A DNA stretch of 64,000 nucleotides from Polytrichum commune (taxonomy: Eukaryota; Streptophyta; Polytrichopsida; Polytrichales; Polytrichaceae). Location of the stretch: NCBI GenBank assembly GCA_950295325.1, contig OX485808.1, positions 6,140,501-6,204,500 on the forward strand, given 5' to 3'. Made by a program: the position numbers and the translations under genes. This document shows positions 1-64,000 of this stretch, one piece after another (within the stretch, counting starts at the first letter, position 1; each line of letters opens with the position of its first letter). Below the pieces are notes generated by a model, which worked only from the letters and a program-made list of their open reading frames with translations, was not told the origin of the DNA and ran no database searches.

Positions 1-1597
1 CCCACATGTGGTGATTAACTCTTCGAAACCAATTTTAGTTTGACTTTGAGGTGTTATGATTATTCACAAAACATAAAAAGAGTGAAGTGTGGTGTGGATT
101 TAAGTTTAGGCATTAGAATGTGTTGGGTGGTTATTTCAAGGGTTGAGTTCAATAGGAGAATGCCTTGATTATGTGAGTAAGGGGTAAGGTGAGGCAAGGT
201 GAGCTCCGCGGGTTAAATGCCCACTTTTGGATCCATCTTGTTAGTTTAGGAAGAAGGAAGCTTGGTGGAAGGGGATTAGTCCCTACTTTGAAGGTGAAGG
301 TTAAGGGATTGTGATTGGAGGTGCTAATCCTCTCACCCTATCCTCACTTTTCTCTCCCTCTCCCCCTCTCTCCCTCTTTGCTACTTAAGGTGTTTTCTCT
401 CTCATTTTCCTCTCTCTCCATCAAGCGCTCTCAAGGGAGCAAGCTCCTAAGAGCTTGAGCCACGTGTGTGGATTGTTAGTTTTCTAGTGAAGTTAGTTAG
501 TTAAGCTCTCTCTCTCAATTCACCCCATGGGAGTAAGCTCTTATAGCTTGAAGGCCACATGTGTGGATTAGTTAGCCTTAGTGATGTTAGGGAGTTAGTT
601 TAGTTACTTATTCCAAATCATAGAGACCAAGTAGAAAAGTATTTGATTACAAGGTAGAGTCACCAAATTAGTTTGTAGTTTGAAATCCCTTAGGTAGCCT
701 CCTAATTTGTGTGTTAATTTAGGGCCATTAAGGAGCTTGGCCAAACCTTAGTGCAAATATACTAGTCTCTGCCCATCAGACTGAGCTTACGGCTGGGCAG
801 CATATAAGCTTATGGTTGGGCCAGCAGACTAGCTTACGGTTGGGCAGCATATAAGCTTATGGTTGGGCCAGCAGACTAGCTTACGGCTGGGCAGCATATA
901 AGCTTACGGTTGGGCAGCAGACAAGCTTAACCGGTTGGGCAGCATATAAGCTTACGGTTGGGCCAGCAGAAGAGCTTACCGGTTGGGCAACATACAAGCT
1001 TACGGTTGGGCCAGCAGAAGAGCTTAACCGGTTGGGCAACATATAAGCTTACAGTTGGGCCAGCATACGAGCTTACCGGTTGGGCAGCATACAAGCTTAC
1101 TTGGCCAAACCTTAGTGCCATTATCCTAGTGACTTAGAATTAGGACTTAGGGAGAGGACTTAATGAAATTAGTCAATGTGTGAGTTGTGTGGTTAGATAG
1201 CTAGGAGGGTGTGGGGTTTTTACAAGCAACTATATTTGAGGTTAACCATTGAGGGAGTGTTTTTCAACACTTACATCCTTGTTGGTAAAAAAATCAATCA
1301 CTTATATAACAATGGAGAGGGAGGAGGACTCTAGCATTGGCAAGGTGAAGGAGAGGATAATCAAAGGCGCAAGGAGAATATCCTTGAGAGCTTGTGTTGC
1401 CAAGGTTGCCGGTTGGACTCTTGAGAAGGCCAATTCGGTTACAAGCCAAGAGGTCACTACTAATAAACAAAGTGATTCAAAATGACATGTATGCCTCGGA
1501 ATGCAAAGAGATCATTCTTTTTATACGAACAATACATGTGATTCTCAACACCATCACCCGGACTAGGACGCCTAAGGGGGGTGGTTTTGGCCTCACA
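1..1597 (-). mobile_element. LTR-like repeat, cut by window edge
   Basis: This repeat is related to 59754-60962. Both share a stretch near 'gtggtgtggattta', a 'ggttgtgattgga' stretch followed by a CT-rich block (about 345-425 here, 60090-60170 there), a block around 'ccttgagggcatgtgt' and the same end, 'ttggcctcaca'. On the minus strand that end reads TGTGAGGCC, an LTR-like start. Immediately after 1597 LINE coding sequence begins, so the repeat appears to be inserted into the LINE. Its other end lies outside the window. It is probably a solo or partial LTR; no internal region was seen. Confidence 0.5.
780..1106. repeat. Minisatellite, units of about 25 and 50 bp
   Basis: Tandem copies of 'agcttacggttgggcagcat' and 'agcttatggttgggccagca' variants alternate about a dozen times. 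The array lies inside the LTR-like repeat and is absent from its relative at 59754-60962, so it expanded locally. The short open frame that crosses it is an artefact of the repeat. Confidence 0.85.
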
Positions 1598-2686
1598 CTC
1601 ATATAAAAAATCAAAATCCTAAACACAGTCATCAAACCCCGTATTGCCTATGCATACTACGCCGTACCATTCTCCAAACCAGATATTAAGAAACTAGACA
1701 AGATAATTAGTAAACTAACCAAAGAAATTTGCAACATCCCCAAAAGTACGGCCAACATTCTCACCCACCTCCCCCATGAAAACTTTGGCATTAATGCAAC
1801 CTCACTACTACCAGACTATATAAGGTACTTAGGACAACAACTAATCCAAGCCCTCAACGACCCAGGCCAACTAGGCACCATCTACCAAGGGTTATCCAAA
1901 CATATAACAGCTAAATATGGAGGCTCACTCCATCTCCCCAAACTCAAACAACAAGCATGTATAAGGTCACCAATAGCCCGAACACTCTTTCTCCTAGAAA
2001 GAGAATATGAAATACATGTCACCACCGCAAAATGCTCATTCCCTATTAAACAAACCCCACTAGAGAAAATATGGTTAACTAACCCAAATTATGATAACCT
2101 AACGGTAAACTCCAAAGCCAAAACACAAAAATACCTAAACAAATTATACCTATACGGCATCACCACACTCCCACAAATAAAAAACCCCGACACCAAAAAC
2201 ATAGTAACACCAAAAGAATTTCAAACCATATACAAACATGCCCCTAAACTTATCAAAGAAGCCCTACAACAAGCCACAAACCTATCTCCTACTCCACCAC
2301 CCACAACAAGCACGAGCCACCCTAACTTTGAACAACAAATGCCCCCCCAAAATGCACAAACCTCAAACACCCTCCCGCCAATCTCACAACCCACATTAGG
2401 ACAAGCAATCCAAACTATAATCAATGATAAAATCATCACTAGAAAAGATAAATGGGGTGCACAAGCCATAAAACGAATATACCTATGTCAATGGCAACTA
2501 CCACAAGGAACCACCCAACAATGGCGCAAAGAAGAAGAGCTAACACACCCGGATAATATCCTCTTAGAACATAATATACTATGCATAACACAATACCATA
2601 GAAACCAAATAAAACAACAAACCATACAAACATACACAAATTGTCTCAACCACACACAATCGCGAGACAACAAATTTATACACCCC
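1598..2686 (+). pseudogene. LINE, reverse transcriptase C-terminal region (part 1)
   Basis: The plus-strand translation from about 1608 begins KILNTVIKPRIAYAYY and runs on through 'LTKEICNIPKSTANILTHLP', the thumb and connection region that follows the catalytic palm in plant LINE reverse transcriptases. The catalytic FADD box is not present, since everything upstream is replaced by the LTR-like repeat ending at 1597. The frame stays largely open through the TPLEKIWLTN region. The block ends where a solo LTR begins at 2687. It continues as parts 2 and 3. Base composition is A- and C-rich on the coding strand, unlike the neighbours. It is a dead copy with no 5' part. Confidence 0.75.
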
Positions 2687-5172
2687 TGTGGTACCATTTT
2701 TTGGACAGAATGCCTAAATTTTAGTCTTGAAATGTAAATGAATGATAAATTTTACTCAAGATTAGTCAAATAGTGAAACATTAGGCAATTAGTTGCTTGG
2801 AAAGGGAAACGGGCCAGGAAATCAGAATTTTCCTTGCTGCCCATAGTCTAGAGGATATCAGGAGGCATGGAATTCACATGTGACAACTAGAAGTAGCACT
2901 TGGTATCCTAGCTACAGTCAGTCACCACCTTTTGGGGACAGAAAGATAAGAAGGAGGAGGAAGAGGACAAAAGAGATAGCATTGTAATTTTGAACTTCCT
3001 CTCGTGAAGAGAGTGAATGTTGTTTTGTCAATTCTCCCAATTACAGGGTGTGAAACCCTTAATTCTATTGTACAACATCTTTTGGAATATATCAATACAT
3101 AGTGCAATTATCAAATCCTTTCTCAGTGAGTGGTGAATGCAAAATTGTGAACATTGTTGTTGATGTGGAATTTGATTCAGGAGTGTGAAACTCTTGAAGG
3201 GAGTGATACATGTTTCATGTTTGTATCGCAAACAATCTGGTCCGGAATTTCTTGGATAGTCTCTTAAGATTCAGGATTCCAAAGATGAAGTTGATGTGTG
3301 GACAGTGAAAGTCCCTAGTTCGGAGTAAGTTTAAAGAGAATCCATAATGCCTTGCTCTGGTGTAGGGAGCAGGTATGTGTTGTGTGACTCTAAACTCATG
3401 TGAAGAAACCAGTGACGGAAAAGGGAGTGAGAAACTCTCAGTTGCATGATAAGCCTTTAAGAAATTGCACACCCATATCAATCCGTGCCATTTTAGTTCC
3501 TTAAGTGTGTCTTACTGATGGAAGTATGTGATAAGAGTGCAATTGATTGAAACAGATAAAGGATCTCAAATCCGATATTAGTATTCCTGACCATACCTCA
3601 CAAGGGGAATGTGAAATTCCATTGTGACTGAGGACATAATTCAATATTAACGACACCGTAATAGAAGTTGTAATAATCCTATCGGGAAGAGAGAGAAAAA
3701 GTGAGCCTTACAGTGAAGCGTTCTCCTATAATATTTATGAGGGACCGATAAGTATGGGGAATCTTATTGTGATAGAATCGTGGTATGAGGTTAGACTTTG
3801 AGAATGCATCCCTGTGTTATGGCCGAAAACGAGCTTTGTGAATTAATTTACTCGAGTCATGTTGTTGCTCAACATCGGGGTGTAAAGCCCGTTATTCCTG
3901 ATATATCACTTGAAGCATAAATTAAGAGAGTCATGAGCCGTAACAGTTTGGACAAACTGTAGGAGAGTTAACACTCCTTGACTCCATTTAGAATAATCAT
4001 CTTCTTGGTAGTTCAATTCCATGGCTTAACAGATGAGAGTTGAATTCTGAGAAGAGAGTTTCTTGGGAGAAGCTGACTACCGAAATCCCCACCGGGAGAA
4101 ATTCCATCTTTATGAATTCAATCCGGAGAGTGTTCGGGAATTCGCGAAATCAACTCGCAATAATTGGACATAAGAGAGTGTGATTCGGGGAAAGAAATCA
4201 CACTATATTTTTTCCTCCGTATTTGGTATTCCGAGAAGGAATCTTTTTGGTGTTCGGATTGAAGCCTTACAAGATCCCAGAAAAAAAAAATCGTCTTCTT
4301 TGTGTAAATCGCTCCTAAGAAGAGAGTGGGAGAATTCTAATTGAAACTTAAAATGATGTTTGCCGTGAGCAATTATGCTCTGTAGCTTGTGCTTCACCTG
4401 ATTGAAGGAAAGAGTTGTTGAGTCCCTGTTCGAATCTGAAGAGTAGTAGAAGGTGTAAAATTGAGCCAAAGAATTTGTGAACCTGAGTTAATGAATGTGT
4501 AGCTGAGGAATGTTGAAGTAAACTGTTCCAAAAAGCACCTAGACGAGGCAGTTGTGCGGAGACAAGGAACATAAGGAGTTAAGAGAAAGGAAGGAGTTGC
4601 GTGCGGAAGCTAAGCGTGCAGTTATCCCATATCGGTTGGGGGTTCCAACAAAGGCAGGTATAAAGCCTATCCCTCCTTGGTGGCTAATGTGTCTAGACGC
4701 TTCTCATGACACAACAAGACTCGCTACTGGTTACTAGTGACTAGACTTGTCACTTGGAACTAAGACTGTCTACTTGGCACTTGTAACTAGGCTGTCTACT
4801 CGAGACTCGCTACTAGACTTGTGTTACTAACCTAGGCCGGTTCGCACGCTTAAGACTCGGTTCCTATCACTCGTTACTAGACTTTTGTTAAACATAAGAG
4901 CATGATAATTTATTTATGAGCACTAAGAGTCTTTATCAATGTTCATGAGATATAAAATTGTGGCTGAGTAATTTACTCCTTATAAGCTAATTTATCCTAA
5001 CAAGTGCAAATGAGGAAGTAAATTTTAAGTTAATTGACTGTCAAAAGCATACTATAAACGTTTTAACCTATCAATTAACCTTATCGTGACAAACTAGAGA
5101 TACATCTGACACTCATTTGGTCTTCCCTGGGGTTTTTCAGAGTTTGAACCCTACCCTAAAAAGCTAACTACA
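2687..5172. mobile_element. Solo LTR, 2486 bp, inserted in the LINE
   Basis: The block begins TGTGGTACC and ends CTAACTACA, the usual TG...CA of an LTR. The five bases ACCCC stand on both sides (2682-2686 and 5173-5177), and the LINE sequence is collinear across the single remaining ACCCC. A TATA-like 'tataaagcc' lies near 4660. No gag or pol sequence is inside. It looks like a complete solo LTR left by recombination. The start and internal motifs such as 'catagtctag' resemble the LTR-like block at 38948-40571. Confidence 0.75.
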
Positions 5173-5979
5173 ACCCCCCTAGAAAAATTAACAACCTCAA
5201 GTTATCCACACAAGAGTACAACCCAGACCGAGACATACAAGTAGACAAACCAACCATCCAAATACAAGCCTCAGAAGCCAACATCTATGACCAAAGAGGA
5301 AATTACATGGCCACCATCACCAGTGAACGACTACAATGGCTTTGGGACCAATTCTCCCACAATAATCACACAAATAACTAACTCCTTACTACCTCCCCCC
5401 CAAAACTTCGAAACATAAATACCATGGCTCATACAAAGATACATAACCATACTCCCCAAGAAAAAACCAAAAAACATACAACCAAATAACCTACACAATG
5501 CACTACACCCAACAATTACCAAGACACTAATAGAATCATTTAAAATCACACACTCGTACTACTCATCACCCCTTACATGGCCCACTCACCTCACACAATA
5601 TCACTCACTCCACAACCGAGACAAAATCTTTGGATCTATGGGACACGCACAATCCACTAGATGGAGAGGCATTGGCCTAGCGCACCCTACGGACTACAAT
5701 ACCATAGTGGAAGCCATCCATTGGGCCCGGATGGCATCTAAAGAAGATACGAACACAGTCACCATACTAATAACCAACCATAATGACTGAACACCACAAC
5801 AACTCCAATTTACCACAAAGGGAGATATACATATACTAACAACCATCCCACCACACACCATACAATACAAGCCCACAATAGAGTGGCCAAAATACTACCA
5901 ATATGAAGAACCATCCTTGATCTCAATACTATGTATACATAGCCAAACAAACATAACACCAAATTTACAAACCCCCAGT
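5173..5979 (+). pseudogene. LINE, linker between RT and RNase H (part 2)
   Basis: This continues part 1 after removal of the solo LTR and its duplicated ACCCC. It reads NNLKLSTQEYNPDRDIQ and later 'KIFGSMGHAQSTRWRGIGLA' and HPTDYNTIVEAIHWARMAS, which is the typical spacer between reverse transcriptase and RNase H in this kind of plant LINE. The reading frame changes and in-frame stops are present, for example after ITNHND near 5788, so it is degenerate. It ends at a second solo LTR at 5980. Confidence 0.65.
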
Positions 5980-8059
5980 TGTCGAGGTCACCTTCAAACC
6001 CTCAGCAAACTTAGACGGTGTAACCCGCTGCTGACCGGTTTACATGGAAGTTACTCCCACCAAAATTAGATCCTTCATTAGGTTTTCCATTTATGGTGAA
6101 GGTGTATGCACTCATATAATCTTAATTTTGTGATACATAATCTTAATGCTCTTTTGAATCCTCAAGGACAAATTGACCTAAGTTTTCAAGTTTATGTCCC
6201 CCGAAATCTAATGTCAAGGTTAGGTGTTTTTAGGGAGAACATCGTTCATACATACAATATCTTTCATGGTTTGAAAGATCGTAAAAGATTCTTAATCCAT
6301 TTAAGAATGTGTGTTTATGATAAGTTCACAATTCCTTTGAAGGTCCAAACATACTCCCTCACTAAAGTATATTCATAAGATTTCATTCTTCTACTCAATT
6401 CCTAGAGTTCACATAATTTAGATGAATCTTTGTTCTATATCTACTCAAGTCCTTTTTCCTTTGCAATTCCTAGGCTATCATTTGGAGTACATGTGAAGAG
6501 GTGTGTTTAGAGATGACATTTTGAGTAATGCTCGATGTAGCCATCTCTCGTTCGTCCTTCTCTTGGTATGATGGTGAAATCCGACGCCTTCCACCAAGTA
6601 AATCACTTCATACTTTTCGATCCATGATTACCAAAACTCCAAGGTAGCCCTCACATGTTAGATCTCCCTTTTATGCAATGGCTTTGAAAACATTATCTCC
6701 AAGCTCTTCAAAAGGTAAGTTCTCCAAAGTCCCTTTTCTTTTGTGGAATTTCTAATTTAACGCCACTCACGGTTTCCGAGTTTTCCTCAAAAGATTCTAA
6801 GTTCCAATCTTGTGTTTCACGGCCTTACGCCTCCACTTTTCTTCTAATTATAAGTCCTCCAATTCTCTAAGTTTTGAGAAACTTCCGAATCCTTCTCGGT
6901 CTCCGGGCACAAGGATTTATCAATACTTTTAAACCTCGGACACCAAGAATAGTTGATCCGTAATGGTTTTCTAACTTACGGCCTCCAATCTCCAGGGCCT
7001 CCAGTAGCAAGGGCCTCCAGTATCAAGGGCCTCCAGACTCAAGGGCCTCCAGTCTTCTTCAATCCTCCGAGGATAATATTTCAATCCTTTTAGTTCCGAA
7101 AGCCTCCGAGGATAATATTTCAATCCTTTAGTCTTCAAGCGCGAGGATATATTTCAATCCTTTAAAGTTCGTAGGCCACCGGTCTTCTAGTCCGCCACCT
7201 CGAGTTGCTTGCGTTGAATGAGGTCTTATAGGGCCCCTAAGTGCCCCCTTATATAGGCTTTGAGATCTAGGAAAATGGGGATTAGGCGGTTAGGTCTTTT
7301 CCCAATGTAAAATGTTTGTATTTACTAATTTTAGCTACTGTATGTAATTACAGTCTAAATCCGACCCTGTCATATCTATTAATAGTACTGACACGTGCTA
7401 AATTTAGATCAGTCAATGGGGTACATTCGGGCATGTATTAGTCATCTAGATGTGCCAAGAGTGCAACTCTTCTAATCTCATCCATAACCTCCGTTCATTC
7501 CAAAGTTTACTCCCCATTCATTGACGGCAATGGAATTAGGTAAGTTCATCCAGGAATAGTCATCCTCCTTTGTCCTTTCATCCGCTCTTCTACGGGTTCA
7601 TCCTCCTACTCCCTTACTATCTCTACTTACTAATCTACTAAGTGCCTCCTAACTTATTAGTATAAAAGTTCTCACTAATAGACCTATTCAAAATTGAGCC
7701 TCTAACCTACTAGTCTAAAAGTTCCTACTAATAGGTTTACCAAAATTTGGGCTCGGCCCCTAGCCCTAAATATTGCGGTGGGTCCTACAAAAGGGAGCGG
7801 CCCGGGCTTAGTTCTTCGCAGCCCTCTCGCTACTACCGGTCTCGCAGCTCCCTCAGGCTCCCAACCTCCTTAGCTGCGCTTCCAGCTTTCTTCCGCCACG
7901 TGGCCGGCCTTCCTTTCCCGGCTCGCTCCCAGTCTGTCTCCCGACCTTCGCTCTTGCTTCAAACGCCTCCCCCCCTCTTGTGTTGTCGCCTGAACTCTGT
8001 CGCCGAAACTGAATCCTTATGATGTTGAGTGTTCCCCTGTTGATCTGGAGGTATCTACA
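5980..8059. mobile_element. Solo LTR, 2080 bp, inserted in the LINE
   Basis: It starts TGTCGAGGTCACC and ends GGTATCTACA. CCAGT occurs on both sides (5975-5979 and 8060-8064), a 5-bp target duplication, and the LINE frame rejoins cleanly over a single CCAGT. Inside are tandem 'gggcctccag' units at about 6998-7050 and a GC-rich segment at 7770-7990 that resembles an LTR promoter and leader. Open frames in that GC-rich part look incidental. No internal retroelement genes remain. Confidence 0.75.
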
Positions 8060-8644
8060 CCAGTGCACTATCGCACGTACTAAAACAAATCACCAACACA
8101 CATATAGACACCTACCCCATCAAACCCACCACACCACACTACCACATCAAATTCTCCAAAACATGGAAAAACGCACCCAAAAATAATACCCCCACAACAA
8201 ATACCATCACCCCAACACCCTTACCAACTACATACTACCACCAACACCCTCTTAAATACCACCCGACACAATGCATATACACTGATGGATCATTTATCCC
8301 CCCATCCAAAAACTCAGAAGGACAAATAGAAGGCAACACCGCGGGATCTGGAATATACAGCCCGAATAACAACATTCAAATATCTGAAAGACTACCGGGG
8401 CACCAAAACATCCTAAGAGCAGAATTGAATGCCATACTCCTCGCCATCAAAATCATAGAAACCACACGAATAGACACACATATATTTACAGATAGCCTCA
8501 ACAACGTATATTTAATCAGCAACCACATACAACGCCCAACTTCACTGTACCATCACCCCGATAAACTCCTTATAGCAGCCATAGTACGCCAAATCTACTG
8601 GACTCCACACTTAATTCACATCCACAAAGTACGGGCCCATACGG
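8060..8644 (+). pseudogene. LINE, RNase H domain (part 3)
   Basis: The plus strand encodes a recognisable ribonuclease H. YTDGSF carries the first catalytic Asp (about 8278-8295), RAELNAILLAIK the Glu (about 8418-8453), and FTDSLNNVYLI the second Asp (about 8488-8520), with IHKVRAHT at the end. Such a domain removes RNA from the RNA-DNA hybrid and is found at the C-terminus of some plant LINEs. The domain is cut at 8645 by the LTR of a Ty3-type element and its remaining C-terminus was not found. It is part of the same LINE as 1598-2686 and 5173-5979. Confidence 0.75.
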
Positions 8645-9851
8645 TGTCGGGTAGAGAGGGGTCCGCCTTAGGAAAGCACTGGGCTTCTGGCTGCAACTAG
8701 ATTTTATCGGACCCGTCGAATCTTCTGGTCTTCAATCGAGTCTTCTGGTCTTCTAGTCTTCAATTTCTTCAATTTCTTCTAATCTTCAACCTCTTTCCCG
8801 TCGACCTATCCTGTTGCAGCTCTATATGGGTAAAGGATAAGGGTAGAGTGATAAGAAACCATGGGCTTCGAACGGGTAAAACGGGACGTCAGAACACGAG
8901 CTGACGTCCGAAAGATTGGCTCCTAAACTTTCAAACCCACGGTGACCAGCAATCGCGCCTCAGCAGTGGGAACGACAGAAAACAACCTTGTAGGTGATCA
9001 ATCCCACTTCGTTGTCACAAACAACCTTGTGGGTCATTAATCCCACTTCGTTGTCACACATGAAACAAATTACGATGCAGAAATGAAATGCAACTAGCCT
9101 CCAAAACCGGCTTGGAATCACACACACAAGAAAAAGACAACGTGCCACAAGCAACCACACATTCGAGTCTTGAAGCCTTCAATTTTCAAATCTGTCCGTC
9201 TTCTATGGTCGGTCGAAGTCTCAGCTCTTCTTTTAAGAACCAACAGACTTCCCTCCACTCAAACAAGCACAAATCTTGATTGCTAACTTCCAAAACAACA
9301 AGTGAGATCTCTCATGAATCACAAATCCCTCGTATTTTATTTCATATTCTTCTCAAAACAACTCACACCGTGAGCTTCGAATCCACTTCTCTCTCTCAAC
9401 AACTTCTCTCCCACAATAATCACATAACATCTTTCCTTCACCACCTCTCTCTATCCATGCGAAAGACAAAGTTCTATCTTATCCTCATCACATGGCTTCT
9501 AATCACCCATTGGTCCAAAAAGTAACTCAAGATAAACTAAGTAAGACTAAAAAATGTAAAGTAAATGCAACACTAAGAGTAAATTGTGAGTAAACAAAAG
9601 GATAAAGGTAACTATCCACTTCTATCCACTTTTATCCTTTGGTAAAGGTAACTAAGAGTAAACTATGAATAAATAAAAAGGTAAGCAACTTCTATCCACT
9701 TCTATCATTAGGTAATGATAACTAAAATAAACTATGAGTAATTAAAAAGTAATCTACTTCTATTCTTTATTATTTTTCTCCAAGACCAAGAATCACAATG
9801 CAATATTAAATACGTACACATCTATATAGTGTACGTATTTACATTACGACA
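8645..9851 (-). mobile_element. LTR of the Ty3-type element, 1207 bp
   Basis: Read on the minus strand it starts TGTCGTAATG at 9851, directly after a purine-rich tract (AGAGGGGGTGAAA, about 9852-9866), and ends CCCGACA at 8645 against LINE sequence. The start holds a small palindrome around 'aatacgtac'. Internal direct repeats include two 'cccacttcgttgtcaca' units (about 9003-9058) and several 'cttctatccactt' units (9610-9710). It is the 3' LTR of the integrase-bearing part. Confidence 0.7.
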
Positions 9852-9895
9852 TTTCACCCCCTCTAAATCTGCACATCCTCCGGTATGTGCCAAGT

Positions 9896-11263
9896 TTAGT
9901 CTTCTCCATCATCTTGGTCATCGTCTGATATATTTTCTGTTGGTTCATACTCTCCTTGAGTTTCGTCTTCGTTAATTCGGGAGTCTGGATCCATAAGTTC
10001 TGCAAGCTCCTCATAGTAAAAGCGTCCATCTCTTCTTTTGAAAACCTTAACTCTTTTCCCAGCTACAGGTGTTCGTAGAAGAGTCCCATCCAATTCGCGA
10101 AGTGAATAAGTGCCATTGGAATGCACTTTGATCACCACATAAGGCCCAAACCATCTCTTTACAAACTTGCGCACCGTGCTATGTTGATTCTCCAAGGAAC
10201 TGTCAAATACAAGTACCCAATCTCCTTCTTCAATTTTCCTCACCCTCAATCGATGCGTCTTGTCAAACTGCTCCTTGTTGCCGAGCCTTGCAACCTTCAA
10301 TCGTTCCAATGCCATTGCAATGTCTTCAGGCAATCTCTCAAGTTGTTGTATACGAAGCTCCAACAATCTTTCTGTACTAATGCCATCCTCCCATGAAAGA
10401 AAAACCCATGTGGGAATATCTTCCTCCCCTGACATCATTGGCTTTTGTCCATATATAAGCTCCACAAGCATGTAACCCGTCACTGTGCTATGTGTGGTTC
10501 TATCAGCCCATAGAGCAAATGGTAGCAATTTTGGCCAAATACTATGTTTCCCCTTGCAAGCTTTAACCAATGTATGAATGATTGGAGGATGTCCCCTCTC
10601 GATCTTGCCATTAGCCTCAGGGTTGTAAGCCGTTGTTAACTTCAATTGCACACCATATCGCTTGAAAAATTCTTTGGCTTCAGCGACATCCAATTCTCCT
10701 CGGTCAGCTCTCATCCTACCAAAGCTCCCATACCGACTAAAAATATCTTCAAGTATAAATCGGCATACATTTTCTGTTGTCTTAATCCTCAAAGCTCTTC
10801 CTTCAACAAAGTTTGAAAGTTCTTCTCTAGCTAAAACAAGATACTTTATTTCCCACATTGCATTTGGCATAGCAACCAAATCAATCATCCATTGGAAATG
10901 GATTGCAATGGGATAAGTAGGATGTAACTCATCTCTATGTCGTACCTTCGATTGCAATTGGCATACTACACAAGATGATACAAATTCTTCAACATCTTTG
11001 TATAGCCCCTTCCACCAATATCTCTCCTTGATTTTTATATAAGTGGCCCAAACTCCTTTGTGACCAGCCCAAAATGAATCATGAAATTCTTTAAGAACTT
11101 GGGTCTTAGTCTCAGAATCCCCAACCACTCTCAATGGCATTTGATCAGCTCTTTTCGCTCTCTTCCACAAAACCCCATCTCTTAACAGATAACCATAGGA
11201 TTGATGTCTGATGGATTTGAATGTCTTATCCACCCAACCCGCTTGCCGCTTCATTGTACTCAA
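9896..11263 (-). pseudogene. Ty3/gypsy integrase region (fossil part)
   Basis: A 455-residue reading frame shows the integrase zinc-binding module (HDSFWAGHKG and, later, CVVCQ), the catalytic core with WMIDLVAMP, MRADRGELDV and 'YNPEANGKIERGH' in the family's Asp, Asp and Glu order, and a C-terminal module with RKFVKRWFGPYVV, the GPY/F-type end of Ty3/gypsy integrases. The tail is acidic and no chromodomain was recognised. In life it would insert the cDNA copy into chromosomes. It ends just before the polypurine tract and LTR. It is part of a broken element. Confidence 0.85.
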
Positions 11264-11311
11264 GTAAGTCCAATATCTCTTAATTTTCCTTCATAAAGCT
11301 CGGTTGTAAAG

Positions 11312-11469
11312 TCCACTTCTATCCTTAGGTAATGATAACTAAAATAAACTATGAGTAAATAAAAAGGTAATCTACTTCTATTCTTTATTATTTTTCTCCA
11401 AGACCAAGAATCACAATGTAATATTAAATACGTACACATCTATATAGTGTACGTATTTACATTACGACA
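11312..11469 (-). mobile_element. Second copy of the LTR edge, about 158 bp
   Basis: This stretch is nearly identical to the right end of the LTR at about 9696-9851, including 'aatacgtacacatctatata' and the end ACGACA. It separates the integrase region from the methyltransferase, protease and gag region. That means the element is built from two copies joined or nested, rather than one simple insertion. Confidence 0.8.
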
Positions 11470-11907
11470 CCGTGTATCACCCAATAATGGCACATTTTCA
11501 AAAATGTACCCTGGCGGAGTTGATTGGTGGGTAAACCACCATTGTGTCAATCGCATCATATCCGCGAACAAACTAGACCTAGAATCATCCAAACCCTGGC
11601 CAGTTCTTGCCCGTGAATGACCTTGACAAGGCCATTCTGCAATAATTAAATCCACGTGGCCCAATCTTCTCAAATCCTCATCACTAATCATAGTGACATC
11701 TTGAGGAAGTTGACCACAACATCCAAGAATGGCAGAGGCTGACAATTATGCGGGGTACCTCAACAACAATTGTTGGATGTGGTGTCGAACGGTTCTGTTG
11801 GCTGCATATCCATTATCCACATGAATATATCGCCTAACTGTAATCCCAACCTCCAACACTGCCGCCAAACATGTGCCAATACCCCCAAAGATTTCCACAA
11901 GGTCAAT
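11470..11907 (-). pseudogene. Cytosine-5 DNA methyltransferase domain in the retroelement (fossil part)
   Basis: Downstream of the protease, the minus strand encodes hallmarks of C5 methyltransferases. There is motif I in DLVEIFGGIGTCLAAVL, with an acidic motif II-like end (RYIHVDN), then LPQDV, then the motif IV loop in VDLIIAEWPCQGHSRA with the catalytic Pro-Cys, then GQGLDDSRSSLFADMMRL, and motif VI in YIFENVP. The arrangement and the V-RYI/LF spacing resemble the Dnmt3/DRM type more than Dnmt1. The later target-recognition and motif IX-X parts were not seen before the LTR edge. Gypsy elements with such domains were reported from the charophyte Klebsormidium, with the idea that they methylate their own DNA. 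Here it is part of a broken copy. Confidence 0.8.
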
Positions 11908-13560
11908 ACCTTCAGGTGGTGGTTGCCAACGAATGGGTTGAGCAAAAGAAATTGAGGATGACGTTGGAGGTGTCTCTCCAAGCCCCAAATCCGCTACAAT
12001 GTGTCGACAATGGTCGGATAACTCCTTAGGGGTACGCCATGGTGGCGGTGGATACTTGAAATGTCGAGCAGAAATTAGTAAAGATGGCAAAATTTGTTGT
12101 TCTGCTGCATTACAAGCGTAGTCCAATGTTTCCTCCAACAAAACTGGAGCACAAGGCAAATCCGCAACTGAACCGCTACAACCAAACCTGGCCTCCGCAA
12201 CCATAGTCATAGAAGTAGCTGCAAATGCTACAGGAATAAATACCTTCCTACCATCTCCAGAAGACCATCCCGGTCTAATCCATGCCTCTTCAGTCCAATT
12301 ATCCAAACCAAAGCCAAGTGGATAAAGAGCTTGCTGACCAACAAGTATATCATAGTTGGTAGCATTAGTAACAACATACTTCATTGACAAATGAGTGTAG
12401 GTAGGTCCTGCCCCCACATTAAAAATCAAACGTAGAGGTGCCTTGGTGTAACCTGTTGTACGTTCAGTGACCCCTACTGAAGTCACAATTGTGAATGGAC
12501 AAGGATCTAAGTTTGCGGGCATCAATCTAAGACTGTCAGCAAGTCCTTTGCCAATCATAACCGGTTGAGCACCGGAGTCCATCATAACTCTCAGTGGTGT
12601 AGCACGAATAGTAGGAGTATCCGCGCGTGAAACGACAAACAAAGATTTGTCGTTCATCAGCCGTACAACTCCAGGTTGCAAATTATGCCGCTCGCGAGCA
12701 GGCCTTGCAGAAATATCTGCAAGGTATGCCGCTCCCGCTGCATAATTCAAAAATGACGTGTCCACTGCTGAAATTGTTGATGGAGGAATATCAGTTTGCT
12801 TACCAAAAGCAATGATCGCTGCATCCGCAAGGCTCGCTCGTAAATTGGCTAAGTCCTCCACCTCTTCAGCCACAGGTACGTCAACAACAGCTTGGGATAC
12901 TTGAAGGGATGGCAAATCCGCCTTTCCTTTTAACATTTTCCGAGCTAAATGGAAAACTCCAGCAAGCTTGAAATCCGGAGCCATCAACTCCGAACCCGAG
13001 AAAATTGGCATATGGAGAATTTTATATGCCAATGTCTGCGTAACATCCTTCGAGATGGAATGCCCATCTCTCAAAGGTACAGGGTTTTTAGCCCCAACAA
13101 TAGTGGTGTCTACCAATCCAAATGAGAGAGGTAAACGTGTTTGACCAACTTGATCCGCTGGTCCGGCATGGCGAGGATGTGACACCTCGTTGCTACCACC
13201 ACTTGTAGAAGCCACCGCATTTGCTAATGTTTGTGATCGAGTAGAAGCCGCAGCCACCACCTCTCCAGATGCCCCAAACATATACATGTCCGAACTCGAG
13301 GTGCCACCACCCGCATGCGGCTCAGAAATTTGAGCAAAAGATGCAGAAGATTTGAGCTTTTGCTCAAGCTCTGCCACCTTAGCCTCAAGACTCTGCTCCC
13401 TTGGAGATTTGCCAGTGACATAACTGGCAGGCCGCATCTCAGAATGATGTTGGAAACAATGATCGTGATTAGTGCCACCACAATGGTTACATTTCAATTG
13501 TCTCTTCTTAGAATTGTCCCCTGCCTTTACTGGTTCTATCTTTTGTTTTAATTTTCCCAA
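11908..13560 (-). pseudogene. Retroelement aspartic protease region (fossil part)
   Basis: A long minus-strand frame runs from a Cys/His-rich N-terminus (CNHCGGTNHDHCFQHH, a zinc-knuckle-like motif) through a low-complexity linker to an aspartic protease. The protease has LRVMMDSGAQPVMIG with the catalytic Asp-Ser-Gly, and YDILVGQQALYPLGF as the second conserved stretch. A Pro-rich linker with WQPPPEG leads into the methyltransferase motif I. In the family the protease cuts the Gag-Pol polyprotein. Confidence 0.75.
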
Positions 13561-14671
13561 AGGCTGGGTTTTTTCTTCTTAGGACAATTGGGATCATTCT
13601 TCGAATGACCAGCTTCTCCACAATCCCAACAATGCAAAATCTTTTGCTCCTTAATGGTTTGAGTCTCAGCTAAACTACTAGTAGCTGTGACAATTCTTCT
13701 TGATTTCGTACTCTCTGTCATCCAAGATACCATATCTGTGGCATCGTGTTGACATAGAGCCCGATCACATCTCTCAACCACGGCAAACGTTTGTGCAAGC
13801 GTAGCTCTGCCTTCGTAGTCGAGGATAATCCGAGGTGATGCCAACTCAAGTAGCCGCTTGTCAATCTTAGACAAAAAGATTTTGACAAGCTGACTCTCAG
13901 CAAAAACACCTCCCGACTCAACAACAAAGCGTGCGAGTCGCGTATACATGGTCCGTGGAGTGTCTGAATGCGCTGCATCTGGTCTCGCCGAAATCCACCA
14001 TACTCCACCTCCAAATGTGCGACAAATTCAGCAAGGGGATTAAATGGAGGTGGTGGACCAACAGCCGTCAATGCTGCTTGTGTAGCACGTGCCATCCGTG
14101 AAAGGGTAGCCGTACTACTGCCAGCCACTATTGGCCCAAGTGTCAGTTCTTTGTCCTTAGACTCCTCCGGTGGATCCTCCTCCTTTAAGGTGGGTGGAGC
14201 TAAGGTGGCAATCGCCCCATCTTTAAGGGCTGAAATAAGCTCAACCCGGGCCTCCCAATACTGCTCCACCTCCCGAAGTTGTCGATGATGACCCTCTGTC
14301 CAGCGTTCGTAAGTTTGGAGTGCCTCATACTCCAAATGTTGAGGCAGAAGTTCAAAGGCATACCAATCATTGAAATTGGAAGACCTTTGACGTTTCTCCT
14401 TAATCTAGGTACGAAACCGGAGTTTCCAATTGGGCAAGGAAATGCCCCCAGCTCGACCTGAGAACCGATCACGCACTGAACCGTGGTGATTGTCCTCCAT
14501 TTCGTCGAACGTGCCAACATTCCAAATCCGAAGCCTACTAGTAGTGTCCAACGCCGAAATAGGCTCAAAAGCCTCGTTGGTATCTACCTCTGGCTCAAGA
14601 TTTGTGGTATGCACGTCCTCCAAGTAATTTGGTGATGGAGATCGATAATATCGGCTCCTAGTTTGCACCAT
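13548..14671 (-). pseudogene. Retroelement gag region with zinc knuckle (fossil part)
   Basis: Overlapping minus-strand frames show a gag-like capsid region (AEFVAHLEVEYGG, AQTFAVVERCDRA) and a CCHC zinc knuckle, HCWDCGEAGHSKNDPNCP, near 13570-13630. The N-terminal part, from 14671, includes a DNA/RNA-binding-like basic start, MVQTRSRYYRSPSPNY. In the family gag packages the RNA copy. It is broken, like the rest of this element. Confidence 0.65.
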
Positions 14672-14832
14672 AAAATAATCACTTGAGTACCGGCAACTAT
14701 CTACAAGGTAATGGCAACCTGCACCTGTTGCGGGCTATCTAAATGGCAATCCCTTGCCAAATGCCAAGTGTTTATTTAGGCCCCCAGAATTCCAAAATTG
14801 TGCAAAGGTTTGAGATTGGTAATTAAAATTAA

Positions 14833-15115
14833 AAAATCAGCATTGAAAATGTTAATTTCCAAGGTGATTATGGACTCCAATCAACAAACTAATTGCACCA
14901 ATGGACTCCTAGGCAGATTTCACACAAATTAGGCTAAATTTCACTCCGTTCGGAGTTAATTTGCTCCCAAAAACAAAAATCAGCGTTGAAATTAATAATT
15001 TCAGCAATGATTTTGAATTCCAATCAACAATCCAATTACACCATTGGATTCCTTGGCAAATTTCACACAAGATAGGCTCAAATTTCACTCCAATCGGAGC
15101 TAGTATGCCCCCAAA
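14833..15115. repeat. Diverged tandem duplication, about 142 bp x 2
   Basis: Two adjacent units both contain 'aaaatcagc.ttgaaa', 'ccaatcaaca', 'caccattgga' or 'caccaatgga', 'atttcacacaa' and 'aatttcactcc.atcggag'. They lie upstream of the gag start on the minus strand, so they may be leader or promoter sequence of the retroelement. The rest of 14672-15600 contains an A-rich stretch (15240-15290) and no recognised coding region. Confidence 0.8.
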
Positions 15116-15841
15116 TTTGAACCTCAAAGTTTGTGAAAATTAAATGCCAAGTTTGAAAGGTGAAAGTAAAAATGTAAAAATGTAAAAAATGTAAAAAGGT
15201 GAAAAGTAATTGTAAATTTTTTTGGTAAAAGTAATGTTGGAAAACAAAGACAAAAACAAAAACAAAAAACAAAAAATAAAAAAATAAAACCTTATCTGGG
15301 CCCCTACCAGGGCCTGGCTGGCGCCCGCCCGCTCGTGGGGCCCGGCTTGCGCCCGCCCGCCTGTCTGCCCGGCCTGCACCAAATGGAATCTCAGGCAAAA
15401 ATCTCCACATTTCTCAAAATCTTCTTGAGGGTTGCAAGGAATTGCAAACTAAGCTTTTATACACTTGTATCACTCATTTGCTCCCACTACTGGGCCATTC
15501 TAGCTCAGAAATACAACCAAAAATGAAAAATAAGCGAATTGTTGTCAAGTATGAGGGTTTCTCTCACGTGACAAGGCGGCCGCCCCTAAGAAAACCCTAA
15601 CTGCTTCCGACCTCCCGGATTTCCCGGATCAAGATCCGGATTTTCCGCTGACACACCCAAGGGGGAATTTTATTCCTCAACTTCAAAAACTCCTAAGTCC
15701 TATCTTCCTACCTTTATTCTGCCTAACTAATCTAACTACCATCCTAAGCTAAGAAGAGCGGTGCTTCTTCTGAGCTGCTCCCTCCTTCAAATGGCTGCCG
15801 AGGCCACTTACGGCGGATGAGCCCCCTCCCGGCGATGCCTT

Positions 15842-17680
15842 CTATAGCCGCGTTAGCATCCTCCTCATGTTTGGAGAAGGGGCAATCTCATCCTCCGAGT
15901 CCCCTGCTCCTTCTGTCCATGGTGTTCCGGTACCTGGTGTTCCGGAAACTATACTTCCCTTCCGGACGCTCCGGATCGGAGAAGGATCACTTCCGGTGCG
16001 CTGTTCCGGATTCTGTCCGCCCGAGATCGAGGTAGTCCGCGGATCCCTGGTGGAGGCCGCCCTTGAGGGTGGCGGAGGGAATGAGTTCACCATTTGGCAG
16101 TCCGGAGGAGACGACGGCGAGGCTTGGGTCATAGGGGCCTTACCCCTACTCGGAGTTGCCTCTCGATCCGAAGTTTGGTGTCTTATAGGGGTCCGAGCTC
16201 TGTCCGGAGTCCGGTACCGATCCGAGGTCCGCGGAACAGGGGACTGGCCTCGTCGGGATCTAACAGACCCGGTGCTCTTCCGCCTCACCTGGGGAGAGCG
16301 GATCCTTTCCGGAGCTCTTCCGGAACTGGCAGGCCGAGAGCCGCTTCCCTGCTGGCTGGGTCCTGCAGCCGTTGGCGGATTCTGGACCAGGGCGACTTCA
16401 CCCACTACCTCGTAGAGGGTTCCGGTTGGTGACCCAGGTGGACCCGGATAGAGTACCCGCCGGGGTGTTCCGCTTGGCAGAACCACCTTCTGGATTTCCG
16501 CCAGGAAATCTTTCATTGTCTGTGAGTATTTCACGAGGATGGGGAGGACCTGCCTAGTGGAAGCTGGTTCTCCAGACTCCATCATCCGGTCGTAGAGATG
16601 CGCCTTGTTGACGATCTCTGCCGGATGCCCCACCAGCTCCCTGATCCGGCTGAAGACCACTGCCTGCTCCGCGTGGTACTTCCGGATTTCCTTGCTCTTC
16701 TGACTCAGCTCCTGACTCATGGCCGTTACCTGCGCGGTGAGGTGAGCGTTTTCCGTCTTGGCTTGCTCGAGCTCCTTCCTGTCCGCCCTCTTCGCCAACT
16801 CCCGGAGAATATTTCCGGGTCCGCAGTCGTCTAGGGCCTGGTTCGCTCCCCGGACGATGTGCTCCAGCCGGAAGTACTGGTTCTGCAGATCCTCCAGCCC
16901 CTCCTGAACCCGCTTGAAGGGATTTTCCGGAAAGTCCCAAGTGGAGAGATCCACGTTCCGCCAAGTGGTCTCCCGGTTGGGTCCGGCTACCGGATGATAA
17001 TGAAGGGGAGGAGAGGTTGGTCTCGGGAGGGTCGGCGGCGGACTTCCGGGTGAAGAGGGAGGCGCTTCCGGAATGATGGGGTCGCTCGAGGTTTTCGTCT
17101 CGAGGTCTCCGACTTCCGGATGGAGCTTGTAGGTGACCTCGTCCGCCGCTATAGTCAGCATGTCCTCCTCCTCGGCCGTGATGCAGTCGAAGTGCTGATA
17201 AACGTGCAGAATGAAGGGGGAGAGAAAGGAGGGTTTCCGACCTACATTGGGGAGGGCCCGCCCTACTACCTCGTGAATTATCAACCCCCAATTCACGGGC
17301 CGGACTCCGGACATAGCACCGAACATGGTGTTAGCCATGGTAAGGCTGATCCGCTTAGGCTTGTCCAAGTTAAGGATGGGCATGAGGAATTCTAAGACCC
17401 TCCGCTCTCTAAGGTTCCGGCAGTTCCCGGGGTGGAAGCCGTCCTTCGGGTCCGCGTCCCCTCTAAACTTTCCAGCGAACAGGCCATCGCGGCGGCCGGC
17501 CCATCCCTCTGCAATCCCTCTCGGAAACCCGTAAACCCTATTCCAGACTTCCGGAGTCCAATTATCCGGATCCCTCCTTTTGGTTCCCAACCACTGATTC
17601 CCTCTCTCGAACTTGAATTCCCGGAGGGTATCTTCCGCTCGGAGGTTCCAGGGTTTGGCGAGCAACCCCGCGCAACCCAT
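15842..17680 (-). pseudogene. Gag-like protein of a GC-rich retroelement
   Basis: An uninterrupted minus-strand frame of 612 codons starts at an ATG (MGCAGLLAKPW). The first 200 residues look globular, with RPVNWGLIIHEVVGRALP and 'FLSPFILHVYQHFDCITAEE', reminiscent of gag or transposon-associated proteins common in plant genomes. Residues about 205-235 are Pro/Ser-rich, about 255-370 look like a coiled coil, and the last 180 are Ser/Arg/Pro-rich and basic (RRKSTGSVRSRRGQS). No zinc knuckle, protease or polymerase was found nearby, so it could be a gag-only non-autonomous retroelement. The hexamer TCCGGA or close variants recur very often. The family is not firmly recognised, and it could be a host gene of unknown function. 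Confidence 0.45.
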
Positions 17681-18412
17681 AACCCGGAGATCCTCCGCTA
17701 GCTCCTACAGCTCCCCGTCCTCCCTCGGAATTGCAGGGATGAGAGCTTTGAGCGGAATTGGGATGAGTTCCCTCCGGTCCTCTTCCCGGGCTTCCGGCAT
17801 TTTCCTTTCTTCTCTCAACCTCTGTCACAACTACGGAAATTCCCTCCCCTCCGGGTTCCCTCTCTTCCGCTTAATTGCTACGGAGTCCCGGCAAGCCAAC
17901 TGCCGGTAACTAGAAATTGCGGAGTCCCAGCAATCCAACTGCTGGCGGCTCGAAAAACAACCTCACCACTCGTTCTCTCAACAAATTTCCCTCGTAAGCG
18001 AAAAAAAGTGGGGAGAAGGAAGGGACCCTTAAATATCCTTCCTTCCTCTTCCTTCCCCTGTTACCGTTCGTTTTAACGGAAAACGGTTGCCAACGGTTTT
18101 CCAACAGTTTTCCCCCAACCGCCACAAGTTCGTTGTAACCGTCGTTACCAGCCGCCTCTCCACTTCCGGACCGTTGGGTAAACGTGGTGTAACCGTTACT
18201 TGGTCCGGATCATAATCAAACGGTCCTCCTAGTCCAATTTGCCGGACCGGTAATAGTACCCTTTTTATCATTTTTATCGTGCAAGGCGGATTTAGAACGC
18301 CCTATTTCCTAGTACAATTAATTTACCCTAAGAGACCCTATTGTCCTCATGCGAGCAGGGTAAAATACGGAAAATGGATCCGTATTTCCGTAGAATATTG
18401 GGCTCCCACACT
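17681..18412. other. GC-rich leader, then tapering flank
   Basis: This is upstream of the gag-like frame on the minus strand. It holds CpG- and TCCGG-rich sequence, 'ttaacggaaaacggttgcca' type repeats of the AACGGTT motif (18060-18115), and then AT-rich DNA. The composition suggests an LTR or promoter of the same element, but no matching second LTR was found. Confidence 0.35.
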
Positions 18413-18551
18413 TAACATCATTCATATCCATAACAATGTTTCCTGGGACTGACAACATTCCATAAAATATTCTCACATTCGATTTGATGAAAAATATTCC
18501 ATTAAATACTCTCGGTCCCACAAAACATTGTTATGGATCTGAATAATGTTA
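18413..18551. repeat. MITE family A, full copy, 139 bp
   Basis: The ends form an inverted repeat of about 44 bp: TAACATCATTCATATCCATA on the left pairs with TAACATTATTCAGATCCATA read from the right, and both continue into AACAATGTTT. The short AT-rich middle has no coding capacity. A second, partial copy lies at 29920-29970. The target duplication is not clear. Confidence 0.8.
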
Positions 18552-19742
18552 TATAGAGGTCTATTAGTCAAATAGCATTACCATATCCTCCGTGGTCTTT
18601 ATATTGGGAAGAGGCTTGCTGAACAACCTGTCACTGGCCATGTAGAAACCATTTAGAAAAGGAACTAGTATAAGATCAAAACAATGTCGTCAAGTCAAAG
18701 CAATTGTCTTCTTGGGACTCGATATGTTTGCCTTACTTTAGGACATCAAAATTGCTCTTGGATTTGATGTATCAATGGAATGTGATATGATATACAGTGG
18801 ATTCAATCACAACTCTAATTGGCTTCTGTCTGTAGTGCACGAAGAATGAATGTGAATATTTGCAAACTATCACACAGTTTGAATACAATGTGCGTTGGAA
18901 GATGTAGTTGAAGGGTGATTGTTCAACTTCAAAGCTTAGTTGGAAGACAAACATGGAAAATTTTCATTGAGTTAGTTCAACCCATAAGATGTATGATCAG
19001 ACTTTTCCATGGGAAGATGCGCAACGGATTTGCCAAAAATATCACCATGCTTCCTTTGTGACGTAGAGGGAACAATGCAACACGACACGTCTTTAGAACC
19101 TACAGTTTCTTCCTTCACAAGTTCCTCTTACTCCACCTGCCACCACTACTCACTCTTAAACACACACAAGCCTACGTAAGAAGAAGCCCACCACCTTGGT
19201 CTCACAAAGGACTGAGTAGACTCGCTATTTTTGAGCTCGAATGTCCACCGAAAAGCAAGCACAAAGTCTTGAAACGTTGTCCACTTCCACTGCGACTTCA
19301 ATTTCGTGTTACTTTAAAACACGCCTTGCAAAGAATGATTGAGCATACTCGCTATTTTTTTAGCTCGAATGTCCACCGAAGTGCAAGCACGAAGTCTTGA
19401 AGCGTCGTCCACTACCTCTGCATGCTAGCAACTTCCACTGCAACTTCAATTTTGTGTTACTTCTAAACACAGCTTGCGAAACTCCTTTCTAATCTGCCTC
19501 GCCGACTTCAAGGCACCCTGACGACTCCTTCTACCGCTGCCTCCTCCTCTTATTGCTAGACCAAACGCATCCGCTTCCAGAGTGACATTTTTTCCATCCG
19601 CCTTCTAGTGAATCCTGGAGCACCAACGATGGAGCTTCCAGTGGTAGTCTCCGCAACCTCCCACAAACTCTTCTCAAACTCATACATTGTGCATGCCGCA
19701 AAGATCAGCTTCTACGGTAATGTTCTTAGGCTCGAGCAATGG
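18552..19742. other. No gene recognised; one tandem duplication
   Basis: The stretch holds a diverged direct duplication of about 127 bp (about 19210-19330 and 19337-19460), both units with 'ctcgaatgtccaccgaa' and 'aagtcttgaa.cgt.gtcc'. No frame with recognisable protein similarity was seen on either strand. Confidence 0.6.
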
Positions 19743-20954
19743 TGACAGCCCTAAATCCCCACCCTTATGCGTCTGTGTCCGGGTGAGAGCTCAGGGTCGA
19801 CATGTACTCCACTCCTCCTTCAACACTTGTTATTAGTTTCCTAGTTCCCATGCTTACAATGTAGATATCCAAACTCACATTTTTATTCATTTCATATGAG
19901 ATCAAAGCATTGAGAAATGCTCTTTGTTCTTCATATCCTAATTAACCCTTCACCCCTATTTTAAGGCCTAAATCCCACGTCCCAAGGTAATGTGCCCTCT
20001 TAATCCTATTTTACTATCCATTAGCTGCATCCTAACTTTCTTCCTCCAGCCTTAATAAGTAGGACCCCCCTGTTGCATCAGCTGCTGGAACCGAGACTAC
20101 CCTGTTCTGGGCCCTTGGCCAGGCCGTCACTAACCCGTCACCAACCCCCTGTTTCCCTTCGGGACTCTGTTGGGCCCACTGCCCTCGGACTGTCAGCCTC
20201 TGAGTGCAGACGCCTCTATCCTCCCCTGGCCCAATCCCCTCAGGGATGCTCTCCTTGTTTCCCAGCCCCCAGGGCCCCAGCTTACCCACTTCCGCTTCGG
20301 AGGTTGAACAATGCTGAAGTAACACTCCTCTCTTCCCCTGATCCCATGCCAATACCAATTGAATTGAAGCACCTTGACATTGTGGCTCAGTCCAATTATT
20401 CCTCAAAGGGAATCGCTGCAACCCTTTCCACAGGGAATCAATCCTTTTGAGTCGGCCCACAATTCTTTTCCACTGGGCTCTCCCAGCCGCCTCGCATCTA
20501 ATGCGAAGGTCAACAGCCACTGCTTGGAAATTGAGGAGTCCCCTTCCAGGACCTCAGCCTTACAATGCGATGTGAATGTGTTACAATATGTGCCAGCAAC
20601 TGCACTCACCGCACATTAATCCTGAATTCATCAGCTTTTGCCCTAAACTCTTGCTTCCGCTCCCCTCTCTCTCCTGGCACTCCCAGAGGTTGCCTTTAGT
20701 GTCGAATTCCTTCATCTCCCCCAGTTGACTTCGTCCCAGCTGCATCTCCTTCGGATGATCCCCCCTCATCTAACCAACCAACTCATATGTTTTTGCTATG
20801 TTGGCCACACCCAGGCTTCCGCTCTGTTCCTCAACCTCCTGCCGCCGAAGAGAGAGCCAGTTCCCCTCCTGCCGCAGCCCATCCAACCGCCACTTCCCAC
20901 TGCCCGGAATTCTCTAGGGTGAACAACACCCTACCCCCTAAATGAACAGTCACA
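19743..20954. mobile_element. LTR-like repeat W, copy 1
   Basis: It starts TGACAGCCCTAAATCCCCACC and shares this start ('ccccaccctt.tgcgtc', 'tccgggtgagagc') with 56513. Both are pyrimidine-rich and GC-rich in the middle and end with a TCACA-like terminus. Open frames inside the GC-rich part have no recognisable similarity. No target duplication was established, so a solo LTR is only probable. Confidence 0.4.
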
Positions 20955-21206
20955 ATGCCTAACTAAACCATATAAAACCCAGCCCTCGTAGGGCTAAGAA
21001 CAAAGCCTAGGAAACCCTTAACTAACTCTCAATCTAATTACTCTACTTCTTCAAGCACTAAATACTACAGTACCAGTCTAAAGTTTAAATTGCAATCTAA
21101 CTCAAAGTCCCACTCTTTTTATGTTTTTAAATGCTTGACTAAAAATCTAAACCTAAGTTTTAGTAGATAAATAGGGTTAACAACACATGTGAGCATTGTT
21201 TTGGGC
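20955..21206. other. 3' flank of the kinase-NLR gene
   Basis: AT-rich DNA downstream of the stop codon on the minus strand. A weak AATAAA-like 'acataaaaag' occurs about 80 bases beyond the stop. No separate gene was seen. Confidence 0.35.
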
Positions 21207-24200
21207 TCATAAATGGGGCAAACGGAAGGTTGTCAAAGACATCAAGTTCCCCAATCCCTCTGGTAATGTTATCAAGCTCGAACAATGACACAAATCCAGG
21301 GTTCTCAAAGAAGTCAAGTTCCCCAATCCCTTCGGTAATGTTGTTAGGCTCGAGCAATAGGACAAACGGAGAGTTGTCAAAGACATCAAGTTCCCCAATC
21401 CCTCTGGTAATGTTATCAGGCTCGAACACGATGCTAAATCAAGGGTTGTGAAAGAAATCAAGTTCCCCAATCCCTCCGGTATTGTTCTTAGGCTCTTACA
21501 ATATGACAATTTAAGGGTTGTCAAAGAAATCAAATTCCCCAATCCCTCTGGTAATGTTATCAAGCTCGAACAATGAGACAAAACCAGGGTTGTCAAAGAA
21601 GTCAAGTTCCCCAATCCCTCCGGTAACGTTGTTAGGCTCGAGCAATAGTACAAACGGAGAGTTGTCAAAGACATCAAGTTCCCAAATCCCTCTGGTAATG
21701 TTATCAAGCTCCAACAATGAGACAAATCCAGGGTTGTCAAAGAAGTCAAGTTCCCCAGTCCCTCCGGTATTGTTCTTAGGCTCTTACAATATGACAATTT
21801 AAGGGTTGTCAAAGAAATCAAATTCCCCAATCCCTCTGGTAATGTTATCAAGCTCGAACAATGAGACAAAACCAGGGTTGTAAAAGAAGTCAAGTTCCCC
21901 AATCCATTTGGTAATGTTGTTAGGCTCGAGCAATAGGACAAAAAGAGAGTTGTCAAAGACATCAAGTTCCCCAATCCCTCTGGTAATGTTATCAAGCTCC
22001 AACAATGAGACAAATCCAGGGTTGTCAAAGAAGTCAAGTTCCCCAATCCCTCCGGTATTGTTCTTAGGCTCTTACAATATGACAATTTAAGGGTTGTCAA
22101 AGAAATCAAATTCCCCAATCCCTCTGGTAATGTTATCAAGCTCGAACAATGAGACAAAACCAGGGTTGTCAAAGAAGTCAAGTTCCCCAATCCCTCTGGT
22201 AATGTTATCAAGCTCGAACAATGAGACAAAACCAGGGTTGTAAAAGAAGTCAAGTTCCCCAATCCATTTGGTAATGTTGTTAGGCTCGAGCAATAGGACA
22301 AAAAGAGAGTTGTCAAAGACATCAAGTTCCCCAATCCCTCTGGTAATGTTATCAAGCTCCAACAATGAGACAAATCCAGGGTTGTCAAAGAAGTCAAGTT
22401 CCCCAATCCCTCCGGTATTGTTCTTAGGCTCTTACAATATGACAATTTAAGGGTTGTCAAAGAAATCAAATTCCCCAATCCCTCTGGTAATGTTATCAAG
22501 CTCGAACAATGAGACAAAACCAGGGTTGTCAAAGAAGTCAAGTTCCCCAATCCATTCGGTAATGTTGTTAGCTTCGAGCAATAGGACAAAGGGAGAGTTG
22601 TCAAAGACATCAAGTTCCCCAATCCCTCCGGTAATGTTGTCATCCTCAAACACCCTGATAAATACAAGTTTTTCAAAGAAGTCAAGTTCTCCAATCCCTC
22701 CGGTAATGTTGTCATCCCGAAACACTCTGTTAAATCCAGGGCTGTTAAAGAAGTCAAGTTCCCCAATCCCTCCGGTAATGTTGTCATGCTCGAACAGCTT
22801 TTTAAATCCAGGGTTGTCAAAGAAGTCAAGTTCCCCAATCCCTCCGGTAATGTTGTCATGCTCTCACAACCTGATAAGTCCAGGGTTGTCAAAGAAGTCA
22901 AGTTCCCCAATCCCTCCGGTAATGTTGTCATCCTCCAACACCCTGATAAATCCAGGGTTGTCAAAGAAGTCAAGTTCTCCAATCCCTCCGGTAATGTTGT
23001 GAGTGACCTACAAATCAATAGATGTAGGGAGCTGAATTGGTGGTGTACAATGCCCATGCGAATGTTGAAAGGGCTTGGCAAAATTTCTTCATCTATTAAA
23101 ATGCCTTCAATTTTTTGGTAAATCTGTTTTTTGAAAATATCAAAAATATCAAAACCACATCTCTCCAAATAAATTGCTCATAGAAATCAAATGTTGGCCT
23201 CAACAAACATAGAAAATCATAAACCATTTTAATGCATATTACGTGAATATCTAGCATATGTTTGAACAACTTAGATATGAACCCTTTGACCAACAACTTT
23301 GCAACTCAATTTGGCTAAAAACAACCTAATTCAAATTGCGAACATATAGAATACCTTGTTTGCTTGTTCATTTGCTAAAGGAATCATGATTTTGTCCCAA
23401 ATTCGAGTACCCTTATACACGTCCTCCTTCTCAACCATCATTCGTCCCATGTCACGTAGTTGGTCATGCATCTCTATGCATCCATATTCACTTATCTTGA
23501 CCAAGGACCTCTCCACCAACACATCAAGCACATGACTTGGAGATGCACATGTACGCAAGACTCTTCTTTCTGAATGTCCCATGGGATAGAAGCATGCTAT
23601 GTCTAGAAACAACTTTTTCTCTTCGTCTTTTAATGCATCAAAACTAACCCTCAAGGTACTCCAAAGCCCTTCATCACCATCCAAACATCTGCCTCTTTTC
23701 ATCCTTTGGAAAGCCCTTTCCCAACTTCGAATCCTCTCCTTTCCTTGCAAGAATGCACCCATGACTTTCAAGCTTAAAGGCAAGCCCTTGCAACCTTCCA
23801 CAATTTTGTCACGTACATCAAAGAACTGTCGTGACAATTCTCCTTCATCCGAAGAAGCATAAGAATTAAACAGTTGTAATGATGCATTTTCATCCAAGTG
23901 CCCAACACCTATCCTACCATTCTCCTCCACAAAATCCTTTAGTAGGCCCCAATCACGGGTTGTTATGATAATATTGGTGCCTTTGTTGACAAACTGAGCA
24001 TTTGTTGGAATTACATCACGCACTTGATCTTGATCTAGTGGATCATCCAATATAAGAATGACTTTCTTGTTGGCCAACAACTCCCTCACCTTTTCTTGTG
24101 CAACCACCTCATTAAGCTCGGCTTCTTTGTTCACACTTCCAAGATTTTTTAAAATCTCGGATAGGATTTCATGTGAACTTTTGGTTTTCAATTGTTCAAT

Positions 24201-26157
24201 AAAGCATGATGCATTGTATGTGGATTTCACATCATCAAATACAGCCTTAGCCAAGGTGGTCTTCCCTATTCCACCCATACCGATGAGACCCAAGACATTC
24301 ACTTGTTTAAGCAAATTTTTCACTTGAAGACGTTTGGTTTCAAGACCTACCAATTTTTCATTTTGTGTTGATAATTCATCCGCCTAAACAAAGAACACAT
24401 ACGTTAGGATCCTCTATTAAGAGTTCAATAATCAAAATCCAATTTCAAGCAAATTAAATTAATAACAATAAAAACATGACATCTCATAGATAAGCAATAA
24501 GCACATTGTAGTAAACTTAAGTTCATACCTTCTTTGTAGCAAGGATGTTTTTGACATGCTTCAAGGCTTCCGATTTCCTTTCCATATGTTGGGTCATGGC
24601 CCAGTCTTTATCAAACCATGGTATGTCATTCGAATACGTTCCAATCATGAACTCTTTCTTCAAGGCTGTGAGCCGTTTACAAATGTTAGAAAATGTTGGC
24701 CTTTGTGAAGGATCTTCAACCCAACATTCTTCGAGCAACACGGTAAGGTCCTTACAATTGATAGGTAGGTCTGGCCTCACATGATCTTTTATCTTTTGTA
24801 AGATGTCTTTCGTGCTCTTAGTGTCCCAAAATGGTTGCTTAAGAGAAAGAATCTCTGAACATGTCATTGCAAATGACCATACATCAGCTTGGAAAGGACA
24901 TGCCGCACAAGGTGGATCTTCTTTGTTTTTGTTCCCCATCTCAGGTGCCATATACTTTCGTGTACCAATAGTATGTCTTTGTAATTCTGGTTTGCTTTGA
25001 ACCTCCATTTTGGAAGTATCATAATCCATCAATTTGACAAAACCATGGCCACAATTTCCCTCTACTCCTGCAATTCCCATGGAGCTTAGAAGCACATTGT
25101 CTGGCTTTAGATCAAGATGGGCAACATACATGTCATGAAGATAACACATGCCCTTTGCAATTTGATACATTATATCAATTGCAACAATATATGATAAGGG
25201 TTTCTTTTGCTTCTTCAAGAAACTACCCAAGCTCATCTCCATGAGCTCCATTACTAAATATAGTTCTTTTGCTTCATCAAGACTGTCCTCAAGGTTTTCA
25301 TTAGTTCCACAACCAATGAATTTGATGATGTTTGGATGACTCAAGCCTGCTAAGAGTTTGGCTTCTTTGAGAGAGTTTGGAGAACCTTTCATTACTTTTG
25401 TTGCACTTTGAAGTCCCATCCAACTTGATTTGTACACTTCACCTACTTGTCCAGAACCTATATTTCCCGAGAAGTCTGGTTTCATAAAATCCTTTGAAAT
25501 CTCCGAAGCATCCAATTCTGCACCTTTCACTTGTTGCAAGTCGTATTGCACTCTCTTCAACAAATATTTTGCTAATGTATAATTTGGCGTTCTTTGAAGG
25601 CATTCTAAAAGCCGTTTTTCCAAGTCTTCTTCATCACCTTGAATTTCGTCATAAGTGGCCACATTAAAATCAATGCATGGGATGTCATGTTGTGACTCCA
25701 CGCACCGAAGTGAATATATTTCGCATATTGCATCCCAACAACATTTCAAATCGTACACAAGTTCTCGAAAGGCCTCCCTATTGTTCATTTGGAATGCAGC
25801 TGCATGGCACCATTCTTGCTTCCCACAATCTTCCACCAATACTCGTACTCTTTGATTAATTCGACATAACTCCTCTAGCGCAAGCCCAATATTAAAGGTC
25901 TCATTTGTAGACGTGATCATCCCATTGAAATGATACACGACTCGGTCGAGTTTGTTGAGAAGATTTTCACATTGTCTCTTATTAAGCACTTGCTTTGTCT
26001 TAAGAACCTCATGAAGTTTGGTTACTTCTTTGCTTTGCCACTCCAAAATATCTCCAAGCTCATTTTGTTCTTGTCCTTTTCGCACATATGTCCAAAACTT
26101 TAAAGAGATAATACTTATGAAACCCCAAATCAAAACCCGCTGCAAGATCTTGGCCAT
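21207..26157 (-). CDS. Kinase-NB-ARC-LRR immune receptor (PNL class), three exons
   Basis: Exons are 26157-24529, 24383-23355 and 23123-21207. Both introns (145 and 231 bp) are GT...AG and phase 0, giving 1524 residues. The start MAKILQRV has a good context and lies about 35 bp below a TATA box; earlier in-frame codons are not ATG. Residues 4-24 are hydrophobic and could be a membrane segment or signal anchor, and 35-200 look like a helical bundle. Kinase 228-502 has a Gly loop 234-242, Lys254, HLDLKPDN 347-354 (non-RD), DYD 378-380 in place of DFG, and APE 404-406. NB-ARC 544-886 has GMGGIGKTT 578-586, LILDD 653-657, TTRD 684-687, GLPL 743-746 and MHD 848-850. LRR 924-1523 is 25 repeats of 24 residues. 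By family, NLRs sense pathogen effectors in the cell and bind ATP/ADP at NB-ARC. PNL genes are known from mosses. No break was seen, so it is probably functional. Confidence 0.9.
21213..23012 (-). repeat. 25 tandem 72-bp LRR units with higher-order blocks
   Basis: Each 24-residue unit follows the form CxSLxTLPEGLGNLxSLTTLxLS. Nearly identical blocks recur on top of the 72-bp period. The marker 'gacaatttaagggttgtcaa' occurs at 21505, 21793, 22081 and 22441, spaced 288, 288 and 360 bp, that is exactly 4, 4 and 5 repeats. The first six repeats (CWRMTTLPEG, CESMTTLPEG and so on) are more diverged and probably ancestral. Long frames on the opposite strand across this stretch are by-products of the repeat. 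Confidence 0.95.
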
Positions 26158-26191
26158 GATGGAACACCTATTATTTAACCCAACATGAGGA

Positions 26192-26202
26192 CCTTTATAT
26201 AG
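26192..26202 (-). promoter_or_regulatory. TATA box of the kinase-NLR gene
   Basis: On the minus strand GGCTATATAAAGGTCC lies about 35-45 bp before the chosen ATG at 26157. This position implies a very short 5' leader and supports MAKILQRV as the start. Confidence 0.6.
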
Positions 26203-26299
26203 CCGCCTGTTTTGCACACCATAACCTTGTAAGTACAAAATAAATGTTTTGATCTTCCAGAACACAAATTTTCAATGTAATTTTAAATGATATAATTCT

Positions 26300-29200
26300 T
26301 AACAAGCAAATTAATATGTATTATGCTAGTAATATGCAAGAATTCACATGGTAAAAATTGCCATTCGCAATAAAGAGTTATAGCAATGTGCCAATCGAGC
26401 GCATCTTGCTAATTAATGTTACAACTCATGGTTTTATGCCCTAAAAGAGGCCTAATCGGGTATTTTCTTGGTCAACTACCCAAAACACCCAGAAGGTTCT
26501 TGAATTTTAAGTTCCGTCCGACTACAAGGTGGAAACTAACTAAGGTTTCTACACTATATTAGACAAACCAACAAAATAAGTAGATGACAATTTTGAATGT
26601 TGGTGCCACCAACATGATCTCTTTGCCCCAACTATGAGTCCATGTATTGAACTAATGCATGGCAAACCTTCAATTCTTCCAAGAAACAAGTCACAAACAA
26701 ACTTTGCATCAAGTGGACCATACAATGAGTAAAATCGTGTGCATCTTCATGGCCCTCTCAATTCAAATAAGAAACTCTCACATGAAGATTTTGAACTTTG
26801 TCCAATACCAATTTAACAATACCATTGTTCCACCTTTTAATAATCTTTCTTCATTCATTTGTGGAGAAAACTTCAATCTTTATGCCTGCCAAAATCTAAC
26901 ATTTGACAAGTTGGAGGAAGATAAAATTTATTGGATCAATGTTGTTGTTCTTAATCCTTCAAAAAATGCCAAACAAGCATACACATATCAACCAACTATT
27001 CACTCTAAGTCGGTGGATGCTTACATAAGCTTCACCAATTAGGAGCGATATATACATAGGTAATGAACTTCCAACTCTCATAGATGGACCCTAAACATCA
27101 TCTCCCCCTCTTCCCTCAAAGCAATCAATCAAATTCAAAAGTCTATACTTCAATTAACGCATTGCAAGTGGAACACCAAAGAACCAAACACTCACAAAAT
27201 AACACCTCAAGATTCCCAAATCTTCCATACGAGCAACCTTGGACAACAAGATATGCAAAAAGAATTTAAACACTAACAATGCATGTGCATTTCAGTCATT
27301 GAAATACAACCAAACCAAATGACTAATCAACATCCCCTTCACAACATGTGACTGTGGAGTAAATAAACTTCATACTCCTCAAAAACAAACGTTTCCACTC
27401 AAGAACGACATCTACCAATTGTGCTTCTATGCTCACTTGGATAACCACACCCACATGTGCTCATCCAATGATATCATGGTAGTCCGGTAGGTAGACCATG
27501 TGTATAGACAAACACAAATAGCCATACCATGTCAATGGTTGTTTTTTGAAATAATTGAGTTTCACACATCAACATTGAGAGACGGTCGAAGGCACTATTG
27601 AATCTATGAAAAACATGTCTCTACTTCTTTGAATAATATTGGCTCATAGCATCCGCTTTTTAGAAGGTCTAAAAGCCAATCCTACATTGTAGCTTTCATA
27701 GGATAGGAGAAGATAGATATATATTCCATGCAAAGAGGTCATACACCTAGAGATATGGAACTTGCCAACTTGCCTAAAGCTAAGTATGCTCCCTAACTAT
27801 GAACGTCATAGAGAAAGGAACAAATTTATCATAATCTACATGAGGTTTCAATGAAGCCACGAGAAAATAATCAACACACAAAAATGGCAAACACAAACAC
27901 GTTTCCACATGTCTGCTGGAGATGGATAGCACTTTGACAAGAACCAAAGTCTTAAAAAACATCCTCAGAAACAAACACTCACGCCCATTTTGAAAGACAA
28001 CACAACCATGAAACTTGAAACTTACAAGATAAATATATGACCGCAAAAGCTTCACGCTATAGCCTTTTCTTGAGCCCTTCAACCAAATTGCCTCTTCGCG
28101 TATACACCTAATCCATTATTCATCATGTGCATCCTCCCATTTGTGTTGCCTATATAGGAATATGAATTACAAATCCACTTTACACTGATATGGGCTAACT
28201 TGGAGAGGGGAAATGTTGGACTGTACAAACATATAACTTACAAATCAAGAGATTCCTTCCTTCTCCTAAGATCCACAAGAACAACGCTTCAGATTACCAA
28301 CTTAGATGAGATCTATTGATGCGTAGCCCACCTTAATCTTCTCCAACTACGTTGCAACATGTTTCAAACAAACTTGGTAATTATTGATGAGGAAAGGACG
28401 GGTTTTACCAACACAAAGAGCAATTATCACCGAGGAAAGGTTACATATTTAAAAAGATGGTGCAAGTGGTGTTCAAGTAGGTGATGATGAACAAGTAACT
28501 ATCAAAAATTTGTTTGAAATATAATAAAATAACATTAAATTGATTTTTTTTTAATAAAGTTTTGTGATGATGCCCTCGAAACTACAATGAACTCAAGGAG
28601 TTTGAAAATAAAATCTAACTTCCAAGTAATTAAGGTCATGAAATTTATGTCCAAAACTAGATTTAACCATTTGCTTTTGAGCATCACTTTTAATACTAAG
28701 TGTTGAAGATCTCAAGTTTGTATTTTACATTTGTGTATTCAACACAAATGTAGAGGTCATCGTGAAAAGAACTCCAATTTAAACAACAATTTGCTATTAT
28801 TTTGAGGCCCTTGACCCGGAAAAAGAAGTGGGTATTAGTATCCCATAGCATTTCTTGGTCCACTTTACCATGCTTGCACCTTGCTACTAAACCGGTTGTT
28901 GATGTGATCCATAATCTCTCTTGTCATTTTAATTTAGGTGAGAATGAAGCAATCTTAGATCTTTATTTCATCAAGAATATCTACTCCACGTTGAATCAAC
29001 CAAGTTGCATACTAACCCCCCAACACCTCTAGATCACAACTTATAAGGGGATCCTTGCATGCTCAAATACAAAAGCCAAATGTAGGAGCCAATATTTTTC
29101 ACATATAATGCCCAATTTGGGTGGGTTATTTTTTCCTTAGGACAAGGTGATAGTTGTGCACAACTTGACTGCATGGATTTGGAAAGACCTTAGTGCACAA

Positions 29201-29919
29201 GTTGTTTGTTTTATGAAAGAAGGGAAATCTCCCAAAATGACCTCATGTGACCCCTCTTAACTTTGAGGGTGACATACTTCATCTAAGTTTGCTCAAAAAA
29301 ACCCAATTTTTTTGGGAGTAGGTCATTTGCCATTCACATAACATATAATGGCAAAGTTGCTAACTTTCTAAAATTCATGGCATGACTGTAATGGTCACAA
29401 GGCAAGAACAAATCAGAGTTTTCTCTAGCCGCCCCCCGGATGAAGGCCATGTTCAATATGTCAAGTTGACCTAGCAAATGTGGTCCGATCGACTTCAAAT
29501 TTTCAGATTGCATATATGGATCTGAAGAAAACAAAGCCTATATTGCTACATAACAAAAAAATTCAGCACCAGTGCTTGAGGTGCCCGAAAATGGAATGTG
29601 AAGCCTTGAGCATTTGGTGGCTAAGAGGCTTCCCAAATACTCACCCTCAACTTTGGATGATGATGCTTTGCGGGCAAATCAAATCTCAGTAAATTATGCA
29701 TGCAGGCTCACTCAAGTTCTAGCAACTAGTACGCAATTTGTTAAACCCCGTGTTTCACCATGCCCATAAACGGACATGCACCAACAAACATGATCAATTA
29801 ATTTGAAGTAATATGATCTCGATGAGTGTGCAGGTGAAAGGGGGGATGACTTTTGTCACAATTATCAAAAGATAATCAATAAACTTTCGAAGTACAAAGT
29901 TTAAATATGGGGTTATTCT
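26300..29919. other. No gene recognised, AT-rich intergenic DNA
   Basis: The longest ATG frame, 26659-27042 plus (127 codons, MANLQFFQETSHK...), has no recognisable domain. A 76-codon frame at 28802-29032 plus (KKWVLVSHSISWSTLPCLHL) looks protein-like, but nothing extends it. Either could be a decayed gene piece. No repeat structure stands out. Confidence 0.5.
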
Positions 29920-29970
29920 ACAAAATATTGTCAGTCCCACAGAACAGTGTTATGAATCTGAATAATGTTA
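29920..29970. repeat. MITE family A, partial copy
   Basis: The sequence 'gtcagtcccacagaacagtg' followed by 'ttatgaatctgaataatgtt' matches the right arm of the MITE at 18413-18551 with a few differences. The left arm is missing. Confidence 0.7.
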
Positions 29971-31130
29971 TGACCGTAGTATCAATAGAGTTAGTATTAT
30001 CATAATGTACATGATCGATGTATGCATATATAGGGCCCTGTAGCTCATTGCCTTTATCTTGATATCTAGGATTTCAGTAGATGTCCCACTTTCACTAACG
30101 GGACCATCTACCTTAAGGCTAGATATTGACAGAGGGTTAAGAAGTCAAAGGGCTAAGAATGGGGAGATCTGACTGCTAGTTACAGATGGGCCATTGGTGT
30201 TTGAAAAATAGCCAATTCATGGTCGATACTTCATGCAAATTGCCAATCATTTTAGGTCAATCTATAATTAAATAAAAAATATATTGATAAAGGAAAACCA
30301 AAATATATTAGCATGTAACTGCTTGGACTTAAACCAATGAATGGGGAGAACCGGTTGCTACTTCTGAGTTTAATGATTGAGTTTGAGAAATAACATATTA
30401 AAGTTCAAAACTTCACATTATTTATCGATCATTTAAAGAAATCTATAGAATATACCTCAAATCGGTAAAGGAAAACCAAAAGATTACAACTTATAACCAA
30501 TTGAATTTGGAAATACTGGGATTTTGACCGATCATGCCTAAAAGTCTCCCTGGATATTAACCTGGAAACACTTAAATCTCAACTCGTTTAATGACGAAAA
30601 CATATGTCGGTGTATTCGTTAGTAACATATCATCAATGTATGTAGTTATATGGTGTTTAGGGTGCTCTCATAATTGGAAATAGGCGGTGGTGAACTTGAT
30701 GAGGCTCCTAAAACTTCTGTATTTGGCCGTACGTTGAGACCTTATGTTTTTTAAGGGTTAGGCTTAAGTGGAAGATCAGTACCATGCCAGTGGCTTTATG
30801 TAAATGTGACTCTTGATGTAAATGTGACCTCCTCTCTTCATTCGATATGTTTGAAATCGAATGATGGAAAGACTATTCAAGGAATTGTGATATACTATGA
30901 GCTAGCATGACATGACAAATTTGAAATAACCTCTTCAATTCCTTTCGGTTTCTCAAATGTTTGAACTTTGATGTTCCAAGGAGCTCACAAAGACAAATCA
31001 CATAATTTTGTTCAAAGCGATCAATAAGATGCACCATTGAAGATACATAACAAACCTACTTTCTGAGTTTCTGTAGAGTAATGTTGATGACAAATCCTAT
31101 TATTTAGCTATCAAAGTTGTTAATCATACC
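29971..31130. other. No gene; weak tandem duplication
   Basis: Two diverged units, about 30190-30350 and 30350-30520, each hold 'atcattta' or 'atcatttt' followed by a 'aatctata' stretch and 'ggtaaaggaaaaccaaaa' or a close variant. Nothing else was recognised. Confidence 0.4.
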
Positions 31131-31500
31131 ACCAACACACTCAATCCTTAACTTCGTCAACCAACCAATGACCCTTGAGTTGTCCCAAGAGCAACCCTTT
31201 CTTCCTCTTAAGGTATGTGGGTGTTAATTGGTTCGTTTTCATGTTTTCCAACTTCGAACCAAATAACAACTAACAAATTTTCGATGATCATAAGCAAATA
31301 ACACATTTTAGAATTGAATGCTTGTCAATTCCTTAAATGAAACATAGGTCCTCCCGACTGTATTCCCTATTCATTGTGCAGTAATCACTACAATCTGAAA
31401 ACATATTCCGATCTCTTTCAAACAACATGTAAATTATATCTATCTGAAAGTCGTCACCAAATTTGCAAGAAGAGGTTACGTTCACCAAGTGAACACGTCC
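31130..31500 (+). mobile_element. Possible Ty1/copia integrase relic
   Basis: One plus-strand frame reads LPLKVCGC, then after decay VRFHVFQLRTK, resembling the LPLRVFGC...FVHVP..LR.K stretch at the end of copia integrases. It is very old and heavily broken; the similarity rests on a short stretch, so this is tentative. Confidence 0.3.
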
Positions 31501-32614
31501 GGGTTCTACAAATTTATTATTAAAAATAACAAAAACAAAAAAAACAACAACAACTTATCCATGCCGACAAATGGTTAACAGTGCACTCCACGACCAACAA
31601 ATACACATCAAATAGCAAGAGGATAGTCTTGAGAGGATCTTCTCAGAATTTGAAACTAAACGGTAAATACGAAGCAAAATCTCTCTGCTGACAACATAGA
31701 CACCATGAATGCCGACTAAGTAGGTTAATGCTCTCACAGTTCAAGAGCAAAAAAGACTATTTTTGGCTGGCATGTCACTGTTATACAACCTAAAGCCTGA
31801 CTTTTGTCATGAACACAATGTCTGCAGCATCTTCTCATTCAACAGAATAAGTAGAATAAAGAGACTGATCCAAAGTAAGGGGGATGCTGAAAACTCAGCA
31901 TTGCAGTATTAAATTCTTAGTAAGCATGATTAAAGCCATATCCACAAATCTGCAGATGTTGCTTTCTATACATCCAGCTGCTGATCTACACAAAAACTAA
32001 ATTGCATATGCAGAGCGTGCATTTCCACATTTGCACTTGCATTTCCAATATCATCAGTAACAATCTGCAAAGAACAGTCTGCCATGGCCCAAAATACTTT
32101 TCTGTAGTGGAGTACGGGAGGTAGGTCTGGGAGGGGGAAATCTAATGACAAACACCATCACAGACATTTCCTCAGGACAAGTAAAAGGATCAAGGACAAT
32201 CCACGAAATACACACTTCCAAACTACAAGGCTCCACAAAACATTGTCAAATTCTTCAGAATTTTTTTTTTATCACAATGATTGTCTAAGTGATCACTTTG
32301 TCATACTGACCACACACATTGGACCTTCACCAATGTAATTGAAGTAGAGGAAAGCACAATCTCTCAAATCCATGTTCAGTGCAATTTTTATACATACTGT
32401 TACATGATAAATTTAACAAAATGCCATTTCAAGCAGGAGGCATTGACTCTCCACATTCTCTGTGCAGTGTAACTGGCCCAGTAGCAATAAAACCCAGATT
32501 ATCTGGACTACCCCATGTTCTTCTGTCAATTGATTCTCAGAGATTTTAGACTAGATCTTTAACATTAACAAAATCATGTAAAGGCCGAAACAACTAGCAG
32601 CATAGTTCAGTAAC
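31501..32614. other. No gene recognised
   Basis: Moderately AT-rich DNA with no coding frame that shows a domain and no repeat shared with the rest of the window that could be seen. It may belong to the same unit as the tandem duplication and GC-rich island that follow. Confidence 0.4.
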
Positions 32615-33520
32615 AAAAGTCAGAAATCCAGAACCGCAGAAACCATTCTAGACGAAGTTCAAGCTTTTGACTTATGATAATTCTATGTAAAAAACCTAAC
32701 TCCCCAAAATGTGGAACCTTTGGTACCATAAAAAGAGGTAGATAACTAATATCAAACCCAAGAAGGTTAGAAAGGGACTTCTAACACACTAAACACTGCT
32801 TCAGCTTTCGCAGATAGCGTAGAGCGATGCCCGCTTGAAAAAAATAGCGAAACCGGATAACCCAAAACATTCCAAGCAAATAGATACCATCTTCATGACA
32901 TGATACCAGCTCACTGGTGAGAACTCAAGTATCTCAGAGTGAATAGTTTCCGAGCCTAGCTTTGAGACGATGGGCAGGGGTCACAGACAAAGCAATCAAC
33001 AGTTTTTTAAGAAGTTCAAAACGAGATTCAGTCGAACTTGCACTATTCCATTTTAGTTCTTTGCTGATGAACAAGGACACAGGACTTTAGACGCAGAAAC
33101 CATTTTAAGACCGAAGTTCAACCTTTCGTCTGATAATAATTTCATGTAAAAACTAATTCCCCAAATGTGAAACCTTGGTAACACAAAAAGTGGTACATAC
33201 TTAACATCAAACCAACGAAGGTCAAAAAGGGACTCTTGGAACACTAAATACTAATCTCTGCTACAGCTCTTGCAGATGGCGTACAGAGATGGCCATTCGG
33301 AGAAAATAGAAAAACTTGATAAATCAAAAAAACCTCCAAGCTAATGGATACCGTCTTCATGACATGATGCTCAGAAGTCGGGTATCGCAACGACAATAGT
33401 TTCCAGCCTCGCTTTAAGGCCGCGGGCAGGGGTCACAGACAGCAGAACGTTCACCATTTTTTTTGAAGTTGGAAGAATGAAATTCTGTCGAACTTACGCC
33501 ATTCCATATTGCAGACACAT
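32615..33520. repeat. Diverged tandem duplication, about 455 bp x 2
   Basis: Unit 1 (about 32615-33065) and unit 2 (about 33070-33520) match along their length. Shared blocks are 'cgcagaaaccatt' (32635 and 33091), 'caaatgtgaaacctt' or 'aaaatgtggaaccttt', 'cttcatgacatgat' (32890 and 33355), 'gggcaggggtcacagaca' (32972 and 33424) and 'attc.gtcgaactt'. The last two blocks are nearly unchanged while the spacers differ. No protein frame is conserved between the units. Confidence 0.85.
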
Positions 33521-33739
33521 GATTCTATTCTTCCGGTGAAAATAAAACCAGAAGGTGAAGAGACAAGAAACTCGACAAGCTGCAGCTTGTATCATAAGAT
33601 ATACATGCAGACCGGGGGGGAGAAAGTGACTAAGCTACTGCCCGTATCGAAAACTTACCGGAGAAGTGGTCGATAAGCCAGGTACTCGCCAGAACATTTT
33701 TTTCAGAAAGCCTTCTATCTCTGTTGATTCTTGCTACCC

Positions 33740-34870
33740 ACACCAAAGGCTCTTGTGACCAGAGGAGCTCTCTCTCTCTCTCTCCACAACAGATCTGTCC
33801 GTGCTCCTCAAATGACCGCGCAAGCTTCTTTGCCAGCCACGAAGAACCCTACCAGAAGGAATCTTCCGGCTCCTCCACCTCCTGAGAACTTCCACAAACC
33901 AAACCTGTCTCTAGATCCTCGTGCTGCCCTGCTCGAAAAAAACCCGCTCCTCCACCGAGCTGTTTGCCCTGTGATCTTGGTCATACCATCTCAATGCCAA
34001 CCAATGTTCCTCCCGCACTCTGTACCGACACTCCTCCGCAGACCTGGATGCCTCCACACCTTCATTCCCTTCCTTTCCTTCCTGCCCGCTTTGCAAACCC
34101 TCCCCTGACCGTCAACCTGTTCTGCTTGTCACCACTGAAACCAAATCTCCCAACTCCACAACACCACAAAACCTTCCGCCGCAGCTCCAGCTCTCTCTCT
34201 CTCTCTCTATCTCTCTCTGTCTCTGTCTCTCGCACTCTTTGTCTCGCGCTCTTTGTCTCGCGCACCGACTCCCACCTTCGAACCCTAGTACTCTTGCCAC
34301 ACGCTCCACAGAGCACGATTTTGCAGACGGCAAAGACCAGTCGGTCGGTGAAGCTCAAGCCGTTGCGGGGACGCAATTCGGAGAAGCTATGGGGCTCGTC
34401 GGTGGATGCTGGGATGGGAGGAAAAGATGCAGCCACCGAGAGGGGAGCAGGAGCGGAGCAGGCAAGCGAAGAGAACTTCAACGTTAGACGGCAAAAGCGA
34501 GCCCGGCTTCCGCATGCCGATTCTAGCCTCGTATAGTGGGCCCCATGCTTCGTGGGCCCCACCTCTCCACGTAGGCCCAGCCGGGGGGAAGTCGGGACAT
34601 CGTCAAACCCGCTCTCCCCGCACGGCCGAGATGACGAAAGTGGTATGGGGACCTGGATTTTGGAGTTTAGCGCCAGGTGGAGTCCCGAGCCTTGGACGTT
34701 AGCCCCCAGGTGGAGGGTGGCAGGTTGCGGACGTGGGTTAAAGTACAGGCGGGCGCCAAATGACCTGGCGACCTGGCTTTGGGGACATGGATTTTGACCG
34801 GATCGGCCTTCGTTAATTTTGGCAAGCTGGGGGGAAAGAGGAGGGAAAGAGAACTGGAGCCTCATTGGAG
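33740..34870. promoter_or_regulatory. GC-rich, CT-repeat island resembling a plant promoter and leader
   Basis: GC and CpG content rises sharply against the AT-rich surroundings. There are CT microsatellites at 33768-33786 and 34190-34225, then repeated 'tttgtctcgcgc', and paired TGGGCC-type sites ('gtgggccccatgcttcgtgg', 34537-34560) of the kind called site II in plant promoters. Long open frames on both strands (for example 34062-34865 minus) are low-complexity and carry no recognised domain. A transcribed gene may start here, but its product was not recognised and it may be non-coding. Confidence 0.35.
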
Positions 34871-36250
34871 GACCCTATGGTAGGGGAGCTCAACGAGGAC
34901 CATGACCAAGTTTGGGCCCTCTTGTTTATGATTATTCCTCGACGGTTTTTGTTTTGAGTCAAGCCTTCCCACGCTCGTTATAGAGGATGGGTCCCGCATG
35001 CTAGAGGAGGCTCCTTCTATTTCCAACTTTCGGTTCACTAACTAACATAAAAGATGTTATTTAGTTGGGATAAAGGAGGGCGGGGGAGCGCATATGCCGA
35101 ACGTCGCAACACTATTTAAACTTCATTCTTAAAGCATGATCACACGTTGTATTGTACACCAAACACTAACACAAAGGGTGCTAAATCAGGTAACGTCATT
35201 TAAGACGGGAGTCATCTCATTATATGTATTACACGTTCACTAGATATGAGTTTCATAAGTTGCGGGTCGCATCATCAAAACTAGTATCTTACAATACACA
35301 AGGCTTTACAATGAAGGAGTTGAAGCTAAGATTCTATTTGGTCAAACAGTACGAGGTATTGATAGTTGATTCTCTCATAAAGGAGTTGAAAGTTGGGCCA
35401 TAATGTACCGAAGCTATTCAGCATGGGAGGCCCAACTTTTAATGTTGGCAACAAATTGAGTTCAAATCTAACTTCAATATGAAGAAAAAGAAAAAAAAAA
35501 AAAAAAAAAAAAACATTGGAAACACGGTTGCTATTCCATGCCCCATCAATGATGTAATAGTGGTTGAGCCTAACTTGTGGGTCCAACGTGTGGACTAAAC
35601 CTGACACTATTTTGTTGCAGAGTATCATATGGAGAACCAGTGAACATGCTCTTATGCCCTTGGCCCATAATCCTTTGCAAGCTTATGAGCCCTTACATAG
35701 TGGAGCTTTGGCTCAAGATTGTCCCTTGATTCCTTCTTTTTTTGAATTGGTTATTGAGTTTAAGCCCTAGCAAGTTTCGATGTGGAGGATCTTCAAAGTC
35801 CATATCTACAAGTTCAAGTTTGGGCTTCAACTTTGAGAAGAAAAAATGAAATGCATGATGATACAGAGCTCCATTGTTTTAAGCACACGGAAGGGTTCGA
35901 ATCATTTCGCTTTGGCCCATCAAAGATATAAACTCGAGCTCAAAAGTTTGTGTGGTTGGACCTTTGTACCATAGAACGTACCTTTATTGAATAAGCCAGC
36001 TGGCTTGCCAAAATCAAATTTTTGTTCCATGCTGTGTCGTTTTTCACATGTTTCAACCAACCAGTGCGCGACACGTGGCACCTTCATTTGATAGAATATA
36101 ATATGTGTGCTAAAATTGGTAAGTCTTACATTTGTACGACTCATACTACTTGCAGATCTGTTCTACTTGCATTTTCATTTGACATGCTTCTTACAAGTTC
36201 AATCGTTAATTAGTGTGGAATATCACACTATTTCCGAAGGCCCAATTTCA
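34871..36250. other. No gene; A-tract that may mark a retroposed copy
   Basis: A 23-base A run at 35491-35513 follows 'gagttcaaatctaac', a loose match to a tRNA-type B box, so a SINE-like insertion is possible but unproven. The frame at 35564-35770 has no recognised similarity. Confidence 0.35.
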
Positions 36251-36476
36251 TACACACAAAGCATATTATTAGTGTCACTTACTTTTTGGAGTTACACAGT
36301 GCTATATATATTTTACTATTGATGCAACTTTTTATCAAGTAAAGCTATCAATGTTCTATAATGTCCAAACACCCAATTTGACATTTGTTGGCCAAAATAT
36401 AAGATATACAATAAATAGATATAACATTGTGTAGTTCCAAATAGTAAGTGACACTAATTATATGCTATTTAGTGTA
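36251..36476. repeat. MITE family B, copy 1
   Basis: Inverted ends of about 60 bp: AGCATATTATTAGTGTCACTTA on the left pairs with AGCATATAATTAGTGTCACTTA from the right. The outer bases are TA-CAC...GTG-TA, suggesting a TA target duplication as in Tc1/mariner-derived Stowaway-like MITEs. No coding capacity. Confidence 0.75.
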
Positions 36477-36710
36477 GTGCTTATTGTGAAAGAGGGGGGG
36501 GGGGTAAATACATTGCATGTTGACATGTGGGGTCATTGCCAAGAGCCACGTGTCAAGCTCGAGAAGTGGATCGGTAAATGATATGCTTGACATATGACCC
36601 TATATGATAACACACTGTGCACATTGTTTGAAATCAAGTATGGTAACTACACTAAATATGATAGTTAGTGACATGTGGTAGTTTATGTCAGATGACACCT
36701 CTTATGAATA
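36477..36710. other. Spacer with a G run and another MITE B edge
   Basis: Contains a G-run at 36493-36503 and, at 36643, 'tacactaaatatgatagtta', which matches the terminus of MITE family B without a second end. Confidence 0.5.
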
Positions 36711-37226
36711 AGTGAATCCATGGTATCATTAATTATATGATAGAACCGATCTAACCGGAAGAAATTCTTGTATTACTTTAAGTGTTCAAGTTTGATGGGC
36801 CTGGTATGAACAAACAAAAGACTACAATACTTATGCCCCCTCCCCACTTGACTTTACCAAATAACCAAAGTCTTTCCTAAAAACCGGGTAAAGCTCCCTC
36901 AATTATAGCGGAGGCGTCCGGCTATCCCAATGCACCTGCAAGAACTTGCTCTGGAGATTGTCGAGTAGGTTTTAGTTAAGTAGCTTTCACACATGTTCAT
37001 GGTTTTATCTACCAAGCAATGAATGTTCGATAGTTTTTGTCCCATCCCCAAATCCCTTATTACTCATCTATCTTACCATCGGTTTTTGTTAATAGAGTTC
37101 CTAGTGCCCTCATAGCTAAGACTAAAAAGCAACCAATCACAAGGGTGGGAGGCGACACTTTTAAAGGTCCTACACTCTTGCCTCATGTTTAGGTACCGAT
37201 GGGAGGGTCAGTGCTTGAGGCTTAAA
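36711..37226. repeat. Segmental duplication D1, copy 1
   Basis: Collinear and highly similar to 55951-56467 over about 515 bp, from 'agtgaatccatggtatcatt' to 'ggtaccgatgggagggtca'. The first 130 bp also occur at about 43005 and 44440. No coding frame is conserved. Confidence 0.9.
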
Positions 37227-37458
37227 ACCTCCACTTGTAAGCCATGCCACATCATTTGCCAACTAGGCTTGGCACTAGATAATGTCGATGGTGTGAAGGC
37301 CGGGTTTTTAGAACTAACTTTTAGACTTAGCTAAAGTCGGGTGGGGAGGGGGCATTACTTGCACAACCAGAAGGGCTTGCCCCACCTAACTTTATCTCGG
37401 GGTTTTTAGGGCGGTTTAGGGTTTTTATTTACTCCTTGCACCCACCACCGTATGCAAC

Positions 37459-37678
37459 TACACTGAATATGATATTTAGTGTGGCTTACTATGTGGAATT
37501 ACGCAATGCTATATCTAAATATTGTACATCTCGTACTTTACCAACAATTTTGAAATTGGCAGTTTGGACATTATAGAACATTGACAACTTTACTTAATAA
37601 AAAATATTTCAATAGTAAAACAATATAGCACCGTGCAAATCCGAATAGTAAGCCACACTAAATATCATATTTGGTGTA
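37459..37678. repeat. MITE family B, copy 2
   Basis: Ends pair as TACACTGAATATGATATTTAG and, from the right, TACACCAAATATGATATTTAG, continuing into TGTGGCTTACTA. About 220 bp, TA at both edges, no coding capacity. Confidence 0.8.
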
Positions 37679-37999
37679 CCACTTGAATCGAGCTGGCACA
37701 CCATGTGGCAGGTATAAAACACCAAGCCTACCTCCGGCACCTTGCACCCAACTACTTTCGGCAATTCTTCCGAAAAGCTAAAGCTGCTAACACCTAGCCA
37801 TATGATTGGCCGTTGCCTAGTTTTAGGTAATGGCAATACACCCTAAACTCCGTAATATCAACCTCCATAATGTCACACACTCTCTAATATCCCGAAACCC
37901 TAGGAAACGGATGTTCGTGGTTCAAATCTCACTCCTTAGTGTCACATTTCTCTCCCTTTGTCATTAATGCAAATCACCCAAGAAGTCAACCCACGCCCT

Positions 38000-38830
38000 C
38001 GCATTGCGTCATGTATCAACATATTCCCGATCAGGATTCCATCGGCATTCTATAGGATAGCGGAATTTCAATCAGCCTAGGATTGAATTTCGATCATGCT
38101 GGGATTGGAATTTTGTTTAGGCCGGGACCAATAGTTTCATGACACGTGTCTTGGTTTTGAGTCCTGAAGTGAGGAGGAATGAGCGGTTATGCTAGACTCT
38201 AGACATTGGTTTATGTGAACATGCCAACTTTTGGTTTCAATAATTCGCAATAATCTCTATTCTAGGAATAAAATTACCAAAAAAATTGGAGTTCTCTTGA
38301 CTCCTATCTTCCAACATGGGTAAAATTTGCACCGCCTTGTACTTCTCCACATCTAGCGCAAAAGCTCTTAAGTGATCGGTTATGGGCGCCTCTACTCCAT
38401 AACATATAAACTAAGAGAGTCTGCATTTGTTTAAGAGGAGTATAACAAATAAAATAAGAGAGTTTCCATAATAATAAGACGTATAAACTCTAACTTTCTT
38501 TGCCTTAAGAAATATATAGTAGGGGTGCCTATTCCCGACCAACACCCCATCAACAATCCATAGGGTCTTGCAATTTTGATCATGATTGGATTGAATTTTT
38601 CTTATCATGCTCAGATTGAATTACAATCGGACCGGGACCAATAGTGCCAAGACACATGGCATGGTCTTCAGTGCTAAAGTGAGTAGGAATGAGTGGTTAT
38701 GGCATCCTCTATACATTGGTAATATGTGTGGGCCATTTTGTGTTGAAAATTTTGCGGTCTTCTTGATTTCTATCTTCATACACGGGAAAAAATTGCATCG
38801 CCTTATCACGGGCGGGGGGGTTATTTAGTG
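38000..38830. repeat. Repeat family R, dimer 1
   Basis: Two units about 506 bp apart carry the marker 'gtgaggaggaatgagcggtt' (38169) or its variant (38675), each after a stretch like 'cccatc..caat.catagggt' and followed by 'acattgg'. The same dimer occurs at 46965-47800 and a single unit at 50820-51190. No coding capacity seen. Confidence 0.85.
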
Positions 38831-38947
38831 CATTTGAAAAACCACGTGCGGCATAATATAGGGAGGAATACATTCGTTCGATATAAAGTTCATAAAAGAA
38901 TTTCAAATAATGAAGGGTCCATTGAAAGTAGACAATCCCAATACAAG

Positions 38948-40571
38948 TGTGGAACCGAATTTTTTCTTTTTCCGCAGCTAAATAGAAAAAGAATGTAAAT
39001 AGAGGTAAAACATAGCTAGTTATTTCACTTTGTTGTGTCAGGAAAGGCCATAGTCTAGGAGATATGGAGAAGAGTGAATTGGAAAGACTATGGTCTGATA
39101 GGAGGAGTCGCAGCTCCTAAGACTGGTGCTATAAGAGGCTAGAAAGAGGAAGAAAGGGAGGTTGGGATAGCCCATAAGCAAAACCATATACTTTTGAAGC
39201 AAGACTCTAAGAATTGATATATACCTTTGTATATGTGAGAGATTGGAGAGTAATTTGATTGACTCCAGGGTGAATGTACTGGAGGATCTTTTATTTGTTA
39301 ATAAGTGTGCATGACTTCCCGTGAATGGAATTATTAAGTAAAATTTATAAGATTGGGATTTTCTGTGATTGCAGTTAAATTAAGGTCTCTGCCTTGCAAG
39401 TCTATAGTCTATGAGTTGTCAGTCAGTGGTGTGACTGAGTGTTCCAAAAAGCAGAGCTCATGTAGTTCTCAATTCTGAGAGAATTATTATGGCAATTACC
39501 AAGTGTGATGTGTAATTCATGTTGGCGTGATTGAGAATTAGTAAATGATCCAACAAGGAATTTGGGGAAGAACATAGTCTTTAATAAATTGATGATTATC
39601 AGTATGAATGGAACACCGGGTGCAAACAGATGAATTTCTCCGAGAGGGAGAAAGAGGAATTATTCTTTGTTATGAGTCTGCCATAATTGTAAAGCTTGAA
39701 ATTATTGTCGTAGTCAATGCAAGTGATTTGTAAGGCTATGGCCTGAGAGAAATATGATTCCCCAAAAGATAGTGAATTTCTTGTAATCTTGTCGAGAGTT
39801 AAATCGCCAGATTATTGCTGGCAAGTCCATGACCTTGTGAGCTCTCTGAGTGATTCTTAGGCGTAGGTGATTAACCCATGAGTCTTATGATTGGATAAGA
39901 GAACACCAAATTACAAGAAGAGATGAAATCATTAAAAGTGAGAGAGAAATCACAATTGATTATCCCGTGTTCAAACTTGAGATGATAACCCTTACCAAAA
40001 TATATTCGAGGGAATGTCATTGATTGTATAAGATGAATTACTTGATCACGTAACATGTGTGTTATGTTAGACCAAAGAAGTTTGGAGAGTCCAGAGTCTT
40101 TTTCATAAAAGAATATTTGTTGTCCATCATCTTAACCTTTGGCAGGAAGGGACCCGGTGCTATAACCCAAACCATTGACTACGAAAGGGCGAAGGTTGAT
40201 CAACAGTTTCAACCCGTGACGTCATGGTAAGTAGCCTGGAACGTATAACCTTCCAATGAGATTTAATTGTAAAGAATGACAACGCCAACCTTTTAAGTTA
40301 CACTAAAAGGGAATTAATTAACAAGAGACTATTGACCACACCAAAGTGCCCGAGGCTTTGGTAATGAGACAAAAATGGGTTACTCATGCAAGGCTATTGT
40401 CTATGGCTGCGCCTATAATTGTGCACCGCACTTGGTCCAAATTAAGATGAACTCACTGCCAGAAAATTCACCGAGTTCTTAGAGTGAGGTGAGAGACTGT
40501 CATAATTGCATGTACTGAAGGTTGAGATGAGATCATAGAAGCTAAGATGAGGTGAGAATAGTTGGATTACA
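38948..40571. mobile_element. LTR-like block, about 1.6 kb
   Basis: Starts TGTGGAACCG, like the solo LTR at 2687, has matching internal motifs ('catagtctagg', 'gagagagtg'-rich and 'tgattgtgaga'-like leader sequence) and a plausible end ATTACA. It is flanked by copies of another repeat (38818-38945 and 40588-40780). The 5-bp flanks (ACAAG and AAGTT) do not match, so either the end is misplaced or the flanks were rearranged. Confidence 0.4.
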
Positions 40572-40587
40572 AAGTTGGTGACACGTG

Positions 40588-40790
40588 TAGGTCACTTAGT
40601 GCATTTTAAAAACGACGTGCGGCATAATATAGAGAGGATTAAAATCATTTGAAATAAAAATTATAAAGGAATTCCAAATAATGAAGGGGCCATTAAATGT
40701 AGACAATCTCATTATAAGTAAATTAGATGGACATAAAATGTGGGCCATTATTTTTTTGTAAAATTAATATAGGGGCTGAAGATAAGGATC
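40588..40790. repeat. Repeat family H, copy with empty transposon site
   Basis: It matches 38818-38945 in direct orientation and 48040-48236 plus 50525-50600 in inverted orientation. Its 'gaggattaaaatcatttg' at about 40632 holds one TTAA exactly where the inverted copy is split by the transposon at 48237-50524. Confidence 0.8.
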
Positions 40791-42530
40791 CTAGAAGGTA
40801 TGTTTAGCATGTTTGCTATGGTCTCCTATGTGTTTTCTTCATAACTTTGTTTGCAATGATATTACTGTTTGCACCCTTCTTTGTTTCCATGGTTTCCCTT
40901 AACACTCGTCAATGCATTAGGAAGTAGATTAGCTTTTATTACTTAAAAGGAATATAAAGTACAAAAAATTGCAGTGACTTGGACAATATAAGTAATGGAA
41001 GGGTGCAAACAAATGGGCAATTTTTTAAATTTAAGTAATTATAGGGAGGCTTTAATTCAACCCTTGAAGGTAAATAGCCCCAAAACAAAAAACCCCCAGC
41101 CGCACGTGGTGCACAAAAATGCCTTAGAGTGACCTACCCGTGGTTGGTGAGTGGAGTTGGGTACTTTAGACACATTAAGGAAAAGTAAAGAATATCGGAA
41201 TGAGAATGTATAAGGTTGCATGCAAGGACGCTTGATAATTGAACGCATGTATCTTCCTAAATCAACGTCGCTATGAGTCTAGAGTTGTCAAATGCTCAAC
41301 ATGAACCAAATCATAATTAATTCCATACATATCTATTTCATTACGCTATCATTCTTCATTCTATAATGATACTTGAACCTACATTATTTAAGACTCAAAA
41401 TTGTGATTGATTGCCTTGGGAATTTAAATACAACAAGTCGTATGAACATAAAAGGAGTTATGACATGATTTTTATTATGATCAAATTGAGTATACGATTA
41501 TATTGACAAAACTATTTATTGTATTTTATCCTTCTAAAAATAGACTGTACCTATTACATTCGAACTTTCATAGAATTAAGATATGTACTAGAATAGAATG
41601 TAATGAATATAGACTATGTCTATTTATAAATTAACTATCATAAATTAAGGTATCATATTAAAGATAGAGTGTAATCCATTTACAGCTGAGAATGTAATAC
41701 AAGTGTTGTGCTTGTGCTAAAAATAAACCGTATCACATATAGTGGTGATTATAGAATACTAAATGTGAATAAAATGAGAAGGAGGCTATCTTATAAGGAG
41801 GATTGATAAAATAAGAGAAATTATTAAGTTCAAGAGAATGACTCAAGGATATGACCACATGTGGGGTGGGCTATCCAAAGCATGACTACAATAATTCTCC
41901 AATAAGCGTATCTTAGTTTTATAAATTGGAAGTATTCAAATTAGTTCTTCTCTTTCTACTACCTTTAATGAGCATAAATACATTTCTCTCATGATACTTA
42001 AAATAAAATGTTGTGGTTTTAGAAAAATCTAGTAACGAATAGATATTTTGGTCATATATGTTGATTCTCATGGTTGTATATACATACCTCCACCTTATTG
42101 TCACCAATACTACTTGTCTTGCTCACAACTAATTATAAACTACTTCAGGGCTTCATGTTGGATGAATGAGAGGTACACTACTATGAAATAATTTGCTCTC
42201 ACCTTTGGTTTCCAAGCAATACGTCATTCATATATATATATATATATATATGTTTGAATGATGTAGTCAACAAGTCGATGTCTAGCGCATGCCATCGCTA
42301 TTGTTTACATGGGATGGGGGTTGCCCTGTCTAGTTGTGTTGTGTGCCCCAATGACACTAAATACTAGGTAGGTTAACAAATCGTATGGTAACACGTCACC
42401 AAACAGATGGCAATCTAGGTTAGGTAATTTTGTGAGGTTACACACCTCGATCTCATCTCCATGTACTCCGTGTATCCGTGACCTTTCTCTCTCCACCTCT
42501 AGCTTCTCCGTGTACTCTTACGTGCAACTA
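40791..42530. other. No gene; AT-rich DNA
   Basis: Includes a (TA)10 run at 42231-42250. No recognised coding sequence or clear repeat boundary. Confidence 0.5.
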
Positions 42531-42536
42531 GAATCC

Positions 42537-45500
42537 TTGCTCTTGGCCTTGGCTATCGGATGCTTGAGCCGATTGGCATGCACTCCGATGCACGAGACAA
42601 GGCAAGGAAGAGCACTCATTGTGGACGCAAGGACAAGGTGAGGTGGCCATGATATAATACACAGAGCTCGAGCCTCTCGGCTGACAATGTCCTCGCCTCA
42701 TCATCCATCCCCTCATCCTCCCTTTCATTCATCCATGATTACTTGTTCTCCACGACAGAAACTCGTCCATGGAGCTCATCCATTGGTCTATCCTGCCGCC
42801 TGGGCAAATAGTTATTCAAAAGACCTTATGTAACCGGAGATTGTTATTATAATACTAGCTGAAGTATTGGTTAGTATGTGTGGTGGGTATCATCAGACAC
42901 GAGATGTTTGTGCACCCCAAGTCAATTATCTTAGCACCTACTTACGTTAGGTGTCCCCACTTGCATAACCAAAGAGTGAAGGTTAGAAATTTGGTACGTA
43001 GGTGAATCCATGGTGCCATTTAGTATATGATAGAACCTATCTAACCGGAAGAAATTCTTGTATCACTTAAGGTATACAGGTTGGTGGACCTGGTATCACC
43101 ATACAAAAGAGTGCAGCACTTGTAAACCCTGAGTCAATTATCAGTCAGGACTTATCCTAAGGTTGAGGCATCTGTAACTGATAAAAATTACAGATTTTTC
43201 ATTTGTTTAGGAGGAGTAATTGCGGGGAATTATTCTTCTTGCGAAGAGAATCATATTCTAAGTTTCTAAGGAGAACGATTTTTTTTTTTTTTTAAATCAT
43301 GAATATGGAAATTACTACAAATTTCGAAATGGTAAAGTGAGGGTAAACACATAGTTGATTTATGGGTTAACCCCTCATAGCTCATCTAAATGTTAATGCT
43401 TGGCTACACGATAATTTTCAAAAGTATTATGAGGGTAAGGTTGAGGCATCTATAACCAATAAAATAAGGGAGTTTGCATTAAATTACACACTCTCAAAGT
43501 TGGAAACCACATGTCAACCACTCACATTACTACAAATTTTGGCAAACAATTGTAGTGAGTAGCTGATAACATTCATACTCATCCCGCCATCTATTTTGGT
43601 TTCTCAATAACCACAAAGTTGCCACCACATAAACCTTAACTCCGTTTGCATGAACCTTAATAAATCTCATCTAAGCTAGAATTGTAGGTAGTCTAGTGAG
43701 CGGTTAAATGGACATGGTCAACTATGGATGCCTCAACCTTAGGTTTCTCCACTTGCATATGCTATTGAATTGGTCTACAAGTGAATGCATGGTATGATTA
43801 GTTGTAGAAAAGAACTTAAGTGACCATATAAGACCTTAAGTTTCATACAAACTTGTGGTTTGTATGATTAATCCATCCAAAATGGCACAAATAATTTAGG
43901 TCAAACGTCACATATGATAATAAAGCATTCTATCTTGAAAAGCATTTTGAAGAAGAAATAAAAAAAAGGCAATGAGTGGTCTAGTATCATGTGACACAAG
44001 ATTTTTGTGCACCCAAGTTAATTATCCTTGCCATCCTATGTTAGGTTTCCCCATTTGCACATGCAAGAGTCAACAGTAGAATTTGGTATGCAAGTGTATC
44101 CATGGTATCATTAATGGTATCGCCTTGATATAATACACAGAGCTCGAGCCTCGGCTAACAATGTCCTTGCCCCTTCATTCATCCCCCCCATCCCACCTTC
44201 ATTCATCCATAATTACTTGTTCTCCACTACAGAAACTCGTCCATGGAGCTCATCCATTGGTCTATCCTACCGCCTGGGCGAATAATTATTCAAAAGACCT
44301 TATGTAACCGGAAATTGTTAATATAATCCTAGCTGAATTATTGGTTTGTGTCATCTTAGCACCTACTTATGTTAGGTTTACGTTAGGTTCCACTTGCACA
44401 CACAAAGAGTGAAGTTTAGAAGTTTGGTATGTAGGTGAATCCATGGTATCGTTAATTATATGATAGAACCCAAATAACCATAAGATATTTTTGTATTATT
44501 TACGGTATTCAGGTTTGGTGGGCCTGGTATCATCATACAAAAGACTACAATACTTGTACAACCTAAGTCAATTATGACTAAGGACTTACGCTAAGGTTGA
44601 GGCATCTGTAACTGACAAAAATTAGAGATTTTGCATCTGATTAGGACGAGTAATTGCAAGGAATTATTTTTCTTGCGAAGAGAAACATATTCAAAGTCTC
44701 TAAGGATAACATATTTGTTTTTCAAATCATGAAAATGAAAATTGCTACAAATTTGAAATTGGTAGAGTCATGTTAGACACATTATAGTCGATTTATGAGT
44801 TAACCCATAATTGCTCATCTAAATGCTACTGCTTTGCTACAACACTTTTCAAAACTAATATAAGGGTAAGGTTGAGGCACCTATATCCAATAAAATAGGG
44901 GAGTTTGCATTAAATTACACACGTTCAAAGTTGGGAACCACATGTCAAACACTCACAATACTGCAAATTTTGGCAAACAATTGTAGTTAGCAAACGTTAA
45001 CATTCATACTCACCCCGCCATCTATTTTGGTTTCTTAGTGAACATGAAGTCGCCACCACATAAACCTTAACTCTGTGTGCATGAACCTTAATAAGTCTCA
45101 TCCATGTTGGAATTGTAGGTAGTCTAGTGAGCGGTCAAATGGACATGGTCAACCTTAGGTTTCTCCACTTGCATATGCTATTAACTTGGTCTACAAGTGA
45201 ATGTATGGTATGACGAATTGTAGAAAACAACATAGCCCCTAAATGCATGTGGGGCCATGTAAGACCTTAAGTTTCATACAAACTTGTGGTTGGTATGATT
45301 AATCCATCCAAAATGGTACAAATGACTTTGGTCAAAAGTCGCATATGGTGATAAAACATCTTGTCTTGAAAACAATTTTGAAGGAAAAAAATGAATGAGT
45401 GGTCTAGTATCACAGACACAAGATTTTTGTGCACCCAAGTCCATTATCCTAGCACCTATGTCAGGTTCCCCCACATGCACACACAAGATTCAAGGCAAAA

Positions 45501-46046
45501 AATTAGGCCCACTTTACACTAGAAGTCGAGGCCAAGGGCTGAGGGAAATCTCGTGACCCTATTGGTTGAGAGCTCAAGGCCAACCCGAAGAGCTTTAGAC
45601 TAGGAGCCAAGGCCAACAAATTAATTTAATATTTTAATTTATAAAATGTTGGCCTTGAGATGGCCCCCGAGGCAGAAAAAGGAACCCTCATGGATTGGGG
45701 GCCAACAAATACACAAACTTGTTGTTGGCCTTGGCTATCGGATGCTTGAGCCGATTGGCATGCACTCCAATGGACGAGACAAAGCTCATTGTGGAAGCAA
45801 GGACAAGGTGAGGTGGCCATCATATAATACACAAATCTCGAGCCTCTCGGCTGACAATGTCCTCGCTCCATCATCCATCCCCCCATCCTCCATTTCATTC
45901 ATCCATGATTACTTGTTCTCCACGACAAAAACTCATCCATGCGGCTCATCCATTCCTCTATCCCACCACGTGGGCACACAAAACACTGGCACCCTGGCCC
46001 GATGTAACAAGCCCGGGGACTTCAGCCTGGCACATTTCACAATGTA
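42537..46046. repeat. Tandem segmental array, units of about 1.5-1.7 kb
   Basis: The marker 'gatataatacacagagctcg' or a variant occurs at 42651, 44127 and 45831. Unit 1 and unit 2 are collinear through 'ccttatgtaaccgg', 'gacttatcctaaggttgagg' or its variant, 'tctattttggtttct' and 'gtagtctagtgagcggt'; unit 3 is partial. Marker 'ggccttggctatcggatgct' is present at 42545 and 45724. The units differ by many substitutions and small gaps, so the duplication is not very recent. Frames inside are short and not conserved. Confidence 0.8.
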
Positions 46047-46960
46047 TGTGTGGGGCAAGGCATGCTGGGGCCACAGATGAAGAAGTCCCTCGCATACAAG
46101 CAATTTCTCATCCATCCAAGTTTCCAATTTACAGGTTTGTGACGATTCATTTCAAATGACTTTGACTAGACTAATCCGGGTTCTTCAAGGGTAATTCTCG
46201 TCTCAAATAGATTAAAATGCGATTTCACGATGGATGGATGGATGGATGCACGGTGAGGGGAACGGAAGGGAGCTATGGAGTGTGAATGATTTCCTCATTC
46301 ATGCTAGATGGAGGAGACCCTTGCATTTGTTTGTGGTAATTCCCTCTTGCCAAGAAAAGGCACACTTGTATGAGAAGCTTTTCTCTCGCCTCTGTCCATA
46401 GCCCCCCACAAGGCTTGCCCCGCACATCAACATGCATGAGGGGATTACCGTAGAGGGCTCTCTATTCCAACACAAAATCATTTCCCCCCCCCCCTCATAA
46501 CTTGCCACGTGGCATGCTCACATTCACCAAGACCCACTTGTATCCTATGTGGAAACTAGTACGTTCTCATCCATGTGAATTTGAAATAGAGAGCCCTTTA
46601 CGGTAACCTCACGGCTTGTAATATGAGCTTCGACACAAAGAGGGCTCGAGGGGCATGATGTTGGAGTGGTCTTTAGGTATACAACGGACAACGTGGTGGT
46701 GGTGGTGGTTGGGATGGGTGGCGTTTCCCAACATTTCCCATGGTCTGTGAAAGGTGGGGTGAGCAATAGTAGAATGATGTGTGTCATATGCACATATGGA
46801 AAGGGTCAGGATGGCATGGGCCCATACTACGCTAAATATTATATGTAGTGTCACTTGCTAGATGGAGTTACAAAATGCCATATCTTTTTGCTCTTAATGT
46901 AATATTTAACCAAGTAAAGTTATTGATGTTCTATTATGTTCAAACAAACAATTTGACCTT
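46047..46960. repeat. Segmental duplication D2, copy 1 (contains a partial MITE B)
   Basis: Collinear with 54681-55595 from 'tgtgtggggcaaggcatg' through 'ggatggatggatgcacggtg', 'gggctcgaggggcatgatgt' and the left half of a family B MITE (from 46829). Short frames here have no recognised similarity. Confidence 0.9.
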
Positions 46961-46964
46961 TGTT

Positions 46965-47800
46965 GAACAATTTTGAGTCATAAAGCGAGGAGGAATGAGC
47001 GGTTATGCAAGACTCTATACATTGGTATTATGGATGGGCCAACTTTGGGCTTTAAAAATTCGCAATAGTTTCAATTGAAGAAATAAAGTTACCAAAAAAA
47101 TTGCAGGCCTCTGGATTCCTATCTTCTTACACGGGAAAAATCTGCACGGCCTCGTAGTTCTCCACATCCAACGCATAAGCTCTTAATTGATAGGTTATGG
47201 GCGCCTCTACTCTATAGCCAATGAAATAAGTGAGTATGCATTTGTTTAGGAGAAGTATGACTGGTACAATAAGAGAGATTGCATAATAATACATACAAAC
47301 TTTAACTTTGTTTGCCAAAACAATATTGTAGAGGCCACCATTTCCCAATCATCACCCCACCAGCAATCTATAGGGTACTACAATTTCGATCATGCTAGGA
47401 TTGAATTTTTTATCACGCTGGGATTAAATTTCAATTGGACTAGGACCAATAGTGCCATGACACATGCCATGGTCTTGAGTGCTAAAGTGAGGAGGAATGA
47501 GCAGTTATGGCATACTCTAGACATTGGTGGTATGTGTGGGCCAATTTTTGGCTTCAAAAATTCAAAATGTTTTCAATTCAAGGAATAAAATTATTGAAAA
47601 TGTTGCAATCCTCCTAATTTTTATCTTCCTACATGGGAAAAATCGCACCATATACTTCCCCAAATTTGGCATAGAATCTCTTAAGTTATTGATTATAGGC
47701 GCCTCTACTCCACGGTTAGGTCACTCTATAAGATTTTGTGCACCACGTGTGGCAAAGGGGTATTTGTTTAGGGGCTTCTTACCTCCGAGGCACAAATTAG
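46965..47800. repeat. Repeat family R, dimer 2
   Basis: Markers at 46984 and 47484, 500 bp apart, match dimer 1 at 38169 and 38675. Flanking H-family sequence also follows, so both R dimers belong to a larger duplicated segment. Confidence 0.85.
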
Positions 47801-48236
47801 ATTCTTTGTATAATTAGTTAATTTTCTTAAATGGTCCAATTTTTTGCAGCCTACCATTATCTTATAATGCCCATATCATTGTAATTTTTTGTAGTCTTTA
47901 TTATTTTTAGTCAATTTTTTTTAATTCAAAGACATATGCAATGCAAAAGTGGTGGAGAAAATCATGGATAAAAAAGGGAGAGAAGCCACCAAGAGAAGTA
48001 TGGAAGAGAGTTAGGCTTACAATTTCATCCATCCCACGTGAGGCATGCGTACAACATTGATCCTACTAAACATACATCCTAGGATCCTTATTTTGAGCCC
48101 CTATATTATTTTTACAAAAAAAATGCTCCACAATTTATACCTATCTACTTTACTTGTAATGGGATTGTCTACTTTTAATGGACCCTTCATTATTTGAAAT
48201 TCTTTTATAATTTTTATGTCAAACAAATTTTATTAA

Positions 48237-50524
48237 CACGGGTTTTGTTAAAAGTGCAATTCAATATGTGAAAGTGCACATGAACAAATTATTGCAAACG
48301 CATTAATTTCAATGAAACTATGACCATATTATATTTATCTTGATTATAAATAATGAAATTGTAAATTTTGGCATATTTATTTCAATGTGCTTGGTCATTA
48401 ATCAAATTATAATGAGGTAAGACTCAATTGACAATCCATTTGATAAAGTTATTGCGTGTAGTTGGAGGTATGAAATGTGCCTCACTCCCTTAGACTTAGA
48501 GAAAGTTACTTATTGATTCAAAGAATGTGACATGTGCCTCACCCTCTCAAACCCGAACAAAACTAATTACTAATATAGAGGGTATGACATGTGCCTCACC
48601 CCCTCGAACCTGAACAAAAGTAATTACCCTTATAGAGGTTGCAACATGTACCTCACCCTTTCAAACCCGAGCAAACCCAATTACCGTTAAAGATGATGTA
48701 GCATGTGCATCACCCCCACAAAGATAATTACATATATTGAGGGTGTGGGATGTGCCCCACCCCCTCAAACTTGAGCAAAATTAATTACGGCTACACAAGT
48801 TGTGGCATGTGCATCATCCCCTCAAACCCGAGCAAAGCTAATTATTATTATAAAGGGTGTGGCATGTGCCTCACCCCTACATAGCCGAACAAAGCTAATC
48901 ACTATTACAGAGTATGTTTCTAATTACCATTATAAAGGATTTAAGTACAAGTGGAATGGCGCCACCGGCGCACTAAAAAAAGTTCAAGTCTAAATTCCTA
49001 AATATGTGCATAGTAGAACAATACAAACTTGGTCAACACATATAAGATTAAAAATTGCACATTGAAACTTACCTAAAACGCCTCTTAAGGTTTAGGTCAA
49101 GTTCTCTTTGCCTTTGTCTACCCGCTTCTCTTTTATGCTCTTGTTCTTCTCCGACACATGTCTACTCCGGCGCTTGCTTTCTCTCGCTTTAATGATTTAC
49201 GACGTCAACATTGTTTTCCTTGGTACCCACTCATTCCTTGATGTGATTGTTGTGTACTATAAAGTTATGGGTGTATCACTAGTACTAATCATCTAACTTG
49301 TTGCCATAGATTCTCGTTACTTCAGCTCTATCATCTAGTTGCGCGTTCTCACATAAATGCACTTCAAAAAACAACTCCAATGTCTTCATTTGTTGCTCAT
49401 CTAACTTTCGATTCTACCTTCAACTTCTATAGACGCCTGAGTTCCAAATCTCATATCAAGATCTTATTAGCATTGCATTTCACGCTTACTCTCAATCAAA
49501 CTCAAAGTATACTTCAATTGAACACTTTCAATGAAAAAAATACCTAGTTCTTGATAGTCCTTTAGTTTCATATCTGAATCTGAATTTGTTTCTCTAAAAA
49601 TAACATAATTTATTAATTACTAAAAATCATCGTATACTTATTATATGTAGTTTACAATATCAAATCTTAGTTATATATAACTTATTATCATTTTGAAAAC
49701 TTTGAAATATGTGATCCTCACCTTCATTTTTTAAACCTTCGATATCACAATCCCTCATCTCCAATTTTAAAACTCTGAACTTCTTTTTCCAATCTACAGT
49801 TAAAAGAAATGGGAAAAATTGTAGATAGGATACTAAGTTTTTAAATATATCCATTTTGAACATGTAATTTTAAACTAGGACACCTGCAATTTGAATACCA
49901 AATGATTTTCATTAATTGTATGAATTTGTTAAGTTTACCACCATGTCTATGAGAATCTCAACTTAATATGTTTCTACTAATGTTTGTCTCAATTTAAAAA
50001 TTTAAAAATTATATTTATGGAGAATGAGGCACATGCCTTGCTCCTTTGTTTGATTTTATTGATTTTGGATTTTTAAATATAAGGTGATACAAGTATGTCG
50101 TTATTTTCTTTGGAATCATCAACTTTAATGTTATTGCTTTTATGGTGGAGTATGTGTTGTGCCACTTAGTTCCAATTTATGTTCATGTGTTTAGCCACAG
50201 GGTGAGGTGTATGTGTCGCACTTCTCATGCAATTCACAAACAATAAAATTTAAGCTATGCACAAAGGGATGTGTTTTTAACTCTTTTGATTTTGTTTTAA
50301 TTTATTAATTTTTTTGACTAAAATGCTGAATCACAATATAAACATGACGGTCATATAGTGTACAAGGATTGTTTTGGAATTATTTGAAACTAATAATATT
50401 CAAAAGTATTTATGCCAAAGTATGAATTTATTGCATATTCATTTCAAAATGCGAGAATAAAATATTTGAAATTAGTTCCAAAAAAGTCCACATGCTTATG
50501 TGCACTTTTAACAAAACCGGTGTG
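48237..50524. mobile_element. DNA transposon with TTAA target duplication, 2288 bp
   Basis: The left end CACGGGTTTTGTTAAAAGTGCA pairs with CACACCGGTTTTGTTAAAAG read from the right end. TTAA flanks both sides (48233-48236 and 50525-50528). The surrounding repeat H is restored when the element and one TTAA are removed, and the intact H copy near 40632 shows the single TTAA. No transposase was recognised, so it is non-autonomous. TTAA is the usual piggyBac target, but the CAC ends are not typical, so the superfamily is open. Confidence 0.75.
48470..48960. repeat. Minisatellite of about 60 bp units inside the transposon
   Basis: About eight diverged units share 'catgtgcctcaccccctcaa' followed by 'cgagcaaa' and 'taattac'. 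Isolated inverted matches ('gaggcacatgcc', 50027; 'gggtgaggtgtatgtg', 50200) lie near the other end of the same transposon. Confidence 0.8.
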
Positions 50525-50819
50525 TTAATCCTCCCTATATTATGGCACACATCGTTTTTGAAATGCATTAAGTGAACTACCCATGCTGTACTCTAGATCT
50601 CATCTATGTCGGTATTACATAACCCTAGTGAGTAGTCAAATGGACTTGGTCAACTTTGGATCCCTCGACCTTACATACAATATTTAGTGTAGTGTTGCTT
50701 TGCATGTTTCACCCTTCCCCATAAGCAAGTGTCACGGAACTTTACCCCTTGAGACTTTGGTGGGGTTTCCCCAATCAACCAAAAGACCATCCTTTCTTTT
50801 CATCCAATCTTTGTATAGT

Positions 50820-51190
50820 AAAGGTACCTATTCCCGATCACGACCCCATCGGCAATCTATAGGGTCTTGTAATTCCAATCATGTTGGGACTCAATTTCGA
50901 TCAGGCCATTACCAATAGTGCCATGACCCATGTCTTGGTTTTGAGTGCTAAAGTGAGGAGGAATGAGTGGCTTGAATTAATGGTTATGGTAAACTCTAGA
51001 CATTGGTAATATGTTTGAGCCAAATTTTGGTTTCAAAAATCCATAGTAATTTCAATTTTAAGGAAAAAATTTAGAATTTTTTTTGTAGTCCTCATGATTT
51101 CTATCTTCCTACATGGAAAGTTTTTGCACCACCTTATACTTCTCTCTAGACTTGGTGCATAACCTCTTAAGTGTTACAAGAAGAGTTATG
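50820..51190. repeat. Repeat family R, single unit
   Basis: Carries 'accccatcggcaatctatag', 'gtgaggaggaatgagtgg' (50952) and 'ctctagacattggtaatatg' as in the dimers. A MITE B edge ('acaatatttagtgtagtg') lies just upstream at about 50674. Confidence 0.75.
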
Positions 51191-54100
51191 GGTTTTGTTT
51201 GATTGGATGATGTTTTGATCATGTATGCAATTGATTAGACAATCAAGTACTTGTAAATATGGTTGAGGTTAGTCCTGATGATGCACCAAAACCTTATTTT
51301 TTGTGGTCCGACTAAAGAAAGACCAAGGCCTTTTCAATCCTACATATATATTTTATTAAATGGCTTTCTTTGGTACCCTCCAAATAACAAAAATTAGCTT
51401 CCAATATGGATGGGACGAGTGTCAAATTGTGTTGATTTGATTAAGGGAGTTAATTATGGAAGATTTATAGTACAATGACGGACTTCTTTGTAAGGGAAAA
51501 TTGAAGGCAAAAGGGCCATTCCTAGAGAATGTTGGACGAGGCAATGGACGAAAGAGACACCCCTTCCCAGTTGCAAAACTATGTTATTCTCTAATAGGAT
51601 GTCATCTTATGCAAAATTAAGGTTATGTTCAACGCATTTGATCCCTGAAGTGCCTGTGAATGTTGTGATGGCAAACCTAATGTCTCCAGGCATTGTTGTA
51701 GACCCTAATAAGGATTGCAAAGATTAATCCCATTTGCCTTGGGTTCTTATTATGATATCCATTGGTTGTTAATACAAACTATATACTATAGTTCAACAGA
51801 AACAATGTGACTTTGATTTTATGCAAATGTGTAATATTGAAGATGCATGTTATGTACCCTTTAAACATGAATAAGGAGTTTTATATTCAATTGTGGACTC
51901 CAATCATACTAACTTTTCATATTTCTTGCATATTATCTTCTAAGGTCCAGTCATGTATTGGACCTTGTATTATATCTAGAAGATGAAAAATAAAATCAAG
52001 ATGTTTAATATGATTGAAAATGCTTTTTTCTAATATAGAAGTTTGATTTATGTTGTATAAGATTCAAGTTTGGGGGTCTAGCATGTAGGGTTTAGGGCTT
52101 AAAATGTACAATTAAATACCTTAGTACCTTTACCACAGTGTCTATTTATAGGAAACTGTTTTATTACTTATTCTATCTTAAGATTCGACAATCCCGGACT
52201 TAAAGGGGACACCATTTTTCCCATATTAATTTTTGAGATTTTAAAATTAAAATATCCAAAAAAGGTTCTTCTTTAAAATAGTTTGATTAGTGCCGAAGTG
52301 GTAAAGGTACTATGGTAGTATTGTGCATACATGGATGGATAAGGGCCACTTTACATAGGAGACTGAGAGCCCGTGACCGTTCCACTTCAAGCACTGTCAT
52401 CGGTGGACAAGGAGGAGCTCGTCCAAGTTTGCTTCACACTATGCTTGAAGGACCAACGGAGTATGTGAATGCAAGATGGATGTAAAGTCTACATGGATTC
52501 CTACATGATATCAAATTGATCAAGTTTCATGGTCATTTGGACTACTTTCAAAAACCACCTCTTGGAGATAGGCCTAACACAAAACCGGGAGAGCATGGCA
52601 CTTTGAATACTGGCAACCGTTGATTTATTTTATTTTATCATGTGTGAGGACCCGCATGAATAGAAATTCATTGAAATAGCATCTAGTTGAGGGCCTGGTC
52701 GCATATGACTCCACACTACACTTGAGGGTCCGTGTCCACACTACATGATTTCAAGGGGTGTCTTGGAACAACCTTTGAACACTTTCTTTTGGGCTCTCAT
52801 AATTTCATGGTCATGGCTCTCGGCTCGTGTGTGAAATGGCCCTGAGTATAAGCTTCCAATCATAAACGTTGATTCCATCTTTTAATTGAATTTGGAAATC
52901 GTCTTAAATTTGTAAAGAAATAATTTATCAAAGGCATTATTCTTGTCTCATTGTATGGAATGTTATAAAACTCTATCATTTCATGTCTAAAATAATATCA
53001 TTTGGTATATCCAATTTTCGTCTAAATTTAGAAGAAGTCCATACATAGAAAATACATGTTTAATTTTTTTTCCAAGGAAATAGGTGTGGATAACTATTTT
53101 ATTTTGTGCTATTTTTGTCCTTGAAGTTATACTCAAGGTGTTCATTGGAAGTCTCCATGAAGACTTAGGGAAGACCCGAGGTCCTGAGCCTATATTACTT
53201 CCACCTTGACTAGAGAAAAGAAAAGAAAAATCATTGGTGTTCATGCACCAACATGGATGAGAGCTCGTTATCCAATAAACTAATTATGGGGTTAGCAATG
53301 ATGTAGTATAGTCATTTGGAAGGTGGGCTCTATAAGACAACCCTGACCAAATAATCAAAGTGGCCTACAATACATTAATTATTTCCACACTTTTAGGACA
53401 ATTTAGTGCACCTATTTTTCCAACTTAGAGTTTACTATACACTCCAAGACAAATAACTTTTGGATTTGGTAATTGTAAATGGCTATGGTGATAATTATAT
53501 TCTCCAACTTCTACCAATTATATGTACACAACAAAACTTGTGTTGCAATACCAAATCTAAGATGAAGCATCAACAAAAATTGGATTGAAGATCAAGCGTC
53601 CCATGTTTTAGTTATGGTTATTGGAAGTGCATGTTTGTTGATTCCTTAATTGCATGTCTTCGCAATTGTGTTCAATATTGATGTGTGGATGTATGGAGTA
53701 GTTGATGAATTTGATGATATGTGCTTTTATGATATTTGTTCTTGATCCTCACCTACCCATAAACCAATCAAATATAGGCGTTCAATTAAGAAAAGTAACC
53801 AAATAACGCCAGGATAACTTAAACAGTGTAGTAATTCCGAAGCTGTCTGTGGTCACATGGACAACATCACAGTCATCACAACAATCAATAGAAGGTCAAT
53901 CCAGCTCAGTTCAAGATAGCTTCAACACACACGAGATTTTGATTTAGTGCCTTTGGTGCTTGAAAGTGGCCATATATCTACTGCACCAACAATTTAGTAT
54001 ACACATATCCGGTATTTTACCAGTCACTTTATTCATGTGACCTTATTTTTCACCAACAAACCCAACTCTATTCACATGCACTCATCACTACAATTGCGGC

Positions 54101-54206
54101 CGACGCAATGCAATTCATTCAACAACACTGGTGAAGTCTTCGACTCAGTCCTACCACATGGAGAAAAACAAGGTAAGGCAAGGTAAGGAAAGGAAAGGTC
54201 GAGCTT
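51191..54206. other. No gene recognised
   Basis: AT-rich DNA without a recognisable coding frame on either strand and without a clear match to the repeat families named elsewhere in the window. The last part (about 53800-54206) would be 3' flank of the exon that follows on the minus strand. Confidence 0.45.
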
Positions 54207-54488
54207 CTAAAGCCAGATATCTGAAGTGCAGTCACCGCCAGGATAACGCATCTCGTGTGCGAGGGCAGGCCCTTCAGGTTCTTTGCCAAAATCAACAAAG
54301 AAATTGGGGTTGAGAGCCAACCCGCTGTTTACATTATCGACATCGATCTGAATCATGTGAGAGCTTTTCTCGACCATGGAAGGGTAAAATTGCTGGTCCC
54401 ATGCACTGAAGAGGGAGTTGGAAGCGTAGAGGAGCTTCCCATCCAAACTCAATTGGATCATTTGTGGTCCGCCTCTCAACTTTGTGCC
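54207..54488 (-). pseudogene. Orphan last exon of a selenium-binding protein gene
   Basis: The minus strand encodes the C-terminus of the selenium-binding protein family (SBP1, methanethiol oxidase type), with [40 protein letters not shown], '[10 protein letters not shown]' and [17 protein letters not shown], followed by a stop. The exon is about 93 codons of a protein usually near 480-490 residues, and starts after a proper splice acceptor (TTTTTGTGTAG). The preceding exons should lie at higher coordinates, but there the sequence runs into repeats and duplication D2, and none was found within the window. The exon itself has no stop or frame change, so the loss may be recent, or it was captured by a duplication. 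A very long intron reaching past 64 kb cannot be excluded. Confidence 0.85.
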
Positions 54489-54680
54489 CTACACAAAAAG
54501 GAACAGAACATAACTTAGTTCATGCTAAGCTTGAGATTTAAAATATCCACGTATAATGGGCACTTTATGCTAGAGCTTGAGGGCCCATGACCATTGGCAT
54601 CTGAATCCCTCATAATGAGTTTTGAGCCCTCATAATGAGTTTTGAGCCCTCATAATTTTGTGGTCGATGCCCTTGGTCAG

Positions 54681-55595
54681 TGTGTGGGGCAAGGCATGTT
54701 GGGGCCACAGATGAAGAAATCCCTCGCATACAAGCAATTTCTCATCCATCCAAGTTTCCAATTTACAGGTTTGTGACGATTCATTTCAAATGACTTTGAC
54801 TAGACTCATTCGGGTTCTTTAAAAGTAATTATGATCTCAAATCCATTGAAATGCGATTTCGTGATGGATGAATAGATGGATGAATGGATGGATGCACGGT
54901 GAGGGGAACAGAAGGGAGCTATGGAGTGTGAATGGTTTTCTCATTCATGCTAGATGGATGAGACCCTTGCATTTGTTTGTGGTGATTCCCTCTTGCCAAG
55001 AAAAGGCACACTTGTATGAGAAGATTTTCTCTCGCCTTTGTCCATAGCCCCCCACAAGGCTTGCCCTGCACATCTACATGCATGAGGGGATGACCATTGA
55101 GGGTTCTCTATTCCAACACAAAATCAATATTCCCCCCTCATAACTTGTCACGTGTCATGCTCACATTCACCAAGACCCACTTGTATCCCATGTGGAAACT
55201 AGTTAGTACCGGCACTTGTAAATATGCAACAGAGAGCCCTCTACAGCAACCTCACGGGCTTGTAATACGAGCTTCGACACAAAGAGGGCTCGAGGGGCAT
55301 GATGTTGGAGTGGTCTTTAGGTATACAACGGACAACGTGGTGATGGTGGTGGGGATGGGTGGCGTTTCCCAACATTTCCCATTGTTTCCCAAAGGTGGGG
55401 GGACCAACAGTAGAATGATGTGTCATATGCATGGGTGGAAAAGGTCATCATGGCATGGGCCCATACTACTCTAAATATTGTATGTAGTGTCACTTGCTAG
55501 ATGGAGTTACAATATGCTATATCTTTTTGCTATTAATGTAATGTTTTAACCAAGGAAAGCTATAATGTCCAAACAAACAATTCCACCTTTATTGG
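54681..55595. repeat. Segmental duplication D2, copy 2
   Basis: Collinear with 46047-46960 with a near-constant offset of about 8.63 kb and few differences. Just before it, 'cctcataatgagttttgag' is repeated two to three times (54610-54655). Confidence 0.9.
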
Positions 55596-55679
55596 AAAAG
55601 AAAGAATATATGCAACGATGAATTATGGCATTGTGTAATTCCAAACAACAAGTGTGATCAAATACAATGTTTAGTGAAG
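55467..55679. repeat. MITE family B, copy 3
   Basis: Left end 'ctctaaatattgtatgtagt' and right end (reversed) 'cactaaacattgtatttgat' pair imperfectly, as expected for an older copy. It completes the partial copy in D2 copy 1. Confidence 0.6.
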
Positions 55680-55950
55680 TCAATACAATACAATATGCAT
55701 GATTTAATGAAAGTCCTTATGTAGTTGAATGTTATTATTACAATACTAGCTGCATAACATTACTCATCACCCACCGATCAAAGAGTGGGTGTTGAGTAAT
55801 GTTATGTGAATTATTGGTTAGTGTGGTGGGTATCACCAGACACGAGATGTTTGTGCACCCAAGTCAATCATCTTAGCACCTACTTACATTAGGTTTTACG
55901 TTAGGTTCCACTTGCACACACAAAGAGTGAAGGTTAGAAATTTTGTATGC

Positions 55951-56467
55951 AAGTGAATCCATGGTATCATTAATTATATGATAAAACCGATCTAACCAGA
56001 AGAAATTCTTGTATTACTTTCAGTGTTCAGGTTTGATGGGCATGGTACCAACAAACAAAAGACTACCATACTTATGCCCCCTCCCCACCTGACTTTACCA
56101 AATAATCAAAGTCTTTCCTAAAAATCGGGTAAAGCTCCCTCAGTTATAGTGGACACATCCAGCTATCCCAATGCATCTACAAGAACTTGCTCTGGAGATT
56201 TTTGAGTAGGTTTTAGTTGAGTAGCTTTCACACATGTTCATGGTTTTATCTAGCAAGCAATGAATGTTGGATAGTTTTTGTTCCATCCCCAAATCCCTTA
56301 CTACTAATCTATCTTACCATCAGTTTTTTGTTAATGAAGCTCCTTGTGCCCTCATAGCTAAGCCTAAAAAGCAACCAATTGCAAGGGTTGGAGGCGACAC
56401 TTTTAAAGGTCCTATATTCTTGCCTCATGTTTAGGTACCGATGGGAGGGTCAATGCTTGAGGCTTAG
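55951..56467. repeat. Segmental duplication D1, copy 2
   Basis: Matches 36711-37226 nearly throughout. D1 and D2 lie side by side here but 9.3 kb apart in the other location, so the two blocks were copied or rearranged separately. Confidence 0.9.
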
Positions 56468-56512
56468 AGCCAGGGTTGATTTTTCACAAAGTTTTTGCCT
56501 GTTGTCAGCCAT

Positions 56513-57857
56513 AAAGCCCCACCCTTGTGCGTCGTAATCCGGGTGAGAGCCCATGGCTCACATGTACTTGTATGACTTCCCTTAGACCTTGGAATCAAGC
56601 TCCCAATGCTCCATCCAAATAAATATAAAACAAGCAACTTTTTATTCGAGAGTACAAGGTGACAAGTATTTAAAAATACTATCCTTCCTCTTAGTCATTG
56701 CCACACCCACTCACAAGCCTCTACCACACAATAATGGAATAATCAACTAACCTAAACAGTGTCCTAATGGCCTTGGGCAATGCCAATTACACATTTGGCT
56801 TGACCCCCTTACTAACCCACAATACTAATCAATCAAAACCACACACCTAACTTCTAACTTCTTGCTACACCCCCCAACCTCACTCACTCTGCTACCCTAG
56901 GGGAAATCATAAATATTGCAAGCCGAGTCCTCTGTGTTCCCAACACAATAAGTTGGACCTCACCCGCATGACGGCAGTCTGGACTCTTGTTGCTTCAGCC
57001 ACTTGGCATTCCTTAGGAGTTCCCTGGACGGCTTCCCAACTTAGCCGCTGTGACCTCACTCAGCAGCAACCCAGCATCAATCTCCACTGCCCCTCAAGTC
57101 TTCACAAAATTCACTTCCCAGCCTTGGCCTCAAATTCTCCTGCTCCAATGTGCTAGATGAAGCCCCTCCGCAGAATCAATCATTCAGCTTTCTCCTTTTC
57201 AATTCAACTTCAGCTGCCTCGACAGCGGCGCTCCTTCCCTCTCTGTCCATCTTCGGCAGATTCCAGGCTCTGGTCCAGGTTACGAATCGAGCTCAGTTTA
57301 AGCAACTCAGCACAGATCTTGCCTTCAAGGTTACTCACCCAGGAGTGGCAACTTAATTCAGCCTCGACTCCCGACTGCAAGCCATCCCCTTGCGGCAGCT
57401 CAATTTACAGGGTTCAGACTCACCAAACAGTGTATCAGAATTTCAGGTGAGCGTTCCTACTTTGACATTGTTGTCTTTTCGAGGAGCATTCTCCTGTACT
57501 CAAGGCGGCAGGCTCATATCAGCCCAGAGCATCTCACCAGGGTTCGGCATTGTGCGGGAACAGAGTCGCCTTTACCTCCGAAATTTGGTTCACCGTGGAA
57601 TTCGGCATGCGGCAACCTCTCCAAATGCTAATACCGTTAACAAGTAAAAGAATGCAGCATTCAACCCAAACCTGTTACTGCTTGTGAGATTGATTCGATT
57701 CGGAACAGCTTTCAGTTACTCCTCCCTGTTGCCGTCCGAATCTCTTGACCTCCTTCCGTTGGCCGCTTCACCAATATCCGCAACAGAATTTATGGATTTC
57801 CAGCCTCCTTTGACTCCGTTTCTCGTGCGGTGGTTGAACCTTGCCTCACCTCTTAAT
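56513..57857. mobile_element. LTR-like repeat W, copy 2, interrupted by the Mutator-like element
   Basis: Starts TGTCAGCCATAAAGCCCCACC, as W copy 1. It is CT- and GC-rich from about 56950. The Mutator-like element is inserted near its end, and its last bases (to about 62957, TGTCACA) lie beyond that element. Frames inside (for example 57390-57647) have no recognised similarity. Confidence 0.45.
57849..57857. repeat. 9-bp target duplication, left
   Basis: CCTCTTAAT here is repeated exactly at 62935-62943, directly outside the right inverted repeat. A 9-bp duplication is the hallmark of Mutator-like elements. Confidence 0.9.
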
Positions 57858-59242
57858 GGGTAAGGCTAAATCCCTTGTAGTAACGCACAGCTGGCTCACG
57901 TGTGGCCACCGTGGCACGTGGGCCCCGCGCCGGTGCCTAGCCCATTTGACCCCCCAGGGTTTAGGGTACGGTCGTACCTTGCTAACGCCCGAGACACTGC
58001 GCAGTGTCCCGAACTTGAGTCGCCGGAACACTACAATGCCGGAACACTAGCCCCATCCATCGCCATGCCATCCCCCTCATGCCATGCCTAGCCATGCCAT
58101 CCCCTCATGCCCACGCCATGGCTGTGGGGCTCACCAATACGTCATCTCCCGTCAACCCAGAGTCTCGGAATGCGCGTTAGGAGACGGGAGTGAAGGAGGA
58201 GGAGTCCCTTTAACCCATATTGTTTGGGGGACAGCTCAAGGGCAAGCTTATAAGGAGAAGTGGCCAGCACCTCGTTCGAGAACAAGACGCTGACTTGGAA
58301 TTGGTTACTTGCTACTTGTTGCTAAGACTATGGCCCCCTCTGATGAGAGAGGTTATTTGGAACTGGTGATTGGTTCTTGGCTCTTGAGACTATGGTCCTA
58401 GGGATTAGACTCTTCGCTTAGGCCGGTTCGCTTAGCTCGGTCACTCAGTTCCCGTTACTTTGCCATTGCTTTTGCATGTAATCCCAAAAGTCCAAAAGTC
58501 TTTTTCTTCAGGGTATTTTTTGCTCAACTCGTCTAGCTTATCTTTTGCCCAAGTTGTTGATTCAAAGCCACTAGGTGAAGTCGTATCATACATCATGAGA
58601 CCCAACTCTTGAAGAACCATTGCACGTCGTACAATGTCTTTGATCTTTTAACAAGAGTGTTTTTGCCATGCATGACGAACATGCCACAAGCAAAGGAAAA
58701 TTGGAGTTCCAGGCCACGTCTCTTTGAAACATGCATGCCAAAGATCAACCATGTCAATGTGAATACTTTTTTGGAGTAACGGCTTTCACAATGATATAAA
58801 ATGACATTTAACAACGAATATGAGATAAATGGGTGGAATATATGTCAGGAATTGTTTGACTAACTCAAACATTCGTGGGAATGTAACACTGATCTTGTAA
58901 CATTAAAGTTGTAACACCGAACTTCTAACACTGAAGTTGAAACACTGATCTTGTAACACTAAAGTTGTAAAACTGAACTTCTTACACTGAGGTTGTAACA
59001 CTGAATATGTAACACTAAAGTTGTAACACTGCAATCCTAAACACTGAAGTTTGTGTACGTATTAGCTATAGAATTACCATGGTTATCCGAGTAGCAAGAA
59101 ACTATGAACAAAACTATAACTGATGTAATAACCCATTCGCAATTTCAAAATACAACAGAGTTGATACTTACACATGCATGGCTGCCTATTTGAGAAAAAC
59201 ATATAACTACAAACAGGATGATGGCTTTCTTGGTAGGAAATT
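57858..59242. repeat. MULE terminal inverted repeat, left
   Basis: Mirror of 61550-62934. It includes a transposase fragment on the minus strand (about 58760-58455), a promoter-like stretch with 'cttataaggag' (58247), and a tandem array (58880-59055). The match stops after 'ggtaggaaatt' at 59242. Confidence 0.9.
58880..59055. repeat. Tandem array inside the inverted repeat
   Basis: About ten units of 16-17 bp of the form 'gttgtaacactgaact', with variants 'taaag', 'gatct' and 'gaagt' alternating. Mirrored at 61737-61912 in the right arm. Confidence 0.85.
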
Positions 59243-59328
59243 GCATAACAATCTTATATGAAGAGTAGGACATTGGATGTCAACAGTGTATTCCGTGACA
59301 CTAGAATCCTCAGAGTCCACATTTTTTC

Positions 59329-59748
59329 CTAAAGTTCCAACGGGGGTAGTGTCACGCGAGCAAACACTGATATGATGTTAGTGTTTGAATTAACAGCCAA
59401 ACATTCTAAGACGTCTCGCCACAGTTTTTCCCTTTCTCTCCAAGAAATTTTTTTTTCTCGAAGAAGGCTAAACCCCCTGCCATCATTGACGGCTCGCAGC
59501 ACTGGCGAAGCCACAAGTGGGTGAAGTGTTCCAGACTTCAAATATGCTTTCAATGCTCGGACCCTATCCATGACTTGATTTAAATATGCTAGAAGATGCT
59601 CCATGAGGACAATGTCCCCCGTGACTTCTTCACAGAGGTCTATAACCAATTGCCTCAAAGCTTCGCCGAGATCCATTGACGAAACACTGGTCCGAACCGG
59701 AGTTTGCTTCGGGGTACATACCGGGGCAGTGTCAAGAGGAAATTGTGG
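59329..59748 (-). pseudogene. MULE transposase, C-terminal end
   Basis: The minus-strand frame reads HPQFPLDTAPVCTPKQTPVR, then MDLGEALRQLVIDLCEEVTG, and ends with a natural stop after TLPPLEL at 59329. It continues the transposase frame of 60968-61574 on the far side of the inserted LTR, with only one copy of the 5-bp duplication needed. The function of this tail is unknown. A helical 'EHLLAYLNQVMDRVRALKAY' stretch is visible. Confidence 0.55.
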
Positions 59749-59753
59749 ATGAC

Positions 59754-60962
59754 TATGAGCCCAAAATGAGTGCTCATATTTGTTTTATGTTTAGAATTTA
59801 ATTAGAATTGCAATTGGAGTGTTATTGAAACAATCAAAAGTATAAAAATAGTGAGGCTTGGTGTGGATTTATGTTTAGGCCTTAAGCCATTTTGTGTGGT
59901 GAATTAGAAGCTTAGTGACATTAGGGAGTGTTTTGATTAGAGGAGTAGTGCTTGATGAGGCAAGGGGAAGTGCCTTTGATTTAATTGTTTGAATTAGAAC
60001 GTGTTCTTGTTGGTTTAGGGGTTGAAGGGTTAGCAGAGAGGATAAGGTCCTACTAAGGGGGAGAAGGTTAAGGGGTTGTGATTGGATGCCCTTTCTCTCC
60101 TCTTCCTCCCTTATCCTCTCTTCTCCTTAAGTTCCCTCTCTTTACCTTTTCTTCCTCTCTTCGCTCTCTTCCCATCTTGCACGTGTGTGTGGGTACATGA
60201 GCATGTTTGTATTGTGAGGGGAGTGTGGGTAAAGGGGAGAGGTTCACACAAGGCCTCCTTACCCTCTCCCTTTCCCCCTCTCTTGTTATTTTTTTCTTCT
60301 CTCCCTCTATAACATCTTAATTTCCATTGAGAAGTTATGGTTTAGTTCTCTCTCCTCTCTTATTTAATTGCATTGATAAGTGTTGATTAAGTTATGTTAG
60401 AGGGTAGGATTTAAATAGATTAGCTAGTTAGCAAATGGGTTTAATGTGCCGAGGCTAAGAAGCCTGGTGATTGTGTGGCCGAAGCCTGGACTGGGTGGCC
60501 GAAGCCTGGAGGACTGCCCCTTAATGGAATTAAGGGTTAGGCTTGGCATCAAGTTGACTGGTAGACATTGGGGGGTTGGGTTTGAATTAGAATTGAAGGG
60601 ATTAGTTTAGTGGGTGTATAAGAGAGGCCATAAGGTGTTAGGTGTTGGCCCTAGAGGAAAGATTGTTGGTTTAAATACTTGGGGTTGTGCCGGTTGGCGC
60701 CAACAAGGTTGTAACGGGGAATAGTGTTTTTAAACACTTGAACGCTTAAAGCAGAGTAAATGGGAGTGCAAAAATTTATGTGGAACACAAAGGTGATGGC
60801 TTGAGGAGTAGGGTGCTAGTTACCTCATCACTTCATGGACTCTACAACCAAAGGCCCCGCCAAGGGCGAGGGCAAGGAGGAAAAGACCTTGGCCAATCCC
60901 AAGGGTTCGAGAGGAATGTCCTTGAGGGCATGTGTAGCCAAAGCCGTGGGTTTGGCCTCACA
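59754..60962 (-). mobile_element. Solo LTR-like element inserted in the MULE
   Basis: ATGAC stands on both sides (59749-59753 and 60963-60967). Read on the minus strand it begins TGTGAGGCCAAACC. It is related to the repeat at 1-1597. It is AT- and CT-rich with no retroelement genes inside; the frame at 60082-60312 is low complexity. It is younger than the MULE. Confidence 0.65.
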
Positions 60963-60967
60963 ATGAC

Positions 60968-61574
60968 GAAGCGGCGTAGAAGGGGTGAGGAGTTCTCTCA
61001 TACCACCTATGATGGTTCCAACATGTTTGCCACAGAAACGTGCAATTGTACCCTCAACAATATCCGGTCGAAGCATGAGCAGGACCTTCACAACATGCTT
61101 ACATATATTCCCCCGTTGTATCCAAACACAATTACACCCTGCCCATTCCTCTGCAGGATTATGCACAATGTATCTAATGTGTCGGTGCTCGGAAGAAGTC
61201 ACTAAGGCATGGTTCCCTGGAAGCACATTCAGTGTCACGTCAACATCTGGAATGTCACGTGCCTTCATCAGTGTTGTGACTACAAAATTTTGCATTTATT
61301 TGTTGTCTATAAAATCATTTTCTTTCCGAAGGCCCTTATACAAGAAGTGGTCGTGCACTTCTTCCGTAAGAGCAGTAATAGTCCAGTCTACACGTCTTCC
61401 AACCATGCGACTTCTCTCTGATTTTAACATTGACTTTAAAAACCCATGGTACCCTTCAATAGCTGCATTCGTGTCCTGGCCAGCATAAGGTAGGTTCCGG
61501 TAACCTACCACCCACATGTGAGCTTTACTTTGCCATTGCTTTCGCATGTAATTTCCTACCAAGAAAGCCATCAT
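60968..61574 (-). pseudogene. MULE transposase, catalytic end and SWIM zinc finger
   Basis: Minus strand from 61574: FLVGNYMRKQWQSKAHMWVV, then DTNAAIEGYHGFLKSML, the conserved stretch after the catalytic core of MULE and FAR1-like transposases, then a stop codon (TAA, at 61296-61298) in the same frame, then MQNFVVTTLMKARDIP and a SWIM zinc finger CNC-(n)-CKH in WAGCNCVWIQRGNICKHVVK. The frame meets the inserted LTR at 60968 and resumes at 59748. The N-terminal DNA-binding part and the two catalytic Asp were not found in the core. Confidence 0.75.
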
Positions 61575-62934
61575 CCTGTTTGTAGTTATATGTTTTTCTC
61601 AAATAGGCAGCCATGCATGTGTAAGTATCAACTCTGTTGTATTTTGAAATTGCGAATGGGTTATTACATCAGTTATAGTTTTGTTCATAGTTTCTTGCTA
61701 CTCGGATAACCATGGTAATTCTATAGCTAATACGTACACAAACTTCAGTGTTTAGGATTGCAGTGTTACAACTTTAGTGTTACATATTCAGTGTTACAAC
61801 CTCAGTGTAAGAAGTTCAGTTTTACAACTTTAGTGTTACAAGATCAGTGTTTCAACTTCAGTGTTAGAAGTTCGGTGTTACAACTTTAATGTTACAAGAT
61901 CAGTGTTACATTCCCACGAATGTTTGAGTTAGTCAAACAATTCCTGACATATATTCCACCCATTTATCTCATATTCGTTGTTAAATGTCATTTTATATCA
62001 TTGTGAAAGCCGTTACTCCAAAAAAGTATTCACATTGACATGGTTGATCTTTGGCATGCATGTTTCAAAGAGACGTGGCCTGGAACTCCAATTTTCCTTT
62101 GCTTGTGGCATGTTCGTCATGCATGGCAAAAACACTCTTGTTAAAAGATCAAAGACATTGTACGACGTGCAATGGTTCTTCAAGAGTTGGGTCTCATGAT
62201 GTATGATACGACTTCACCTAGTGGCTTTGAATCAACAACTTGGGCAAAAGATAAGCTAGACGAGTTGAGCAAAAAATACCCTGAAGAAAAAGACTTTTGG
62301 ACTTTTGGGATTACATGCAAAAGCAATGGCAAAGTAACGGGAACTGAGTGACCGAGCTAAGCGAACCGGCCTAAGCGAAGAGTCTAATCCCTAGGACCAT
62401 AGTCTCAAGAGCCAAGAACCAATCACCAGTTCCAAATAACCTCTCTCATCAGAGGGGGCCATAGTCTTAGCAACAAGTAGCAAGTAACCAATTCCAAGTC
62501 AGCGTCTTGTTCTCGAACGAGGTGCTGGCCACTTCTCCTTATAAGCTTGCCCTTGAGCTGTCCCCCAAACAATATGGGTTAAAGGGACTCCTCCTCCTTC
62601 ACTCCCGTCTCCTAACGCGCATTCCGAGACTCTGGGTTGACGGGAGATGACGTATTGGTGAGCCCCACAGCCATGGCGTGGGCATGAGGGGATGGCATGG
62701 CTAGGCATGGCATGAGGGGGATGGCATGGCGATGGATGGGGCTAGTGTTCCGGCATTGTAGTGTTCCGGCGACTCAAGTTCGGGACACTGCGCAGTGTCT
62801 CGGGCGTTAGCAAGGTACGACCGTACCCTAAACCCTGGGGGGTCAAATGGGCTAGGCACCGGCGCGGGGCCCACGTGCCACGGTGGCCACACGTGAGCCA
62901 GCTGTGCGTTACTACAAGGGATTTAGCCTTCCCC
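61550..62934. repeat. MULE terminal inverted repeat, right
   Basis: Mirror image of 57858-59242. On the plus strand at about 62041-62340 it encodes VDLWHACFKETWPGTP, FLCLWHVRHAWQKH and, further on, STTWAKDKLDELSKKYPEEK, typical of the middle of MULE transposases (C-WHV-AW). An in-frame stop follows KHSC, so it is decayed. Confidence 0.9.
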
Positions 62935-62943
62935 CCTCTTAAT
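62935..62943. repeat. 9-bp target duplication, right
   Basis: CCTCTTAAT, identical to 57849-57857. Confidence 0.9.
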
Positions 62944-62957
62944 CCCTTGCTGTCACA

Positions 62958-64000
62958 CTCCCCGTGCCAAATGTAGCATCCTCACTGCAGCAACCCAGAT
63001 GGGTGGAAGCATCCTTGGGTGGATCCTCTAGGAACGTCACACTCAAATTTCACTTGACAGGGTAAGTTTTAGGAAACTTGTTTTCAATCTCAAGTGATTG
63101 TTTTTTTCCTTATGAACACATTTTATGGTCAATTAGGTTTAGGTGTAGCCATTCATATAAAAGACTAAGAAAAAACCTTGTGTTTCAACCTTGAAAGGGT
63201 TGTTAGCAAAGATTTTTCAGGAATGAACTGTGTATACTTATAACTTTAGGAACCAAGTAGGAATGCAAAATAATATCAATTCTCTTTGGTTTTATTTTTG
63301 CATGGTAACCTCTGAACCCAATAATGCTACCTACTCATTATTTGCAAAAAATAGTTACTAAAACAGTAAATGGGGTCACTTGACCTCTAGGAACACAGCT
63401 TTCCGGGGGCAACATCATTAAGGACACCGGCATTGATTTATATTTGTGTTTTAGCTCATCTCAAAGATACTCCTCGGCATCTTCTAGTGAACCTGTGGGC
63501 CATCTATTGGAAAAAAACAAGGTGAACCTGCAAAGTGCCCTCCATGCCAAAGTTTCAGGAATCCCCGGAATGGCATAGGAAACTTTCCTGCCAAACGTTC
63601 CTATGGTGGTATTCATGATTCCCACCACTCACTTTTTCCACTTTAATTATGAGCTGTTGGATTCAGAGCACTTTTCCTCCGAGTCACTAGATCATTAACG
63701 AACTGATAAGATGGAGTTAGCGAAAATTCATGGACCTACTTTGCTGAGAGAATGTTTTGCCGCCGATTTTCTAAAGTTCCTAAGTGATGTTTGCCGCATT
63801 TCACTTGCCGGCTATGGTGGTTTGAAGGTCGGAAGCTCCAACACAGTGGGTAGTGCCAAGAAGTGTAGCATTAGACTGAAGTGGGTTGTAATGGGTTTTG
63901 AGAGACTGAGGCAAGTTTTGGGTGTAAAACACTCCCAGACACTCATTACAGATTTCTTCAAGGGTTCAAATTTAAGGCATGAAGAGGGAGTCTCATCCGA
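62958..64000. other. No gene recognised
   Basis: Continues beyond the W copy 2 end. No frame with recognisable similarity on either strand and no repeat shared with the rest of the window was seen. Confidence 0.45.

What the first reader, a model, noticed from the sequence alone, without database searches (positions are those of the whole stretch)
11470..13560. Ty3/gypsy-type retroelement with a cytosine-5 DNA methyltransferase after its protease
Seen: protease signature MMDSGAQPVMIG, then methyltransferase motif I (EIFGGIGTCLAAVL), motif IV (WPCQGHSRA) and motif VI (FENVP), on the same strand and next to each other. Known: retrotransposons carrying C5 methyltransferases were described from dinoflagellates and the charophyte Klebsormidium, and thought to methylate their own copies. 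Inference: a related lineage lived in a land-plant genome, so the capture is either older than the land-plant split or was repeated. The copy here is a broken fossil.
Basis: partly seen in the sequence, partly recalled or inferred. Interest (0 to 1): 0.88.

Follow-up and report, generated by a model that had tools for sequence, protein, structure and literature searches.

The report
Retrotransposon carrying a DNA methyltransferase
A decayed jumping gene in what looks like a moss genome carries, as a built-in and long-conserved part, an enzyme domain that puts chemical marks on DNA, the kind of mark plants normally use to silence such jumping genes.

Summary
On the minus strand one frame runs from an aspartic protease (DSGA) into a cytosine-5 methyltransferase (PF00145, E 1.3e-9), broken by one stop codon. 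This copy, "element A", spans about 14710-11470: gag, zinc knuckle, protease, then the methyltransferase up to motif VI. It ends exactly at 11469, where the LTR start of another Ty3 element ("B") begins; the integrase at 9896-11290 belongs to B.

Decisive is a relative on a public contig binned as a cyanobacterium (L092/L112, CADCWO010000201.1). It is collinear with A from gag through the methyltransferase (63% over 422 residues, protease to motif VI) and has open frames: gag-PR-MTase, then UAG-CAA-UCA, then in the same frame RT-RNaseH-integrase-PHD finger. dN/dS over motifs I-VI is about 0.06 (dS saturated). So the methyltransferase is an integral, selected domain of a Ty3 family.

Its full domain is most like DNMT3 by sequence and, among solved structures, by fold, but very divergent (motif IV PCQG, not PCN); its donor is unresolved. 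A Klebsormidium Gypsy element with Dnmt3 is published, so this is a new member of a known kind; I found no report of one in a land plant in the open-access library searched.

The parts
14673..14710 (-). 5' leader of element A just upstream of gag
   Evidence: covered by the blastn match to L112 at 14310-14710, 72.6% identity; both leaders printed
13980..14672 (-). gag of element A, begins MVQTRSRYYRSPSP (one in-frame stop near 14407)
   Evidence: tblastx to L112: 68.6% over 156 aa (14674-14207), 49% over 61 aa (14185-14003), 75% over 52 aa (14119-13964); stops listed
13548..14027 (-). nucleocapsid part with CCHC zinc knuckle; the frame shifts on either side of it
   Evidence: PF15288 E 0.0036, below cutoff; 53% over 123 aa to L112
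12739..13578 (-). spacer between zinc knuckle and protease, same open frame as the protease
   Evidence: ORF 13578..11746; tblastx 54% over 65 aa and 40% over 103 aa to L112
12384..12690 (-). retropepsin-type aspartic protease (DSGAQPVMIG)
   Evidence: PF13975 E 4.2e-4, PF13650 E 0.0034, both below cutoff; conserved in L112
11746..11991 (-). C5 methyltransferase, N-terminal piece with motif I (EIFGGIGTCLAAVL)
   Evidence: collinear with L112; not significant in Pfam alone
11746..11748 (-). in-frame stop codon that interrupts the methyltransferase of this copy
11470..11745 (-). C5 methyltransferase piece with motifs IV (WPCQGHSRA) and VI (FENVP); motifs VIII-X absent from this copy
   Evidence: PF00145 E 1.3e-9; TIGR00675 E 6.7e-10, below its cutoff; 74% identity to L112 over 144 codons of motifs I-VI
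11312..11469 (-). truncated 5' LTR of nested element B, begins TGTCGTAATG exactly where element A stops
   Evidence: 97.5% identical to 9695-9851; A/L112 similarity ends at 11464
9896..11290 (-). integrase (H2C2 zinc finger + rve) of element B, not of element A
   Evidence: PF17921 E 9.5e-21, PF00665 E 9.4e-5 (the latter below cutoff); 83.8% over 413 aa to L118; the window methyltransferase piece matches no contig of that bin but L112's
9695..9851 (-). start of the 3' LTR of element B, preceded by a purine tract (AGAGGGGGTGAAA at 9852-9864)

Best explanation
Element A is a decayed copy of a Ty3/gypsy LTR retrotransposon family whose upstream polyprotein is gag - zinc knuckle(s) - protease - DNMT3-like cytosine-5 methyltransferase. 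In the relative L112 this frame ends at UAG-CAA-UCA, which fits the type I readthrough context of plant viruses, and reverse transcriptase, RNase H, integrase and a PHD finger follow in the same frame. SHOWN: the domain order, the collinearity of two independent copies, strong constraint on the methyltransferase between them, best likeness of the L112 domain to DNMT3 among solved structures, and the interruption of the window copy by the LTR of another Ty3 element (B). INFERRED: (1) the methyltransferase is made at Gag level because it lies before the leaky stop, while RT-IN-PHD is made in smaller amount by readthrough; (2) it is packaged and cut free by the protease; (3) it methylates cytosines of the element's own cDNA in the particle or at the insertion site, so that new copies arrive already marked, which would shield cDNA from host sensing or make new insertions quiet and less harmful; (4) the PHD finger on integrase reads a histone tail to choose chromatin for insertion. 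In the window copy these functions are dead.
For: Single frame PR to MTase in the window with one stop. PF00145 in window and L112 (E 1.3e-9; 1.2e-12). Collinear similarity gag to motif VI, 63% over 422 aa for PR-MTase. L112: ORF 3..3491 (1162 aa on the held stretch), then TAGCAATCA, then a 1047-aa ORF in the same frame with RT E 1.4e-31, RNase H, integrase, PHD E 1.3e-10; type I motif UAG-CARYYA in PMC5382211 (passages read). RT closest to Ty3 among PDB chains (4ol8, E 3.6e-71). dN/dS of MTase I-VI 0.06 on 144 codons, against gag 0.12 and protease/linker 0.11. Best PDB sequence match of the L112 MTase is DNMT3A (E 1.6e-8); the 50 listed of 1009 Foldseek PDB matches of its model are all DNMT3A/3B entries, some with DNMT3L. 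L112 ends overlap by an exact 127 bp, as expected when an assembler closes an LTR element into a one-LTR circle (the reading as a circle is inference). In the aligned PR-MTase stretch 28 sites are CG in L112 and TG/CA in the window copy, 9 the reverse, 14 CG in both, which would fit decay of methylated CG by whatever enzyme. Self-methylation of cDNA was proposed for retrotransposon DNMTs in PMC5890265 (parts 1-5 of 7 read).
Against: No activity was tested. Element A is not CpG-poor as a whole (o/e 0.68 against 0.55 for the window, 0.58 for B), so no lasting footprint of self-methylation at CG is visible. The published yeast test of the Klebsormidium element's DNMT showed no methylation (called inconclusive by its authors). 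Synonymous sites are near saturation, so dN/dS is rough, and only one pair of copies could be compared. L112's host is unknown. Motif IV is PCQG, not the PCN of DNMT3/DRM; a phage C5 methyltransferase model is matched about as well by fold as DNMT3A (E 1.1e-12 in BFVD; 6.7e-13 in the PDB); and in the 116-row tree a starred branch puts DNMT3A and 88 phage, viral and bacterial rows on one side and the query pair, two DRM rows, DNMT1, DNMT2 and 21 others on the other. Readthrough and self-methylation are inference.
Confidence: 0.7

Rival explanations
1. The methyltransferase piece is an unrelated insertion or gene fragment that happens to lie next to a retroelement protease.
For: The two motif blocks are separated by a stop codon and the piece ends abruptly.
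Against: An independent element in another record has the same order with 63% identity straight across the protease-methyltransferase boundary, in one uninterrupted frame; the stop is in frame, and the abrupt end coincides with the first base of another element's LTR.
Confidence: 0.03
2. The methyltransferase was acquired from a bacterium, phage or large DNA virus rather than from a host DNMT3.
For: Motif IV is PCQG as in bacterial/phage enzymes; tblastn of the 90-aa motif IV-VI piece hits 222 phage and 61 plasmid records at E <= 0.01, best E 9e-9, while its PDB hits put HhaI (E 0.0038) before DNMT3 (E 1.2). The best viral fold match is a phage C5 methyltransferase (E 1.1e-12). In the 43-row tree DNMT3A and DRM join a phage row, not the query pair.
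Against: The L112 domain matches DNMT3A best among PDB sequences and structures; AU tests do not reject grouping with DNMT3A + DRM (p 0.36), DRM (p 0.54) or DNMT3A (p 0.39). The query branch is very long, so placement is unsafe.
Confidence: 0.3
3. The window copy contains a whole but rearranged element, the integrase at 9896-11290 being part of the methyltransferase element.
For: Integrase frame and methyltransferase lie about 180 bp apart on the same strand, in an order possible for a Ty3 element.
Against: Between them lies an LTR start that is repeated after the integrase. The window integrase is 84% identical over 413 aa to L118, whose RT matches L112's RT at only 29%, while it matches L112's integrase only over short stretches at 24-46%. 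No PHD finger was found in the window integrase frame.
Confidence: 0.03
4. The methyltransferase is a passenger or regulatory mimic without enzyme role in the element (for instance a nucleic-acid-binding domain).
For: Motif IV context differs from DNMT3; no activity data; element A as a whole is not CpG-poor.
Against: The catalytic PCQ, ENV and the RxR of motif VIII are kept in L092/L112 and the domain is under strong constraint.
Confidence: 0.15

Closest known systems
KnitGypsy-Dnmt3 of the charophyte alga Klebsormidium nitens (de Mendoza et al. 2018, PMC5890265; main text parts 1-5 of 7 read, figures and supplements not seen)
   Same: LTR Gypsy element with an unrearranged Dnmt3-type C5 methyltransferase in its polyprotein, under purifying selection (published Ka/Ks < 0.2).
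   Different: Host here is apparently a moss. In L112 the methyltransferase lies before an in-frame UAG, with gag-PR, while the published one is described as in the Pol ORF. The published element has DIRS-like repeats; these were not seen in L112, but a one-LTR circle could hide them. The word PHD does not occur in the main text. Sequences could not be compared.
SymbioDIRS-Dnmt3 and SymbioLINE-Dnmt of dinoflagellates (same paper)
   Same: Retrotransposon-encoded C5 methyltransferases.
   Different: DIRS and LINE elements, not Ty3; considered independent acquisitions by the authors.
Eukaryotic DNMT3 / plant DRM methyltransferases
   Same: DNMT3A is the best PDB sequence match of the L112 domain and the listed fold matches are DNMT3A/3B entries; unrearranged motif order.
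   Different: Motif IV PCQG instead of PCN; an insert of about 20 aa before motif IV; very long branch; DRM has the rearranged order (recalled).
Ordinary Ty3/gypsy elements such as element B in this window (L117/L118 family)
   Same: RT-RNaseH-integrase of Ty3 type.
   Different: No match to the window methyltransferase piece in that bin outside C201; integrase and RT of another lineage.

Membership tests
C5 cytosine methyltransferase (PF00145) | Profile match above cutoff with motifs I, IV, VI | tested here: met
   (E 1.3e-9, 38.4 bits, cutoff 22) for the motif IV-VI piece; motif I by collinearity with L112
C5 cytosine methyltransferase (PF00145) | Complete domain with motifs VIII-X | tested here: not met
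   Absent from the window copy, which stops at 11469; in L112 a motif VIII-like HRPRWIWTNM and a motif X-like tail follow motif VI
Ty3/gypsy LTR retrotransposon | gag with CCHC and DSGA protease | tested here: met
   Pfam matches in the window are below cutoff; accepted because of collinearity with L112
Ty3/gypsy LTR retrotransposon | RT - RNase H - integrase order with a Ty3-type RT | tested here: met
   Met by the relative L112. The window copy has lost this half and cannot show it.
Ty3/gypsy LTR retrotransposon | Paired LTRs with primer-binding site and polypurine tract | tested here: inconclusive
   No LTR pair for A in the window; L112 has overlapping ends and a purine-rich tract before TGAGGG near 6945 (read by eye); primer-binding site not identified
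Eukaryotic DNMT3 | DNMT3-type sequence and fold, unrearranged motif order | tested here: met
   L112/L092: DNMT3A best PDB match by sequence and by Foldseek; a phage C5 enzyme scores about as well in the viral library
Eukaryotic DNMT3 | Motif IV PCN | tested here: not met
   PCQG in both window and L112
Eukaryotic DNMT3 | Falls inside the DNMT3 clade in a tree | tested here: inconclusive
   long branch; a starred branch of the quick tree parts the pair from DNMT3A; AU does not reject union with DNMT3A and DRM (p 0.36-0.54); only 1 DNMT3 and 2 DRM rows were available
KnitGypsy-Dnmt3 lineage | Common descent of both RT and methyltransferase | not testable with these tools
   No Klebsormidium sequence could be fetched; literature only

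The most novel reading that the evidence does not exclude
A Ty3 retrotransposon lineage of streptophytes, vertically kept from algae to mosses, carries a write-and-read pair for chromatin. A DNMT3-type methyltransferase is made at Gag level before a leaky UAG and marks the element's own cDNA or landing site; a PHD finger on the integrase, made in small amount by readthrough, steers insertion to particular histone marks. The element would thus install its own methylation state instead of waiting for host silencing.
Probability: 0.25. Interest if true: 0.88.

Novelty: new member of a known kind. Interest (0 to 1): 0.62.

Why it matters
Plants use cytosine methylation to silence retrotransposons, so an element that brings its own methyltransferase and keeps it under strong constraint asks what the element gains from being methylated. 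A land-plant carrier would put the question in mosses, some of which have good genetics and methylome methods, instead of only in a charophyte alga and dinoflagellates. The relative with open frames gives a testable enzyme, a testable readthrough signal and a testable PHD reader.

Tried and rejected
Tried without result: whole genome of the window (none held); viral-contig scans with the 90-aa piece, the 610-aa piece, the PR-MTase alignment, the L112 RT and the L112 MTase (no confirmed relative in any of these 5). A sixth scan with alignment A2 gave 117 confirmed loci, 80 kept, best segments 23-48% identical; they were used for the trees and not examined for retroelement genes. 388 genomes of the class of G001: 1 match, G001 itself. 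The window's kinase, NB-ARC and RNase H frames in G001: no match; not informative, since the bin's eukaryote contigs that I saw are repeats. A tree to place the methyltransferase left its origin open. CpG depletion of A against the window was not found. A PDB search of the protease-to-motif-I piece gave nothing.

Rejected: integrase as part of element A; chance neighbourhood of the methyltransferase; chance motif match. The link of the label AVDCRST with the Avdat desert crust is my inference; the term does not occur in the main text of the paper on that crust, which says the crusts hold little or no moss (passages only). So the host of L112 may be a moss, an alga such as Klebsormidium, or something else. 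The 84% match of element B to L118 (87% to L117) in the same bin favours a relative of the window's host for those two contigs, but need not hold for L112.

Slips: the first printed line compares stretches out of frame and is void; the other lines are used. One variable in that script joined the contig's overlapping ends and was never used.

Full report
WHAT IS THERE. On the minus strand of the window a retroelement copy ('A') runs from about 14710 to 11470. Gag starts with MVQTRSRYYRSPSP near 14672; it carries a stop near 14407, and the frame shifts twice before the 610-aa open frame 13578..11746. That frame holds a spacer, a DSGA protease and the start of a C5 methyltransferase with motif I. 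A single in-frame stop follows, and the same frame goes on with motif IV (WPCQGHSRA) and motif VI (FENVP). The second piece alone hits PF00145 at E 1.3e-9. Against a profile of 28 other methyltransferases, the best of 1000 shuffles scored 1.5 bits while the window piece scored 56.9; the motif I piece alone scored 6.4 bits, which is not significant.

WHERE IT BREAKS. The methyltransferase reading ends exactly at 11469. From there 158 bases are 97.5% identical to 9695-9851. The second copy is preceded by a purine tract, AGAGGGGGTGAAA, and starts TGTCGTAATG, as the 3' LTR of a Ty3-type element would. The integrase frame 9896-11290 lies between the two. It is 84% identical over 413 aa to L118 and 87% over 171 aa to L117; these come from one metagenome bin and belong to a Ty3 element whose RT is only 29% identical to that of L112. 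So this is a second, nested element, B, whose 5' LTR is cut to 158 bp. The tblastx search of the whole window against L112 found no further part of A, and no RT of A.

THE KEY RELATIVE. One scan of the genome-contig collection (one genome for each of 84,980 prokaryote species; alignment A2) gave 52 pattern matches, of which 19 were confirmed. Eighteen are in records labelled as bacteria or archaea, with best segments of 25-57% identity, several of them short. One, L092, matches all 193 residues at 64%. It lies on CADCWO010000201.1, labelled as an uncultured Synechococcales MAG, but it is plainly a retrotransposon; the same bin holds five more contigs with Ty3-like RT, so the bin contains eukaryote sequence. 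The whole contig (L112) has ends that overlap by an exact 127 bp. It encodes gag, zinc knuckles (one weak profile match; a second by eye), protease, an apparently full-length methyltransferase, then TAG CAA TCA, and in the same frame RT (E 1.4e-31), RNase H, integrase and a PHD finger (E 1.3e-10). Among PDB chains its RT is closest to Ty3 (E 3.6e-71). Window A is collinear with it over gag (68.6% over 156 aa), nucleocapsid (53% over 123 aa) and protease-methyltransferase (63% over 422 aa); the similarity stops at 11464. Two independent records thus carry the same protease-methyltransferase fusion.

SELECTION. Nei-Gojobori counts between A and L112 give dN/dS 0.06 for methyltransferase motifs I-VI (144 codons, 74% identity), 0.11 for protease plus linker (277 codons) and 0.12 for part of gag (155 codons). 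Synonymous sites are near saturation (dS 1.9-3.2; not computable for three other stretches, two of the spacer and the nucleocapsid), so these are rough. They still say that the methyltransferase was kept at least as strictly as the structural proteins (the first line of that output is an out-of-frame slip and is not used).

WHAT KIND OF METHYLTRANSFERASE. The short window piece by itself looks bacterial: 222 phage and 61 plasmid records match at E <= 0.01, and HhaI comes before DNMT3 in the PDB. The L112 domain matches DNMT3A best among PDB sequences (E 1.6e-8), before HaeIII/HhaI (about 1e-5) and DRM (0.006). An AlphaFold2 model of L092 (428 aa, mean pLDDT 69, better in the core; built on an alignment of phage, viral and bacterial enzymes) has only DNMT3A/3B entries among the 50 listed of 1009 Foldseek PDB matches, best E 6.7e-13; the best viral match is a phage C5 methyltransferase at E 1.1e-12. 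Motif IV is PCQG, not PCN. In a 116-row quick tree (109 of 109 fetched loci other than L092 and the G001 loci, 2 queries, 5 eukaryote pieces) the query pair branches next to DRM and a large set that holds DNMT3A and DNMT3-like phage enzymes (SH-aLRT 86, not starred), but a starred branch (97) separates 89 rows, DNMT3A among them, from the 27 that hold the pair, DRM, DNMT1 and DNMT2; the program warns of long branches. With 43 of these rows (DNMT1 and DNMT2 left out) the pair stands on a branch of length 5.9, and the AU test does not reject it with DNMT3A and DRM (p 0.36), with DRM (0.54) or with DNMT3A (0.39). Its donor is therefore open.

HOST. A kinase, an NB-ARC and an LRR frame lie next to each other on one strand at 26271-21207. 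A PK-NBS-LRR class (PNL) was described from the moss P. patens (PMC3352924, abstract read). The window is therefore most likely moss. The host of L112 is not known; element B kin in the same bin (84% aa over 413, 83% DNA over 1208 bp to L118) favours a relative of the window's host for those contigs, but the Klebsormidium possibility is not excluded for L112.

HOW IT MIGHT WORK. In L112 the methyltransferase is upstream of UAG-CAA-UCA, which fits the type I readthrough motif UAG-CARYYA of plant viruses (PMC5382211, passages read). The nine-base pattern occurs twice in the contig, one of them on the other strand; 0.27 are expected by chance and 8 of 200 shuffles have two or more. What is telling is its place, at the only stop between the two long same-frame ORFs. 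If it works, the methyltransferase is made in Gag amounts and RT-IN-PHD in smaller amounts. Methylation of the element's own cDNA was proposed by de Mendoza et al. for retrotransposon DNMTs (PMC5890265). My data neither show nor exclude it: element A is not poor in CpG (o/e 0.68; window 0.55), although in the aligned stretch 28 CG of L112 are TG or CA in the window copy against 9 the other way; that asymmetry could equally come from host methylation or from the lower G+C of the window.

COMPARISON AND NOVELTY. Retrotransposon DNMTs are published from Symbiodinium (LINE, DIRS) and Klebsormidium (Gypsy-Dnmt3). Of my ten literature searches, six were on this subject. Searches listed only that report and one review (PMC9861306, listing seen only); two searches returned nothing; one search listed 20 of 43 general papers, none of which I opened, among them a moss and a hornwort genome paper. 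I saw no report of such an element in a land plant; subscription papers and supplements were not searchable. I therefore file this as a new member of a known kind, whose host group, PHD tail and readthrough layout may turn out new once compared with KnitGypsy.

Noticed in passing
window 57858-59246 and 61546-62934: Inverted repeats of 1389 bp, 99.9% identical, flank frames with a weak SWIM zinc finger match (60828-61295, E 0.004, below cutoff): possibly a young Mutator-like element with long terminal inverted repeats.
   Followed up: no
window 21207-26271 (-): Protein kinase, NB-ARC and LRR frames in a row: fits a PNL-type resistance gene as described from moss; the LRR part is a tandem array (about 72 bp period).
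   Followed up: partly
window 5419-5790 (+): Fragment matching PCIF1_WW (PF12237, E 2.2e-7, 31.0 bits against cutoff 31.1), upstream of an RNase H frame (8044-8700). PCIF1 is a cap adenosine methyltransferase (recalled), so possibly another methyltransferase-related piece near a retroelement; no PDB match.
   Followed up: partly
window 15842-17704 (-): Open 620-aa frame, G+C 60% against 41% for the window, best Pfam match E 0.065; just upstream of element A.
   Followed up: no
L112 6459-6593: PHD finger (PF00628 E 1.3e-10) at the C-terminus of the Ty3 integrase of the methyltransferase element.
   Followed up: partly
G001 contigs C16, C91, C92, C123, C201, C259: A MAG labelled as a cyanobacterium (AVDCRST_MAG81) contains six contigs matching a Ty3-type RT, i.e. 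eukaryote contamination.
   Followed up: partly
window 773-1100: Tandem repeat of about 95 bp units, 80-91% identity between the aligned copies.
   Followed up: no
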